Shown here piece by piece: positions 1-64,000 of a stretch of 64,000 nucleotides of DNA. The notes beneath the pieces are model-generated. The model saw only the letters and a list, made by a program, of their open reading frames with translations. It was not told where the DNA came from and searched no databases. The stretch lies in NCBI GenBank assembly GCA_964019415.1, contig OZ025875.1, forward strand, positions 4,649,411 through 4,713,410, in the 5' to 3' direction. The DNA is from Ianthella basta. Lineage: Eukaryota; Porifera; Demospongiae; Verongiida; Ianthellidae. Every line of letters starts with the position of its first letter. The stretch's first letter is position 1. A program made the position numbers and the translations under genes.

Positions 1-24
1 ATTTTCCCCTTCCCCCCTATTTCC

Positions 25-207
25 TTACCATGTGTAGTTCCAAACGTTGTCTTTCATTCGTGTCACCATGGTACATAGACCATCTGAATTAGCACTCCTT
101 GACAACAGTTTCCTGGCAATCATCTGGATCAGAAGCTCCAACACGGAAGTAGTGACGTCAATGTATTGCGAAGTATGCGATGATGCACTGTAACGTGATC
201 GCGTTTC
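25..207 (-). CDS. Possible first coding exon of an unknown divergent gene
   Basis: On the minus strand an ATG at 207 in a good context (G at -3, G at +4) opens a frame of about 60 codons that runs into a consensus-like splice donor (ATG followed by GTAAGG) near 27-32. The peptide starts METRSRYSAS and contains TSVLELLIQMIARKLL, a short amphipathic stretch. I do not recognise the family. It lies about 240 bases from the first visible AP5B1 exon on the other strand, so it is either a divergent neighbour or sits inside an upstream AP5B1 intron. It could also be a chance frame. Confidence 0.3.
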   Translation of the reverse strand, partial: ETRSRYSASSHTSQYIDVTTSVLELLIQMIARKLLSRSANSDGLCTMVTRMKDNVWNYTW

Positions 208-447
208 CATTTCGTTTTCTCCTTGATCTTTGGTTCTCTGAAGTGTGCTAACGTTACCACAGTAATGTCTGACAATCCATTTATATCAGGCACATTCTTA
301 AATATATTGTGATGGCTATCTACACGAGCATTTTCTATATGGGTCAGTGACATTTAACTAAGAAACTGCAGACTGCTCTGTTTGAAATGTGACTGCTCAG
401 CTCAGTACAAGATCATCCCTGGTGGTATTTGGTTTGTATATGCTTAG

Positions 448-1275
448 GTCCTGAAAGATAGTACGAGGGGATCCATGGATATGCCAGTTTTGGCATGCTT
501 TGATGAGCTGGAGTGTGCTTTTCCTGTGAGCTAGTGCATACATTTATGTTCAGATTGGTACAAACTAGTTTTCACAACTGCACTATTTTTGTAGTATTGT
601 TCCATATTGACAGGGTCTACTGCAAGAGTGCACCTCTATGTTCAGTAGTTGGTTGACGGCAGAACGAAGTGCCCTATTTCAGGGTTACCTAATGCTCTGC
701 ACAGCTTGCCTGCAGAAACTACCAGAAGATGCAATCTGTCATCCTATGAGTGCTGGGTCCATCAGTCGATTGCTAGTAAGCTTTTCTGTAAAGGTGAACT
801 GATGCATTAAGTATAGTGATTGTTGTTTGCTGAAAATGATAAAACCTTTTAAGTTGGGTAGATGCGTATGAAGTGGACCAGGTTAACATAGGGCTATAAC
901 ATTAAACATTTGTCAGTTGCAGAGTGTCTAGGCAATATCATCATGATTGCCCTCATGACTATCTGTGTCACGTCAGTAGGAAACGTTTAATGTAGTAAGT
1001 GAGATACTGTAATGTAATGCAGTAGATCTTTTTGTATTCAAAGCTCAGTTTCTTTCCTTGTAGGTACTGTATCATTGTTCACTATTTCTGTGATTGTGGG
1101 CAGTGATTGCATTGCACGCTGTGTATTTTTGCAATTTATTTTATCTCAGCCACAGGAGTGCTTGTCTGGTCCACAGCTGGTATCCATTGATCAAGACTTA
1201 ATGAAGTTATTGTCTTCTCTGTTGGACTATCTACCCCTTGCCACAACAAGTTGCAGAAGCCACTGCGCAGAAAGG
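448..1275 (+). CDS. AP5B1: AP5B1 exons 1-3 of the window
   Basis: Exon 448-525 follows acceptor TGCTTAG, reads [20 protein letters not shown] onward and ends at donor GTGAGC. Exon 614-775 reads [18 protein letters not shown] onward and ends at GTAAGC. Exon 1064-1275 includes [15 protein letters not shown] and [17 protein letters not shown] and ends at GTACGT. This is the alpha-solenoid trunk region of the beta subunit. The join of exon 2 to exon 3 is out of phase with the 775 donor. A weaker donor after base 749 (A followed by GTGCTG) would restore phase and improve the match to human (CHPMS plus TVSLF against VQPLSLLL), so exon 2 may really end at 749. Confidence 0.78.
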
Positions 1276-4200
1276 GTACGTATGACATTTGATTTTGTGC
1301 AACAGTACTGTGGTATTGATGAGAAGATAAAGTTAAGAGTCTTATCTGTATGCATTATATGAAGCATAGAATCATAATTGCCCATGGGGGCAATTGCAAA
1401 GATGCTGGAAAGTGCTGTGAAGTTTTATTATCTCTTGCCCTTTGGAATGAGCAACAATTAGCGGCAATAACATCTTTCCTCTGAAAGGCCCTGCATAGTC
1501 TATGTGAATGCATTGCCAGCATTGATCTGGCGATAATCAGGGATGCAAGGGAGTGGCACTGGGTGCTCTTTTCATAGATTTGCAAGCTGCACTAGACTTG
1601 GCCAGTCTCTCCATGCCTGACCAACACATGTAGCCTCAGCCACAGCTTTCATATGAACTACCCCACTATGATCACAGTGAAGATCTGTGAGGATCTAATT
1701 CTGCAGCTTCTCTAGAACAACGCCTCTGGCTCCTCATAGTAATCAGCTTTCCTCGACATTTAGCTCATTGTGCCTGACTGCATATAGCTTTAAGTCCAGA
1801 GGAACTACAATTGCACCCCTGTCACATGAACAGCATTACCTTGCTCTATTGCTGATCCCGGCACAAACAGCGACTATATCTTCCAGCCAATCAATCAGCT
1901 CTACCAATTAGCATCCTTAATGGTAAATAGTACGGAACAAGCATGCATGAACTTCAGCTGACTTTGTTCCTTCACTGTCAGGCTGTGGTATCTTTGCTAC
2001 GAACGCTACTGTCACTTCAAACACAACAATGTCAATTCACCTCAACAGCACTTACACTTACAACAAAGTCACTAAAGCAACAACTACAACTGCCTACAAC
2101 AACGACTCCAAACTGACTGCCCCGAACTTAAGATACAGGCACTTATAAAGCATACACGCATGCATAATTATATTCATACGTAAGAATACGTAAGATACTA
2201 CAACTCCTCCCCCCATAAAAGGATAGCTCATACAATACATGCACATAACCACACAGTACAAGAAAAACCAAATAATCAGTGAGGTGAGGGGTCAAATTGG
2301 TCAGGTTCTCTCCGCATTCAACGCGGATAACGAGATGTTGAAGAATCAGTCAACAGAGTTTCAGCTGTATCAGTGGATGATGGTTCCTCAGTTTGAATGG
2401 GAGAACCAGATGATTCTCTTGCTTCTGGTGGTTCTGTGTGAGTCTCAACGATGGATGAGTCCACAACAATCTCCCTCTCTTGAACCATTGGTTCTGTTGG
2501 CTTGGCTGAAACCCGATGACGAATCTGGTCCTGATGGCATCTAATCAACTGTCCACCTTCCAGTTGAATCTGAAAAGACACCGGACCCGTGATCTTCACG
2601 ATGTGACCAGGGATCCATTTTTCTCCCGGCCTGTGGCTCAGGACACTCACCCTGTCTCCTACCTGGAAACAGCGATTTCGGGAGGATGCATCGTGACTGG
2701 CTTTCTGTTCAAATTGTTTCTTCTCTACTCACTTGGCCATGTTGGGCCTGACTAGGTCTAGCCTAGAACGAGGCATCCAACCTAACAGAAGTTCGGCTGG
2801 TGACACGCCGGTTGTGCTCTGTGGAGTTATGCGGTACATAAACAAGATTCTTGCTAAACGTAACTGAGACCCTTCTCTCTCCTTCTTCAGCCCGTTCTTC
2901 ACAATCTGCACCGCTCTTTCTGCCAAGCCGTTTGAGGAGGGGTGATACAGAGCAGATGTAACGTGCTTGATACCATTGGCTTGCAGAAAAGACTCAAATT
3001 CTTCACTCACAAAACAAGTGCCATTGTCTGACACAATGGTCTCAGGCAAACCAAACTGTGCAAACGAAGTTCGTAACTTCTCAATAGTTGCACTTGTAGT
3101 TGCTGCATGAACTGGCCAAGCTTCAATCCATTTGGAATGAGCATCTATCACCACAAGGAACATGTGTCCTTGAAACGGGCCAGCATAGTCCACATGCAGC
3201 CTGGACCAGCGACGTGTTGGCCAGCTCCACGGGTGCAGAGGAGCTGAGGGGGGAACTGACTGGGTTGCCTGACACTCTGTGCATGACTAGACTGAACTTT
3301 CGATGTCCTTGTCTGAGCCAGGCCACCATACATACATCCTCGCCAAGGATTTCATTCTCGACATCCCTGGGTGACCCTGATGCAGCTCTTTCAGCATCAT
3401 CTATTTGCCTTGTGGTGGGACCACTACTCGAGCACCCCAAAGGAGGCATCCTTCATGAACAGACAGTTCAGTTTTTCTTGAAGCAAAGGGTGCAAGTTCG
3501 GGATCCACACAATTCGGCCAGCCATGCTGAACAAATTGAAACACTTTGGCAAGAACAGGGCCTCTCCGGGTCCACAATCGGATGTGGTCTGCTGTTACTG
3601 GCAACTGCTGCAGATGCTGCATCAACAACACCAATTCAGGTGGTACAGGAACTTCTTTTGGCGCAGTTGGCAATGGTGGGCGGCTCAATGCATCGGCATT
3701 GCAGTGGGCTTCAGTCCTTCTGAACCACAACGTGTACTCATACATAGACAAGAACAGTGCCCATCGCCGCACTCATGCTGATGCTTGTGGTGATGATGAA
3801 CGGTATTCACTCATGAGTGCGAGAAGTGGCTGATGATCAGTTACTAGCTCAAAATGGTGACCAAACAGGTAAGCATGGAAGCGTTTCACACCAAAGATGC
3901 ATGCCAGAGCTTCTTTCTCTAGCTGTGAATAATTCTTCTCTGCATCTGTGAGGGTGCGTGATGCATAGCCAATCGGTTGCTCCGATCCATCTGGCATTTG
4001 GTGAGCCAGAACAGCACCAACTTCATATGCAGAAGCATCGCATGCAAGGATCAGTTTCAACTATGGGTTGAAATGGACAAGAAAGCTAGATGAAGTCAGC
4101 AATTCTTTTGATGCTTCAAATGCTACTGCTTGTTTCTTTCTCCAGTGCCACGAGGCATTCTTCTGAAGGAGTAGGTACAGAGGAGCTAGCTTGGTTGACA

Positions 4201-7200
4201 AGTCAGGTAAGAACTTGCTGTAGTACGTCAGTAGGCCAAGGTAGGCCTTCAGCTCCTGGACATTCTTGGGACTTGGAACACTCACTACAGCTTGCACCTT
4301 GTCTTCTAGGGGGTGCAACCCTTCTGCGTCGATCTGGTACCCCAGGTACGTGATGGATGGTACCATGAACTGGCATTTATCTTCTCGGACTCGCAATCTA
4401 GCTTCCTCCAACCTGTCAAACACCATTCCCAGTGTACTCAAATGCTCGTCCTGGGTGGCTCCAGATACAAGGATGTCATCCAAGTAAGCCACGACTCTGG
4501 GAATCCCCCGTAACACACTCTCAATTACACGCTGGAAATTCCTGGGGCTGAGGAAATGCCAAATGGTAGGCGGGTGTACCTGAAAAGACCTTTGTGAGTG
4601 TTAATCACAACATACTGTTTCGACTCCTCGTCCAATGGCAACTGTTGGTACGCTTGACTGAGATCAATCTTTGAAAAAATCTTTCCTCCAGCCAGAGTGG
4701 AAAACAGGTCTTCGATCTTGGGAATTGGATAGCGATCCAACTTTGACACAGGATTGACAGTCTGTTCGAAATCGCCACAGATTCTGATGCTTGTCTGGTC
4801 ACTCTTCAAAACTGGCACAATAGGAGCTGCCCAATCTGCAAATTCTACGGCCTCCAACGCACCTTCCTCAACCAGGCGCTCCAATTCCTCTTCCACTTTC
4901 TGTTTGAATGCATAGGGAATGGGGCGAGCCTTATGAAAACGAGGCGTGGCTTCGGGGTCCACTGCAATCTTCACTTTGTGCCCCTTGAGTGTGCCCAAGC
5001 CCAGCTGAAACAATGCCTTGTGCTTCTCCAAGACTGATTTCAAGAGTTACCTTGCACACGGTGGATCTCTCGCCAATCCAACCGTAAATGCTGCAACCAG
5101 TTTCTCCCGAATAAGCAACAACAAACTCAACAACTCCTCTTGCCAATAGTGTGACATCACTTGCACAGCAGCACCTTCTATAGGGAACAGAACCCTAGTC
5201 AGGAGATGTCCACCTGAATGGGGTGGTGCAACTAGCACCCAATGCAAACAATGGCAACTCCTCATCTTCTACTTCTAAGGTTTGTCGGTTGGCCCCAGCT
5301 ACCTCAGTGACTCACAACCTCTGTGGCCCACTCTGCCATGTTCACTCAGGTAAGGTGCCCCTCTTGTTGCAATTCCAGCAAATGATCTTGGCAAAACGAC
5401 AATTGACAGCTATGTATTCCACCCTGCCATGGTGAAACCACTTGCATCCTCACTACTGTGCTGATGGCCTAGCCTTACCACAGGGCTGTGCTGATCTCTG
5501 ATGCGAGTGCCCTGGGACAGCTGGCATTACACCAGTTCATTTTCATACAGAGTTTAAGCATTGGCATCAGCAGTTTCTAGGCGTTGTCTGGGGTCAATTT
5601 CGGTACCGACAGAAACCTCTCCTGGTGAGCCTAGTTGCCCGATCCACACCCCAGCCTATCCCAACAGCCTCCCCAAAGGTAGCCCCAAGTTCACATGGCA
5701 CTGCCATATTTCTCAATTCAGCTAAATGACCACTGACTCACTGGGCTGTTGTCGTCTCCGATGAAACTGGTACCACTGCCTTATTAACCTTCTTCGGTTC
5801 AACGTACTAACATAAGGTCTCCATTCAAGAGTGAATAAGTGTCGCTATCTATGACACTCATTAAACACAGGTACTTGCCTCTTTGCTGCTGTCCTGTTGG
5901 CTGCAAAAGAGAGTTCCACCTGTTCCAAATACTGTGGGATACACTCATTGTCCTCATTGAAGGCTTCCAGACTTCCTACGGCTGCGTCCACAATAGGATC
6001 CCACCTTGTCGCCAATAGGATGTGATGTTGTCAGACTTAGGACACAAGCACACCTTGAATGGGAACGCTGATTTCACAGGAGATACAGATACTATCAAGC
6101 TGAATGGGAGATGATAAATGACTTCACCCGATAGCACAAGGCAAACTCAAATCAGTTACACATGTGCTTGCACACATGGTACGAAATTAACCATGCATAA
6201 GATGATGCAATACACATGAGCCAAAGCAGGTGACATGGAAACAAAACAAATGACCATCATGCATGCATACATTTACACTACAGATTTACCAACGCATGTC
6301 TGCAATGGTGAAGAAGGCTCAATGCATTCTGATGTTACATTTCATAACTGGATTAAAATGTGTCCTATCGGAATACAATTATGAGATAGTAGCCACTTAT
6401 TTCCTGTTGACTTGTATTATGATATCCAGACATCACCAGTAATGACGGCTCCACTTGTCATATACAGTACTTGTACCTGGTTAGAATTATAACATCCATA
6501 CAAGCAACACTACGTTTAATTAATATCACTTGTGCAACTTTCCAAAAGCAACTTTGTGTCTTTCAATATCTACCTGATGGACAAAGCTAGTGTACAAAGA
6601 TAGTTTATGAATGTGCTTGTTTCCTGAAACTAACATAATGATTTTTGATCTAGAAATTTTGATATGCACTTATTATGTACAGTAAATTGAGGATGCACCA
6701 TGTGGAATGCTGATGATGATGGATAATATATGTACAGATGATGTAGCTATTGTAAATTCCTTCATATGCATATTATGATGTAACCTCTTGTCTTACTTTG
6801 CAGATGTATAATTGCCTGGAACAGTATAGAGCTCCAGCTAAGGTAATACACATACATGAGAACTGAGTTGCCCTTTAGCATACCTACTGTAAAAGGACCA
6901 ACTTGGAGATTTTTGTAGTGCAATCCATTGGTCTAATGTCATTCCTTGTACATATCCACTGAAGGATCTGTAACTGAGAATGCAGGCAAGAGTCATTTTG
7001 GTGTTGCCGCTATAAGGAGTTGGTAACATGCGTGTTTTACTGATATTTACTTGTAATACTGGAAGTTGCTTGTATGTTTGCTAAAGACATAAGGTCTCCC
7101 AGGTAGTACAGATCAAGTGCTAGCACTCCTCCTAAAGGTTTATCCTACAATTGAAAATACATTGATATAAGAGAAAACATTTTATGGACTACTTGGGTGT

Positions 7201-10200
7201 TTTCCTGACAGATAGACAGTTGTAAGGAGAGCATAAAATGAAGAGTGAGCTGAGTTGAGAAATACTTGGAAATGACTATCAAAAGAACCAGAAGTTTTAG
7301 AGCAAAGTCAAGGGATAGGTGAAAGCAAAGCATCATCTTTGAAACTTCACAAGTGCAACCTAATAAGGAAGTGGGGGATGGGGTGCTGATTACAGGTATG
7401 TAGGTAGACTAGCCATTGCAAGGTTTAAGACAGCAAGTCTCCTGGTATCTATGGGATTGGTGTAGAGCGCTGAATGAAGGCTAAGTGATATTGGTAAGTA
7501 GACAAGGAGAACAATGCAAGGTGTACATGCATGGAGGAAGATAGAATAGGAGTGTAGAATATGAAGATTTTAGGAGCTATATTGAGTGCCAATGGGACAT
7601 GTTAAGAGGAAATGGCACACAGAGTGGGAGCAGTGGTCAGAGTGATAGAAGCAATGAGGAAGGTGGTAATAGAGAGAAGAGAGTTGGAGAAGGCCATAAA
7701 GATTACAGTATACCATGCAATGGGGCAGGCCTGCCAAGAGGTACTGTGAGGCCCAGGGCAGATTATGAATTTGGGGCCCCTATTCTCATACTCAATTGCA
7801 ACCATCTGCTGGCTGCCACTTCTACCCCAACTAGGTGATTACCTTCCACATTGTAAAATGGACTTTTGCAAGCAGTGTTCAGAGTGTATGCACATGCTGC
7901 AATGTTTATGAGCAATTACTTATTGACAAACATGTGACATAGTAATGTTAACTGCAGCTGCATTAGTTTACACTGCATGGGGTCAGAATAAGTGACTTTC
8001 CATGCTTTTTCTGTGAAAATGAATCTATAATACAGTCATAACCTAGTTTACAAGCCAAATCTTGTTTAGATGCTAGTACTACAAGAGAGGATATATGGTC
8101 CTCTTACATTGCAGTATGTAGGCAGTTTTTGGATTCTTTCACAACGCACAATCAGGTGCAATATAGTAAGATTGTCTTAATAATCATACTGCTAATCAAT
8201 TAATGATTAACACTGAGCTGTGGAAATTGCCCTTTAACCTTTTATTTTCAAAGCTGTTGGTTTATGATTTGCCAAAGTTGATGTACCTATGGTACTTGTC
8301 ACAAGTAACTTTCATTATTCTGCAGACCTGCCGTATAGGTGATCTATGAAATCGCACTCAGCAAGATGCAATAGTTCACGAATCATACAGCAACATTTTG
8401 CGGCAGATGTGAAGGTACCTCACAAAGGAGCTGCCGATTTGCCAAGGAGGATCTGCAGATTCGCTGAGGTGACTCGACCAAATCACTGAGAAGATTCACC
8501 CAAACCACCAAGAAGAATTGTCTGATTCATCTCAAGCACTTTGTACATATGTATCAGTACACTGCCATTTTATCGCCTCACATTAAACGTTTTCGTTCAC
8601 GGCAAGCCACACAGCAATTCTGATACTGCTGTGCAGAATTTCAGCAGAACTTAGTGGACTCGCATATGTTACTTGTGACACATAGGGTGCGACATCATAC
8701 TTTGGCTGGCATGATAGTTCGGCCACCAGTTCTCTGCAACAAAACCGAGCCTGGCTTTTAAACTGGCCACACATGGAGACTGGGAGAATCTAGCTAAGGG
8801 CTGAGAAGAAGACGAGTTTCTGTTGGGAAGTTAGACCAATCTGCTGCTGTGGGTAGGACAAGGATGAGACTTCATACTGACAATATCAAACCTGCAAACA
8901 CAGCTGCTTTGACGATGACTGAAGCCACAGCTGAAGCATCATGCCCTTTGTCCAAAGTATGATTGCTTCAGCCACTTCATTCTCAACAGAACTTCCCAAC
9001 AGTAACAGCCCAACTTTTCTTCTTTTCAGATCTTAGCTAGATTCTCCCAGTCTCCATGTGTGGCAAGTGTAAAACCAGGCTGTTTATTGTTGTGGAGAAC
9101 TGGCAGCCAAACTATCATGCTGGCCAAAGTATGATGCCACACCCTACCGTACGTAGCTACTGGTTTGAGATTGTTTTAGTACTATGCAGAGCACCATACT
9201 GTTATTCTCATGTCCAGGGATGATTTCTCAGACCTATGGAATCTGATATCTATGGGTGCCCTTAACAGACATATTGTATGAGCTTCTCTGTTTGAATTTC
9301 ATGTTTTGTTGTTGTTCTCCTCTAGATATTCTTGTCACCTTACAGAAGTAGCTTACTGTCTTTGGACATACTTGTAGTGCAGTTGTCATTAAAGTTGTTG
9401 GTGAGTTTGCCTTTTACTTATGTTCATAGACAGTATATGCCAGTCAATCAATACTATTAATTACACCATTGACACTGTTTCACTTCTTCACATATTAGGC
9501 CATTTTTGTACTTCGATAAGAAACAAGTATTTCGAGTTAAAAAACTCGTGGGGCGCCAGGGCGCCCCTGAACCTCGAACTACTTGCTAGCAATTTTCCCA
9601 TGTACGTTCAGTAAATCAGATAGTTGGGGGTACAGTATTGTTGTTGGCCTGAAAGATACATCAAGACACACTAGACCGTTGGGTTTGCAAGAGTTTCAAG
9701 TCTCCAGAGCAGCCAGTCATATCCAGTGAAAGTACCCCTACCAAACTGTCAAATGTTTGCCTACTGCTTTTTGATCTATATGACATTCTGAATGAGCAAG
9801 TGTTACTTTGTGCCTGGAGGAGGAGTGTGCTGGCTGAAAGGCTACCCTATGATGACTCTATGAGCGAATCATGGCTATAATTATGTGTCATGATTCGCTG
9901 GTCTCCCATTATTGGCCTATGGGTCACTAGACTTCTGTTGTATTTAGGGCTGTACCTCGCAGGAAAACAGTTAAGTAAACTTCCTACTACAATACTATTA
10001 CTTAAACATGTTCTAGAAACACTTTTCGTTCCTTGGGTACACGGCGAAATCTAAAGAAAGATGATTTTGAACCTAGCAAACAGAAAGCGTCGAGCGCGCG
10101 GCCATTTTACAATGTCCTTCAGTGATAATTGGAGCTGTATCTCGCAGAAGAGACGTTCCTTAGGCTTTTTATTAGTATCACTCTATTAACACATGTTTAT

Positions 10201-13200
10201 GACCACATTTCGTCCGATTCAAACACGGCGAAACATCATTAGAGAGGATTTAAAGCTTTGTAAAGAACGACTTGAGCGCCGCCATTTGCAATGACAGAAA
10301 TATATATATATATATATATACGAACATGAAGCCATACGAATACCTAAAAGTGAAAACAATATAGGGGCGCCTTTGGCGCCCCAAAAACGCAATGCCAGCT
10401 CTAGATCTGCCCGTATTACTTTTTGATCTTCATATTCTCTACTTACTCTCCCTGACAGCCCGAATGTCCATTTGATACTTTTCATCTCCATCAGTTCAGC
10501 TCCATCCCCTTCTATCATCTGACAATCCAAGTTTCTGTTCTATAATAATCACTCTACTCTTAGCTTTGTTTACATCTCTCTGGCAGGCATTGTTTATCCT
10601 AATACAGTGCAACCTGTCTAAAGCAACCAGCTGTGGGCTAGTTCTAACTGACCTTCATCGAGAGGTGGCTGTTCTACAGAGGTAAATTGCAATGCTTTAA
10701 TGCTAGTTTGGACCACAGAGGCTAGCTGTTTTAGAGAGGTGGCTGCCTAACTCAGTGACCATCTCAGACAGGTTCCACTGTAATATTCATAATGAATGAA
10801 CTTACTTGGCTAGGTTGTATCACTGATACTCACAGTAATCACTAACCAAAGATATTCACATTTACATACTACCTAGAAGGTACACTCAAGTCCTAACCAC
10901 AGCAGCAGATTTAGGAAGAATTGTTTCAGGGTGCCAATGCATCATTGCCTAGAACTGGCAGCATCAGCTTCATCAAAATCAGCAATTACCTGAAGTATCC
11001 ATTGTAGGATTTAAATTTGTGACTTGCCAGTGTTTTTTAAACATGTGCTGATTGAAAATGGTGGATTGAGCGCTGCATTCGGTCTTTGTCGAAGACAGCC
11101 GGTCATCCGTTCAGCAACGGGGGACAATGAGGAGTAATGAGAAGGAGCGAAATGATTCTAAGAGAGTAGATAATATGATTAAGAGATTCGGGTGTTGGAA
11201 TGTGAGGTCAATGAACAACAAAGAAGAGGAACTGGTCGCTGAAATGAAGAAGTATCGACTAGAGGTACTGTATTAGGAGTGAACGAAACAAAGGTGCAGG
11301 GAAACGTAGTGAAGAAGATTGGGGATGTAGTGTGTGTGTGTGTTCTGGTGTGCAGGAAGGAAGGACGATTCTCTTTTCGATGAGTTTTGGAGCCTTTTTG
11401 AAGAAGTGGAGTGGTGCTGGTTTGGTTGAAAGTAGAGGTTGCCTGGGTGAGTCTGATACAGGTATATGCATCAACAGAAGATAGAAGTCAGGATGTTAAA
11501 GATGAGTTCTATGCAAAGTTGCAAGACACTGTTGGGGGAGTGGCACAAAGGGACCTGCTGATTGTGATGGGGGATCTGAATGCCAGGGTGGGCAATGAGA
11601 CAGACATTTGGGGGGAGGTCCTTGGGAGGCATGGTGAACAGTTATGCAATGAGAATGGGAGCAGGTTGCTACAGTTTAGTAATGAACACAACCTACTGAT
11701 TGCCAACACATGGTTCCCTCATAAGAGAATACACATGTTCACATGGGAATGTAGAGGAAGGGGTCTCAGGTCACTTATTGATTACTTCCTGATTGGTAAG
11801 GAGTTTAGGAAGCAGGTGGTCGATGTAAGGGTTGTGAGAGGGGCAGAGATGGGGAGTGATCACTACCTGGTGTTGTTGAAATTTAAGTTGAAGGTGGAGA
11901 GAAGTGGTTTACGTGTGGATAGAAGGGGAAGACAGAGAATCAAAATTGACAAGATGAAAGAGTATGAAGTGAGGAGAGAATATCAGGAGATTGGGTGAAC
12001 TGTATGAGGTGCATAAAGTGAAGAGGTATTGGATGGAGGGAGATGTTGAATTGGGGTGGAAAGAGATGAAAGAATGTATTGTAGGGACAGCTAGGAATTT
12101 ATGTGGAGTAGTCAAGGGGAGAAAAGGGAGTGAGAAACATACAAGGTGGTGTAACAATGAGGTGAAGGTTGCAGTGAGGCAGAAAAAAGCTATGTATAGA
12201 AGATTACTGAACTTAGGCACGGAAGAAGCTAAGAAGACATACAAGGAGGCAAAGATAGAGGCAAATAGGGTGGTGAGAAGAGCTAAATGATGAATGGTTT
12301 CAATTTGGACGAGAACTGGAGAAGGATGTGAGTGCCAACCACAGAGATTTTGGACCAGAGTCAATAGCAGAAGTTCAAAGGACAGTATGAACCACATCCG
12401 CGATGAGAATGGCCAGGTTTTTGTTGATGAGGCAGATGTTATTGAGAGATGGAAGGAGCATTTTAAGGGGCTGTTTGGGGTTGAGGAAGTGTCTGGCCAG
12501 GACATGCAGTATAGTGAGGTAGTACAGTAACAGATGATCATAAAGAAATAACGGTGGAGGAGGAGGTGAGAACTGGAGTAAAAAAGTTAAAGTTGAGGAA
12601 GGCACCTGGGGTGTGTGGGGTGTTGCCAGAGATGTTAAAAGCCGGAGGAGAAGTGGTAATGAAATGGTTGGTATTGTTGTTCAATATGGTATGGAGAGTC
12701 AGTGTAGCCCCAGCAGACTAGAGAAAAGTACAGATCATCCCCATCTTCAAGAAGGGTAGTAGGCTGGAATGCTTGAATTACAGAGGGATAAGCCTTTTGA
12801 GTGTGGCTGGTAAGGTGTATGCAGGAGTGCTGAATGACAGGGTGAAGTTGATAACAGCAGAAAAAGTAATGGATGAGCAAGGAAGGTTTAGGGCTGGTAG
12901 GGGCTGTAATGATCAGATCTTTACAGTGAAGCAGATTGTGGAGATGACTATTGAAAGGGACAAGATGGTGTGCATGGCGTTTGTACGTAGATTTAGAGAA
13001 GGCATATGATAAAGTGAATAGGGAAGAGCTATTGCAAGTGCTGGAAGAATATGGTGTCGAGGGAAGATTATTACTAGTGGTAAAGCAAGCGTGAGGATTG
13101 GAGATGGAGAGTCAGAGTGGTTTGGGGTGAATAGGGGTGTGAGACAAGGCTACACACATTCGCCATGGTTGTTCAATGTATTTGTGGATAAGGTGACAAG

Positions 13201-14032
13201 GGGAGCAAGAGGAGGGTTTGTGAGAGAGGTGAAGCTGTCTACAGGTGAAGTAGGAGTGCTACTCTGAGCAGATGACATGGTGTTGATGGCAGAGTCAGAA
13301 GAGGGTCTGCAGAGCAATTTGCAGATATTGAGTGAGGCAATGGCTAGATGGGATTGATGGTAAATTGGAAGAAGACAAAAGTGATGAAGGTAGCAAGGGA
13401 GAGAGGTGACTGTGAAGTGAGAGTTGACGACCAGGCTATTGAGCAGGTAGATGAAATGAAATGTTTAGGGGTAATGTTAAGTAGTGATGGTAGGATGCAG
13501 AAGGAAATGGAGGCAAGAATTGGGAGTGCTACAAGAATGATTGAAGGAATGAGTGAGGCAGTATTGAGGAGGAGAGAGTTAAGTAAAGGCACAAAGTTGA
13601 AAGTAGTCAATGCCACAATGATGCCGTCTTTGTTGTATGATTGTGAGGCATGGAGCTTGACAAAGCAGCAGAAGTCGAAAGTGCAGGCAACACAAATGAA
13701 TGTTTTAAGAAGAATACAAGAAGTAGAATGGAGAGAATAAGGAGTGAACATATTAGACAGCATCTTGAGAAGGAAAGTGTATTAGATGTGATAAGGAGAA
13801 GGCCGAAAAATTGGAAGGGCAGATTGAATGAGATAAACAGTGACAGAGTGACAAAGAAGGTGTATGTAGGAGAGCTGGAAGGAAGAAGGCCGAGAGGTAG
13901 ACAAAGGTTGAGATGGAGTGATAATTTTAAGTGATTTATGTACTGGTATGTAATGTTCAGACTAATATAATATATGTTGACTCAAGACAGCTTGTTTTAG
14001 GGATGACCTCCAGAAACTGGAGATATGTATCC

Positions 14033-14064
<32 letters not shown>

Positions 14065-17000
14065 CTTGCCAGTGACTGCACTTTACATTAATTGCCATCC
14101 CTTATTCTTTTAGAGTGTCTGGGAGCTTGCTGTGTGCTTCAAGGTACACATTCTGCACACACGTAGCTGTTTGCACATTGAGTTCTTGGTGAACGTTTAT
14201 CATGGAATTGACTTAACCACAGTTATGCGGGTGGCTACGTGCATGCAACATGAGTCCCTTGAAGGTTGCACAAAATGCTTCGGTACACAGCAAGCTCGTA
14301 GACCATCATGGAGATTAAGAGAAAGGCTATTGGCATAAACTGCAGTCACTGCCAAGTTGCAAATTCGAAATCCTGCAATGGAATACTTCAGGTTGCCAAT
14401 TATTGATGCCCCTGGTGCTGCCTGTTCGAGGCAGTGATGTTCTGTCGCCATGAAACAATTTTACCTAAATATGCTGTCCCTAGGACTAGAGTTTATCCAT
14501 CTCGGTAGTAGGTAAGTGCAAACATATCTTTTGTCTTTGCAGTGTACAATGTCGACTGAATTTGGATTCCTTCTGACCAAATTTATGTTACTTCACAGAC
14601 TATGTATTTGTAACTTGTGAGCGGAATGGCGTATCCAGGTCTAATGCTGTACACACTCTTAATTACCTCTGCCCTATCAGTGTACCAAGATTTGAAAGAA
14701 AAGCAAAGTGTTATAATCGAGATCTGACAACCGATGGCATCTGATATTTGGTGCCACACCCTGCATCTGCATCATTTTACTTATTTTCGTTAACACATCA
14801 CTAGCTATCACCTCACAATTTTAAGAAATACATGCTACATTGGAAGAAGGCAGCAGTCATCTGCTTAAGCGTTAAGTGCAATCAAATTGTATTAGTAAAA
14901 ACCTTGCAATGAAAGAAAAGCTACGCTGTAGCATTTTACAGTACATAATTTGGAGAGTGGTACTGTGCTTGGACACCTCCCTTGTGAAACTTTCATGCAT
15001 ACCCTACTTCGTAGAGCATGGTGGTACTATCACTGGCCAGATAACCAACGGAAAGTGCACTTGCCATCTGCAAGGTGGGCTGGAATCTCCTTGCAAGTTA
15101 TTATGGTCACTGGGAAGTGACATTTGGACACGAGGAGCTAACTTTCAGAGTTACAATTTTACAGTATAATTTGAAAGAACAATAACAGAAGTTTGAATGG
15201 TAAAGAAATTTAAAGTCCAGACAACAATTGTGATCATGATGACATGTTCATAGTAAAGTTTGTTAAAATACTTTATGTCACTCAGTCTCTTCGTCCTTTA
15301 TTCATGATTTCATTCATCCTGTTCATCATCCTCATCATTGGATTCCTCTTCCTCTTCATTGTTAGCAAAATCACTCCATATGAATGTTGAATGACAAATG
15401 GAGCTACTGAAAGACCCTTTTTCTTGAGGTTATTAATTTACATGCCCCATTATCAACACTTGAAGTTACACTAAGCAGTATGGTCACCACTGGTTATCTT
15501 AGAAAACAAGACAGCTAGTGCAGTCCAGAAACAACCTGTTGAAAACGTTCTGAAAGAGAAGAGAACCTGCAGACTGGGATGCCTTAGGGCTAATGGAACT
15601 CTGTCTGTAATGTTTTGGACAAATGAACTACCACAAACTGAGTGTATTTGCTGAAGTCAGGAGGGCACATAGCCCATTGGTCAGTTTGGACAAATCAATA
15701 AGTGAACCTTTCTTAGGCCCTCGTTGCCCCATTAGTGTGAATGCTCTAGACCAGAGTGGGCTTTAGCTTGCTAAGCTACCCTCCTTCATGAACAGCATGT
15801 CTAACATTACGCCCCTTCGTATGTAGCCATGTACAATGTCACTGTGTAACATCCTACTTTCCTTCTAAATATGCCATTTTTACATCATCATTGGTTTGTA
15901 ATTTATTTCTAGTAAATTATTGTACCTGAGCATTACTGGTGTTCTGTTTGTCATGCATGTATGTTGAAGATGAAATGGAGTTTTGACCTTGGTGAGGATG
16001 CACTTCAGCTGGCACAGCAAAGAGTCATGATACTGGCATCCTGCCCATCCATTCCTGAAGAGGAGAGACTACTGATTTTCAAATGGGTAATTGCAATGTA
16101 GTTACAGTGATGAGTGTGCCTGTGCTGTATGTAGAATGTGATGTACAACATTAGTAGCTCATGCTTAGTTGCCATCAGGATGTGACTTACTACGCCTTTA
16201 TAACTCATTTCAGAACACAACCTTTCACATCCAGCTGGTGCACTTTCTATTTTTCAGGCCTCCTCCCTATGTGTGCAACAGTTTCCTCCTGTGCAATTAC
16301 CCTGTCTCTATCCTACTGTTTTTGATTCAGTTGGTGAGTTCAGGTTAGATTGCTAGTTCACTGTTAGATCCCTAGGGTACATAGGTATGGTTAAGATGCC
16401 AACAGACCACATGCAATATTCCCCCTTACTTTACTGGTACAGACATATCTGCAGCGAAGCTAGCTCAGCTCAGCATGCACTTGCTGAGTACAACTAAAGG
16501 AGAACCATCAGGTGCAGGTAATGTGCTAATGCCATGTGTTTGAGCACGTATGTCATCAGTGATGCAATCTTTGCTTCTTAGTTTCTAAAACCATGATGCG
16601 TTGTCTATCGCGCCTTCAAAAGCTCATCTACTATGGGGTCAATGCAAAGATTGCAGCTACTTTCTACTATGTACTCTACATGTACTTTCAACATCACAGT
16701 GAAGCAGAGAACTCCAAGGAAGTGTGCAGGTTGAAATGCACTATTATTCATGCTGTCATAATCCTTGTAGGGTATGTCTTACCAATATACTGCTAATTTG
16801 TATGCACAGGCTGTTACTGGCTGTAACATCAATGCAACCACAGCTTATTTCATCCACATTGGACTTTATTTGGGCACTATGTATCAAGGAGGAAAATAGG
16901 TGATTATTTAAGCCATGGTGTTTATGTTTGCTGCACCAGCATGATTGACTGTACATAGCTATAACCCACTTTCGAGGACTGCAGGCTAAATACAATACGA

Positions 17001-20000
17001 CGCTAAGTCGAAGCTGAGGCCGATTAATTGTATTTTGCCAGATGTCTGAGGAAGTGGGTTATAACTAATTTGTATCCATTGCTATGGCAACAGGACAAAC
17101 CGAGCATTCAGTCAGTGGGAAAGTAAACAGAAGAACATGGAGTGTCCATGAAAGAATCTTGATCTCCTGATTGTAGATAAGGTTTAGCAGCAGCACTGGT
17201 AGCCATGTCTCCAAGGATTCACTCTGAATAGGAATCAGCTGACAAGCATTTCAGGGAAGAGCTCCCAAGGATCTTGCAGTAGCTTTCTGAACAGTGACAC
17301 CGCTGGAAATATGTTCCCATGGATTCGTTAGCTATGTTTCACTTGCACTGTGCAGTCTGATCTCATACCCACATCCTGTTCGATGCTGTATGTATGCAGG
17401 TGCCAGATTAAGAGCATCTTTGCTGTGGAAAACCATTTGCTGCACAATAGCAATAATTTACGAGTAGCTAGCTTCATGACAAAGAAGTAAAGTCGGAATC
17501 TGCCATTTGCATACGCACAAGTGAGAAATAGCCATGCATTTCCAAAGCTTTGCATAAGGCAGTGGGAGCGCATTATTGTTGTTATTTCTATTAGCTATAT
17601 GTGTTGCAATTCAATGGTAAACCACAACTTCCCTCCTAGGTAACATCTGATATTCCCCCTCTTGCATGGGATATATTACCCACCAAAATCTTTCCATTGC
17701 CATAGCAATGGGGTACAAATATATATGTTGTGTAATACTATGTTATATTGTATTGAACTGTTGTTTTGTTGTTTGCGATATGCAGTACGTAATAATTGCA
17801 GTAATAATTTGTACTGCCTGTGCTTTGTATATCAGCACTGTAGGTACTGAGTTGCTGCTGTCAATGCTACAACATTTGGCAGGGCTGAAAATTACTAGTA
17901 TTTTGGTCCACCTACCTGAGTATTTGAAAATGATCCAAGTGGCAGCTGACTTTCCAGGCATTCCAGTTCATGTAAGTGTAGACATGCAAGCTCTATGAAT
18001 ATAATTATGTTAAGGCATATTCCTGCATGCAAAAATATGTACTCCATGGCTAATACCCAGTTTACACTAGTGCAATATTCTGGAATGGTCCGGTTCGGTA
18101 CGGTACGATACAGAAAAAATGGCGAATGTAAATGGGTATCATACCGCACCGTACCGTTCCAGAATATCTCGGTCCACTTCTCCGAACGTGCCATACCGTA
18201 CCGTACCGTAATATTATACCCCATGCGATCCACTGCGCATGCACGTAGCTCGACTCTTGTTGGCGGACTGTACGCGGGAAGTGCGTTGGCAAGGAAGCGA
18301 GCTAATGGCGAATTGGACGGATGACGAAACGTTGCTTTTGATAGAGCTATGGAGCAAAGACGGTGTACAGGCACAACTGGAAGGCTGCAGAAAGAATCAG
18401 CACGTGCATGTACGAGAAGATTGTGGACCAGCTAAAGGATGCTGGGCATGAAAGAACTGTTGAACAGTGTAGGTCTAAAATGAAGAAACTGAAGCAAGAC
18501 TACAGGAAAATAGTAGACAGTAACAACAAAACTGGACAGGAAAGGAAGACTTTGAAGTTTTATGATGCACTGGATGCAATACTTGGGCCAAAACCCACTA
18601 CACGACCACCTATAGTAGTAGATACCCTTGAAGGAGATGGTGAAGCAGGTGACTCAGCACACGAGAATTCTGAATCCCAAAATGAGTTATATCAGCCTAT
18701 ATTCATTGCAGCTTGCCAGACATAGCAATGTCACTGCCACTCTATGTTAACACAAATTGCACTCCTCATCCTCGTATCCTGCTTCTCAATTACAGGCTTC
18801 AACTTGGAACACAGATACAAGAATGTTTCTTTGCATACTCGAAAGTTCGCCAACCAGTCCTCACTAGTAAATGTGTTCAACACAATGTACTCCCACCATG
18901 TCCTTGATCTATAGGTGGGCAAAAACTACTAAATACGCATAGTACGCAGGTATGGGTTAATGCTAAGCGCTCACCTAGGTACTGTCCTCAGCCTTCGTGG
19001 TCAAGGTACACACTGTGCTAAGGCACAGGTAGGCAGGGCTAGCAATAACAATGCCTTTCCTCTCGATTGTCGGCGCTGATGCGCTAAAAACCTTCTTTGG
19101 CGACCTTCTCTTATTCTGCGAAGTCGCGACCGTCCTGTCAAAGAGCTTTGAGAAAAGCTAGACGGCCGACGACTACACAGAACAACTTGCAGCACAACAT
19201 CGCTAGCGAAAGCAAGCTGGTCCGACGCCATCTTCTACTGGGACCGCCCCGCTGGTTACCCATCATTGGTACGTGTATAAACGGTTTCAAATATCGGTAC
19301 CGTACTGAATCGAACCGTTCCGTACCGAACCGTTCCGTATCGTACCGTTGCCAACTCTTGTTGTTTGTTTAGTATCCACGTTTTGCTTCCATACATCAGT
19401 GTGGGTACTATGATGGAATTGTATACACTCAACTATGTCCTGAGAGAGTAAAGCATCCCTCACCCCTGGTCTACTTCAAACCATTCTGAATGTTTCTCCC
19501 CACACTCACTCTCGCCCCACAATCCATGTATAGGGACCATATTGCCTTCACAATCCCCTCTCCCACCTGTGCCTGTCTTAGTGGCTCCCACAACTACTCT
19601 ATTGACTTTATCATATGCTTTCTCCAGATCAATAGAAACATAAATAACTCTCTTCACTTCTTGATTGTCTTCTCCATTGCTGCTGACCTCAAAGTAAGAT
19701 ACTTGACCTTCACAGCTTCTCTTTGCTCAAAACCCACTTTTCTCTTTCATGACTTTACACTCTGTACAATCTCTCAACCAAGTATTGAACACCTTACCAA
19801 ACCATTACCTGCAACTCTTAGCAGACTCACTGTACCCTGATATGCACATTGGAATCACATTAAGGCACATGGTGTCATACCTACCACCATACCCATCCTC
19901 TATAGCCACAGTAGACTAGGCAACAGGTGAATATAAAAGAAGCAGAATTGCTGCATTGCAATTGGTGTGGATTGATATGTAGTGATTTGTACCATTTATA

Positions 20001-23000
20001 CACTACACTGTAACAATCACTACCTTTGTGTACAAGAGCGCACAATGGCATCTAGCCTATCTGTTCCTGTTTAAAATCACAAGTGCAAAAGTTTGGCTTT
20101 GATCCTGCGATCTGTGAGTGGTTTGCATCCTACCTTGCTAATAGGTGACAGAGCACTTGCATTATGCTGCACAGTCAGAAAAGGTAGCAGTGGTCACTGG
20201 AGTGCCTCAGGGCTCTGTGCTTGGTCCCCTCTTATTCTCGCTTTTTGTCAAGAATCTCCCAGCCCATCTCCAAGGAGTCACCACAGTCTTGTTTGTTGAT
20301 GACACCAGTCTATATGTGACAGGCTGTTCCATTGATGGCATTTCTGAATCCCTCACTGGTGCACTTGCTGCTGCACACAAATGGCTCCTGGGCAGTGTTC
20401 TAAAGCTCAATGTGTGCAAGACCAAGTGTGCGCTGATTTCCATCAACCGGCAAAAGTCACTGTCAGCCCTTAATGTTTAGTTGGATGGTGCCAACATTGA
20501 GCAAGTCTGTACCTTGGTGTGGTTGTGAATCAATCACATTCCAGGAGTAATCATACTGAAACAGGTCTCCAGGAAAGTTACTGTCAGACCTTAATGTTTA
20601 GTTGGATGGTGCCAACATTGAGCAAGTCTGTACCTTGGTGTGGTTGTGAATCAATCACGTTCCTGGAGTAATCATACTGAAACAGGTCTCCAGGAAAGTT
20701 TCTAAGGGGCTCAGTCTCCTTCAGAGTATTGCTTGGTTCCTACCGAGGCATGTCTTGTGCTGCTTCTACAAGGGCTACATTTTACCACACCTGACGTATG
20801 TGGATACTGTCTATGAATGCTGCACACAGGCAGAGGGTGACTGGCTTGAGTGCCTACAAAACTATGCTGCTCACATCATCCTTGGTAGGCATAGGGATGC
20901 ATCAGCCACTGTGAAGTGAACCATGTGAATTGAACTTGGGTGGCCAACACTGGCATCAAGATGATTGCTAGCTGAATCTCAAATGGTTATCAGTGTCTCA
21001 CAGGCTGTGCTCCACGGTATCTGGTTTCTGAGAGTAAACAGTTGGTCTGTACAGCTTCTTTTCCAGAATCCTCTGTTCTTCCAAAATCTCCCCCTCTGTA
21101 ATGTCTCTCATCCTCTGGTCCAGTTTCTTGGAATACACCTTACTGGGTGTACGGAGGTTGGCGGGTGAAATAAGGCCTAATATACTCTTTCGCCGTTCCT
21201 TCCTCGGCTGTTGGCTGTTGGAGAACGCCGACTATTCAGTGCACCCTACAGCGCGGCGTTGTAGTGCTGGGAACATTTGGTGGCAATTTGTTCATAGCTG
21301 CTTGAGGAAATGTGGGGACAAAGTTCTGCATGACTTCTCTATGGCAACATGGCAACCGCCACTGATAAAGATGGCTGTCACATGGGGCTAGCAAAGAATC
21401 GTCGTCGCGCTGCTCAGAATAGGCCTGCTTTCGAAAATGATGGTCAACTTGATTCGTAGCAGCAACAGATGAGATGATTAAGAAGGTTTGGTAGCAATCC
21501 ACTGGCCGCCTTTGGAGGAATCTGGTTTGCAAGCGTGCCCAAACGTTTTCCCCTTGTATGCTGCAAGAGTAGCCCATTTTCAAACACCTCTCCCGACGCT
21601 CTAAGGTATAGCGTGGTACCTCTGAGAAAGTTTGTTAGCAAACCGCTACCGGATGCGGGAAGGGTTGGCGGACAAGTTTTCCCCAAAACTCGTTTGCCTT
21701 TCCTTCCTCAGTTGTAGGTTAATAAAGTGGACCAACACTTCGGTGCAGCCTACGGCACAACATCGCAGTGCTGGGCAAGTTTGGTGGCAATTTGTTCACA
21801 AGCGCCCGAGAATAAAGGGGACAAATGTTCTGCCCACTCTTTATATATTACATGTCGACTCATTTGTTTCCCCCTGCTCGGTCGTGGAGCATTAAAAACG
21901 AAAACCTTATTGTGTAGCCTACACCACAGTTACGCAGTGCTGGGCAAGTTTGGTGGCAATCTGTCAGCAGGTGTCCAGGAAACATTGGGACAAATGTTGT
22001 GCCCAACTCCTCTTGATAAATATAGATGAAGCAAATTTTGTCACATGTGAATGAAATGGCAAATTGCAGCACTTACAGTGCCTATGGTGCTTTTCCATAG
22101 GCTTATATGTATTTGGCAATGATTTTTGTATTACAGCACAGAGCATTACATAGGTTGACTTGCCATCACTGCGTACCTATTAACATTATGCTTCTTTTAA
22201 CAGCTGCTTGCCTCAGTGTTGATGAAGATTTTGCAGCAATCTAATATTTGCAAGGAAGGTGACTGGGGTCTTGGAAATGAGCTGCTTTCAGTATGCCAAT
22301 GCCTCATGAAAAGAGGGCAGTCCTTGAATCAGAACAAAGGTATACTTTATGTATTTGTGCATATACATACATTAACACCAATCTAAATGACAGTAATGTC
22401 GTAAGCCATTGTATTTTGTATGACATTCTTTTGAGAAGATACAGCTATGATTGAAAGAGTGCTTCCTTGTCAAGCTCAGCTTTTCCTTACCAAAGTAGCT
22501 TCTTCTGTTATAGTGTTATTGTATATCTACCATTACTGATTGTAAGGCACATTCCTTTTGAACACATATCTTCTGTTACACGCACACTTCCTTCCCGGTC
22601 TTCCACTCTATGTAATAAGCACCTACTGATTACTAGGGTTCATCCCTTTGCTATGGCACATATAATATTCTTTTAATGCAAAGTCGCTTGGTGTGTACTA
22701 ATCTCAGCGATGGCAGAGCAGATGGTACAACAGACATTGGATGGCGCCTCAACTAATTTTAGAAAGAGGAACAGTTCAGGGAATAGAAGTACCATACAGT
22801 GCATGGAATAATAACATTAACCAATAACTGCAATAATGTTGCCTTTTAAGTGGTAATGAGTGGCAAATGGCAAGATGTTAACTGTTAGCATGTGATGTAA
22901 ACTGGTTAATGTGATGGCATTGCAATATTTGTACAAGAGTATCGTTTGTGTGTTCAACAATAGCAAAGACACAGAAGGATGGTCTTTTCACTTTATTGCA

Positions 23001-26000
23001 AACAGTGGATCATGCAGCTTTACAGGATATTGCAAAATCTTTGCAATTCAAGACGCATTTTCAGTCACATGCACCCCTGTGAAGGGGGCATGCTAGTATG
23101 ACTACGTCACCTATTTAGAGAGATGTCATTGATGAATGTAACCCACTTTTAGGCGACCCGATATTGTTTTAACTTTTAGGTATTTGTATGGCTTCATGTT
23201 CGTATATAATATATACAGTGCACGTTGCAAAATACAAGGATGATGAAGCCATAGAATAATGTAATATGATATAATGTTTGGGGACTTTGGGCACCCTGTG
23301 GCACAGGCCATTGGTAAGATGACAAACTTAAGGGAAATTTAACAATTTTAAATATAACGGAATTTTTAATGAGGCCTTTGTTTACGTCCAAGGTGGCGCC
23401 GAATTGCAAGTATAAAATGCCATAGCCCCATATCATTGCTATAGTACATTTATACTGATAGTAGGTGTTATAATAATTTAATATGAAAATTCGGTAAATG
23501 CTCACGAAACTTCATAGGCTAGTGCAAGTGGTCAATGAGGCTATGCACTCAGCAGCCCTGAGTGCAAGTAGCGCAAACACTCTACTTGCACTCAGGGTCG
23601 CAACTTGCACTGGTGGTCTTGTTCATATAAGCACTGGCGCATATACTGCATGCACAGATTGCAACTTGCACTGTGATGGTGGTGCATGGTGGTAGTGTAT
23701 ACAGTGCAAGTTACAATATACACCACTAATCTATACAGTGCAAGAAAGTAAATAATATAATATCGTATGGTGATTGCACAATCACGTAGTAAAGGATGGG
23801 GCTAAAAAGTATGTTATATGCCATAACTCCAAAATCAGGTTCGTTACAATATCATACCTGGCATGTCACTATGCAACATACAGTAATTGATAGAACAGAA
23901 AGAGCAGAAACTCAGAGGCTCTTTCTCTCCCTCAAGCACTCGTCATCAGAGCGATTTCAGGCTGTTCATTAATTAGACACATATTTCTATGCTGTCAGGC
24001 TATTGGTGCATGTGGCTAACAACCAGTTGATATGATATGCTAATGTCAGTAGCCTTAATACAAACTAATTGTACAAAGGTTTAACAGAGGACTGGTAGTA
24101 TGACTTCCTTGTTGCATGATGAAGCCATATATCAAAGGGAATGAAGTGTGCAATATCTGGACCTGTGCAAACTTGCGTGTGCATTTGCCTTCTAAGAGCT
24201 GCCCTCTAGACAACAATCCTACTGCAAGCATACAAATTGCTTTGAAGTATCTTTGAAGTACCAGGGTGAGAGAACAGTGACTGCATACTCACTCAATTCT
24301 ACAATCAGGAGAATTACCTTAAAAGTTGGCAAAAACATCAATTGCACCCACTCCTAAAGTCATACCCTAACCTCAAAAGCCAGCACCAAGAAATGTTGGC
24401 TTTTGTTGGTCAGTGCAGGTCCATTGGGCAGCTCTCTAACTAACCCTTTCCAGTGCATCATGACACGTTTTCCACAGGTCTTCATGCCCATTGCAAGGTA
24501 AACACAAAGAGCTTGCAATTCTTTTGGGAGGAACTGCGTATTACAAGAGAACGTCCTTTATGTTTGCTCAGAATGCTTTGCCATTTCATTTCACCTTGGA
24601 TAGAACAGCCTCTAGACTACTATCTATAGCAACTTCAAAAACCAGTTTGTTCATTTGTTAATCAATTCAAGGGCAAAGGAATCTGCGCTTTGAATATTTA
24701 TCATTCAAATTTCAACAAACCATCACTTATAGCCCTATAAATGAGCCGGCACACTCGTGGCCATATTGCAACTATAACATGTAGTTCCTATCTTCTGTTG
24801 ATGGTATTCACAGATTGCAATGCCATTCTCTTCTTGATTTCAAGTTGCTACAACGACTCTGGTGAGGGTTTTGACTGATACCATATAACATGCGACTTCA
24901 TTCATTATATGATGTTGCCTTGGCTACTGCAGATATATCAGACAGGGCCAGGTTTTACCATCTTGGAATGCATACCTTGTCGGCAAGGAAGGTTATTTGC
25001 ATGTTCAGTTTTCTGGTGTACATGAGTAATAGAGATGTATTTCTTACACATGTTTCTTCATGGCTGTATTACATGCTACACACAATGTCTTCAACTTTTC
25101 AAATACCAGTTGACCTCTTAATCTTCCACTCTAGCTTGCACATCTACTCAATGCGGAGGGTGAAAGCAATTCAGAGAACCTATCACAGTTAGTAGAAGGT
25201 TAGCCTAATGTACACTGAAGGGGTGACAATGCTAGCAGTATAATTTGTTATGTAGTCAAAGTACTAGCTGGTTACTGTTTCTTCTTTGGCCTTCTTCTGG
25301 TTCTTCCTTATGCACTTGCTTCACTAATCTGTCACCATTCACGTTCGCCATTTCATCTTCCACCTGCTTTACTTTTCTAGCACAATACTCACAACCACTG
25401 TCTGTTCAAGTGATCACATAATTTACAAAGTATACACTGACCCAGTTTGGTTTGACACAGTCGGAATAGTTTTGTTTGGGCCACGTTTACACTAAGTCTT
25501 ACAAGAACTGAACAGAATTGGTAGTTGACTTTCATCAGGATCAGTGATATTTGTATGAATTTGAATGTCATGGATGGGGACAAAGGCTGAAATGTATAAA
25601 GGTGTTCACCTTCTATCCAGCATGCTACGGCAGTTGGTCTCCATGTGAGTAATGTTTCCAATAGAAGCTGAGTTACCTCTTCAGCTGTCACATTTTTGAT
25701 CCGTTGCTTTTCTCTGTCAAACCAGCTTCAGTCCACCTTTAATCAAACTGAGTGAAGATTGTGCTAGATGCAGGATATTGCTGAGTGCTGTAGTTGAATA
25801 GGAAAGAAACATGATCATAATTGAGAGGGAAAGAATTTCAAGCAGCCAGGTCCAATGGAAGGAGCTACGTACGAGGATCTTGAAGGCAACTTGTCAAAAC
25901 AAGACACAATCAACGTTGTTATTGTCCGTAGACCTTTGAAATGTCGTAGGGCTTAAAGGAAGTGGCGCCGCTGACGGCACCACTTTCTTTCAAAGGTCTA

Positions 26001-29000
26001 CAGACAGTAATGATGTTGATTGTGTCTTGTTTCAACAAATTGCCTTCCGTAACTTCTATCGGGCCTGGCTGTGCTGATGCTTGGGATTTTTTCCCTCTCA
26101 GTCTGTTCCACATAGCTATCGTCATATAATCTAGCACTATCATATTCACAGCATCTACCTCAAAGGCCAGTGGTCTGTGCACACTCATCCTGTCCAAACA
26201 CACAATTGCGCCTCAAGCAACAGCCATTGCCCATGCATGAGAAACATGGTGGATTGAGAGACTTTCTCATTTACACATGTGCCATAGCCAGGTTAGCGAA
26301 ACTGGTTTCAACTCACTAGGAGCCAGAAAGGTCCCATCGCTCCATACTTCCAGCAGGAGTATAATATTGGTGTCCAACCATATACGTCCACATTCTATGG
26401 GATCTAAAACTCATTTTACAATCATGTTGAAACCTACTACACAAATGAGTCGAACTTGGTTATTTCACTGGTTTTGATTCAGTTTGCAGGTGGATGTGAA
26501 AGGTACAAAGTGGATTGAACCCAGGTTCAACCACTTTGCAGTGGTCCATATGAAAAGAGTGTTTGATTGCCTACTTTGTCATGTGAGGAAGCTGTGAGAT
26601 TGGTTGGATTGAAGTTTGAATCCAACGAACATTTTCGGTTACCAATATCATTCGTTGCTGGAAGTATAGAGCGATGGGACCTTTCTAGCTCCTACTAAGT
26701 TGAAACCGGGTTGAAACCAGTTTCTCTAACCTGGTTATGGTGCATGTGAAAAGGAGAAAGACTAGAAGTTCCGCCATATTTCTCATGCATGGGCAATGGC
26801 TGTTACTTGAGGTGCAATTGTGTGTTTGGACAGGATGAGTGTGCACAAATCGCTGGCATTTGAGGTAGAACCCACAATAGTATGAGAATGAAGAAGACAA
26901 GGACCATGTAAGTAGTTACTCTGCAGGAATTGTTTTTGACATTTATGTTGCCTGAAATTGCTTGAAAAATCCTTTCCGCTCACATGTGATGCAGCAATGA
27001 GCCTCTACAGTATTACATGAACAATGTTCCTTGCTTACACATTTCATGTGAAATTCAATCCTTTTCTACTATTGTATCTCATGGTTGTTGTTACAGATCT
27101 TGTACAAACTAGTTAGGTTTAGTGCAGTTTCATTTCTTATTACAGCTGAGCTCACTGGTGCTCCACATTTTGGACAGGTGGCTATAACCTATATCCAAGA
27201 TTGTTTTCTTCAGCTCACAAGGAGGAACTAGTAAGACACTGAACTGCAGTAGTATTATACCTGAGATATCGTGTATGTTGTTGTGTGGGAGTACTACATA
27301 AATTGCAGGCCTGAGTGGCTAGGCAGAGTCATGTAGATTTGTCCTACCAAAACTATTGGTCTAGTCACTTAAAGCATTTAGATGTTTTTGGCAATCTACA
27401 GCTGCATAATAGCAATTACAGCATAGGTGATTTTAAGACAAAAAGCCATTTACACACGAAGGAACGAGACTGGCATCAACTGTATAAACTGCGTAACAAC
27501 TGTGTAATAGGTTCATACAGCCCGTATCCAAGCAACGGTTGTTAAGGTAGGAAGGGAGTCTAGGCTCACCTTTCAGAATCTTTTGAAAATTATATATGTT
27601 ATTTGTGTTTCCAAAGCTTCTGCAAATATGAAAAAAGTGCTACTGCAAGAGCTTGCACCGCACCGAAACACTCCTGTAAAGTATGCCTAATCTGTATTAA
27701 CAAACGCATATTCCTTGTAATAACAATTGCTATTGTTATTCAAGCACGTTTGTTGTGATCAAAATATAGGCTAGCTTCTATCAACTTGCTAATATGTAAG
27801 AATGCACTTTCGTTCGTGACACGCGTTGTCACGCACTATTGAATAACCAGTAGAGAGAGTTACTACAAGGACATGGCAGACTTAAGTAGATGATTGCTGC
27901 ACGTAGCTTTGTGCAATCCATGCTGCGTCACCATTTCTTACTGATTGAAAGATGGCTGGTGCCAGATATTCTGCTGGCTTTCTAGGATACTCGAAGTCCA
28001 ATGGTTACTGCTGGGTATGCAACTAGGATGAAGGAATTGGTCATCATACACTCTTGTTTTGACAAGATTACGTTTTTTTTTGCGGTCGATGATTTCATAG
28101 GGTGACTGCTGCGAGATCTAACTCTATAAAGAAATGGACTGAGATTCCGAAACAAGGTTTCTAGCGAGCTGAAAGGCATTCGCTGATTCTCTGGGCAGGC
28201 CACAATTACAGCGCCCTCGCTGCAGGAAATACAATGCTTTCTATGAAGTTGTAGCGATAAAAGAAAAGCTACCCTAGCCAATTTTGTGACAGAGCTCTAG
28301 TTGCGGTCTGCCCAAAAAACTTAGCTACTGTAGCACTTTCCATGATGCTGTAAACTAGATGTTTCCACCATGTTCCTCAAAGAAGAAATTTTAGAATTTC
28401 AGGGAAATTCCTCTTTCTGTTGCGGCTGTGCTGTATTGCACTCACGTCCCTTATCCAGCTGAAGTAGATTAGTAAGTGTGTTTTCTCAGCGATTTTGAAG
28501 GACTTTGCATGTATGCTTAGCAAGTTTCAGGTGATTTTCTGTCATGATCATTTCTTTCAGTTTTACATTCCCTTCCTATCTTAAGGACAAACGTTTTCCT
28601 ACTAATTGCCGTATATCGTCAACCACTTCCTTCATCCTAGTTGCATACCCAGTGGAAACCATTGGACATCGAGTATCCTAAGCAATGTGAAGGTTACACC
28701 TGCATATAACTGCTATAGATGTAGCAAGGTATCTTCAGTGAATGGATTTGAAAGCATTTTATTCCAACCCTTTGCGTTTACCACTGAAATTTTTATCCCT
28801 GATGGGGCGGACTATATTCGGTTGAGAATGATTGTTGTATTCAGTCCCACAGAGACTTTTTGGTACAGCCGTGGACGGCATTGCAATCCATGCTCTAGAA
28901 GAGTGCAGTAGATTCCTCTGCCCTACAGAAAGTTCTCCTAAAGTGTACAAGCCAATATTTAGAGCAGCAACCAAAGATAGACATTCTTCCTCCAAGAAGC

Positions 29001-32000
29001 GGCACTTCAGCCTCACAACTATCTTCGTTCCTTAAAAGGTTCCAAACAGTGCTGAACTTTGTAATAGATCGCGAACGACACTCAGGCAACAGCATGCAAG
29101 CTAAAATAATTCAACCAGCTCACTAAAGGCCAAAATGCAAGGGCTTAAATAGTGCACCCAAAATAACCAGTTAGGCAAGATAAAATCAGTTGCATACATG
29201 ACAGCACATGAGATTACTGACAGCACATTAAGTTTGTTGTGTGTCCACTACAAGTACTCCACCAATAAGTGTGTTGGCCAAGATCAATAGTGGAAGCGAT
29301 CAGGCCAGCGCACATGCCAATCAAAACGTGTAACCCTCAATGGGATGGCTGGTGAGGTTGCAGCGGGGGGTGTTGCTGTTGTGCTAGTTGGCTCTTGGTT
29401 TACTGTGGCCAGGGTTGTGGAACTGGTGGTACTTGCCATGTGGGCAGGCTTCAGCCTCTCCAATTAAACAGTACGTTGTTGACCATGGAATTTAGTGTGA
29501 AGTTCTTGCCCGACCGAGCTAACACCTGATAGGGACCGTAGTAGGGTTGTTGTAGGGGTTTGCAAATGGTGTCATGCTGGACAAAGACATGTGCGCCTGT
29601 GAACAGGCTGTTAGGGATATGGCAGCTGCGCTGTTGCTGGGGGTGAACTGGAGGTGCTTGGAGCCACTGCATACTGGTTTTCAGGTGCTGCACGTAGTCG
29701 GCCAGGTTTGTTGGAGAGGATGTTACAGCAGGACTGAAGAATTCTCCAGGTAGACAGAGAGTAGTGCCATATACTGGTTCTGCTGTGGTGCAGTGGAGAT
29801 CTTCCTTCATAGCCATGCACATACCTAGGAGGACATGGGCAGTGTGTCGCTCCTGTTAGCTGGATTGGGTTGAGCCTTGAGAGCTGCCTTGAACTGCCAA
29901 TGAAGGCGTTCTACCAGACCATTGGAGATGGGGTGGTACACTGTTGTTTGGATACGCTTGGTGCCTAGTATTTGCATGAGTTACATCCACAGGTTAGACT
30001 GGAACTGGCATCCGCGATCAGTAGAAACCGTAAATGGGGTACAAAGCGAGAAACCCAGCCTGAGAATGCCCACACGACTGTGTATGCAGTGATGTCAGGG
30101 ATGGGAATGGCTTCTGGCCACCAAGTAAGTTGGTTGATGCAAGTGAGGAGGTAGGTGCACCTTTTGGACGGTAGCAGCAGGCCAACAATGTCAAGGTGAA
30201 TGTGGTCGAAGCGAGCATCAGGACTCTTGAAGGTAGACAGCGGTATGACAGTATGTCTGTGAATCTTGGAACGCTGGCATGACAGGTAATCCCTGACCCA
30301 CTTCCTGACAACACTGTTGATTCCTAGCCAAACGTAACATGAAGTGATGAGTTGCTGTGTTGTACGTATGCCGGGGTGTGACATACCATGCAAAGACTTA
30401 AACACAGAATGTCGGAATGGGGCAAGGACAAATGGGCGTGAGCTTCCGGTAGAAGTGTCACAGATGAGGGTGGTGTCGGAGCCTGGGAGAGGAACAGCTG
30501 TGAGTTTAAGTGAGGCGGATGGCCGGGACTCCCATTCTTGCACCTCTGGATCTGCCCGCTGGGCGTCAACCGTGGCCTGGAAGTCAATGACTCTGGGGGC
30601 TTGCAATGTGTTGGTCTCTAGCTGGATGCGTGAGAGAACGTCTACAGCTGAGTTGTGAGACCCCTGGATGTGTCAGATGTCGGAAGTGAATTGTGAAATG
30701 TAGTCCAGATGCCGACTCTGATGAGGGGAGAGAAGGTCTGATTGCTTTGCCAAAGTGAAAGTGAGAGGCTTGTGATCTGTGAGAAGGTGGAAGGTCCTGC
30801 CCTCCACAAAGTGCCGAAAGTGTTTGACTGCAAGGTACGCCGCTAAGAGTTCCTGGTCAAAAGCACTGTAGTGGGTCTCAGCAGTCTCTAGCTTTCTAGA
30901 GAAGTACGCAGTTGGATACCAGACTTGCCCAATGCATTGCTGTAGGACTGCACCCACAGCAACCTCCGAGGCATCAGTGATGATGGATGTGGGGGCATCT
31001 GGCTTTGGAGTGGGCGAGCAATGATGCATTGGCAAGGGGTTCCTTGATATTGTTGAAGGCAGCTTCTGCTGTGGGGGACCAATCTAAGGGGGCAGCACAG
31101 TGCTGGTCAGAAGAAAGCATACAGTTCAGGGGTGCTAGGATAGCAGCACCACCAGGGACAAATCTGTGATAGAAGTTAACTAGTCCCAGAAATTCACGGA
31201 GCTTGCTCTGTGAGGCCGGCTTTGGGAAGTCATGTATGTCCTGTACCTTGCTTTCAAGTGGACTGATCCCATTGGAGTCCATGTGGTGTCCCAGGAACTC
31301 CAGCTCCTCCTTACCAAGGATGCACTTCGCTGGTTTGATGATGACTCCATGCTTCTGTAGTTGTGCAAGGAAGGCCTGAAAGTGGTCCTGATGCTCTTCT
31401 CGTAGAGCTTGCAATGAGCAGGTCATCCAGATAAGCATAGCTGAAAGGCAGTCCACGCAAGACCTGGTCAATGAACCGTTGAAACGTTTGTGCCGCATTG
31501 TGGAGGCCAAAGGGCATGCGTAGGAACTCAAATAAGCCAAAAGGGGGTGATGATAGCTGTCTTTAGGATGTCCTCAGGCTCTATAGGGATCTGGTCGTAA
31601 GCTCATACCAAATCCAGCTTGCTGAAGATCGTTGCACCATGGAGAGACACGGAGAAATTCTGTATGTGTGGGATAGGGTACTGGTTCGCAGTAGTGGCGT
31701 TGTTGAGTGCATGGTAATCCCCATGGGGCGTTAGTCCCCTGGGGTCTGTTTGGGGACCATATGGAGGGCGAATGATCAGCTGCTCGAGGATGGTTGGATG
31801 ATTCCTAGCTGGAGCATATGCTCAAACTCATTCTTGGCAATGTGAAGCTGTTCCGGGGAAGACGATGAGCATGGGCCGTGACCGGGGGACCCTTAGTGAC
31901 AATGTGGTGTGTTGCAGTATGCTTGGGTGGGCGGTCATAACTGCAGGGTTGAGTAACACCTGGCAATTCTGAGAGGATGGAGTCATGGACAGATGGAGAG

Positions 32001-35000
32001 GCACTGTGTAAGTTAAGTACGGGGTGCGGTGATGATAGGCTTAAATAGTGCAACCAAAATAACCAGTTAGGCAAGATAAAACAAGTTGCATACATGACAG
32101 CACATGAGGTTACTGACAGCACATGAGGTTTGTTGTGTGTCCACTACAACTTCATGCACCATTGTCATGTTCGTTCATTTCTGTTGCTAACAAGACATGT
32201 GACCTGTACAAACCTTGTACAACTTTAGGTTCCTGTTGCCAGTCCTGTTCCTTTGTGTGTCTATGAGAAAGGTCACTTGAGGTAGTAATTCCCTGTTTAC
32301 ACTAGCACAATATTCCAGAAAGGTCCGCTTCAGTATGGTACGATATTGTACCGTATCGAATCGTTCTGTCATGAACCCAAATTCTAAATAATATCTCGGC
32401 CCACTTCTGCAAACATACTGTTCAGTATGGTATGCTGCTCTTTGTGCTATGTGGGTGCTCTTGTGGACCAACGTTACTGGACTACATGCCAGATGTTTGC
32501 AAGACTCTGAAAAGGTCACGCGATGGACAACTAGACTGAACAAGCTGCAGCGAAACAGTGAGAGCGAGCTGGTCAGTCATTGCTTTCCATTCGGATCACC
32601 CGACACTAGTACTGACCCTGTTGTTCGTTGCTATCTGTAAACAGTTTGAATTATTGTACCATAGCGAACCGAACCGTACTGTATAGACCCAGCATAGTGT
32701 ATACAAGGTATTAGTGGGGAAGTTCTTAAGCAATGAACGTAGCAGGGTAAGAGCAATCAACTAAGTCGGGACATTTTGACCGCATAGGCCTTCGTCAGCC
32801 AAAACTGAAAGAATACATGTGAGAAGGTGCTGTTTGATATACAAGTGGTTGTGGTGTGACATCCCTGATGGTGTGAAGTAACATCATGTGGAGTAAGTAC
32901 AAATTGAATAAGTCAGGGTAAGTGCAATAATTGGTCAAGTCAGGTCAATTCAGGTTGCATCCAGCAGTGGTTGCAGACAAGGAAGATGTGGAGACCACAG
33001 TCCAAGTTCATTGTTTGGTGTTCTTTTGAATCTGTATAGCATCCAGGATTCTCTTATTCCAGTATCCAAGTGCTGTCATCTGCACCCTGGTTGATTCCCA
33101 GTCAACACTGTGTTGAATTTTGTGTTCGTATGCTGCAATACCATTTCGCTCATCCCCCATTTCATCCACCCACCCTCATCATAACTAGTGCAGGTGAAGA
33201 CCCCCTATGAGAACCAGCAGGATGTAATGTATGAAGTGCCATGCAAAGATGCAAACTAAGGTACAATGGAGACACCAAGAGAAGTTTGAAGGCAAGAATG
33301 ACAGAGCACAAGTATGCAGATTGCAGAGGGGATGAGCAGAATGGTATTGCCTCTACCAAACTATCAAAATGGTTTGCTGACTGCTTTTCATCAATGTAAC
33401 ATTCTGAATCAGGATGTACATGTTACGTTGTACTACCCTAGGTCTTGAAAAGGCATTTATGGGTAGGTAGGTCAGACATCACAGATCACAGATTTGTACA
33501 CACTAGCTTAATGGACAATTACTTCATGCGTTTCAGCCGCAAACAGCTACCCCTTCATCAGGGAATAATGACAAGTGAACATTCATGCATTTATGAAGAT
33601 TACGGTGATGGTGGAAGATGTGATGACAGGTGACAGATGATGATACGGTAATGAATAACGTTAAAGTAACAAGTACTTCAAGTTGAAAACTTGTGGGGCA
33701 CTGGGGCACCCCTGAACTCGAACTACTTGCTAGAAAGTTCCCCTTATATGTTCAATAGTTCAGATAGTTTGGAATGCAACATTCATTGCTGATGGCCTGA
33801 AAGATACATTAAGATGCAGTAGAATGTTGGATTTGCAAGAGCTTGAAGTCTCCAGCCTGGTCCATTTTTGATTTGCATAACATTCTGAATGAGGATGTAC
33901 AATGTTACTTTATGCTTGGAGAAGGAGTATGCTGGCTATAATTAAAGGCTACCCTAATGGTAATGCCGTGATTCGCTTGTCTATGTCATTACTGGCCAAT
34001 GGGTTGTTCGACCTCTATTGTATTTGGGGCTGTACCTTGCAGGAGAATAGTTAGGTATGCCTTCTGCTACAATGCTATTACTTAAACATATTCTAGACAG
34101 AATTTGCGTTGTTTGGATACATGGTGAAATGCAAAGAATGATGATTCAGACCATGTTGGCTGCGAGTCCTTCCAGCGGTTTTGGAGATTAGTGCGAACAA
34201 AAAATTGGCGTAGCTGCATTACAATACAATTAAGGAGTACAGTGCTTGTGACTGGCTGTGTTCCTTTGTAGATTAGAGCACACTGTGAGGAGTTTCTACA
34301 ATTGGAGATTTTCCAGTCCTTCGTGAGACATGGCTATGGGCATAACATCATTTACAATGACATAGACCAAGATTTGACTACTGTCACCCGCCTTCTTGTT
34401 CAACTTTGGCTCCATAAACACACAATGCAACAGAAAGGCTATTCTTATGTGTAGATGTGACAAGTTGTAGCTAAAGTTAGTTTATGTGCCATTCAAATGG
34501 AATATTTGTAGTGCCACATGTTTGCACGCCGTTGTCAGATGTAGTGCTGTCTATGTAGGGATGGCAGTGGCTGTTTGTATGCTGTAATACAAACAAGAAG
34601 TTGTGCTATTACTTTTTAGGGCTAAAATCGGTGAAAAGGCCTACCCAAGAGGAAGTACATGTTGCATACAATGCAGGACTAACTTTACTTTCCAGCAAAA
34701 GTGTGCACTCCGCCAGAAAATGATCTCAACATTTTTCATGTTTCATATTATTATTATTGTTATTATTCCCTGACAGCAGTAGCACACGAATCATAACGAG
34801 TGGAAGGAAGCCTTTACCACAGTTTAACGCACCCACCAACTGGCTGTATCCTTTGTAGGTAACCTGTAACTTCCACGAGCAAGTTTCACAAATGAAGGTT
34901 TCTGGGCCTTTGAGAGACGTTGCTATGCAAGAAATGCCATTTTACAATGACATAATTGAACACTTTGGCTATACTCATTCGCCTAGTCCTCCTTCAGATT

Positions 35001-38000
35001 TAATTCATTGGCCTAGCATGTTATTTATTTTGTGTTATAATGTTTTGTCGATTAGTGGGTAAATGTGAAGTATAACCAGTCGAAAGTGGTACAATACTGT
35101 AGTAAAAGCACTAATGCCTAGCTGTCAACAGGAACGATTAGCTCTGCGATTGAAGCAGATGTGTGCGACGAGTCCAGCATTGTTGTACAATTCGTCTTGC
35201 GAATCACGCGTACATCACACGCTGTCACGTGCGTAACCACGGTAACATCGAAAAAATGTGATAAAACCGCATGTTTCACGCAAAGATAAACTATTTTGTT
35301 TACATATGCCATGTCCCACCTGCGTTGTTCTTTTCATTTTATTCATATTCTTCTTCCCACAGACTTTTTGTGCACTCCTAGCGTACCACACAGGGCACCT
35401 ACGGACCCAATTTGTGTACGAGGACTTATGTACACCATGATGAACCACATTGCCGTGAAGTTCGCTATGCATTCCTAATTTCTTTGTAGCTACATGGGAC
35501 TAGCTAGCTAGACATTTGGGACCACCTTCACAGCAATGTGGTTCATCATAGTGTTGTAGTACTGACAAGAAAAAAGGTACTTACCTCTGCAATTGGACAA
35601 AAAGTTGGAGGTTTGCCACTGTGCTGGAAGGCCTTTTCGGAGAATCCCACTCCTCATCAGCAGCACTGGGCAGCGTCCAGATGTCACCAAGCAACCACGT
35701 TGTACGCGATTGGTCGGTGCCATCCGTCCGCGTTGATGTTTAAAACGTCGTTTTCACCCGAAAACAGAGTTGTTGTAGTACTGTTGCTTGTTTCTATGCT
35801 TTTTCTGCTGGCCATTCCTAAATCCCTTTTAATTCTAAAGGAAATTTTATGCACTATATGAAATAGCACGTTTTCAGTTGTATTATAGCATACAAATGCT
35901 TTACGCTTTTGATGAATGTATGTGCATATCTGTGTGCACATAATAGAAAACCATGTGTTCCTTGTTTCTTTTAGCCATCAGAATCCTTCTTGTGAGGTAG
36001 CAGCATTTGACCTGAGTGATGCTAACAAGTTTCTTCAATGCCATCCCAAGACCAAGTGCAGGCCTTCCGTAACAGTTCATTATCACCTTATGTTCACGTC
36101 CAGTGAGGTGAGTGGCGGGGATGACCAGTACATGTACAGTAGCAGTTAGTATGCCTATTATGTATTCTCTATTAACCATATAATGTTTGTAGGACTTACC
36201 TATTTTGTAGCCTTTCACAAAGTGTAATCTAGTGATAATTAGACCAGAGCCGAAAAACTTAAGTGATAATAATGCTGTCATATTATGAACTGCCAATCGT
36301 GTTTTAAGGCTTATTTGATGTTAATGAATGACCTCTGAAAGACTTTCATCAACAGATGAAACTAATAGTAAGAGGGAGTAAAGACTAATACATAACCTTC
36401 ATGATAATGAATCTCAATCCAATGATCCAATCCAATCCAAACTCTGCATTGATGCCTTGGATGTTGCTCTGGCAGCTACATACCTTTGCATGTGTTCATG
36501 TACCAAATTTTATAGCATTTATCAGTGGCTGCATCAACTTCCTTCTACTCACTTTCCACTGAGTAGAGCTTCACAATGAATTTGGAGAAGTTCGTTTCAA
36601 ACTTCCAAAATTTTCAAAAATTTCAAAATAAACAGATGTGTCAAGATGAAGAGAATAACAATTATTTCAAGTTAAAAAAAACTCGTGGGGCTGCTGCCCC
36701 AACTCAAAATACTTGCTCCCTTCGGTAGCTGCTGGGTTATCAGATGTTGTGCTCGTGACGTCTATTTAGGAATGTGCCCGATTGAAGTGACGTCTCCTAT
36801 CTTAATGTTTTAGCGCACTTCCATGAAAGTAGCTAAACAGTGGCAGCAAAAAACAATTGAAGGCCGTGGATACGCTTCTTTCAATGTATTGAAGACAACA
36901 GTGCAGCCAAAGCTCGTCTGGAGTGCAGGTATGAGAAAAGGGACACTGGCTGCTCGTACCCCATTTGTTCATTTTATATTATTCTTCCCAATGAATTTTT
37001 GCACACTCCTAGTGCATGATACAGGGCACCTATAGACCCAAGTCGTGTATGATGACTCGCGTACGGATGCGAAGGAGTAGGATCTGAGCACCAGTGGCAA
37101 TCTGATAAGTACAGCGCTGGAGCAGTTTGCAAGGTCCCGCCTTCGGCAAGCCCTAAATTTGGCCCCGTTTACCCGTTCCCCATCCCTTGCAATACTCTAT
37201 GTCATAGTGCAGTGTCCCTCTGAAAGTTGGATGGCGAACCATTCCTATGTGTGGGAGGTTAGTGGGTGAAATTTGGCCTAAACTCTTGCGCCGTACGCAG
37301 TCCTTCCTTGGCAGTAGGCTGTTGGAGAACACCGACAATTCATGACATAGGCACGTGAGAAACGTTGAGTTCTCTATGGCAACGTGGCAACCACCATTGA
37401 TTAAAATGGCCGCCGTGTGGGGTTAGCAAAGAACTGTTGTCGCGCTGCTCAAAATAGGCCTGCTTGTGAAAATGATGATGGTCAACACATAGCAGCAAGA
37501 GATGAGATGATTGGGAAAGTTTGGTAGAAATCTACCCACATCCGTCGGAGGAGTTTGGTGCATAAGAGCGCCCAAACTTTTCCCTCTTGGTATGCTGCAA
37601 GAGTAGCTCATTTCTGAACACCTCTCCCCTGGTGATGCTCTAAGGCATAGCATGGTGCCTCCGAAAACGTTTGGTAGCAAAATGCTAACGGACGTGTGAG
37701 TTTTCTCAAAAACTCATTCACTTCCCCCTCCTCGGTCGCTGGCCATTAAGGAATGAAAACCTTATTGTGCAGCCTATACCACGGCGTTGCAGTGCTGGGC
37801 AAGTTTGGTGGCAATCCGTTGGCGGTCATCAGAGAATAATTGGGACAAAGGTTGTGCCTGACTCCTCTGTATTTATATAGATATATACCACTGGAAGCAT
37901 AACACGAAGCCATGCAACAAAATGTCTAAATGATAACAATATTGTGATTATGTGAGAAACAATATTGTGATTATGAAGAGAAGATGAAAAGTCTACTTGG

Positions 38001-41000
38001 TGATCCCACTTACAGTAAAGTGAAGACTGACCCCACTCCAGCCACTGAGAGAAAGGTTCTGAAGGAAGTCAGACAACTTGAACAGGAGGGTCTAATACCC
38101 AGTGACCTAGGCAGAAGACTTAAACCCAATGCTAGTGTACCACCCAAGTTGTATGGCCTGCTTAAGATCCATAACCCTGATGTCCTCCTGAGACCCACTG
38201 TGTCAAGCATTGGATAACCCACCTACCAACTATCTTAAGCACATCACAGCATTAATAGCCCCCCTAGCTGGTCAGACAACCTCACACGTAGTGAACTCAA
38301 AGCAATTTGTAGAAATGCTCAGGGGAGTACGTCTGCAGCCACAGGAAGTGATGGGTGAGCTTCGACGTGAGGTCCCTATTCACCCATGTCACTGTAAGTG
38401 AAGCTTTGGAAGCCAATCTCCAAAGGCTCCAAGAAGACACAACATTGGCAGGTAGGACACTGCTTCCACCAGAACGCATCATCCACCTCCTTGAACTGAG
38501 TCTTCGGCCAACTTATTTCACCTTCCCCCGGGGAGTTCTTCTGACAGCAAGATGGAGCAACAATGGGATCACCGGTATTACTGGTGGTTGCCAATATTTA
38601 CATGGAGATGTTCGAGGAGTTAGCATTGATCTCAGCACAGAACCGACCTAGAATGTGGAAAAGATGACACTTACTGTATAATGGTGAAGAGACATGTGAG
38701 TGCTTTCCTTGTACATCTCAACAACCTGCGTCCATTGATAGAGTTTACCATGGAGATGGAAGAGAATAATTGTGTAGAGGCTCATTGCTACAGCATACAG
38801 TACTGATTAGAAATACTGTACCATAGTGAGTGCGTTCAGACTGCACATACGTGCGAGCAGCGTGTGGGTACGCGCAAATAAGCGCAAAGTTAACACTTCG
38901 ATACATGCAAAAGGGCCGCTGTTTCGTCATCGCTCTGACGTCATAGTAAAAATGGACGCGGGGAAAGAGGGAAAAAACATCTAACCCAGGTGCTGCAGGA
39001 GAATGGGTACCCGTACGAAATAGATAGTCAATACTGCATCCCGCCCTCGACAGCATAGGACACAGGAACAACCACATCACACGCTCTACATTCCCTATGT
39101 ATCTGGTCTAGGTGAGGATCTCAGGAGAGTCTGTAGAAGGCACAACATCAGAACTGTGTTCAGGACCCCCTCCACCCTTACCCCCTCCACCCTTAATACA
39201 AGAATTATGCAGGGTCAAAGACACAGACCCTGTGTGGAAAGCGTCTGGAGTAGTGTATGAGATCCCTTGCAGCTGTGGACAATTGTACATAGGGAAGACC
39301 AAGAGGGCACTTGAGACAAGGCTGAAAGAACATCAGGCGGCTGCAAGAAGAGGCGAGACAGAAAGTCAGCCATTGCAGAGCATGCCTGGTCCCAACATCA
39401 CCAGCCCCTGTGGGGGGAGACAAATGTCCTGGATCATGCAGGAAACAACTCAACCTCAGGAACCTGAGGGAACTGGTTAACAGGGACCAGGGTCTCAGCA
39501 TCGATGGTTGTTGAAAGCACCTCCTCAACAGACCGCTGAGAAGACAGCCACAGAGCAGGACTTCAACTACCCTACGTAGATGCATGACGTCATCCTTTGT
39601 TTGACCAATGAGTGTAGAGTAACTGTCTATTTAGTGCAGACCTCTCACCTTGCAGTTTTGTTTTTGTGTACTCTGATGAAGGCCACAGCATGTGGCCAAA
39701 ACGTCAGTATTGATTCATTGTGATTTTGTAGTTGGAATAGAGTGAATCACTACCTAAATCACGGAAACAATATAATCTACATTAATACTGAAGATGTAGG
39801 GATGGCATAAGAAGTACAGAAACAAGGAAAAGCTATTTTTCAGTGGAAAATTAACCATTGTCCCTACATTCAGGGATGTAGTATTATAGTGCAATAATCT
39901 TGCTATTGATTCTGGAGTGGAACCAAAATGATAGCTTGTCCACAGCCTCCACAATAACAAAAACAAGGAGTTTTTCATTAAACACTATATGTTCAAATGC
40001 ATGGGGACTCCACAATCCGAACACTGGATGAGAATTGAAACAGCGTAACTGATGACACAGTCCTAGAGGACATTTTACCTTTCCGGAGAGCTGGGGGGTA
40101 GTCTGGAAGTGCTACTTCTCTTTCTGTAAGATGCCAAAAGAGAATACCTTAGAAATGGCATGAAATTATCTGCCGCGATTTACTGTGTAGCAGGTGTCTC
40201 CAAGAAAAGCAACATTTTCTTCCACTGACAGTAGTCTTTTAATGGTTCACAGGGTCTTCAGTCAAGCTACAGTAGCAAGGGACAGGACTTGGGATGTGGT
40301 CTCATTGCCTAATACAGCACTTGGCTTCCCTCGTGCTGTATTAGCAACTCAACTTCTCCCCTCATGCTATGAATCCAATAAGAGACTCCTAACCAAACTT
40401 AACCCATTGCACACAAAGATATACTTGCCCCCCCATACCCAATTCCGAAATTAAAACGACGGCGCTTGGGAACCTTTTTTGGCCTTAGAATATTGCCTCT
40501 TTCAGCGATTTGCATAGCCAAATACCAAGGAAAATGAGCGCACTGCTATACTTTGTAATCAAGGATGGTTCGTAGGCTGAGTTGGGCTTTTGTCCAAACT
40601 ATGTGCACAGGTTAGGGCTACTAGCGAGCAAGATGGTGATGTTACACAATACTCACACTCCCTCCTAAGCCTTTGACCCTGACCTTTATGACCTAATTAT
40701 AGAGAATACGATTGACATAGTTGGGGAGTGGGCAGGAGGATCCGTTTTATGCCTTTTGAAGCTACCATGGATTTAGGCATCAACTATGTCGAGACAGACA
40801 GCATGCAGCTTCATAAGAACTTTAGCAGTCATTTGTGTGCCTCAGAGGCAATCAGAAGACCAGACAAGGTTGCTGATAGAAGGTGCTATCACTGCACCAG
40901 ATGCTCCAATAGTGAAGTTTCAATAAGAGTCTCTCAGCCTGAGAAATTCACATACTATTTCTGTTGTCTGTTATGATGATTTATATGTTTGTCAGACTTA

Positions 41001-44000
41001 CTTGCTTTTCAGTTTATGACTTGTATACATGAGAGGTCGGTTCAATGCAGTATGTCACTGCAATGGCCAGGCCGGGCTAGGTTGAACAATCACTGGATAT
41101 TATGCCTACCAGCCTTCTATACTGAAGCGTCTCAGGAGGGCAAAACAGCTGTCTGTTGCTCTCCATTTTTGTAGGATGACTAGTGGGGGAAGGTGATCAC
41201 TGGTTGCCATCAATAGGGCTCCGGCCCCCCAGCCTCCTGAGACAATTTGGTGTAGAAGGCTGGTAGACATATTCTCCAGTGATTAGCCCTTGTTAGACTT
41301 GTATACATATTTACCAGACGTGCAATCATTTTATACTACTTATTGCACTTCAGCCAGGTAGCTAGTCTAGTCCTGTTGTGCACTACAAACGTAGGGGCGA
41401 AGATCTGATATCAATAGGTGCCTAAAAACAGGACAGAAATTGGGTAAGGAATTGTGTACTTAACAGAGGAAATGTGCTTACAAAGATAGTACTCCGAACA
41501 AGTAATCATTACAGTATATGATGTAAAGTAATTGCAGACATTCATTTGCAAAAGTTTAATCCTGCAAAGTTTGGGTTTATATGGTATGCATGTTTTGATT
41601 GCCCAACCACAAGAGACACTTTGTGTTTACAGGAAGCCTGCACAAGATTGAATTTTCCACTAGAACTACATGCTTTGACTATTGCTTTCTCTGCTGGTGT
41701 GGAGGGTATATGCATTCCTGATGTTTTCCTACCTTACCTAAAGATTGGTGATGGTGAGTTGTACATTCAGCAGTTGCATTAAATAGTAAGAGATAAAAAC
41801 AGGCAACTAGCAAGTGGTACTATGAATGAATCAAGATGCAAGTGTTGAATGCTTTGTTCTAGCTCATGTCATGTAGCATTCGCATATTCAGCTGTAGTTC
41901 ATGCAAAATGCAAGGTGTAGCATACAATTCCTCCACTATGCATAATGATAAGGACCCACAGTCAGGTAAGGTGAATTTTGGTCAGTTTATATACACATAC
42001 CAGTACCAAACACAGACAGTTGTGGGGCACATAGTCTGAATGATCACAGTCTTATCACTGAAGAAAGCAGTTTTAGCGATGGGCTCCATCTGATCTGATG
42101 GCATCAACCAAAAACTTGAAGAATTGGATCAACGATCAATGACTCAATAAACATTGACGACAATTGCAACAGGCACTGTCCAATGAGAAAATGTCGTCTT
42201 AAGCAAATGTGGGTGACCACTATTGAAAAAAATATTTTGAGTTAAAAAGCCTTGCCCAACTTGATGTACTTGCTCTCTTCAGTCACTGCTGTGTATTCAA
42301 TACCTGTAGCCCGACGGCGGTTGCAGGAGGACAGTGCTCTGAGTGACCACATGTGCCTAAGTGTCAAAGAAGTGACGGAGCTCCTAGAGTTCTGTCTCTC
42401 CTCCACCATCTTAGGCTTTCGCGGGATGGTGTGCCAACAGACATTTGGCACGGCAATAGGGTCCCCGGTCTCAGTGATGATCGCTAATGTAGTGATGGAA
42501 GAAATGGAACAGAGAGCTCTGGTGACGACAGATATGCACCCCCGGTTCTGGAAACAATATGGTGACAACATGTTCACAGCACCGCTAGTTGACGGTGTGC
42601 AGAGGTTCCTGGACCATCTGAACAGGGTGGAGCCGAGCATCCGCTTCACAGTGGAGGTAGAGTCGAACAGGAAGCTGCCATTTGTCGACGTGCTACTAAG
42701 ACATGATCCCGACAGCTCAGTATTGACTATAGTTTACAGGAACCACACACTGATAGGGTACTTGGACTTGGCATCCCATCACGCCCTTGCCCACAAAATT
42801 GCATTCGTCAGAACACTGCACAGCAGAGCAGAGGCCATCAACTCATCTATGGTAGGCAAGGATAAAGAGACGATGCACCCCAGGCAGGCCCTCACCACTA
42901 ATGGCTACCCTAAAGGGGTGATCCAATGCCACTCAACAGTGCTGAACACCAGATCGGTGGACCAAGATGACACTCAGGGCCCATTCATCACACTGCCCTA
43001 TGTGTGGGGTGTGCCGGAAGCAGTGAGATGCATCCTTGCTCCAGTAGGTGTCAGGGTCTCTTTCCGGCTACACACGACCCTCAAGTAGCTTCTGACAAGG
43101 CCAAAAGACTGTGTCCCAGAGAAGGAACTGACTGGTGTGGTGTACCATTCCAATGTGCTGGCTGCCCTGCCACCTACGTCAGCCAGACTGGCAGATGCCT
43201 TGACCAACAGTTAAACAAACACAGGCAGGCAGTGGAGTCAGGACAAGCAGCGACCTCTGCATTGGCAGAGCATGCCTGGGGGACCCACCATCCGGTGGAT
43301 TGGGACAATGTTGAAGTGTTAGACCACCAGCCCCACTTGCACCAAAGACTAATCTTAGAGTCCATACACATTAGATCACACTCCAGACCACTGAACAGGG
43401 ACAAAGGATCTATGCCTCAGCCCTACAATTCTTTGTTTTCCAAGTAGATCACCAACCCAAACTGTCCCCCTCCCCCTTCCCCTCCCTTAATTTCAACTGT
43501 TAATTTAATCATGTATATCATTAGCTGTCACTTCCGTTTTGATTTCGTGCTTTTTCACACCTCTTTAGTGTACTTAAAGTGAGCCTATCCTCTGTTTTTG
43601 TATTCACCACTGACGATGACAGCTGCATAGTTGTCGAAACATTTGGCTTTCATTTGTTCAGGCTTTTGCTAGTGAAGCTCAGTGATAGTTATATACACAA
43701 TTTAAAGTGCACCTGAGGATTTGATAGTTAAGTAATATAAGCCTTCTGGATGCAAACTTTTTAATCTTTTAGTTGGTGCAAGTAGCTGCTTCATACCATT
43801 ATGGATGATCTTCGCTGGGACGCACCATCAAAAGGTGGGGCAATTCTTGCACAATAATTGTGGCGTTATGAGGCAGTTTGACGCTGCAGTTATTTTACAT
43901 TGCAAAGATGGGCTAAAGGTGGACTCAAGCTTGGGGTAAAGTGCTATGCAGCTGGAGCTCAAATCAAAGCTAGCTACACGTACACAACCTACCCTCCTAG

Positions 44001-47000
44001 GACACCTGGGCACCGTTTCCCAAAAGATCAAGCCATAAGAAGGCTGTAAACTCAATTCGTCAGATGTCATTGTGTCAACTAAGTCTACCACCATTTTCTG
44101 CTGTATGTTTAGATCACTTTGTCTAATACTTGTGTTCTCTTCCTTCAATGGGCTTGTCCATGCTTGTCTTTCAACAGCTGATGCATGTGTTCCAGCACAG
44201 TCCATTTTAGTATGTTAGGAAAGATGCTATGAGACATATACACAATTCCTGCCATCATCCTTGTGCTAAATACATTGAAACACCTTAATTCTGTCTAGTT
44301 TTCCCTGCCAGGAAGCCACAGCTATGGTTTTACGGCATCTGTCCTTCAGGGTTATCAGAGAGAATCCTCAAATGCCATCTGCACAGGCGTTTGCTTTTTA
44401 GTCACCTGCCATAGCTAACAGGAGGCTTCTCCTGGCAGCTATCATGGTCTACTCAGTGAAGAATCCAAAGAAACCACAGAATCTGGAACCAATACTTCGT
44501 TCAGCCACAGAAGCGAGAATTACGCGTAGCTATGAAGGCAAATTGATATTGTGCAAATGCATACTTAGCTTAGGGCATTTTGGTTCCATAGGCTTTCAAC
44601 AGCTGGCCTACAAAACTAAAATGTTGTGCAGTTGGTTGTGATTGATTTTGCTCTGTACTGGCTGAAAATCCGTGAAGTTCTATGATCGAGCCACATAGCA
44701 ACGAACCACTATGATAATGCATTGCAATTATACCCACTTTAGAGGTTTGCAAACCCAGTGACGTCACGGGGAGTGTGGTACTGTTCCACATTTTGGCATT
44801 GGAAATCAAGCAGAATCATCGAAAACGGTATGAAGGAGCCATTTGCGCCACCTAAAAGGTTAGGCAGTTGAATCAGGTGGGTTAATACTATTTAAATAAT
44901 GGGTCCCCCATTCACACCAGCCTTGTGCTGAAGGGGTAACCTTTAAAATACAATACAATACAATGCAAAATATTAAATGCAAAGGTTTGTTAATTGCCTC
45001 TTCAGGAGGTCCATGAGATAAGTTCCTCAGCAACCCATCGTTCTCTTGACCGATAACATTGAGTAAGACTGCTACTTGCTACTCAGCTTTCTTTCTATTG
45101 GCCTCAAAATACAGCTGCATCCACTCCAGGTACACAACAATCAACTCACTATCAGGGTCAAACGTTTCCATATCCCCAACTATCGCTGCAGCCATGTTAA
45201 CTGATGAAGACCTTTTGTGATGGACAATTTCCATGAATACGTGCGACCTTCGTCGCCACTTGTGATGTAAGCAACAGTCACCGACAACTATTAAACAGGT
45301 AATTATCCAACTAACATGATAAACAAGAGGGTGAGCAGCACTCAACACACGAGGCACGGATCACTTGAAAAATATGGAAATCTACTGAAGCTTTGGGAAA
45401 CAATGCATCTGTGCATGCACACCAGTCATGTGAATACAACCAAACACACTAAAATGTGATACTATAATGACATATTAAGGTGACGTGTGCATACACTACA
45501 GAAACACTTTCATACGTGTATTTTTCAGACAGTACTCTCTGACGTCTATTTACAAATGTGCCCAGAACAAATGGCTACATTTACATACATACATAAGAAA
45601 TGTTCACATTCCACATATTACAAACACCATGCACAAGTCAGGGGGGTTCATTAAGTTCAAAGATTCAGTTCATTTAGTTCTATTTCTTGTCTCTTTAAAG
45701 ACCATCACTAGTGTGTCAGTCAGGGCACTTATCTTGGCTCTCCACTCATCCACTCTGATGTCCTCTAGCCAGTCACCACAGTCCGGCAACTTGGCAAAAG
45801 CAGGGCCCGCTTCAGTGTGTCAGACCAACGCAAGAATGGTCTGCCTTGTCATCAGCGTAGATGGTCCCAAGGATCCTATAACAGTACAGGATCTCTGTAC
45901 CTCTTCATGTCAGTGATGTCCCCCTCTGCCTGCTTCAGCCCTACACCCATCTCCTCACAGAACCTGGATCCTGCTGGGAAGGCCACCTGTGTTAGAGCAG
46001 CCAGGAAGATGATGAACAGCACAGGGCCCTCAATCGATCCTTGGCGAACTCCCATCTGAATGGAGAACTTCTCTGATAGCTCCCCCTCATAAGAGACACA
46101 CCCCTCTATCTCAGTATGCAGGTTCTTGAGTGCAGCTACAAACTTAGGTGGGACTCCAAAACAGGTGAGGATCTTCCAAAGCAGAGCACGATCCAACAAG
46201 TCGCAGGCCTTACAAAAGTCCACAAAGACTACATACAAAGGTGTCCGCTTTTCTTGGGCCTTTTCTCAAAGAGCTGTCTCACAATGAAACTAAGATCCTC
46301 TGTCGACCGACCCGGCTGATAGCCGCACTGTGACTCTGGGATAACTGTGGGGACCAGCCATTGCATCAGGCACTTTGTGAGGATCCTGGCGAAGATCTTA
46401 CCGCCAATTGCGAGAAGTGCAATGCCTCTGTAGTTGTTTGGGTCGGTTGCTGACCCCTTCTTGTGGATAGGCACAAAGGTACAGTCAACCCACTCCTTCA
46501 TAACATCGCCCTCCTGTGCATAGTTGCACATGCACACCAGGTAATCCACCAGAGTATCACTCAGTTTCCAGATCTCATTGGAAATTCCATCCTCTCCAGG
46601 TGCCCTGATATTTTTACAGTGCCTAACTGCTTCCACCACCTCCTGTCGTGAGATTCATTCGGCCATGACGGGGGATATCCGCTCTCTGTTGTATCTCCTC
46701 TAGAACTGACTCATCCACCTGCCTGTCCTGATTGAGGACCATCTCAAAGTGGGCTTGAAAGGCTTCTGCAGTCTCCTTGGCTGTCTTGGTCCTCCTGTTT
46801 GTTCCTGGGAAGGACAGTGCCACGAATCTCCTCCTGGTAGGGCCAACAATCTCATCGAGGAGCTGGTGGACCAAGCGGGTGTTACCCTCATCAGCAGCCC
46901 ACTGCAGATGATCAGCTCTGCTTTCCCACCATTTGTCCTTCTAGACTGCTAGCTCCTTTCTGGCCTTCTCCTGTGCCTCTCTCGTATTTCTTGCCACTTT

Positions 47001-50000
47001 TCTCACTGCTGCAATGATCCTGTCAACCTCCACTCTGCTGTTATAGACCCAATATTTGGAGCGTCTTCTCTTAGTCCTCACCACTCTCTTTGCAAATTTG
47101 TAGATGGCACTGGTGGCATTGCTCCATGTCAAGCCTAACGAGGGGATTGCAGAGAGGGCCACCACAAGCTCAGTGCATGACTTGGACACATGGAGTTGAG
47201 ATCTCCTATTCTCTTCCTTTCTCTTTCTACTTCTCTTGGCTGTAGCCCCCCTCCCCCCCCCCCTCCCCCCCAGCTTTATCACAGCACGTACCAGGTGATG
47301 GTCTGTCAGATGGATCTTCCTTGCTCCATGAAGGACTTTTCGTTTTACAGAAGAGATCCCTACATTTATCTTAGTGTATTGACACACTTTAGCGAAACTA
47401 GACAAACAGCAGTGGCAAAGAACTATTGATGGCCAGGGATAGGCTTCTTTCTATGTATTTAAAGGCGGCAGTGCACCTGAAGCCAGCCTGGAGTACACGT
47501 AAGAGAATGGCAGTGTAAGCTGCTCGTACCCCCTATGTTCTTTCATGTTCTCCTCCTCCTCCTATTAATAAACAAGTGTTATTCCCTTCATACTTAGTGG
47601 TAATGTGTAAGTAGTGTCATCAATTGATATGTAATGAAAATATTCCTACTGTAGGTGAAGTGTGTGTTCCCCTAACAGTGTCTCCTGACAATCCATTGCC
47701 GACCAAAATAACAGTTAGGTAAGTCAGTTGTCCTGTGTTTTGTAAACATGACATGTTTCTGTCTTGCAACTTCTATTTTACCTTGTTATGTAGTGCAAGC
47801 TTCTGTGGATCTGAAGGCAAAGTGTACTCAACTGTACTTGCTCCCATCAGTATTCTGTTTAGTGACTATTTCATTGCACCTAATGTGAGTGATTTGGGGG
47901 CACCATTTGCACCCTTCATACACAATGCAAGTCAAAGTATGCATTATTGAGTGCTTGTTAGTTAATGTGGTAGTGCTGCAAGGATTTACCAGTTCCAGAG
48001 CTTGATAACCACTACACTACATATGCAGTGGAATGTTTTTACCAATTAATTGTAGAAATTACTACTAGTGTAAGGTTCTGAAAGTCAGAACCAGTGTCAC
48101 CCAGATTGAAGCAAAATGCAGCAGCACAGCTTGTGCAGTGGTACAACCCTCCAACCCTGTCAGGCTCTTGCATAAGTTACACATTAATGTGGTTTTCCCC
48201 ATTCAACAACTTGCTTTAGTAGTGTTTCCCTCAAATATCTGTCAATTTATCTCACTTGTGGTAATGTAATCTACCTGGCAAATCTACTTGACCCACTTCC
48301 AACCATTACATAAGTTTTGCATAATAGGTGGGAAGTGGGTCTGGTAGACTTGTCAGTTGTCACTGTACTGCCAGGAGTTGGTAGAAGTGATACATAGAAA
48401 CAACACTCTGATACTTGCTGACTGTAGTTTAGCATGTAAACACTGGGATTGTATTTAAACAGTAATAGTAACTGTTTAAATAATAATAATAACCCCGCCT
48501 TGCAGACACCCCTGAAAAAGCACCACAATTATGCAGACACTTTCAGAAGTCCAAACGATTGGTCCTATTCTAGTAATATAAACTTTCCCTTGAAATGCAG
48601 GCATCCCATTAATCCATATTGCGGATAGCGACTGGTGTACCAGCCTATACAACACCATGTAAATCATACCCCATAATCTGGATACCATGAGGCTTCTACA
48701 AAATGGCTGCTCACTTTATATTGTTAACCATGCAGATGTGAACATTTACATCTTGTACTTAACCCATTAGCCGCGGAATTTAAATCGTGCGCGCTGTCAC
48801 GAGTGGCGAAATTAAAATGGCAGCGCACGTGCGAATTCAGCGCACCGCGTGCTTGCACCTGCTGGAGCCTTCTCTTGCCCAGAGAGGCGGTAAACAATTG
48901 GTCGCAGCCTGAAGCTATGTTCCAGGAAGGTCGTCGGTCGTTGTGCCCTTCCGAGGATCTTCACGGAAAATGGTGTCCTCCATTCCTTCTTCTTCCGCAT
49001 TCAGCAAAGCCAAGACTTGCAGCCCAGTCAAACGGGACCTTGAAGGCTCTTCAGCCATCCTATTTTAGGGTTATTTGAAGTATTCATTGTAGTAGCCGCT
49101 TTCACTGCGTTGTTATCAGTGCGAATGTGAAGTTCGCTTACCTTCCGTCGACGAAGACGCTTGAAAAATTCGCGTACTGTTCGGAAGCAGCTTGCGCGCA
49201 ACAGGTGCAACCTGGAGACCAGGTAAGGGCGTTGACAGAAAGCTCTGGCACCGGTTTGGGTACACAGAAAGCAACGTTCTGTTCGGAGGCTCCTCGACTA
49301 AGATAATGCTCGAAATTCGGGCAAGTCTAATATGACGCCAAAAGGTGTCATCCATGGTTATGTGCAGACTCATTCATGGCACCTTTTGGCATCATCCGCG
49401 GTTAAAGGGTTAATGAAGTAACTAGGGCATACATTCAAAATGCAAACAGCCTCGCTGGGCAGCTGCAAAATGTCAAGTGTGCCTGAGAACATGAGGAAGA
49501 AGGCGAAGAGAAGTGCATTGTGGGGAGTAAGCCGGCGCCTACATTTTGTTGGGCATGCTGCTCGCTGCATCAAAGACAGATACCAGCCAGTGGCAGACCT
49601 AGAATTCTGGCAGGGCTCAGGTCCTATGCGAAGGGGGCAGGGAAACAGAAGGACATTCCTCAAAACAATCATTAGTGATCTGGGAGTACATATGACTGCT
49701 GCAGAAATCTCAAGATGTGCTGCTGACAGAGACGAATGGAGGAAGCGAATGAACTAGCTACATAGGGAATGCAACTACCAACTTACTGATATTGCACAAC
49801 TTTCATTGGACATGTGTACACTATAGCTTCTTGTATGTAGCCCCAATGCTGTAATAGGCTGACGTATGTATGTATGTAGGCGCACTGCATTGCTGATGGA
49901 AAGCTGTTACCATCGTGTGTGCTACGTCTCACAGAGCCTAGCACTAATCACGTCTAGCAAATCTGATTGATAGCTGCTGGGTGACACAGTAGTGTGAATG

Positions 50001-53000
50001 TTGCTCTTGTTGTAGTGGCTGGACGTTTGATAGATGCGAGCAACATGGCTGGGTGTACTTTGAAGTCGTCAGCACACCCATGAGCACAAATCCAAGTGTG
50101 CAAAAGTGCACAGACGTATATCGTCTTTGTCGCCCATGGAAGACAATTCATCCGGGAGTGTCAAGTATTTGATGGCCAACTTGCGTATATGAAGATGTCT
50201 TGCAAGATAGTGGACTTTGCGATATGAAGCAACAGCAGCACCTAGAGGAATTTCTTCCATGTCCATACTCACTGTGGTGCAAGTCCTTAGTAGTCTGTCC
50301 GACTCTTTGTCTTCCAAAGATGAAAGCACTTTTTTCCTTAGCATAGCGCACCAGTGTGGCAGTGAGAGGTGTCTAAGCAGCCAAACGGTCAAATAGCTTG
50401 CAATTGTCACTTGTTATGTGAACCTGCCTCCAGACAGCTCACAGTCGTCTCCATGGGGCTCATTTTGGCCTTGTTGTTGTGCAAGCATTGCACAAGTGAC
50501 ACGAAACTACATACGTGAGCATGGGATTGTATTGTGCAAGCGTTGTGGATATACATACACAAGCATAGAATTTCATTGCACAAGCTGTGGATATACATAC
50601 GTACTTACCCACGGGGGACAACAACACATCACGATTATTTGCCTCGCTTTTGGCTTTGCAATAATACTGCATGCGTATGCCTAACTACATGATGTTACAA
50701 GTTACAGTTTCAATGGGGCTTCATAGTGGTGTCACAGAGCAGCCAAAACGCTTGACGTACACCTTCCTTTCAAAGAGGCAAAGCTTACAATGTGGTCCGT
50801 GGCAATCACCTGGAGACCTGGGACAACCTTCATCAACTGATCCCTGGTGGTTGGACCTTCACAGAGCAGTTCAGACTACTGTGGTTAAGCTGCAAACCCA
50901 TGTGTGCTGCTTCCTTCTCTATCAACTGCAGGTCACAGTTCTGACCTTAGCTTCTCTACCATTAGGTGAATAGTCAGGCAGAACAGCATGAGGCCGAAGG
51001 GGTCTCCCTGCAGCTCACCCCCAGATGTTAGGGAGACCTGACATCTGGGGGTGTATACACAAATTGGTGGTAGCTAGGTATACAGGAAAATGAATAGCTG
51101 GAATGGCCACGCATATGGGTTACGTCCTATGTAAACAATGGAGCTTGCATGTGGGCAAAATATTTGTCTCCGTATTTCCTCTTATTTCTCCTCCAAATCG
51201 CATTCAAGGAACTCATGTTTGGTATCATCGCAAACACCTATCCTTGCACTATAATTGTATGATTAAAACATGGGGATAGTCGGTCTCCTATAAGAAAAAT
51301 GTCGCAGTCAAGTAACCAAGTAAGCTGGCACATATTGTCAGTGTGGATAGTGATGCAGAGTACATACTGCAATACATAATCATGCATTCTAACTTTTCCA
51401 TGTGAGCGAAGTTTTGTAAATTACTCCACTGCAAAGTTACATCAAGAAAACTAAATTCCTCTCCCTTTCTTGCAAGTTGCGTGCTTTATAACTCCGCACA
51501 GGAACATAGTACAACAAACACTCGCATGGAAATGCTAGGTCATTGCCTTTGCTTTCAAAACAAGTTTTCTTCATGTCTTTTTGTTGCAAAACCGCTATCC
51601 ACGCAACGATATTCTTCAGAACTATATTGGCAGCCATACTGAACAGCTATTGTTACGTGACAATGTCGTGACTTCCTGCTAAAACATCAAATTTGTTCGA
51701 ATGAGCCCTCGAGAATGACCGCGTAACCTTCTTCAAGCTGTGCACAGACATTTTACTGCAATGTGGAACAATTTTCTTCGCAATTTGTTCACACAGGAAC
51801 GACAAATTCTGCTTTTCTGAGCAATTCGGGCTCTCAAATCGCACGGACGTCGTGTGCAGTCACATGCATAGCCACGGTAACACAGAAGAATGTGATAAAA
51901 CCACACGATTCACTCTATGTAAGCAATGTTTAGCAGCAGTGGACATAACCCACAGGCGCATACAGAAGCCTTGTATGCCAGCCCTTGTTACTGCACAATA
52001 GTAAGCTGGCTGAGAAATAAGGGGTGGTAGCGAGACTATAGTGCAGATAAAGAGGTGCAGCAAAATGTTGCTAGATGTGTAAAGAGATGATGAAAATGTA
52101 TCCAGAGTGTCAGCACAACTTGAATTTATTGTTGTTTAATTGATTGTAGAATTTTGTGGGATACTATTTGGGCCAGCACACATAAAATATAATCATAACT
52201 TGTTCACTGTAGATTGAAGCCATTGTAATGGAACCATATGGGCTAGATGTGCACTTGCTTCAATTTAGCAAAAGGGGCTTAGTTATTACTATAATGATGG
52301 TACTCGGTGATTGCAGAATAGGCTCAGAAGGCAAAAAACACTGATACTGAGTAGAGATATGTAGGTTGGATTAATCACTATCTCATAAGCTATGATTCTT
52401 GATGTATTTCTAGAAGCAACGTAGATTTTGCAGTGATGTCTGGTCAGGCCTGCATGTACTGACACTTTGTGCACCAAGGAGTCATTCGCAAAAGTTACTG
52501 TCTGGCAAAAGCTGCATGAAATGTAATTGCAAATATCTTGGTGCCATAACCCTATGAAAAGTGTGTATCTATTTTGTATGTAACTTCTGCATTCTAATAA
52601 TCCTGTTTGTGTAGATTGATTCACAAGGTCTGAAAGGGAATGTGTGGAGGTGAGTTACAGCAACCTTTTTAGAATTACAGAATGCATGTTTACATACTTA
52701 TTTGCTGTAGTGTGATGCATGCAGAAGAGCAAGAGCTGACGTCCCAGCTAGTCTTTAAAGATAGCTGGCAGTGGGCAACACAGATGACTCAAGATCATTT
52801 GAAAGACTATGTAGTTTTTCATGGAGATGGTAAACACAGTTACCTGTGCAATGAGTGTAATGTGATATATAATGCATTTTTGATCATTGTGTAAGTTCCA
52901 CCATGACTGCATGATTAAATCAGGATTGTCTTTGTCTTTAAGATGTGAGCTTGTGCTTCGTGTATTATTTATCATTGTCTCTTCACAGATGAAATTCAGT

Positions 53001-53146
53001 TTCTTCTGCTATTCCCAAGTGATTGTCATCTGCTAATGCAATGGCACCGAAGGGAAACAGGATTTTATGTGATCCTCAGCACTGACAACTGGATTGTCTT
53101 GGAGCAAGCTACACTGTGGTTGTATTCTTGGTTTAGTATGTACTAG
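448..53146 (+). CDS. AP5B1: AP-5 adaptor complex subunit beta-1, spliced gene, N-terminus outside the window
   Basis: AP5B1 is the beta-type large subunit of the AP-5 adaptor complex, which works with SPG11 and SPG15 in late endosome and lysosome sorting. Translated exons line up in order with my memory of human AP5B1, from the region around human LRELESCKPGLL (here [12 protein letters not shown]) to the C-terminus (human RTDDWAVLPLAG; here [12 protein letters not shown]). Exons: 448-525, 614-775, 1064-1275, 6804-6842, 9326-9400, 15970-16086, 16258-16333, 16443-16517, 16582-16729, 16810-16899, 17836-17971, 22204-22339, 24814-24861, 24933-24991, 27146-27177, 35975-36107, 41633-41753, 43773-43834, 47655-47718, 47794-47884, 52615-52649, 52711-52829, 52989-53146. 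This gives about 755 codons against about 878 in human; roughly the first 150 are missing on the left. Phases agree at all inferred junctions except exon 2 to 3 and exon 18 to 19. Alternatives: a few exon borders may be off by some bases. The family call is strong but rests on recall, not a search. Confidence 0.85.
1276..1929. other. Intron sequence with no recognised feature
   Basis: Between exon 3 and the left end of the gypsy element. Contains a short inverted repeat near 1378-1396 (CAATTGCCC / GGGGCAATTG). No coding similarity was recognised on either strand. Confidence 0.4.
1930..5530 (-). mobile_element. Ty3/gypsy LTR retrotransposon, broken (fossil)
   Basis: Minus-strand pol of a Ty3/gypsy element inside AP5B1 intron 3. 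Parts in element order are a protease-to-RT linker near 5.0-5.3 kb, reverse transcriptase about 4.1-5.0 kb (active-site YLDDI region visible), RNase H about 3.8-4.06 kb, an H2C2/integrase region about 2.7-3.8 kb (integrase core with SDNGT and the spaced [11 protein letters not shown] motif), and an integrase tail near 2.3-2.65 kb. A purine-rich tract is present on the minus strand near 2204-2215, followed by a candidate 3' LTR (about 1930-2203) opening with TGTAGTATC and holding a TATA-like TTTATAA. No matching second LTR and no clear gag were found. It is broken by several breaks and is an old to middle-aged copy. Confidence 0.85.
5531..6803. other. Intron remainder to the right of the gypsy element
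   Basis: Probably further gypsy-derived sequence up to about 6040. On the minus strand, a stretch near 6005-6035 (TATTGGCGACAAGG) resembles the leader just inside a gypsy 5' LTR, but the sequence beyond does not match the candidate 3' LTR at the other end. From 6050 to 6803 I see no gene or repeat that I can name. Confidence 0.35.
6804..6842 (+). CDS. AP5B1: AP5B1 exon 4 (13 codons)
   Basis: Acceptor TTTGCAG, peptide [13 protein letters not shown], donor GTAATA. Phase 0 at both sides. It leads directly into exon 5 ([13 protein letters not shown]), as expected from the human order. Too short to recognise on its own; position and phase support it. Confidence 0.6.
7555..7760 (+). mobile_element. 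LINE fragment, related to the LINE at 11-14 kb
   Basis: One plus-strand frame spells [11 protein letters not shown] and [19 protein letters not shown]. This aligns with [12 protein letters not shown] and [18 protein letters not shown] in the post-RT domain of the LINE at 11-14 kb. Only this piece is visible, with no endonuclease or tail. Confidence 0.6.
8683..9146. mobile_element. Long-TIR non-autonomous DNA transposon (MITE-like)
   Basis: Bases 8683-8797 (starting TAGGGTGCGACATCATACTT) and 9031-9146 are inverted copies over about 115 bases with roughly 85 percent identity by eye. Both end in TAGGGTG / CACCCTA. The 230-base centre has no coding capacity. Superfamily not determined. Confidence 0.65.
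9326..9400 (+). CDS. AP5B1: AP5B1 exon 5
   Basis: Acceptor CCTCTAG, 25 codons, donor GTGAGT. Peptide [20 protein letters not shown] onward matches human FKPQLVRLLGTAQLTLLHAM in spacing and hydrophobic pattern. Phase 0 at both ends. Confidence 0.8.
9518..10395 (+). repeat. Dispersed repeat family R4, copy 1, with internal tandem halves
   Basis: Opens with a palindromic start (TTCGAGTTAAAAAACTCG) and a GC-rich GGGCGCC tract, then runs parallel to 33665-34165 over about 550 bases. Inside it, a segment starting GCTGTACCTCGCAGGA (about 9950) is repeated in diverged form starting GCTGTATCTCGCAGAA (about 10133); each half ends in a gCGGCCATTTTACAATG- or GCCGCCATTTGCAATG-like sequence. No coding capacity. 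A (TA)n tract (10300-10320) and a second GGGGCGCC block near 10364-10381 close it. Other copies of the opening sequence lie near 36665 and 42233. Confidence 0.6.
10300..10320. repeat. (TA)n microsatellite
   Basis: About ten TA units at the right part of repeat R4 copy 1. Confidence 0.9.
10603..10782. mobile_element. Mariner-like MITE
   Basis: Ends TACAGTGCAACCTGTCTAAA and, inverted, TACAGTGGAACCTGTCTGAG; both begin at a TA dinucleotide as in Tc1/mariner insertions. Total 180 bp, non-coding. The TIRs are about 20 bases with a few mismatches. Confidence 0.65.
11065..14064 (+). mobile_element. LINE (non-LTR retrotransposon), nearly full-length but mutated
   Basis: An APE-type endonuclease begins around 11193 (CWNVRSMN) and includes [12 protein letters not shown] (11571-11606), [13 protein letters not shown] and GSDHYLV. 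A linker (11990-12530) is followed by a reverse transcriptase (about 12540-13340) with [15 protein letters not shown], a DLEKAYDKV motif near 12992-13015 and GVRQG near 13138. A C-terminal domain ends [16 protein letters not shown] near 13930. The element ends in eight TTGA units. The frame shifts at several points (for example around 11995, 12290, 12535, 12985 and 13350), and a TGA at 13264-13266 takes the first position of the catalytic xADD motif, so it is inactive. Clade not settled; the domain set fits RTE/CR1-like LINEs. Confidence 0.88.
14033..14064 (+). repeat. (TTGA)8 LINE tail
   Basis: Eight TTGA units directly after the LINE 3' region. Microsatellite tails of this kind mark the 3' end of several LINE clades. 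Confidence 0.85.
14065..15969. other. AP5B1 intron 5 remainder, no recognised gene
   Basis: About 1.9 kb with no recognisable coding similarity. Contains a CT-rich, low-complexity patch near 15310-15362. No repeat structure was identified by eye. Confidence 0.4.
15970..16899 (+). CDS. AP5B1: AP5B1 exons 6-10
   Basis: Compact cluster with short introns and fully consistent phases. Exon 15970-16086 reads [20 protein letters not shown] onward. Exon 16258-16333 reads [20 protein letters not shown] onward and ends in phase 1. Exon 16443-16517 gives [19 protein letters not shown]. Exon 16582-16729 contains [20 protein letters not shown] and [10 protein letters not shown]. Exon 16810-16899 contains [20 protein letters not shown]. 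This corresponds to the human stretch from AAFGEALFTAQDEALLLRRL through ALATLCFQASYLVACCL. The donor after 16729 is the weak GTTGAA. Confidence 0.85.
16958..17066. mobile_element. Small palindromic MITE
   Basis: Inverted ends GCTATAACCCACTTTC and GGAAGTGGGTTATAAC enclose about 75 non-coding bases; TAATTGTATTTTG and AAATACAATACGA form an inner imperfect inverted pair. It sits directly after exon 10. Confidence 0.55.
17067..17835. other. Intron 10 remainder
   Basis: No gene or repeat recognised. It includes the poly-pyrimidine tract ahead of exon 11 and possible small exons that I could not prove. Confidence 0.35.
17836..17971 (+). CDS. AP5B1: AP5B1 exon 11
   Basis: Acceptor ATATCAG, phase 2 in, 45 full codons after the shared one, donor GTAAGT. 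Peptide [20 protein letters not shown] onward corresponds to human LCWHLQMLAKVADGDAQSAT. Placing the start at 17836 rather than 17845 keeps the frame from exon 10. Confidence 0.8.
18305..18725 (+). pseudogene. Myb/SANT-like DNA-binding protein of the Harbinger element, frameshifted
   Basis: The start [20 protein letters not shown] is the tryptophan-led first helix of the Myb/SANT-like domain used by PIF/Harbinger accessory proteins. After a frame change near 18405 it continues as [20 protein letters not shown] and [17 protein letters not shown], the conserved third part, followed by an acidic serine-rich tail. In active elements this protein helps the transposase bind the element ends. The frame change suggests a few inserted bases in the GTGCATG region. 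Confidence 0.75.
18731..19231 (-). pseudogene. PIF/Harbinger transposase, N-terminal part only
   Basis: Minus-strand frame from 19231 ([13 protein letters not shown], arginine-rich, ending in [11 protein letters not shown]) followed, across a likely small intron at about 18940-19005, by [20 protein letters not shown] and [20 protein letters not shown]. The latter is the typical WW and EDW/NFRVxxxTF block before the DDE core of Harbinger transposases. The DDE nuclease itself is absent. Confidence 0.7.
19378..19855 (-). mobile_element. LINE RT fragment, same family as 11-14 kb
   Basis: The minus strand contains [17 protein letters not shown], matching the RT motif of the LINE at 11-14 kb, with [14 protein letters not shown] near [14 protein letters not shown] of that element. 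Only about 480 bases, with several frame changes. It abuts the right end of the Harbinger element. Confidence 0.7.
20090..20930 (+). mobile_element. LINE RT fragment (Jockey/CR1/L2-like)
   Basis: Plus-strand RT with [19 protein letters not shown] and catalytic FVDDT (20299-20313), then [20 protein letters not shown] and, near 20700-20900, [17 protein letters not shown] and the [15 protein letters not shown] thumb-type segment. A stop interrupts the frame near 20478 and a 121-bp tandem duplication follows. 5'-truncated and dead. Confidence 0.78.
20459..20700 (+). repeat. 121-bp tandem duplication inside the LINE fragment
   Basis: ACTGTCAGCCCTTAATG at 20459 and ACTGTCAGACCTTAATG at 20580 begin two copies, which stay nearly identical to the AGGAAAGTT of each copy. 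Spacing is 121 bases. The two differ at only a few bases, so the duplication is fairly young. Confidence 0.85.
21165..22030 (+). repeat. Dispersed repeat family R1, copy 1, with internal subrepeats
   Basis: Contains at least three diverged subrepeats of about 150-190 bases with the shared core GCTGGGCAAGTTTGGTGGCAA, each followed by GGGACAAATGTTCTGCCC-like sequence. The block also matches 37255-37880 (shared start GGTTRGYGGGTGAAAT and end CTCCTCTTGATAAATATAGA / CTCCTCTGTATTTATATAGA). No coding capacity; possibly a non-autonomous element. Confidence 0.65.
22204..22339 (+). CDS. AP5B1: AP5B1 exon 12
   Basis: Acceptor TTTAACAG, phase 0 in, phase 1 out at donor GTATAC. Peptide [20 protein letters not shown] onward and [16 protein letters not shown] match human LNFLQAAAAHCTNWDLQQGL and LRVCRALLRAG. 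Confidence 0.85.
22340..23207. other. Intron 12, left part, nothing recognised
   Basis: No gene, repeat or element identified by eye. Confidence 0.35.
23208..23332 (+). repeat. Dispersed repeat family R2, uninterrupted copy
   Basis: Starts ATATATACAGTGCACGTTGC and matches 53189-53277 plus 53714-53765, the two halves of a copy split by the 53-kb hammerhead element. The same start motif recurs near 23697-23745. Confidence 0.6.
23556..23597. repeat. Perfect 16-bp inverted repeat
   Basis: Arms CCCTGAGTGCAAGTAG (23556-23571) and its exact complement (23582-23597) around a 10-base loop. It lies in a patch dense in GTGCAAGT words (23498-23745). Confidence 0.85.
23750..24813. other. Intron 12, right part, nothing recognised
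   Basis: About 1.06 kb of AT-rich sequence without recognised coding or repeat structure, ending in the exon 13 acceptor. Confidence 0.35.
24814..24991 (+). CDS. AP5B1: AP5B1 exons 13-14
   Basis: Exon 24814-24861 reads [15 protein letters not shown] (human LVDLLQVLARQLED) between acceptor ATTCACAG and donor GTGAGG, phase 1 in and out. Exon 24933-24991 reads [19 protein letters not shown] (human DGRDHARLYYILLAHLAAPK) and ends in phase 0 at an unusual donor, GTTATT. The DRARFYHL block is one of the clearest family matches in the gene. Confidence 0.85.
25885..26044. repeat. 57-bp inverted repeat inside a larger foldback
   Basis: Arm 25885-25941 (GGCAACTTGTCAAAACAAGA...) pairs with 25988-26044 with few mismatches; the 46-base loop is GC-rich (GTGGCGCCGCTGACGGCACC). 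Probably a small element or a hairpin formed during insertion. Confidence 0.75.
25919..26203 (-). CDS. Unrecognised 94-residue frame in the foldback
   Basis: Starts [20 protein letters not shown] and contains [17 protein letters not shown], then ends shortly after entering the 57-bp inverted repeat. The duplicated start in the opposite arm suggests element coding sequence rather than a host gene. No catalytic motif is visible. Confidence 0.3.
   Translation of the reverse strand: MCLDRMSVHRPLAFEVDAVNMIVLDYMTIAMWNRLRGKKSQASAQPGPIEVTEGNLLKQDTINIITVCRPLKESGAVSGATSFKPYDISKVYGQ
26150..26868. mobile_element. Long foldback: two inverted arms of about 210 bp around a 300-bp centre
   Basis: Arm A (about 26150-26360) and arm B (about 26655-26868) are inverted copies. 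Both include CACTCATCCTGTCCAAACAC, GCCCATGCATGAGAAA and AGAAAGGTCCCATCGCT. Each arm, read outward, starts a short frame beginning [11 protein letters not shown] or [11 protein letters not shown]. Arm A continues on the minus strand to about 25919 as [21 protein letters not shown] do not recognise the protein. This may be two head-to-head copies of one DNA transposon or a foldback element. Confidence 0.65.
27146..27177 (+). CDS. AP5B1: AP5B1 exon 15 (small)
   Basis: Acceptor TTATTACAG, peptide [10 protein letters not shown], donor GTGGCT. Phase 0 in and phase 2 out are exactly what exons 14 and 16 need. The hydrophobic pattern fits human SLAAPALASSLV. Supported mainly by phase and position. 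Confidence 0.6.
27178..27982. other. Intron 15, left part, nothing recognised
   Basis: No gene or mobile element recognised on either strand. Confidence 0.35.
27983..28681. mobile_element. DNA transposon relic with 57-bp terminal inverted repeats
   Basis: Left end TAGGATACTCGAAGTCCAAT (27983 onward) and right end (inverted, from 28681) TAGGATACTCGATGTCCAAT continue in parallel through GGGTATGCAACTAGGATGAA. Both ends begin at TA, which could be a TA target duplication. About 700 bp, with no recognised transposase. Confidence 0.65.
28682..29064. other. Intron stretch between two elements
   Basis: Overlapping short open frames exist on both strands (28606-29095) but none shows a known motif. 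Confidence 0.3.
29065..32148 (-). mobile_element. Ty3/gypsy LTR retrotransposon with LTR remnants, broken (fossil)
   Basis: Minus-strand element. LTR-like sequences open with TGTAGTGGACACACAACAAA at 32148 and again at 29252. The two share about 115 bases (32034-32148 and about 29129-29252) with a modest number of differences, so the insertion is not ancient. Between them lie, in element order, a protease/RT linker near 31.8-31.95 kb, reverse transcriptase about 31.0-31.7 kb ([12 protein letters not shown]), RNase H about 30.65-31.03 kb ([15 protein letters not shown]), an integrase zinc-binding and core region about 29.97-30.6 kb, and a C-terminal region to about 29.45 kb ([12 protein letters not shown]). 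gag was not recognised. It is broken with several breaks. It is a different lineage from the copy at 2-5.5 kb, judging by pol sequence and LTR. Confidence 0.88.
32293..32690 (+). mobile_element. Harbinger-derived MITE, deletion relative of the 18-kb element
   Basis: Left end TGTTTACACTAGCACAATAT and following GGTACGATATTGTACCG words parallel 18060-18120. ATATCTCGGCCCACTTCTGC parallels ATATCTCGGTCCACTTCTCC (18166 onward). The right end carries ACCGAACCGTACTG and an inverted GTATACACTATGC that resembles the left end. About 400 bp, with no coding sequence. Confidence 0.65.
32770..33365. mobile_element. Penelope-like element 3' fragment with internal inversion
   Basis: On the minus strand (33165 down to about 32990) a GIY-YIG C-terminal segment reads [17 protein letters not shown] and [17 protein letters not shown], followed towards 32770 by the terminal CTGACGAAGGCC...GGTCAAAATGTC motif. 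On the plus strand (33205-33360) the preceding GIY-YIG segment reads [11 protein letters not shown], then in another frame [20 protein letters not shown]. The two pieces overlap at a shared GGGATGAGC-AATGGTATTGC. So one 3' end is present as an inverted piece joined to a direct piece. Not intact. Confidence 0.65.
33665..34165 (+). repeat. Dispersed repeat family R4, copy 2
   Basis: Starts AAGTACTTCAAGTTGAAAAC and follows 9518-10090 closely, including GAACTCGAACTACTTGCTAG, the GGCCTGAAAGATACAT segment and GGGGCTGTACCTTGCAGGAG. The neighbouring 33330-33430 holds a small extra copy of the TACCAAACTATCAAA piece. Confidence 0.65.
34166..35000. repeat. Two diverged related blocks in intron 15
   Basis: Blocks near 34235-34375 and 34840-34960 share GACTGGCTGT...TCCTTTGTAG and TTTACAATGACATA. 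The first also has an open frame ([20 protein letters not shown]) after an AG, but its repetition argues against an AP5B1 exon. Family unknown. Confidence 0.4.
35100..35310. repeat. Dispersed repeat family R3, copy 1
   Basis: Shares GTAACCACGGTAACATCGAA, AATGTGATAAAACCGCA and flanking words with 51815-51920 (copy 2). Non-coding. Confidence 0.5.
35436..35554. repeat. 28-bp inverted repeat
   Basis: ACCATGATGAACCACATTGC (35435 onward) and its near-complement ending GTGGTTCATCATAGTG at 35554 enclose about 63 bases. It may be the TIRs of a tiny element. Confidence 0.6.
35975..36107 (+). CDS. AP5B1: AP5B1 exon 16
   Basis: Acceptor TCTTTTAG, phase 2 in, phase 0 out at donor GTGAGT. Peptide [20 protein letters not shown] onward and [17 protein letters not shown]; corresponds to the human region around PLPVLKLQPEALEP. 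It forms the start of the C-terminal beta-sandwich part. Confidence 0.78.
36668..37045 (+). repeat. Dispersed repeat family R5, uninterrupted copy
   Basis: Begins with the R4-like start (TTCAAGTTAAAAAAAACTCG) and continues through GTGACGTCTATTTAGGAATG and GTAGCTAAACAGTGGCAGCA to GGCTGCTCGTACCCC. The same order is found at 45512-45590 and 47375-47560, where a LINE separates the two halves. Confidence 0.55.
37255..37880 (+). repeat. Dispersed repeat family R1, copy 2
   Basis: Parallel to 21165-22030, with the shared core GCTGGGCAAGTTTGGTGGCA at about 37793 and ends as in copy 1. Diverged and partly rearranged. Confidence 0.6.
37980..39732 (+). mobile_element. Penelope-like element with GIY-YIG endonuclease, not intact
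   Basis: The plus strand shows the RT N-terminal region ([20 protein letters not shown], the typical PLE KxYGLPKIHK-type motif), weaker palm pieces (38360-38650) and a GIY-YIG endonuclease near 39255-39360 ([29 protein letters not shown]). The 3' end carries CTGATGA (39673) with a perfect GGCCACA/TGTGGCC stem and AAAACGTC. A foreign CG-rich piece, about 38820-38960, may be a separate insertion. The RT is incomplete. Confidence 0.8.
39673..39705 (+). ncRNA. Degenerate hammerhead-like motif at a Penelope-like 3' end
   Basis: CTGATGA, then A, a 7-bp perfect stem with a GCA loop, then AAAAC and GTC. Compared with the hammerhead core, the GAAA box reads AAAA and there is an extra base beside stem II, so self-cleavage is doubtful. 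The layout matches the minimal hammerheads known from Penelope-like elements. Confidence 0.5.
39733..41017. other. Intron 16, mostly unrecognised
   Basis: No gene recognised. Near 40404 a TTAACCCATTGCACACAAAG sequence resembles the left ends of the TTAA elements at 48763 and 53769, but no right end was found. A (C)n/T-rich patch lies at 40425-40445. Confidence 0.35.
41018..41030 (+). repeat. 13-bp target-site duplication, left
   Basis: GACTTGTATACAT, identical to 41296-41308 on the other side of the solo retrozyme-type copy. Confidence 0.85.
41031..41295 (+). mobile_element. Solo retrozyme-type insertion (foldback form) with 13-bp TSD
   Basis: About 105 bases (41031-41136) are an inverted copy of the 365-bp hammerhead unit's end (GAGAGGTCGGTTCAATGCAG onward, through CCAGCCTTCTATACTGAAG). 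They are followed by about 160 bases in direct orientation from the 3' half of the ribozyme (CAAAACAGCTGTC) to GATTAGCCCTTGTT. The insertion is flanked by GACTTGTATACAT at 41018-41030 and 41296-41308. The ribozyme core itself is lost in this copy. Confidence 0.82.
41633..41753 (+). CDS. AP5B1: AP5B1 exon 17
   Basis: Acceptor TGTTTACAG, phase 0 in, phase 1 out at donor GTGAGT. Peptide [20 protein letters not shown] onward and [15 protein letters not shown]; corresponds to human EALEPIYSLELRFRVEGQLY. The donor lies 458 bases beyond the solo retrozyme-type insertion. Confidence 0.82.
42233..43650 (+). mobile_element. Penelope-like element, second copy, not intact
   Basis: After an R4-like start (42233-42285), a plus-strand RT palm region reads [20 protein letters not shown] (motif with GSPVS), [10 protein letters not shown] in place of the usual [23 protein letters not shown] and [20 protein letters not shown]. 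It is followed by GIY-YIG-type sequence with [20 protein letters not shown] and [20 protein letters not shown] (43150-43445). The 3' end holds CTGACGATGACA...TGTCGAAAC. Different enough from the 38-kb copy to be another subfamily. Frame changes and the altered active site mean it is not functional. Confidence 0.83.
43610..43645 (+). ncRNA. Hammerhead-like motif at the second Penelope-like 3' end
   Basis: CTGACGA (43610-43616), stem GACA/TGTC with a loop, then GAAAC (43636-43640). The expected GTC cleavage triplet reads ATT, so it is probably inactive. The CUGANGA and GAAA boxes are intact. Confidence 0.5.
43773..43834 (+). CDS. AP5B1: AP5B1 exon 18
   Basis: Acceptor CTTTTAG, phase 1 in (completing GTT), peptide [20 protein letters not shown], donor GTGGGG. 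The next visible exon needs phase 1, whereas this one ends in phase 0. A small exon or a different border is therefore missing between 43834 and 47655. Confidence 0.65.
43835..45078. other. Intron 18, left part
   Basis: A 125-codon minus-strand frame (44205-43828, starting [16 protein letters not shown]) has no recognised domain and is left uncalled. Near 44935-44970 a GGGGTAACCTTTAAAATAC plus (AATAC)n stretch looks like the tail of a LINE, but no upstream LINE coding is visible. Confidence 0.3.
45079..45200 (-). mobile_element. Ty3/gypsy gag N-terminus fragment (fossil)
   Basis: A minus-strand frame with [20 protein letters not shown] matches the standard start of Ty3/gypsy gag proteins in animals (pattern FxPDxExxxxYLExxxxYFxAN). 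Only this start is present; no pol or LTR pair was seen nearby. Broken, age unknown. Confidence 0.6.
45512..45590 (+). repeat. R5 repeat, left half of an interrupted copy
   Basis: GACGTCTATTTACAAATGTG here matches GACGTCTATTTAGGAATGTG near 36758. The matching right half lies at 47375-47560. Confidence 0.5.
45600..47375 (-). mobile_element. LINE fragment inserted in an R5 repeat
   Basis: Minus strand. From 47375 a pre-RT region has [33 protein letters not shown] and [17 protein letters not shown] follows, with [56 protein letters not shown] and [20 protein letters not shown] (46630-46250), then [20 protein letters not shown] and, in another frame near 45860, IYADDKADH. No 5' endonuclease. Several frame changes (near 46640, 46235 and 45875). 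3' end at about 45600. Inactive. Confidence 0.8.
47247..47271. repeat. C-rich homopolymer run
   Basis: A run of C interrupted by single T bases within the LINE. A likely source of length error in assembly. Confidence 0.85.
47655..47884 (+). CDS. AP5B1: AP5B1 exons 19-20
   Basis: Exon 47655-47718 reads [20 protein letters not shown] and ends in phase 2 at GTAAGT. Exon 47794-47884 reads [20 protein letters not shown], then [10 protein letters not shown], ending at GTGAGT. Human LDVHALYTTPTGLTCHAHLP and FVNFADLFLPFP align here, so these encode the C-terminal appendage-like part. Confidence 0.83.
47885..48758. other. Intron 20, left part
   Basis: No gene recognised. An imperfect inverted pair (CTACCTGGCAAATCTACTTG...near 48270, and GTCTGGTAGACTTGTCAG near 48340, both with CCCACTTCC/GGAAGTGGG) encloses the ACCATTACATAAGTTTTGCATAA region and may be a tiny MITE. 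Confidence 0.4.
48763..49409. mobile_element. piggyBac-like non-autonomous element with TTAA flanks
   Basis: Flanked by TTAA at 48759-48762 and 49410-49413. Ends CCCATTAGCCGCGGA and, inverted, CCCTTTAACCGCGGA. The TTAA target and CCC ends fit piggyBac. A relative sits at 53769-54357, sharing an ATTAAAATGGCAGCGCA-type segment near one end. Small open frames (minus 49373-49116; plus 48803-49078) show no transposase core. Confidence 0.72.
49440..49885 (+). mobile_element. LINE 3' end fragment with (GTAT)n tail
   Basis: The plus-strand frame ends with [20 protein letters not shown], then [20 protein letters not shown] and [11 protein letters not shown] and a stop near 49757, typical of LINE C-termini (xxxGHxxR...DRxxWRxxV). 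About 110 bases further on, a GTATGTATGTATGTA run ends the copy. Confidence 0.68.
49886..50719. other. Intron 20, middle part
   Basis: A 113-codon minus-strand frame (50410-50069, starting [10 protein letters not shown]) is not recognised. Near 50540-50605 two tandem copies of a TTGTGGATATACATACxxAAGC-type unit create a zinc-ribbon look-alike peptide, which I treat as repeat, not gene. Confidence 0.3.
50720..51030 (-). mobile_element. LINE RT fragment
   Basis: The minus strand reads [20 protein letters not shown] from about 51012, the RT motif (QGDPLGPLLFCLTIH in other LINEs). The remainder to 50720 is degraded. A hairpin (51016-51053) starts at the point where the LINE match ends. Confidence 0.6.
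51016..51053. repeat. Perfect 13-bp inverted repeat
   Basis: CACCCCCAGATGT (51016-51028) and ACATCTGGGGGTG (51041-51053) around 12 bases. Confidence 0.85.
51054..52614. other. Intron 20, right part
   Basis: Holds R3 repeat copy 2 (about 51650-51920, GTAACACAGAAGAATGTGAT and AAAACCACACGATTCAC). No gene was recognised. A frame after TTCACTGTAG at 52211 ([20 protein letters not shown]) resembles an exon but is not needed by the phases on either side. Confidence 0.4.
52615..53146 (+). CDS. AP5B1: AP5B1 exons 21-23 and stop codon
   Basis: Exon 52615-52649 reads [11 protein letters not shown]. Exon 52711-52829 reads [20 protein letters not shown], then [15 protein letters not shown]. Exon 52989-53146 reads [20 protein letters not shown], then [20 protein letters not shown] and LYSWFSMY before TAG at 53144-53146. 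Phases 2 and 1 match. Human YCVAIHLPPDSKLLLRL and ALRTDDWAVLPLAGDYLRGL align with the last exon. No clear AATAAA was seen close downstream. Confidence 0.88.
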
Positions 53147-53188
53147 TGCCATTTCCAAACAAGGGCTAGTGTTTACACTTATAGACAT

Positions 53189-53277
53189 TATTATATACAG
53201 TGCAAGTTGCAAAATGCAAGGGTGAAGCCAAAAATAATCAATGCAATATTTTGTAGTAAGTTATAACATTTTGGTAG
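53189..53277 (+). repeat. R2 repeat, left half, interrupted by the retrozyme-type insertion
   Basis: TATACAGTGCAAGTTGCAAA matches 23213 onward. The copy resumes at 53714 (TTTGGCTGTCCTGCAGCACA against CTTTGGGCACCCTGTGGCAC at 23285). Confidence 0.6.
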
Positions 53278-53700
53278 AGAGGTCAGTTCATTGCAGCAAG
53301 CCACTGCAACGGCTAGGCCGGGCTAGGTTGAACAAAGGCTAATCAGGCTAGTCACTCTTGTATCTCCCACCAGTGAAACACTTGTGGTTTCAACAAGGGC
53401 GAATATTAATGGGAGGAAGGCTAAGTCATTAATATTCGCTCTTGTTGAAACCACAAGTGTTTCACTGGTGGGGGATACAAGAGTGACTAGTCATCCTGCA
53501 TTCCATCAGTACGCCACACTGATGAGCCCCAATCAGGGCGAACCAGCTGTCTGTGGCTCTTCCATCTTTGTAGGATAACTAGTAATGGGGGGGGAGGGCG
53601 ATCACTGGTTGCCATCAATAGGGCTCCGGCCCCCCAGCCTCCTGAAACACTTCGGTGTAGAAGGCTGGAAGGCGTAATAACCAGTGATTATCCTTTGTTC
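53278..53700 (+). mobile_element. Solo retrozyme-type insertion (foldback form) with 13-bp TSD
   Basis: Left part 53278-53411 is inverted relative to the 365-bp hammerhead unit and right part 53427-53700 is direct. The two form 64-bp arms (53348-53411 and 53427-53490) around a 15-base spacer. The direct part carries a hammerhead (53513-53557). Flanking AACATTTTGGTAG occurs at 53265-53277 and 53701-53713; the first bases of the right copy could also belong to the element, so the duplication is 10-13 bp. Confidence 0.85.
53513..53557 (+). ncRNA. Hammerhead ribozyme, type I, solo copy
   Basis: Stem I GCCACA (53513-53518) pairs with TGTGGC (53552-53557). Core CTGATGA at 53519, stem II GCCC/GGGC with loop CAATCA, then GAAC, minimal stem III CAGCTG and GTC with expected cleavage after 53551. 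The base after GAA is C instead of A, which breaks the conserved A-U pair next to the cleavage triplet and should weaken activity. Confidence 0.85.
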
Positions 53701-53768
53701 AACATTTTGGTAGTTTGGCTGTCCTGCAGCACAGACTATTGATAAGATTAGACAGCTTGTAAGGTTAA

Positions 53769-54357
53769 CCCATTAGTTACGAATGACGCATATACGCGTC
53801 ATGGCGAACTAGGCTCAGAAAACGTTTCTTTCTCTGGCTACGAGCTGTCCACAGCAGCGTCTCTTTCACAGGACTTGCAGCAGTATCATAACCCTCCTTT
53901 GGCATACTGACCTTATTTCCTGATCACGCAAGCTAGGCGAAACGAAATGCTTTAGTTTGCGAGCGATAATATGCAACGTTTCTTGCTTGTATTTAAGCTT
54001 TGGTACGCGTGCGCTGGCATGAATTGGTCTAAGAAGAAATCCACATCTTCCTGGGATAGTGAATCGAGCAGCAAAAATAGTGTGGGGCTTAGAAAAGGGT
54101 CGGACAATGCGAATGTTTGCAGGCTTGCTCGCAGGAGTCACGTACGAAGCGCGAAGAGTTCGGATTGTGCTTGAGAATGCCGTCGACTGTCCTGGAGTAC
54201 TTATTGAAACTTAGCATTCTTTCTACGTCGCCGTTAGGGTTAAGAAATGGCCTTAAAGCGTGAAATACGGCACGGCGAATTTCTTTGTATGCGCAGCCAT
54301 TTCAATTTTAGAAGTGGGATCGAGCTGGCGCGCAATTAAAACTTCGAGACAAATGGG
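53769..54357. mobile_element. piggyBac-like non-autonomous element, second copy
   Basis: TTAA at 53765-53768 and 54358-54361. Ends CCCATTAGTTACGAA and, inverted, CCCATTTGTCTCGAA. Inverted, its right part reads AAAATTGAAATGGCTGCGCA, like AAATTAAAATGGCAGCGCAC of the 48.8-kb copy. A 67-codon frame (53971-54174, MQRFLLVFKLWYACAG) is unrecognised. Confidence 0.7.
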
Positions 54358-54361
54358 TTAA

Positions 54362-55330
54362 ATGACACAGTGTGCAATTTGACCTGCAATTCTACACACA
54401 CACGCCGAGAGACAGAGAGGGAAAGTAGACAGAGAGCGTTAGCTAGAAATGTCTGTTGCAAATAAAGGAACATTTCAGCACGCATTACCTGCCCATAGTG
54501 TAACTTCAAATTCTTTCAAGAGTACAAACCTTTGCACACTTCAGTGCCAGGATTTTCTAAATTGTGTAGCACTGTTCCACTGTCTCAACAAACTCCACAA
54601 GGGTAGCTAGTTTCCAATCATTTACTATATAAGGCTTTTCTTAAACTAAAGCAAATTTAAGAAACCTCTTTGCACTGGTATATTCGATTCAATTCAATTC
54701 ATCAATATAGTGCACCATACTAGTTGGTACTAGGACACTCCTCAAACAAGGCAAACCAATTGTCAAACCACACTTAGATCTACTGACATCACATCAACTT
54801 GTGCAACATCTTTCTTCATTTTTGCCAAAACCTAAGAAGGCTCTTCTTTATAGAGATAGACTGACAACTGAAGTCCAACTAATTAGCATCACAGTTAATG
54901 ATGTCAGTAACTGTCACCAGTTTGCTCTTCAGCGCCCTATGTATCCTCATCAACTGCACCCAACAGTGTAGCCCGGTGCTCTCTCCAAACCAAAGTATAC
55001 AATCCCAGAGAGTCGTTATCGGTGTGACAGTCCCCCTTCAGTTCAGTTGAAATGTATGAAGTCTTTAAGGTGGTGTCTATGCCTGAGTTTGTCGATGCAT
55101 TCCATGACAATTGTATTGCTGAATTCCAGACCGTTCTGCGCTGGTATGGGATATGGTGTTAGATGGTGATGTTGGGTGCCCAGGTGGTGAACCTGAGAAA
55201 CGAGACCTAAGAGATGCAAGAGGGTTGCAGCATCTAAGACAAGAGATCATCTAGAAGAGCTAAGACAGAGAGCAATTGACAGAGACTCATTCAACGAAAT
55301 CATAGACACACTGTAGCAGATGGACAAAAG
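54362..55330. other. Downstream region without recognised features
   Basis: No gene or element identified. A small ATTCAATTCAATTCA patch lies near 54686-54700. Confidence 0.35.
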
Positions 55331-55994
55331 CAAAGGGGATAGTTGCCCATTCAAAATTCAGTACATGGCACAGTACAGTTTTAAACGCATTTTCTAATGC
55401 ACATTAGCAAGTGAAAGAGTCTTTTCCTCCCTATCTCTAATGCATTACTTTAAATGTTGCCAAAGACTTTCATGCATTACAGAAGAGAGGGGGGGGGGAT
55501 TGTCTCCCCATCTCTGGTGCATGGCTCTAAATGATCACAAACTATATTTCTCAAGCCGATTAGCCAAAGGGAGTCGTGCCCACTCAAACTCCGGATGACT
55601 CTCAATATTGCAAACAGGTTTTCTAGTTCCCATTAGCAAGGAGGGTCTTGCCCACAAAAAATTTTAGTGGGTGACTCCAAATGTTGCAGAAGACGTTTCT
55701 CATGCCCATTAGAGAGGGGGGGGGCGGCCATACCAACCCATACTCCTATGGGTGACTCCAAAGGATGCAAGCTACTTTTGAAGTCAAGTACTTGAGTTTG
55801 GCTGAGAAAGACTCCCCCTTGCATATCGGCTTTAGAAAAGTCGTGTGCAGCATTTGAAGTCAAACACTGCAGTTTGGAATAGTAAGACTCATTTTTTACT
55901 TACTTGCATGATAAAAGCTTTTGCAATATTCCGAGTCATTCACAGGAGTTTTGGTGGGTAAGAGTCCCCCATTGCTAATGGGCATTAGAAAGAC
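55331..55994. repeat. Approximately 80-bp satellite, left block with an orientation switch
   Basis: Up to about 55765 the units run as GTGACTCCAAATGTTGCAGA...CTCATGCCCATTAG. From about 55770 they run in the complement orientation (TTTGAAGTCAAGTACTTGAG, AAAGTCGTGTGCAGCATTTG). Units are strongly diverged. Confidence 0.7.
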
Positions 55995-56274
55995 GATCAC
56001 TGGTTGCCATCAATAGGGCTCCGGCCCACCAGCCTTCTGAAACACTTCGGTGTAGAAGGCTGGTAGGCGTAATATCTAGTGATTAGCCTTTGTTCAACTT
56101 AGTCCGGCCTGGCCGTTGCAGTGGCTTACTGCAATGAACCGACCTCTCAACAATCCCGCGCAAGTCACGCTCATGACTTTGCCTTCCCCATTAATATTCA
56201 CTCTTGTTGAAACCACAAGTGTTTCACTGGTGGCGAATACAAGAGTGACTAGTCATCCTGCATTCCATCAGTAC

Positions 56275-56319
56275 GCCACACCGATGAGCCCCAATCAGGG
56301 CGAACCAGCTGTCTGTAAC
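56275..56319 (+). ncRNA. Hammerhead ribozyme, array unit 1, core mutated
   Basis: Core reads CCGATGA instead of CTGATGA, and the 3' side of stem I reads TGTAAC instead of TGTGGC. Stem II and GTC are kept. Probably inactive. Confidence 0.75.
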
Positions 56320-56639
56320 TCTTCCTTTTTTGTAAAATGACTAGTAAAGGGGGAGGGCGATCACTGGTTGCCATCAATAGGGCTCCGGCCCCCCAGCCTT
56401 CTGAAACACTTCGGTGTAGAAGGCTGGTAGGCGTAATATCTAGTGATTAGCCTTTGTTCAACCTAGCCCGGCCTGGCCGTTGCAGTGGCTTACTGCAATG
56501 AACCGACCTCTCAACAATCCCGCGCAAGTCACGCTCATGACTTTGCCTTCCCCCATTAATATTCACTCTTGTTGAAACCACAAGTGTTTCACTGGTGGCG
56601 AATACAAGAGTGACTAGTCATCCTGCATTCCATCAGTAC

Positions 56640-56684
56640 GCCACACTGATGAGCCCCAATCAGGGCGAACCAGCTGTCTGTGGC
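56640..56684 (+). ncRNA. Hammerhead ribozyme, array unit 2
   Basis: GCCACA/TGTGGC stem I, CTGATGA, stem II GCCC/GGGC, GAAC in place of GAAA, stem III CAGCTG, and GTC with cleavage expected after 56678. Confidence 0.83.
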
Positions 56685-57003
56685 TCTTCCATCCTTGTAG
56701 GATGACTAGTGAAGGGGATGGGCGATCACTGGTTGCCATCAATAGGGCTCCGGCCCACCAGCCTTCTGAAACACTTCAGTGTAGAAGGCTGGTAGGCGTA
56801 ATATCTAGTGATTAGCCTTTGTTCAACCTAGCCCGGCCTGGCCGTTGCAGTGGCTTACTGCAATGAACCGGCCTCTCAACAATCCCGCGCAAGTCACGCT
56901 CATGATTTTGCCTTCCCCATTGATATTCACTCTTGTTGAAACCACAAGTGTTTCACTGGTGGCGAATACAAGAGTGACTAGTCATCCTGCATTCCATCAG
57001 TAC

Positions 57004-57048
57004 GCCACACTGATGAGCCCCAATCAGGGCGAAACAGCTGTCTGTGGC
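57004..57048 (+). ncRNA. Hammerhead ribozyme, array unit 3, fully canonical core
   Basis: Stem I 57004-57009 with 57043-57048 (GCCACA/TGTGGC); CTGATGA 57010-57016; stem II 57017-57020 with 57027-57030, loop CAATCA; GAAA 57031-57034; minimal stem III within CAGCTG; cleavage triplet GTC ending at 57042. All conserved core positions are present. Minimal stem III is the form known from metazoan retrozymes and Penelope-like elements, thought to cleave best as dimers or with stem I loop contacts. Confidence 0.92.
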
Positions 57049-57368
57049 TCTTCCATCTTTGTAGGATGACTAGTGAAGGGGAAGGGCGATCACTGGTTGC
57101 CATCAATAGGGCTCCGGCCCACCAGCTTCCTGAAACACTTCGGTGTAGAAGGCTGGTAGGCGTAATATCTAGTGATCAGCCTTTGTTCAACCTAGCCCGG
57201 CCTGGCCGTTGCAGTGGCTTACTGCAATGAACCGACCTCTCAACAATCCCGCGCAAGTCACGCTCATGACTTTACCTTCCCCCATTAATATTCACTCTTG
57301 TTGAAACCACAAGTGTTTCACTGGTGGCGAATACAAGAGTGACTAGTCATCCTGCATTCCATCAGTAC

Positions 57369-57413
57369 GCCACACTGATGAGCCCCAATCAGGGCGAACC
57401 AGCTGTCTGTGGC
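57369..57413 (+). ncRNA. Hammerhead ribozyme, array unit 4
   Basis: As unit 2: CTGATGA at 57375, GAAC in place of GAAA, stems I and II intact, cleavage expected after 57407. Confidence 0.83.
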
Positions 57414-57609
57414 TCTTCCATCTTTGTAGAATGACTAGTGAAGGGAAAGGGCGATCACTGGTTGCCATCAATAGGGCTCCGGCCCCCCAGCCTCCTGAAA
57501 CACTTTGGTGTAGAAGGCTGGTAGGCGTAATATCTAGTGATTAGCCTTTGTTCAACCTAGCCCGGCCTGGCCGTTGCAGTGGCTTACTGCAATGAACCGA
57601 CCTCTCAAC

Positions 57610-58371
57610 TTTCTTTTTGTCTATGACCATGCTAAAAATTTTGGAGTAATGCACTTGAGTTTGGGTAAAAAGACTCCCTTCTAACTCACTGGCATGATAT
57701 AAGTTGTTTGCAACATTTGAAGTCATGCACTTCAGACTAGGTAGGTAAGACTCCACCCTTACTAGTGAGCATGTGAAAAGTAGTTTGCACCGTTTGGATT
57801 CGTGCACTTGAGTTGCACTTGAATGGATAAGACTCCGCACAAGATTCTGGGAATGAGAAAAGTACTTAACAGCATTTGAAGTCATGCACTTAGATTTGAG
57901 TAGGTAAAACACCCTCCTTACTTACAGGCATGAGAAGAGAAGTATGCAACCTTTGGATTTATGTACTTGAGTTTGGCTGGGTAAGACTACACCCAAACTA
58001 ATGAGCATAAAAAAGTCGTGTGCAGCATTTGAAGTCATGCACTAAAGTTTGGCTAGGTAAGACTCCTTCTTTACTTACTGGCATGAGACAAGTAGTTTGC
58101 AACGATTGGAGTCATACCCTTGAGTTTTTCTAGGTAAGACTCCACCCTTGCTAATGGGCACGAGAAAAGTCGTTTGCAACATGTGAAGTCATGCGCTTCA
58201 GTTAGGGTGGGCGATACTTCTCCCTTTCTAATGATCAAGAGAAAAGTCGTTTGCAAAATTCAAAGTCATGCACTTGAGTATGGCTGAATTTGACTCTCCC
58301 CTTACTAATAAGCATTACAAAAGGCGTGTGCATCATTTAAAGAAATCCACTGGAATTTGGGTAGGTGGGTA
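57610..58371 (+). repeat. Approximately 80-bp satellite, second block
   Basis: Units of the form GGTAAGACTCCxCCCTTACTAATGxGCATGAGAAAAGTCGTTTGCAACATTTGAAGTCATGCACTTGAGTTTGGG (described here only by its order of words), same orientation as 55770-55994. Interrupted at 58372 by an inserted element. Confidence 0.8.
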
Positions 58372-59011
58372 TAGTCTCGCGAGCCCAGTACCTTTTATTC
58401 AGGTCTTGCTTAACCCACCCGCCCGAAGAATACTGTCTGGGAGTTAGCCTATCCAGAAGTTGTGCAGGCTCCCAACTTCGATTATCTATCGACGCCTTCT
58501 TATGGTGCGAAATTCGAAGTGTTACTAGCAATCAGCTTCGTCGGCTATTCTTCTCTGGCTTGATACTAATGGCGTTCCATACGTATGGTGGAGATGGAAC
58601 ACTGCTGCTTTTGTAAGCATCCTGCACTGAACAAGAAGCACTACCAGAGGCTTTTTGGCACAGCTATAACAATACACTGCGCGTCGCCATCGCTGACAAA
58701 CATAGAGTTTTTGGCAGGCCTGGAAGCCTTGGCCCTTGGGAGCCTGGAAGACGCTTTCTCACGAAGCAGTATCAATTGTAAAGACTGTCGCATAGTGCAG
58801 CAGCCACTCTATGAGCAATTGCTTCAATCCTTGCGCCTTTTTCGCACACCGCCATAACACGTAGGTTTGAACTTGACCCACAACAAAGAGGTGTTATGAA
58901 ACACCTAGTCCAGCGTTCCCACGGATATTACACAACAACAGTCGAGCTACCTCTCAGACCCTTTCTCGGGCCCTTGCGCGATACCGGAAAGGGTCTGGCC
59001 CAGCGAGACTA
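58372..59011. mobile_element. TIR element inserted in the satellite
   Basis: Ends TAGTCTCGCGAGCCCAGTAC and, inverted, TAGTCTCGCTGGGCCAGACC. 640 bp. The satellite resumes directly on both sides. It contains a 90-codon plus-strand frame (58585-58857). Superfamily not determined. Confidence 0.7.
58585..58857 (+). CDS. Cysteine-containing frame inside the inserted TIR element
   Basis: Ninety codons starting MVEMEHCCFCKHPALNKKHY and including RLFGTAITIHC and INCKDCRIVQQPLYEQLLQS. Spacing CCxxC...C...CxxC suggests a small zinc-binding domain, such as the N-terminal zinc finger of a transposase. No catalytic domain follows. Unrecognised otherwise. Confidence 0.4.
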   Translation: MVEMEHCCFCKHPALNKKHYQRLFGTAITIHCASPSLTNIEFLAGLEALALGSLEDAFSRSSINCKDCRIVQQPLYEQLLQSLRLFRTPP

Positions 59012-61790
59012 CTGTGGGTAAGACTCCGCAGTACTAATGAGCATGAGAAATGTCGTTTGCAATATTTGAAGTCGTGCACTTCAGTTTGGCTCGGTAAAAC
59101 TCTCCCTTGCTTATGAGCGTGAGAAAAGTCGTGTGTAGCATTTGAAGTCAAGTACTGCAGTTTGGGTAAGTAGGACTCTCTCCTTACTGCCATGAGAAAA
59201 ACTTGAGTTTGGGTGAGTAACACTATTTCCTTACTATAATATGAGCATGAGAAAGGTCGTTTGAAAGATTTAAAGCAATAGATTTGAGTTTGGTGGAGTA
59301 ATACTACCCACTTACATATAGACATGAGAAAGTTGTGTTCAGCATTTGAAGTCATGCACTGGAGTTTGAGTAGTTAAGGCTTTCTCCTTACTGGCAGGAG
59401 AAGAGTAGTTTGCATAATTTGGAGTTAGGCATGCACTTGATTTTTGGTGGGTAAGAATCCACCCTTACAGAGACTTTCCATGACGTTGCAGAAATTTTAG
59501 AAACCGATGACAGTCACGTAGATCAATCGCAAAGCCGGAGTCGCCAAATTCTGCCTACTGGTTGGCCCATGTGACTGTCTCACGGCTTGCCGATTTTTGG
59601 TGTACGTTGCTAAGATTTCGCAATCTCCTATACTATAGAACATTAGAAAGTTGTTTGCAAGATTTAAAGTTATGCACTTGAGTTTGGGTGGGTAAGGCTC
59701 CATCCTAACTTACTGGCATTAGGCGAGGAGTTTGTAATGGTTTGGGGTCATGCACTTTAGATTGGGTGGATAAGACTGCCCACTTACTAATGAGTCTGAC
59801 AAAAGTCGTTTGCAACATTTGAAGTAATGCACTTGTGTTTGCCTGTGTAAGACTCTCCCCTTGCTTATGGACACGAGAAAAATCTTGTGCAGCATTTGAA
59901 GTCAAGCATTGCATTTTGGATAGGTAAGTCTTCCTTCTTCCTTTCCGGAACGAAAAAAATGGTTTGCAATATTCAGAGTCATGCACAAGTTTGGTGGGTA
60001 AGACCCCCCCTTTGCTAATGTCCATGAGAGAAGTTGTTTGCATCATGTGAAGTCATGCACTTCAGTTTCGGTGGGCAATACTCCTCCTTGCCTATGTTCA
60101 TAAGAAAAGTAGTCTGTAACATTTTGAGTCACGGACTAGATTTAGGCAGAGTTAGACTCACCCTTGTTCATGGGCATTAAGAAACTTTGTTTGCAACTTT
60201 TGAAGTCGCGCACTTGAGTTTGAGTAAGTAACATTCTCTTCTTACTAACTGGCATGAGAAACGTCTTTTGCAACATTCAGAGTGTTGCACTTGAGTTTGG
60301 GCAGGTAAGACTGCCCCCTAACTAATGGGCCTTGGAAACGTCGTGTGCAGTCATGCATTTCAGTTTGTGTAAGTATTACTTTCACCTAACATGTACGAGA
60401 AGAGGAGTTTGCAACGTCTAAAGTCATGCACTGGAGTTTGAGAGTGTAAGACTCCCCTCTTGCTAACGAGCACGAGAAAAGTCGTTTTCAACATGTGAAG
60501 TCATGCAGTTCGGTTTGGGTTGGCTGAACTTTCCCCTTGCTAAAGGTTATTAGAAGAGTAGTTAAAAAAATTTGGAGTAATGCACTTAAGTTTTGGTAGG
60601 TAAGACTCCCTCCTTACTGCCAGGAGAGGAGGAGTTTACAAAGTTTGAAGTCATGCACTTGAGTTTGGGTAGGTAAGACTCTCTCCTAACTTAATGGCGA
60701 AAAGAAAGGCGATTGCAACATTTGTGATAATGCAATTGCATATGGGTGAATGAAAGACTCCACCCTTACTAATAATCATGAGAAACGTCGTTTGCAACAT
60801 GTGAAGTTATGCACTTTAGTTTTGCTGGGAAAAACTTCACCCTGCTAATGTGCACGAGAAAAGTCGTGTGCTGCATTTGGAGTCGAGCACATGAGTTTAT
60901 TTGCTATTGGTCATGAGAAATGCTGTTTCCAAATTTAGAGTCACAGACTAAATGTTGGGTGGGTTAGAATCTTCGTTGCTCCAGGGCATTATACTTGAGT
61001 TTAAGTGGGTAAGACTCCCCACTTGCTAATGAGAATGAGGTAAGTCGCATGCAACTTTTGAAGTTATGCACTAAAGTTTGGATGGGTAAGACTTTCCTTT
61101 TACTAATGAGCACGAGAAAGGCCGTTTTCAACAGTTGGAATCATGGCTTTAAGTTTGGGTGGGTTAGACCCCCCCCTTACTAATGATCATGAGAAACATG
61201 GTTAACAATTATTGAAGTCTTGCACTGGAGTTTGGTTGGATAAGACTCCCCCCTTGCTTATGTATGTGAGAAAAGTTGTGTGGAGTATTGAAGTCAATCA
61301 CTTGAGATTGAATAGGAAAGATTTTCTTTTTACTGACATGAGAAGAAAAGTTTGCAATGTTTGGAGTCATGCACTTGAGTTTGGCTTGCTTATTGGTATG
61401 AGGTAAGTCGCTTGCAACATTTGTAGTCAATCACTTGATTTTGAGTAGGTATGACTCCCACTTGCTTGTTTGCATGGGAAAAGTCGTTGGAGTCATGCAC
61501 TGAAGTTTGGGTGGGCAAGACGCCCCCATTGCTAATGGTCGTGAGAAAAGTAGTTTATAACAATTGGAGTTACAAACTGGAATTTGAGTGGGTTAACTTT
61601 CTCCTTACTTACTGGCATGAGAAAAGTTGTTTGCAAGATTTCTAGTTATGCACGTCGTTTGCAAAATTTGTGAAAATGAGTCAAGCACTTGAGTTGGGGT
61701 AGGTAAGACGCCCTTCTAATTTACTGCCATGAGAAAAGACGTCTGCAACATTTGGAGTAATGCATTTAATTTTAAGTAGGCATGTGCAGT
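59012..61790 (+). repeat. Approximately 80-bp satellite, main block
   Basis: About 34 diverged units in one orientation, recognised by recurring GAGAAAAGTCGTTTGCAACA, AAGTCATGCACTTGAGTTTG and GGTAAGACTCC words. A short non-satellite patch (about 59480-59640, with AACCGATGACAGTCACGTAG) interrupts it. No coding function. Confidence 0.85.
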
Positions 61791-62365
61791 ACGAATGTAA
61801 TAAATGTTGCAAACGACTTTTCACATGCCAATTGACAAGGGGTTAGTCTTACCCCAAATGTTGTAAAGACTTTCCCCCTATTAATTAGCAAGGGAGTAGC
61901 CATGCTCACCCAAACTCAAGTGCATGGCTCCACATGCTGCTAACGACTTTCCTCGATCTATAAGCAATGGGGGTCTTACCTACCCAAACCCAAGTGCACG
62001 AATATTTAGTCTAGTCTTTCCCACCTAAACTCAAGTACATGACTACAAATGTTTCAAATGACTTTACTCATGCCAGTAAGGCAGGAGTCTTACCTGACCA
62101 AACTCAAGTGCTTGACTCCAAATGCTGCACACGACTTTTCTCGTGCTCATTATTAAGGGAGAAGTCTTACCCAACTAAACAACTGCATGAATCCAAATGT
62201 TGAAAATAACATTTCTCATGCTCATTATTGAGGAGTCTTGCCCACCCAAGATTGATTCTCCCCTACCAAACACAAGTGCCTGATTTTAAATGTTGCAATT
62301 TACGTTTCTAATGCAAATGAGCATGTGAAAGTCTAACCAACCTATAATTTGGTTTGAGACTCTAA
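61791..62365 (-). repeat. Same satellite, inverted orientation
   Basis: From about 61800 the units read as the complement (AATGTTGCAAACGACTTTTC, GTCTTACCxACCCAAACTCAAGTGCATGA-type). The switch point is within about 61780-61810. Confidence 0.82.
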
Positions 62366-62939
62366 TACCCCTTTCACACGAACTATTATTCCGGATTCAA
62401 GAACCGAATTTGCATCCGGTTTGTGTTCACACGGACGATTTACGCTGCTAGTGAACGGTTAATTTCCGGCGTTGGAAGAGTTACTTTTAATCCAGGTGTC
62501 GTTTTGGCTGCGCGCAAGAAGGAGGAGGCGGTGAGCATGAGGAAGACGGACAATGGCAGTACAGAACACACTCTATGCGGTAGTGGGGTTGCAGCGGCAA
62601 ATGCTGGTCTGCGCAAGTTTAGCGAGTGCGCGACGCCTCTTTCAAGGTACGAGAGTGAACAGTTTAATGTGGGTTGAGCACAGGAACGCAGCATTCTTTC
62701 AAAATATTGTTCCTGGTTGGAGTGATAACGACTTCAGTCGTGCAACATTTTGCTAAACGCTATATAACGTGTGTTAACGCAATCAACCCCCGGATTCACC
62801 GTATAATGCGGATTTAAAACTACCTCGCCAGCAGGTGTTTAACTCGGATTCGGATCCGTTATTTGATCGCCGTGTGAATGCGGAAACCCACAATTATTCG
62901 GGTTTCAATGGAGATTAACCGGTCCCTGTGAAAGGGGTT
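62366..62939. mobile_element. PIF/Harbinger-type deletion derivative with TAA target duplication
   Basis: Ends TACCCCTTTCACA and, inverted, AACCCCTTTCACA. Flanked by TAA at 62363-62365 and 62940-62942, the 3-bp target typical of PIF/Harbinger. The inside keeps a 67-codon frame (62553-62756) ending WVEHRNAAFFQNIVPGWSDN and DFSRATFC, which resembles the region just before the DDE core of Harbinger transposases. The rest of the gene is gone. Confidence 0.7.
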
Positions 62940-64000
62940 TAAATGTTGCAAGCTACTACTCTGATGCCTATTAGCAAGGGAGGAGTGCATGACTCCACAT
63001 GTAAAAGACCATTCTCATGTCCATTAGCTTGGAGGATCCTTACCCAATCAGACGCAATTGCACAAATCTTTAATCTTAGTCTTATCCACCCAAACTCAAG
63101 TGCATGAATTCGAATGTTGCACCGACTTTTCTCATTCTCTTTATTAAGAGAAGATTCTTGCCCACCCAAATTCTTGTGCATAACTCCAAATGTTGCAAAT
63201 GACGTTTCTTATGCCAGAATGTAAGGGGGGAGCCTCACCTATTCACACTGAAGTGTTTGACTTTAAATGTTGCAATCGAAGTTTGTAATGCGTATGAGCA
63301 AGGGAGATTCTAACCAACTCAAAATTCAGTTCATGACTCCAAATGTTACAAGCTACTTTTCTCATGCCCAATAGCGAGGAGGGAATCTTGCCCACACAAA
63401 CTCAAGTGCACGAATCTTTAGTCTTGGTCTAACTAATTCAAACTCTAGTGCTCTACTCCAAATGCTGTACACGACTTCTCTCGTGCACATTGCCAAGTGC
63501 GGAGTAAAATTCAAACTCAAGTACTCGACTTCAAATGTTGAAAAGAAGTTTCCACTGCCCATGAGCAAGGGAAAGTGTAACCCACTAAGAGCTATGTTGC
63601 AAACAATTTTTCTCAAGCCAGTAAACAAGGGGTGAATCTTACCCACCGAACCTCAAGTGCTGCACATAACGTTTCTTATACCCATTAACAAGGAATATTT
63701 ACCCACCCAAACTCCAGTGCACAAGTCCAAATATTGTAAACGACTTTCCTCATGCCAATAAGCAAGAGGGGGAGTCTTATCCACTCGAACTCAAGTGCAT
63801 GACTTCAAATTTGCAAACGACTTTAATCATGCTATTTATAAAGGAGAAAATTCTACACACCCAAACTGCAGTGTATGACTCAAATGTTGCAAACGACTTA
63901 TCTCGTGCCCTTTTGCAAGGAAATAATCTTAACCATCAAAACTTTAGTGCATTACTTGCAATGCTGCAAGCAACCTTTTTCATGCCCATTTGTAAAGGGT
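62940..64000 (-). repeat. Satellite continuing to the window end, inverted orientation
   Basis: Complement-orientation units as at 61791-62365 (CAAACTCAAGTGCATGA, AATGTTGCAAACGAC, CTCATGCCxATTAGCAAG). The array continues past the window. Confidence 0.82.

Follow-up and report, generated by a model that had tools for sequence, protein, structure and literature searches.

The window, that is the whole 64 kb stretch of Ianthella basta DNA analysed here, holds a direct tandem array downstream of AP5B1, two dispersed relatives of the array unit, and two sequences that we take to be decayed Penelope-like elements (PLEs); their coordinates are collected in Table 1. The array had been placed next to AP5B1 in an earlier note on this DNA, and Pfam AP5B1_C matches in exon-like pieces upstream of the array bear this out: the piece at about 52.99-53.14 kb gives 3.4e-5 by itself, and a joined form that adds a piece at about 52.7 kb gives 1.4e-8. 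The stop codon of the gene lies at 53144-53146 and the array begins some 2.85 kb further downstream. Since array and gene lie on one strand, read-through could transcribe the ribozyme-forming sense of the array.

Table 1. Features of the array, its dispersed copies (c53 and c41) and the presumed PLE remnants, in window coordinates
Feature	Position	Strand	Evidence
Decayed PLE remnant 1: RT-like pieces, then GIY-YIG endonuclease piece	37948-39477	+	
Minimal PLE-type hammerhead directly after remnant 1, one change from strict pattern	39673-39705	+	relaxed motif scan
c41 left TSD (GACTTGTATACAT)	41018-41030		
c41 arm ending at site A	41031-41139	-	unit x2 520-404, 85%
c41 arm ending at site B	41137-41295	+	unit x2 304-465, 88%
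c41 right TSD	41296-41308		
Decayed PLE remnant 2: RT-like piece followed by GIY-YIG-like piece	42246-43444	+	
Minimal PLE-type hammerhead directly after remnant 2, one change from strict pattern	43610-43643	+	relaxed motif scan
c53 left TSD (AACATTTTGGTAG)	53265-53277		
c53 arm ending at site A (tailed), without hammerhead region	53278-53429	-	blastn: unit x2 522-451 and 259-180
c53 arm ending at site B (tail-less)	53427-53703	+	unit x2 196-469, 93%
c53 hammerhead, C at 15.1	53513-53557		RF00163 27.8 bits, below gathering
c53 right TSD, first three bases overlapping site B	53701-53713		
Tandem array, 4.4 units of 364-365 bp	55994-57609	+	Tandem Repeats Finder, unit alignment
Unit 1 hammerhead, decayed	56275-56319	+	RF00163 19.5 bits, E 0.21, below gathering
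Unit 2 hammerhead, C at 15.1 (GAACC), nominally cleaved after 56678	56640-56684	+	RF00163 27.8 bits, below gathering
Site B (TCAAC at unit position 101), coordinates for unit 3	56823-56827	+	motif positions, units 3 and 4
Site A (TCAAC at unit position 154), coordinates for unit 3	56876-56880	+	
Unit 3 hammerhead, type I, complete core, predicted cleavage after 57042	57004-57048	+	RF00163 38.7 bits
Unit 4 hammerhead, C at 15.1, nominal cleavage after 57407	57369-57413	+	RF00163 27.8 bits, below gathering

The array comprises units of 364, 365, 364, 365 and 158 nt, all in direct orientation, for which Tandem Repeats Finder gives a period of 365 and 96% matches. The low divergence among units remarked upon in the earlier note is confirmed, the four full units being 95.6-97.8% identical in pairs. 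They abut directly, with no internal region or coding sequence in between, and no ORF of 150 aa was found in the array, which has open frames of 82-85 aa. An autonomous PLE would have an ORF with RT and GIY-YIG between its repeats; none is present here and, as the units abut directly, the element is not classed as one. The GC content of the two units measured is 51.4-51.5%. Exact-pattern scans for the unit in collections of viral contigs and genome contigs, as distinct from animal collections, gave 0 matches.

At its right end (...CTCTCAAC) the array stops at unit position 158, and its last five bases, 57605-57609, are the TCAAC motif referred to below as site A; the left end is CGATCACTGG. 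No exact target-site duplication (TSD) of at least 6 bp was found within 4 nt of the array ends. Of the 26 variable columns in the unit alignment, 22 have one differing unit, as a joint arrival of near-identical units would predict. At unit sites 35 and 43, however, all four combinations are found among the five units, a conflict that calls for exchange, recurrent change or a mixed template. The template of the array units may have been a circle, possibly one and the same for all of them, or a multimer.

Several other repeats and mobile element fragments were seen in the window. Degenerate tandem repeats of 75-77 bp lie downstream of the array at 57692-58342, 59037-59185 and 62077-62233 (Tandem Repeats Finder), the first stretch being also readable with a period of 153 bp, and by eye a similar sequence is present directly upstream of the array. 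The same program reports two tandem copies of a 121-bp unit at 20453-20700 (96% matches). On the minus strand, a LINE-type RT piece at 46232-46654 matches RVT_1 at 2.6e-5 (24.4 bits against a cut-off of 29.6), and open frames at 2729-5046 and 29965-31573 are presumably of Gypsy type, resembling integrase and reverse transcriptase in motifs recognised by eye.

Ribozymes and predicted fold of the unit

Four complete type I hammerheads at a spacing of 364-365 bp were claimed in the earlier note, which proposed a covariance model as a check. With the Rfam model RF00163 (gathering score 34 bits; region scan at E up to 1), a type I hammerhead is matched in all four full units, in the same phase and on the plus strand, at exact unit spacing and in all four expected places. 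The spacing therefore stands, but completeness does not: in whole-window and region scans alike, unit 3 is the only one of the four to pass the gathering score (38.7 versus 34 bits). In units 1, 2 and 4, C replaces A at position 15.1, producing a C.U mismatch with U16.1 where stem III begins. Further damage is seen in unit 1, which has CCGATGA in place of CTGATGA and a stem I broken by mismatches (TGTAAC). Both states of position 15.1 recur in the dispersed copies, with A in c41 and C in c53, and the intact ribozyme of unit 3 may represent either a back-mutation or a retained state. With core changes in three of its four ribozymes, the array may by now have lost efficient self-processing.

Motif scans of both strands of the window recovered one of the four units (unit 3) with a strict pattern and three (2, 3 and 4, unit 1 being missed) with a relaxed pattern, which also picked up the copy at 53.5 kb. 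Neither pattern had a match on either strand of 60 dinucleotide-preserving shuffles, and chance is thereby ruled out for the hammerheads.

In the predicted fold, stem I consists of GCCACA/UGUGGC and, past an internal loop, a helix of another 11 bp (ACUAGUCAUCC/GGAUGACUAGU); stem II has four pairs. Stem III, ACAGCUGU, is a loop-less, self-complementary palindrome of 4 bp, so that a lone copy would hardly close but two copies could pair with one another. Folded as circles, two units gave -132.8 kcal/mol (z = -5.95) and -142.5 kcal/mol (z = -6.15), each z being taken from 100 shuffles, with 60-63% of bases predicted to be paired. The antisense of one unit is also predicted to be structured (z = -5.27).

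A strict-pattern type I hammerhead is also found on the minus strand at 35627-35660, in an open frame before GTAAGT, with a stem I of GTGCTG/CAGCAC, a stem II of GGAG/CTCC and a palindromic stem III, AAGGCCTT. The strict scan behind it matched none of 60 shuffles or 60 simulated windows, and Rfam gave no match at this position at E up to 1.

Dispersed foldback copies and their ends

BLAST of the array against the window, in agreement with a profile search, reveals two dispersed relatives of the unit at 41.0-41.3 and 53.3-53.7 kb, both of which the earlier note had missed. These copies are the most informative part of the window as regards mechanism. Both c53 (53278-53703) and c41 (41031-41295), but not the array, are head-to-head foldbacks, and both are flanked by perfect TSDs (13/13 bp), which are thus present in two of the three insertions. 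Among 20,000 random position pairs used as a control, one gave a match of at least 13 bp and five gave matches of at least 10 bp. PLE machinery would be expected to insert into AT-rich targets with ATT as the cut motif; at the two sites here, each TSD is A/T at 9 of its 13 positions, with ATT inside one and directly after the other. The larger copy starts about 130 nt downstream of the AP5B1 stop codon and may lie within the 3' untranslated region. The plus arm of c41 retains only the 3' part of the hammerhead, in which the core G preceding 15.1 is changed to A, and Rfam has no hammerhead match there at E up to 1.

TCAAC occurs exactly twice per unit, as counted in units 3 and 4, the two sites being 53 nt apart, and in each of the two foldbacks one arm terminates at A and its partner at B. 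The minus arms of both end at unit position ~155, in site A; the plus arms end at 101 in c41 and at 102-105 in c53, where three bases can be assigned either to the unit or to the TSD. Five of the six outer ends of the three insertions are therefore inside the two motifs, the sixth, the left end of the array, being at neither. Because our attention was drawn to TCAAC by the ends themselves, this is a pattern to test and not a blind prediction. In the predicted fold of two units, sites A and B are mostly unpaired (0.60-0.96 per base).

In both foldbacks the plus (B) arm contains unit sequence that is missing from the minus (A) arm, which argues that the B arm was not simply copied from the cDNA of the A arm. 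Snapback of a single cDNA was rejected on these grounds. For c53, a later deletion in the A arm might alternatively account for the difference; in c41 the B arm simply reaches further. The internal switch points of the foldback differ between the two copies.

At 53348-53493, about 200 nt past the AP5B1 stop codon, the c53 foldback would form a long RNA hairpin with near-perfect pairing, a possible source of dsRNA. Matches to miRNA families at 53374-53464 (best mir-76, 39.7 bits with a gathering score of 75) were rejected as a by-product of the foldback.

Penelope-like elements and the proposed mobilisation of the unit

The first presumed PLE remnant includes a piece, 39112-39477, with a Pfam GIY-YIG match above the cut-off (3.6e-5); its two RT-like pieces, for which Pfam returned 0 families, we named from motifs recognised by eye. 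The second we likewise take to be a PLE by eye. NCBIfam matches to its first piece are sub-cut-off RT matches only, among them a weak one to group II RT (8.6e-4, far below the cut-off), and a PDB search with this piece produced two matches, at E 0.22 and 0.71, to unrelated proteins. Pfam detected neither RT nor GIY-YIG in this remnant, with 0 families in one piece and a sub-cut-off match to LRV_FeS (0.0021) in the other, and its identity thus rests on motifs recognised by eye and on the hammerhead behind it. The strict form of the minimal PLE-type hammerhead pattern is absent from the window; the relaxed form, which finds a hammerhead directly after each remnant, had 0 matches on both strands of 60 simulated windows. 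Rfam shows no hammerhead at 43610-43643 at E up to 5. Since neither remnant has any blastn likeness to the 365-bp unit, neither is claimed as its helper.

The assignment to the retrozyme class made in the earlier note is well supported by the unit size, the type I hammerhead in each unit, the predicted self-pairing and the dispersed copies with TSDs. The array is best read as a partly decayed member of the animal retrozyme class, most of its ribozymes being damaged, and its unit is likely to be a new family. Members of this class would also be expected to form tandem repeats of about 150-450 bp, to lack an LTR, a primer binding site and a polypurine tract, and to give linear as well as circular RNAs of unit length in tissues. 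Animal retrozymes are described as having units of 170-400 nt, GC below 50% and, when present, TSDs of more than 4 bp (PMC7229834). The resemblance to the metazoan non-LTR retrozymes of coral, mussel and axolotl in that account extends to the type I hammerhead, the tandem units, here of 365 bp, the highly self-paired predicted circle, the TSDs of more than 4 bp and the PLEs nearby; the differences are the unit GC of 51%, a property that we treat as descriptive of the class rather than defining, and the single intact ribozyme among four (PMC7229834). The hammerhead satellites of newt and axolotl (330-350 bp), compared here by their description, share the unit size and a very short palindromic stem III, with which the amphibian motifs act as dimers (PMC7229834). 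Plant LTR retrozymes are also non-autonomous elements with hammerheads (PMC4918200), but according to the summary in PMC7229834 their hammerheads are of type III, and they have LTRs and TSDs of 4 bp. No description of head-to-head foldbacks ending at two TCAAC sites was found in the available part of PMC7229834, nor one of retrozyme copies with PLE tails in the literature searched, as far as its text was available.

PLEs were already proposed in 2020 as a strong candidate for the mobiliser of animal retrozymes because both have type I hammerheads, occur as tandems and are found together (PMC7229834). Penelope insertions in Adineta vaga are completed by an inverted pLTR, and one of the inverted pLTRs may carry a 31-bp tail; TSDs of 8-10 bp are quoted, but not every insertion has one (PMC3846280). 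The Anolis PLE protein PAc cuts and extends both DNA strands in vitro; its reverse transcription begins at two neighbouring internal positions of the RNA, and the tail corresponds to the segment that separates these positions (PMC11167929). The foldbacks are like these PLEs in their inverted copies, single tail, short TSDs and two adjacent apparent RT start sites downstream of the hammerhead (PMC3846280, PMC11167929). Hammerhead mutants of PAc still insert in vitro, which fits the presence of C at 15.1 in c53 and in three of the four full array units (PMC11167929). Unlike the published PLEs, the tail is of 53 nt (30-40 published) and the TSD of 13 bp (8-10 quoted), the unit lacks an RT or endonuclease ORF, and its hammerhead has a 4-bp palindromic stem III where PLEs have the minimal kind.

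The reading that we favour, with a probability of roughly 0.72, is that the unit is a non-autonomous, non-LTR retrozyme inserted in trans by a PLE protein. From the units, hammerhead motifs, ends, duplications, foldbacks and PLE remnants seen in the window, we infer the following course of transcription, cleavage, circularisation and enzyme action. Transcription, possibly by read-through from AP5B1, would span tandem units, and type I hammerheads, paired two by two via the palindromic stem III, would cut the transcript. By analogy with published animal retrozymes, a host ligase would then close the unit-length RNA. A PLE protein that combines RT with a GIY-YIG endonuclease would take up this RNA in trans, nick both strands of AT-rich DNA, and prime reverse transcription from both nicks at the internal start sites A and B, each TCAAC. 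Joining of the two cDNAs would leave a head-to-head foldback in a 13-bp duplication, with one arm 53 nt longer on the outside as the tail, while extended copying in direct orientation, with a circle or a multimer as template, could yield arrays such as that at 55994-57609. Priming at both nicks would fit the arms observed if the templates were separate, multimeric or circular. Counted against this explanation are the array's want of a TSD in the exact search, its left end at neither A nor B, the GC above that described for retrozymes, the one intact hammerhead in four together with C15.1 in c53 and three of the four full units, the lack of blastn likeness between either PLE remnant and the unit, the lengths of tail and TSD, and a foldback sample of n = 2.

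An ordinary satellite, grown by unequal exchange or through circular DNA and with hammerheads left over from an old insertion, would suit several observations: no TSD was found around the array, satellite repeats of 75-77 bp adjoin it, three of its four hammerheads are damaged, and all four combinations of sites 35 and 43 are present in five units. We nevertheless consider this unlikely, as the array stops on its right at site A, where two independent TSD-flanked copies also have an end, 22 of the 26 variable columns have a single differing unit, and the dispersed copies would be left unexplained. Similarly improbable is a reading of the unit as pLTR of an autonomous PLE not yet described, with the copies as solo or tandem pLTRs. 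Solo pLTRs have been described (PMC3846280), and the hammerhead, the downstream RT start sites, the tail and the inverted copies are all parts of a PLE pLTR, but the units abut without coding sequence in between, and the two PLE remnants of the window have different hammerheads and no blastn match to the unit.

Mobilisation by a LINE through twin priming, which also yields 5' inversions and TSDs, appears less probable again. A LINE-type RT piece is indeed present in the window (46232-46654, minus strand, below the RVT_1 cut-off), yet no poly(A) is seen at the ends inspected, the outer ends of both foldbacks are at A and B, and the arms overlap on the unit, so that a single linear monomer cannot template both. 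The asymmetry of the ends, one at A and one at B, 53 nt apart, tells against a foldback DNA transposon (MITE) with terminal inverted repeats; although inverted arms and TSDs would be expected of it, the switch points differ between the two copies and the array is direct, not inverted, leaving very little probability for such an origin.

The foldbacks add insertion anatomy to the earlier PLE proposal. This anatomy supports PLEs as the mobiliser and makes the proposal testable, without settling it, from two foldbacks and one array end. A broader view, which we hold only tentatively, is that animal retrozymes are stripped-down satellites of PLEs, with a two-site RT start signal, priming on both nicked strands from templates that are separate, multimeric or circular, and no obligatory cleavage. 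The last element is suggested by the C15.1 variant, which c53 and most of the array have in common although they are separate insertions; cleavage may have been unneeded for insertion, or may have stopped since. Should the same hold in other copies and hosts, the helper would have a name and the spread of a protein-less RNA of a few hundred bases would be explained, while the pile-up of ends at two sites would offer a simple test for any animal genome.
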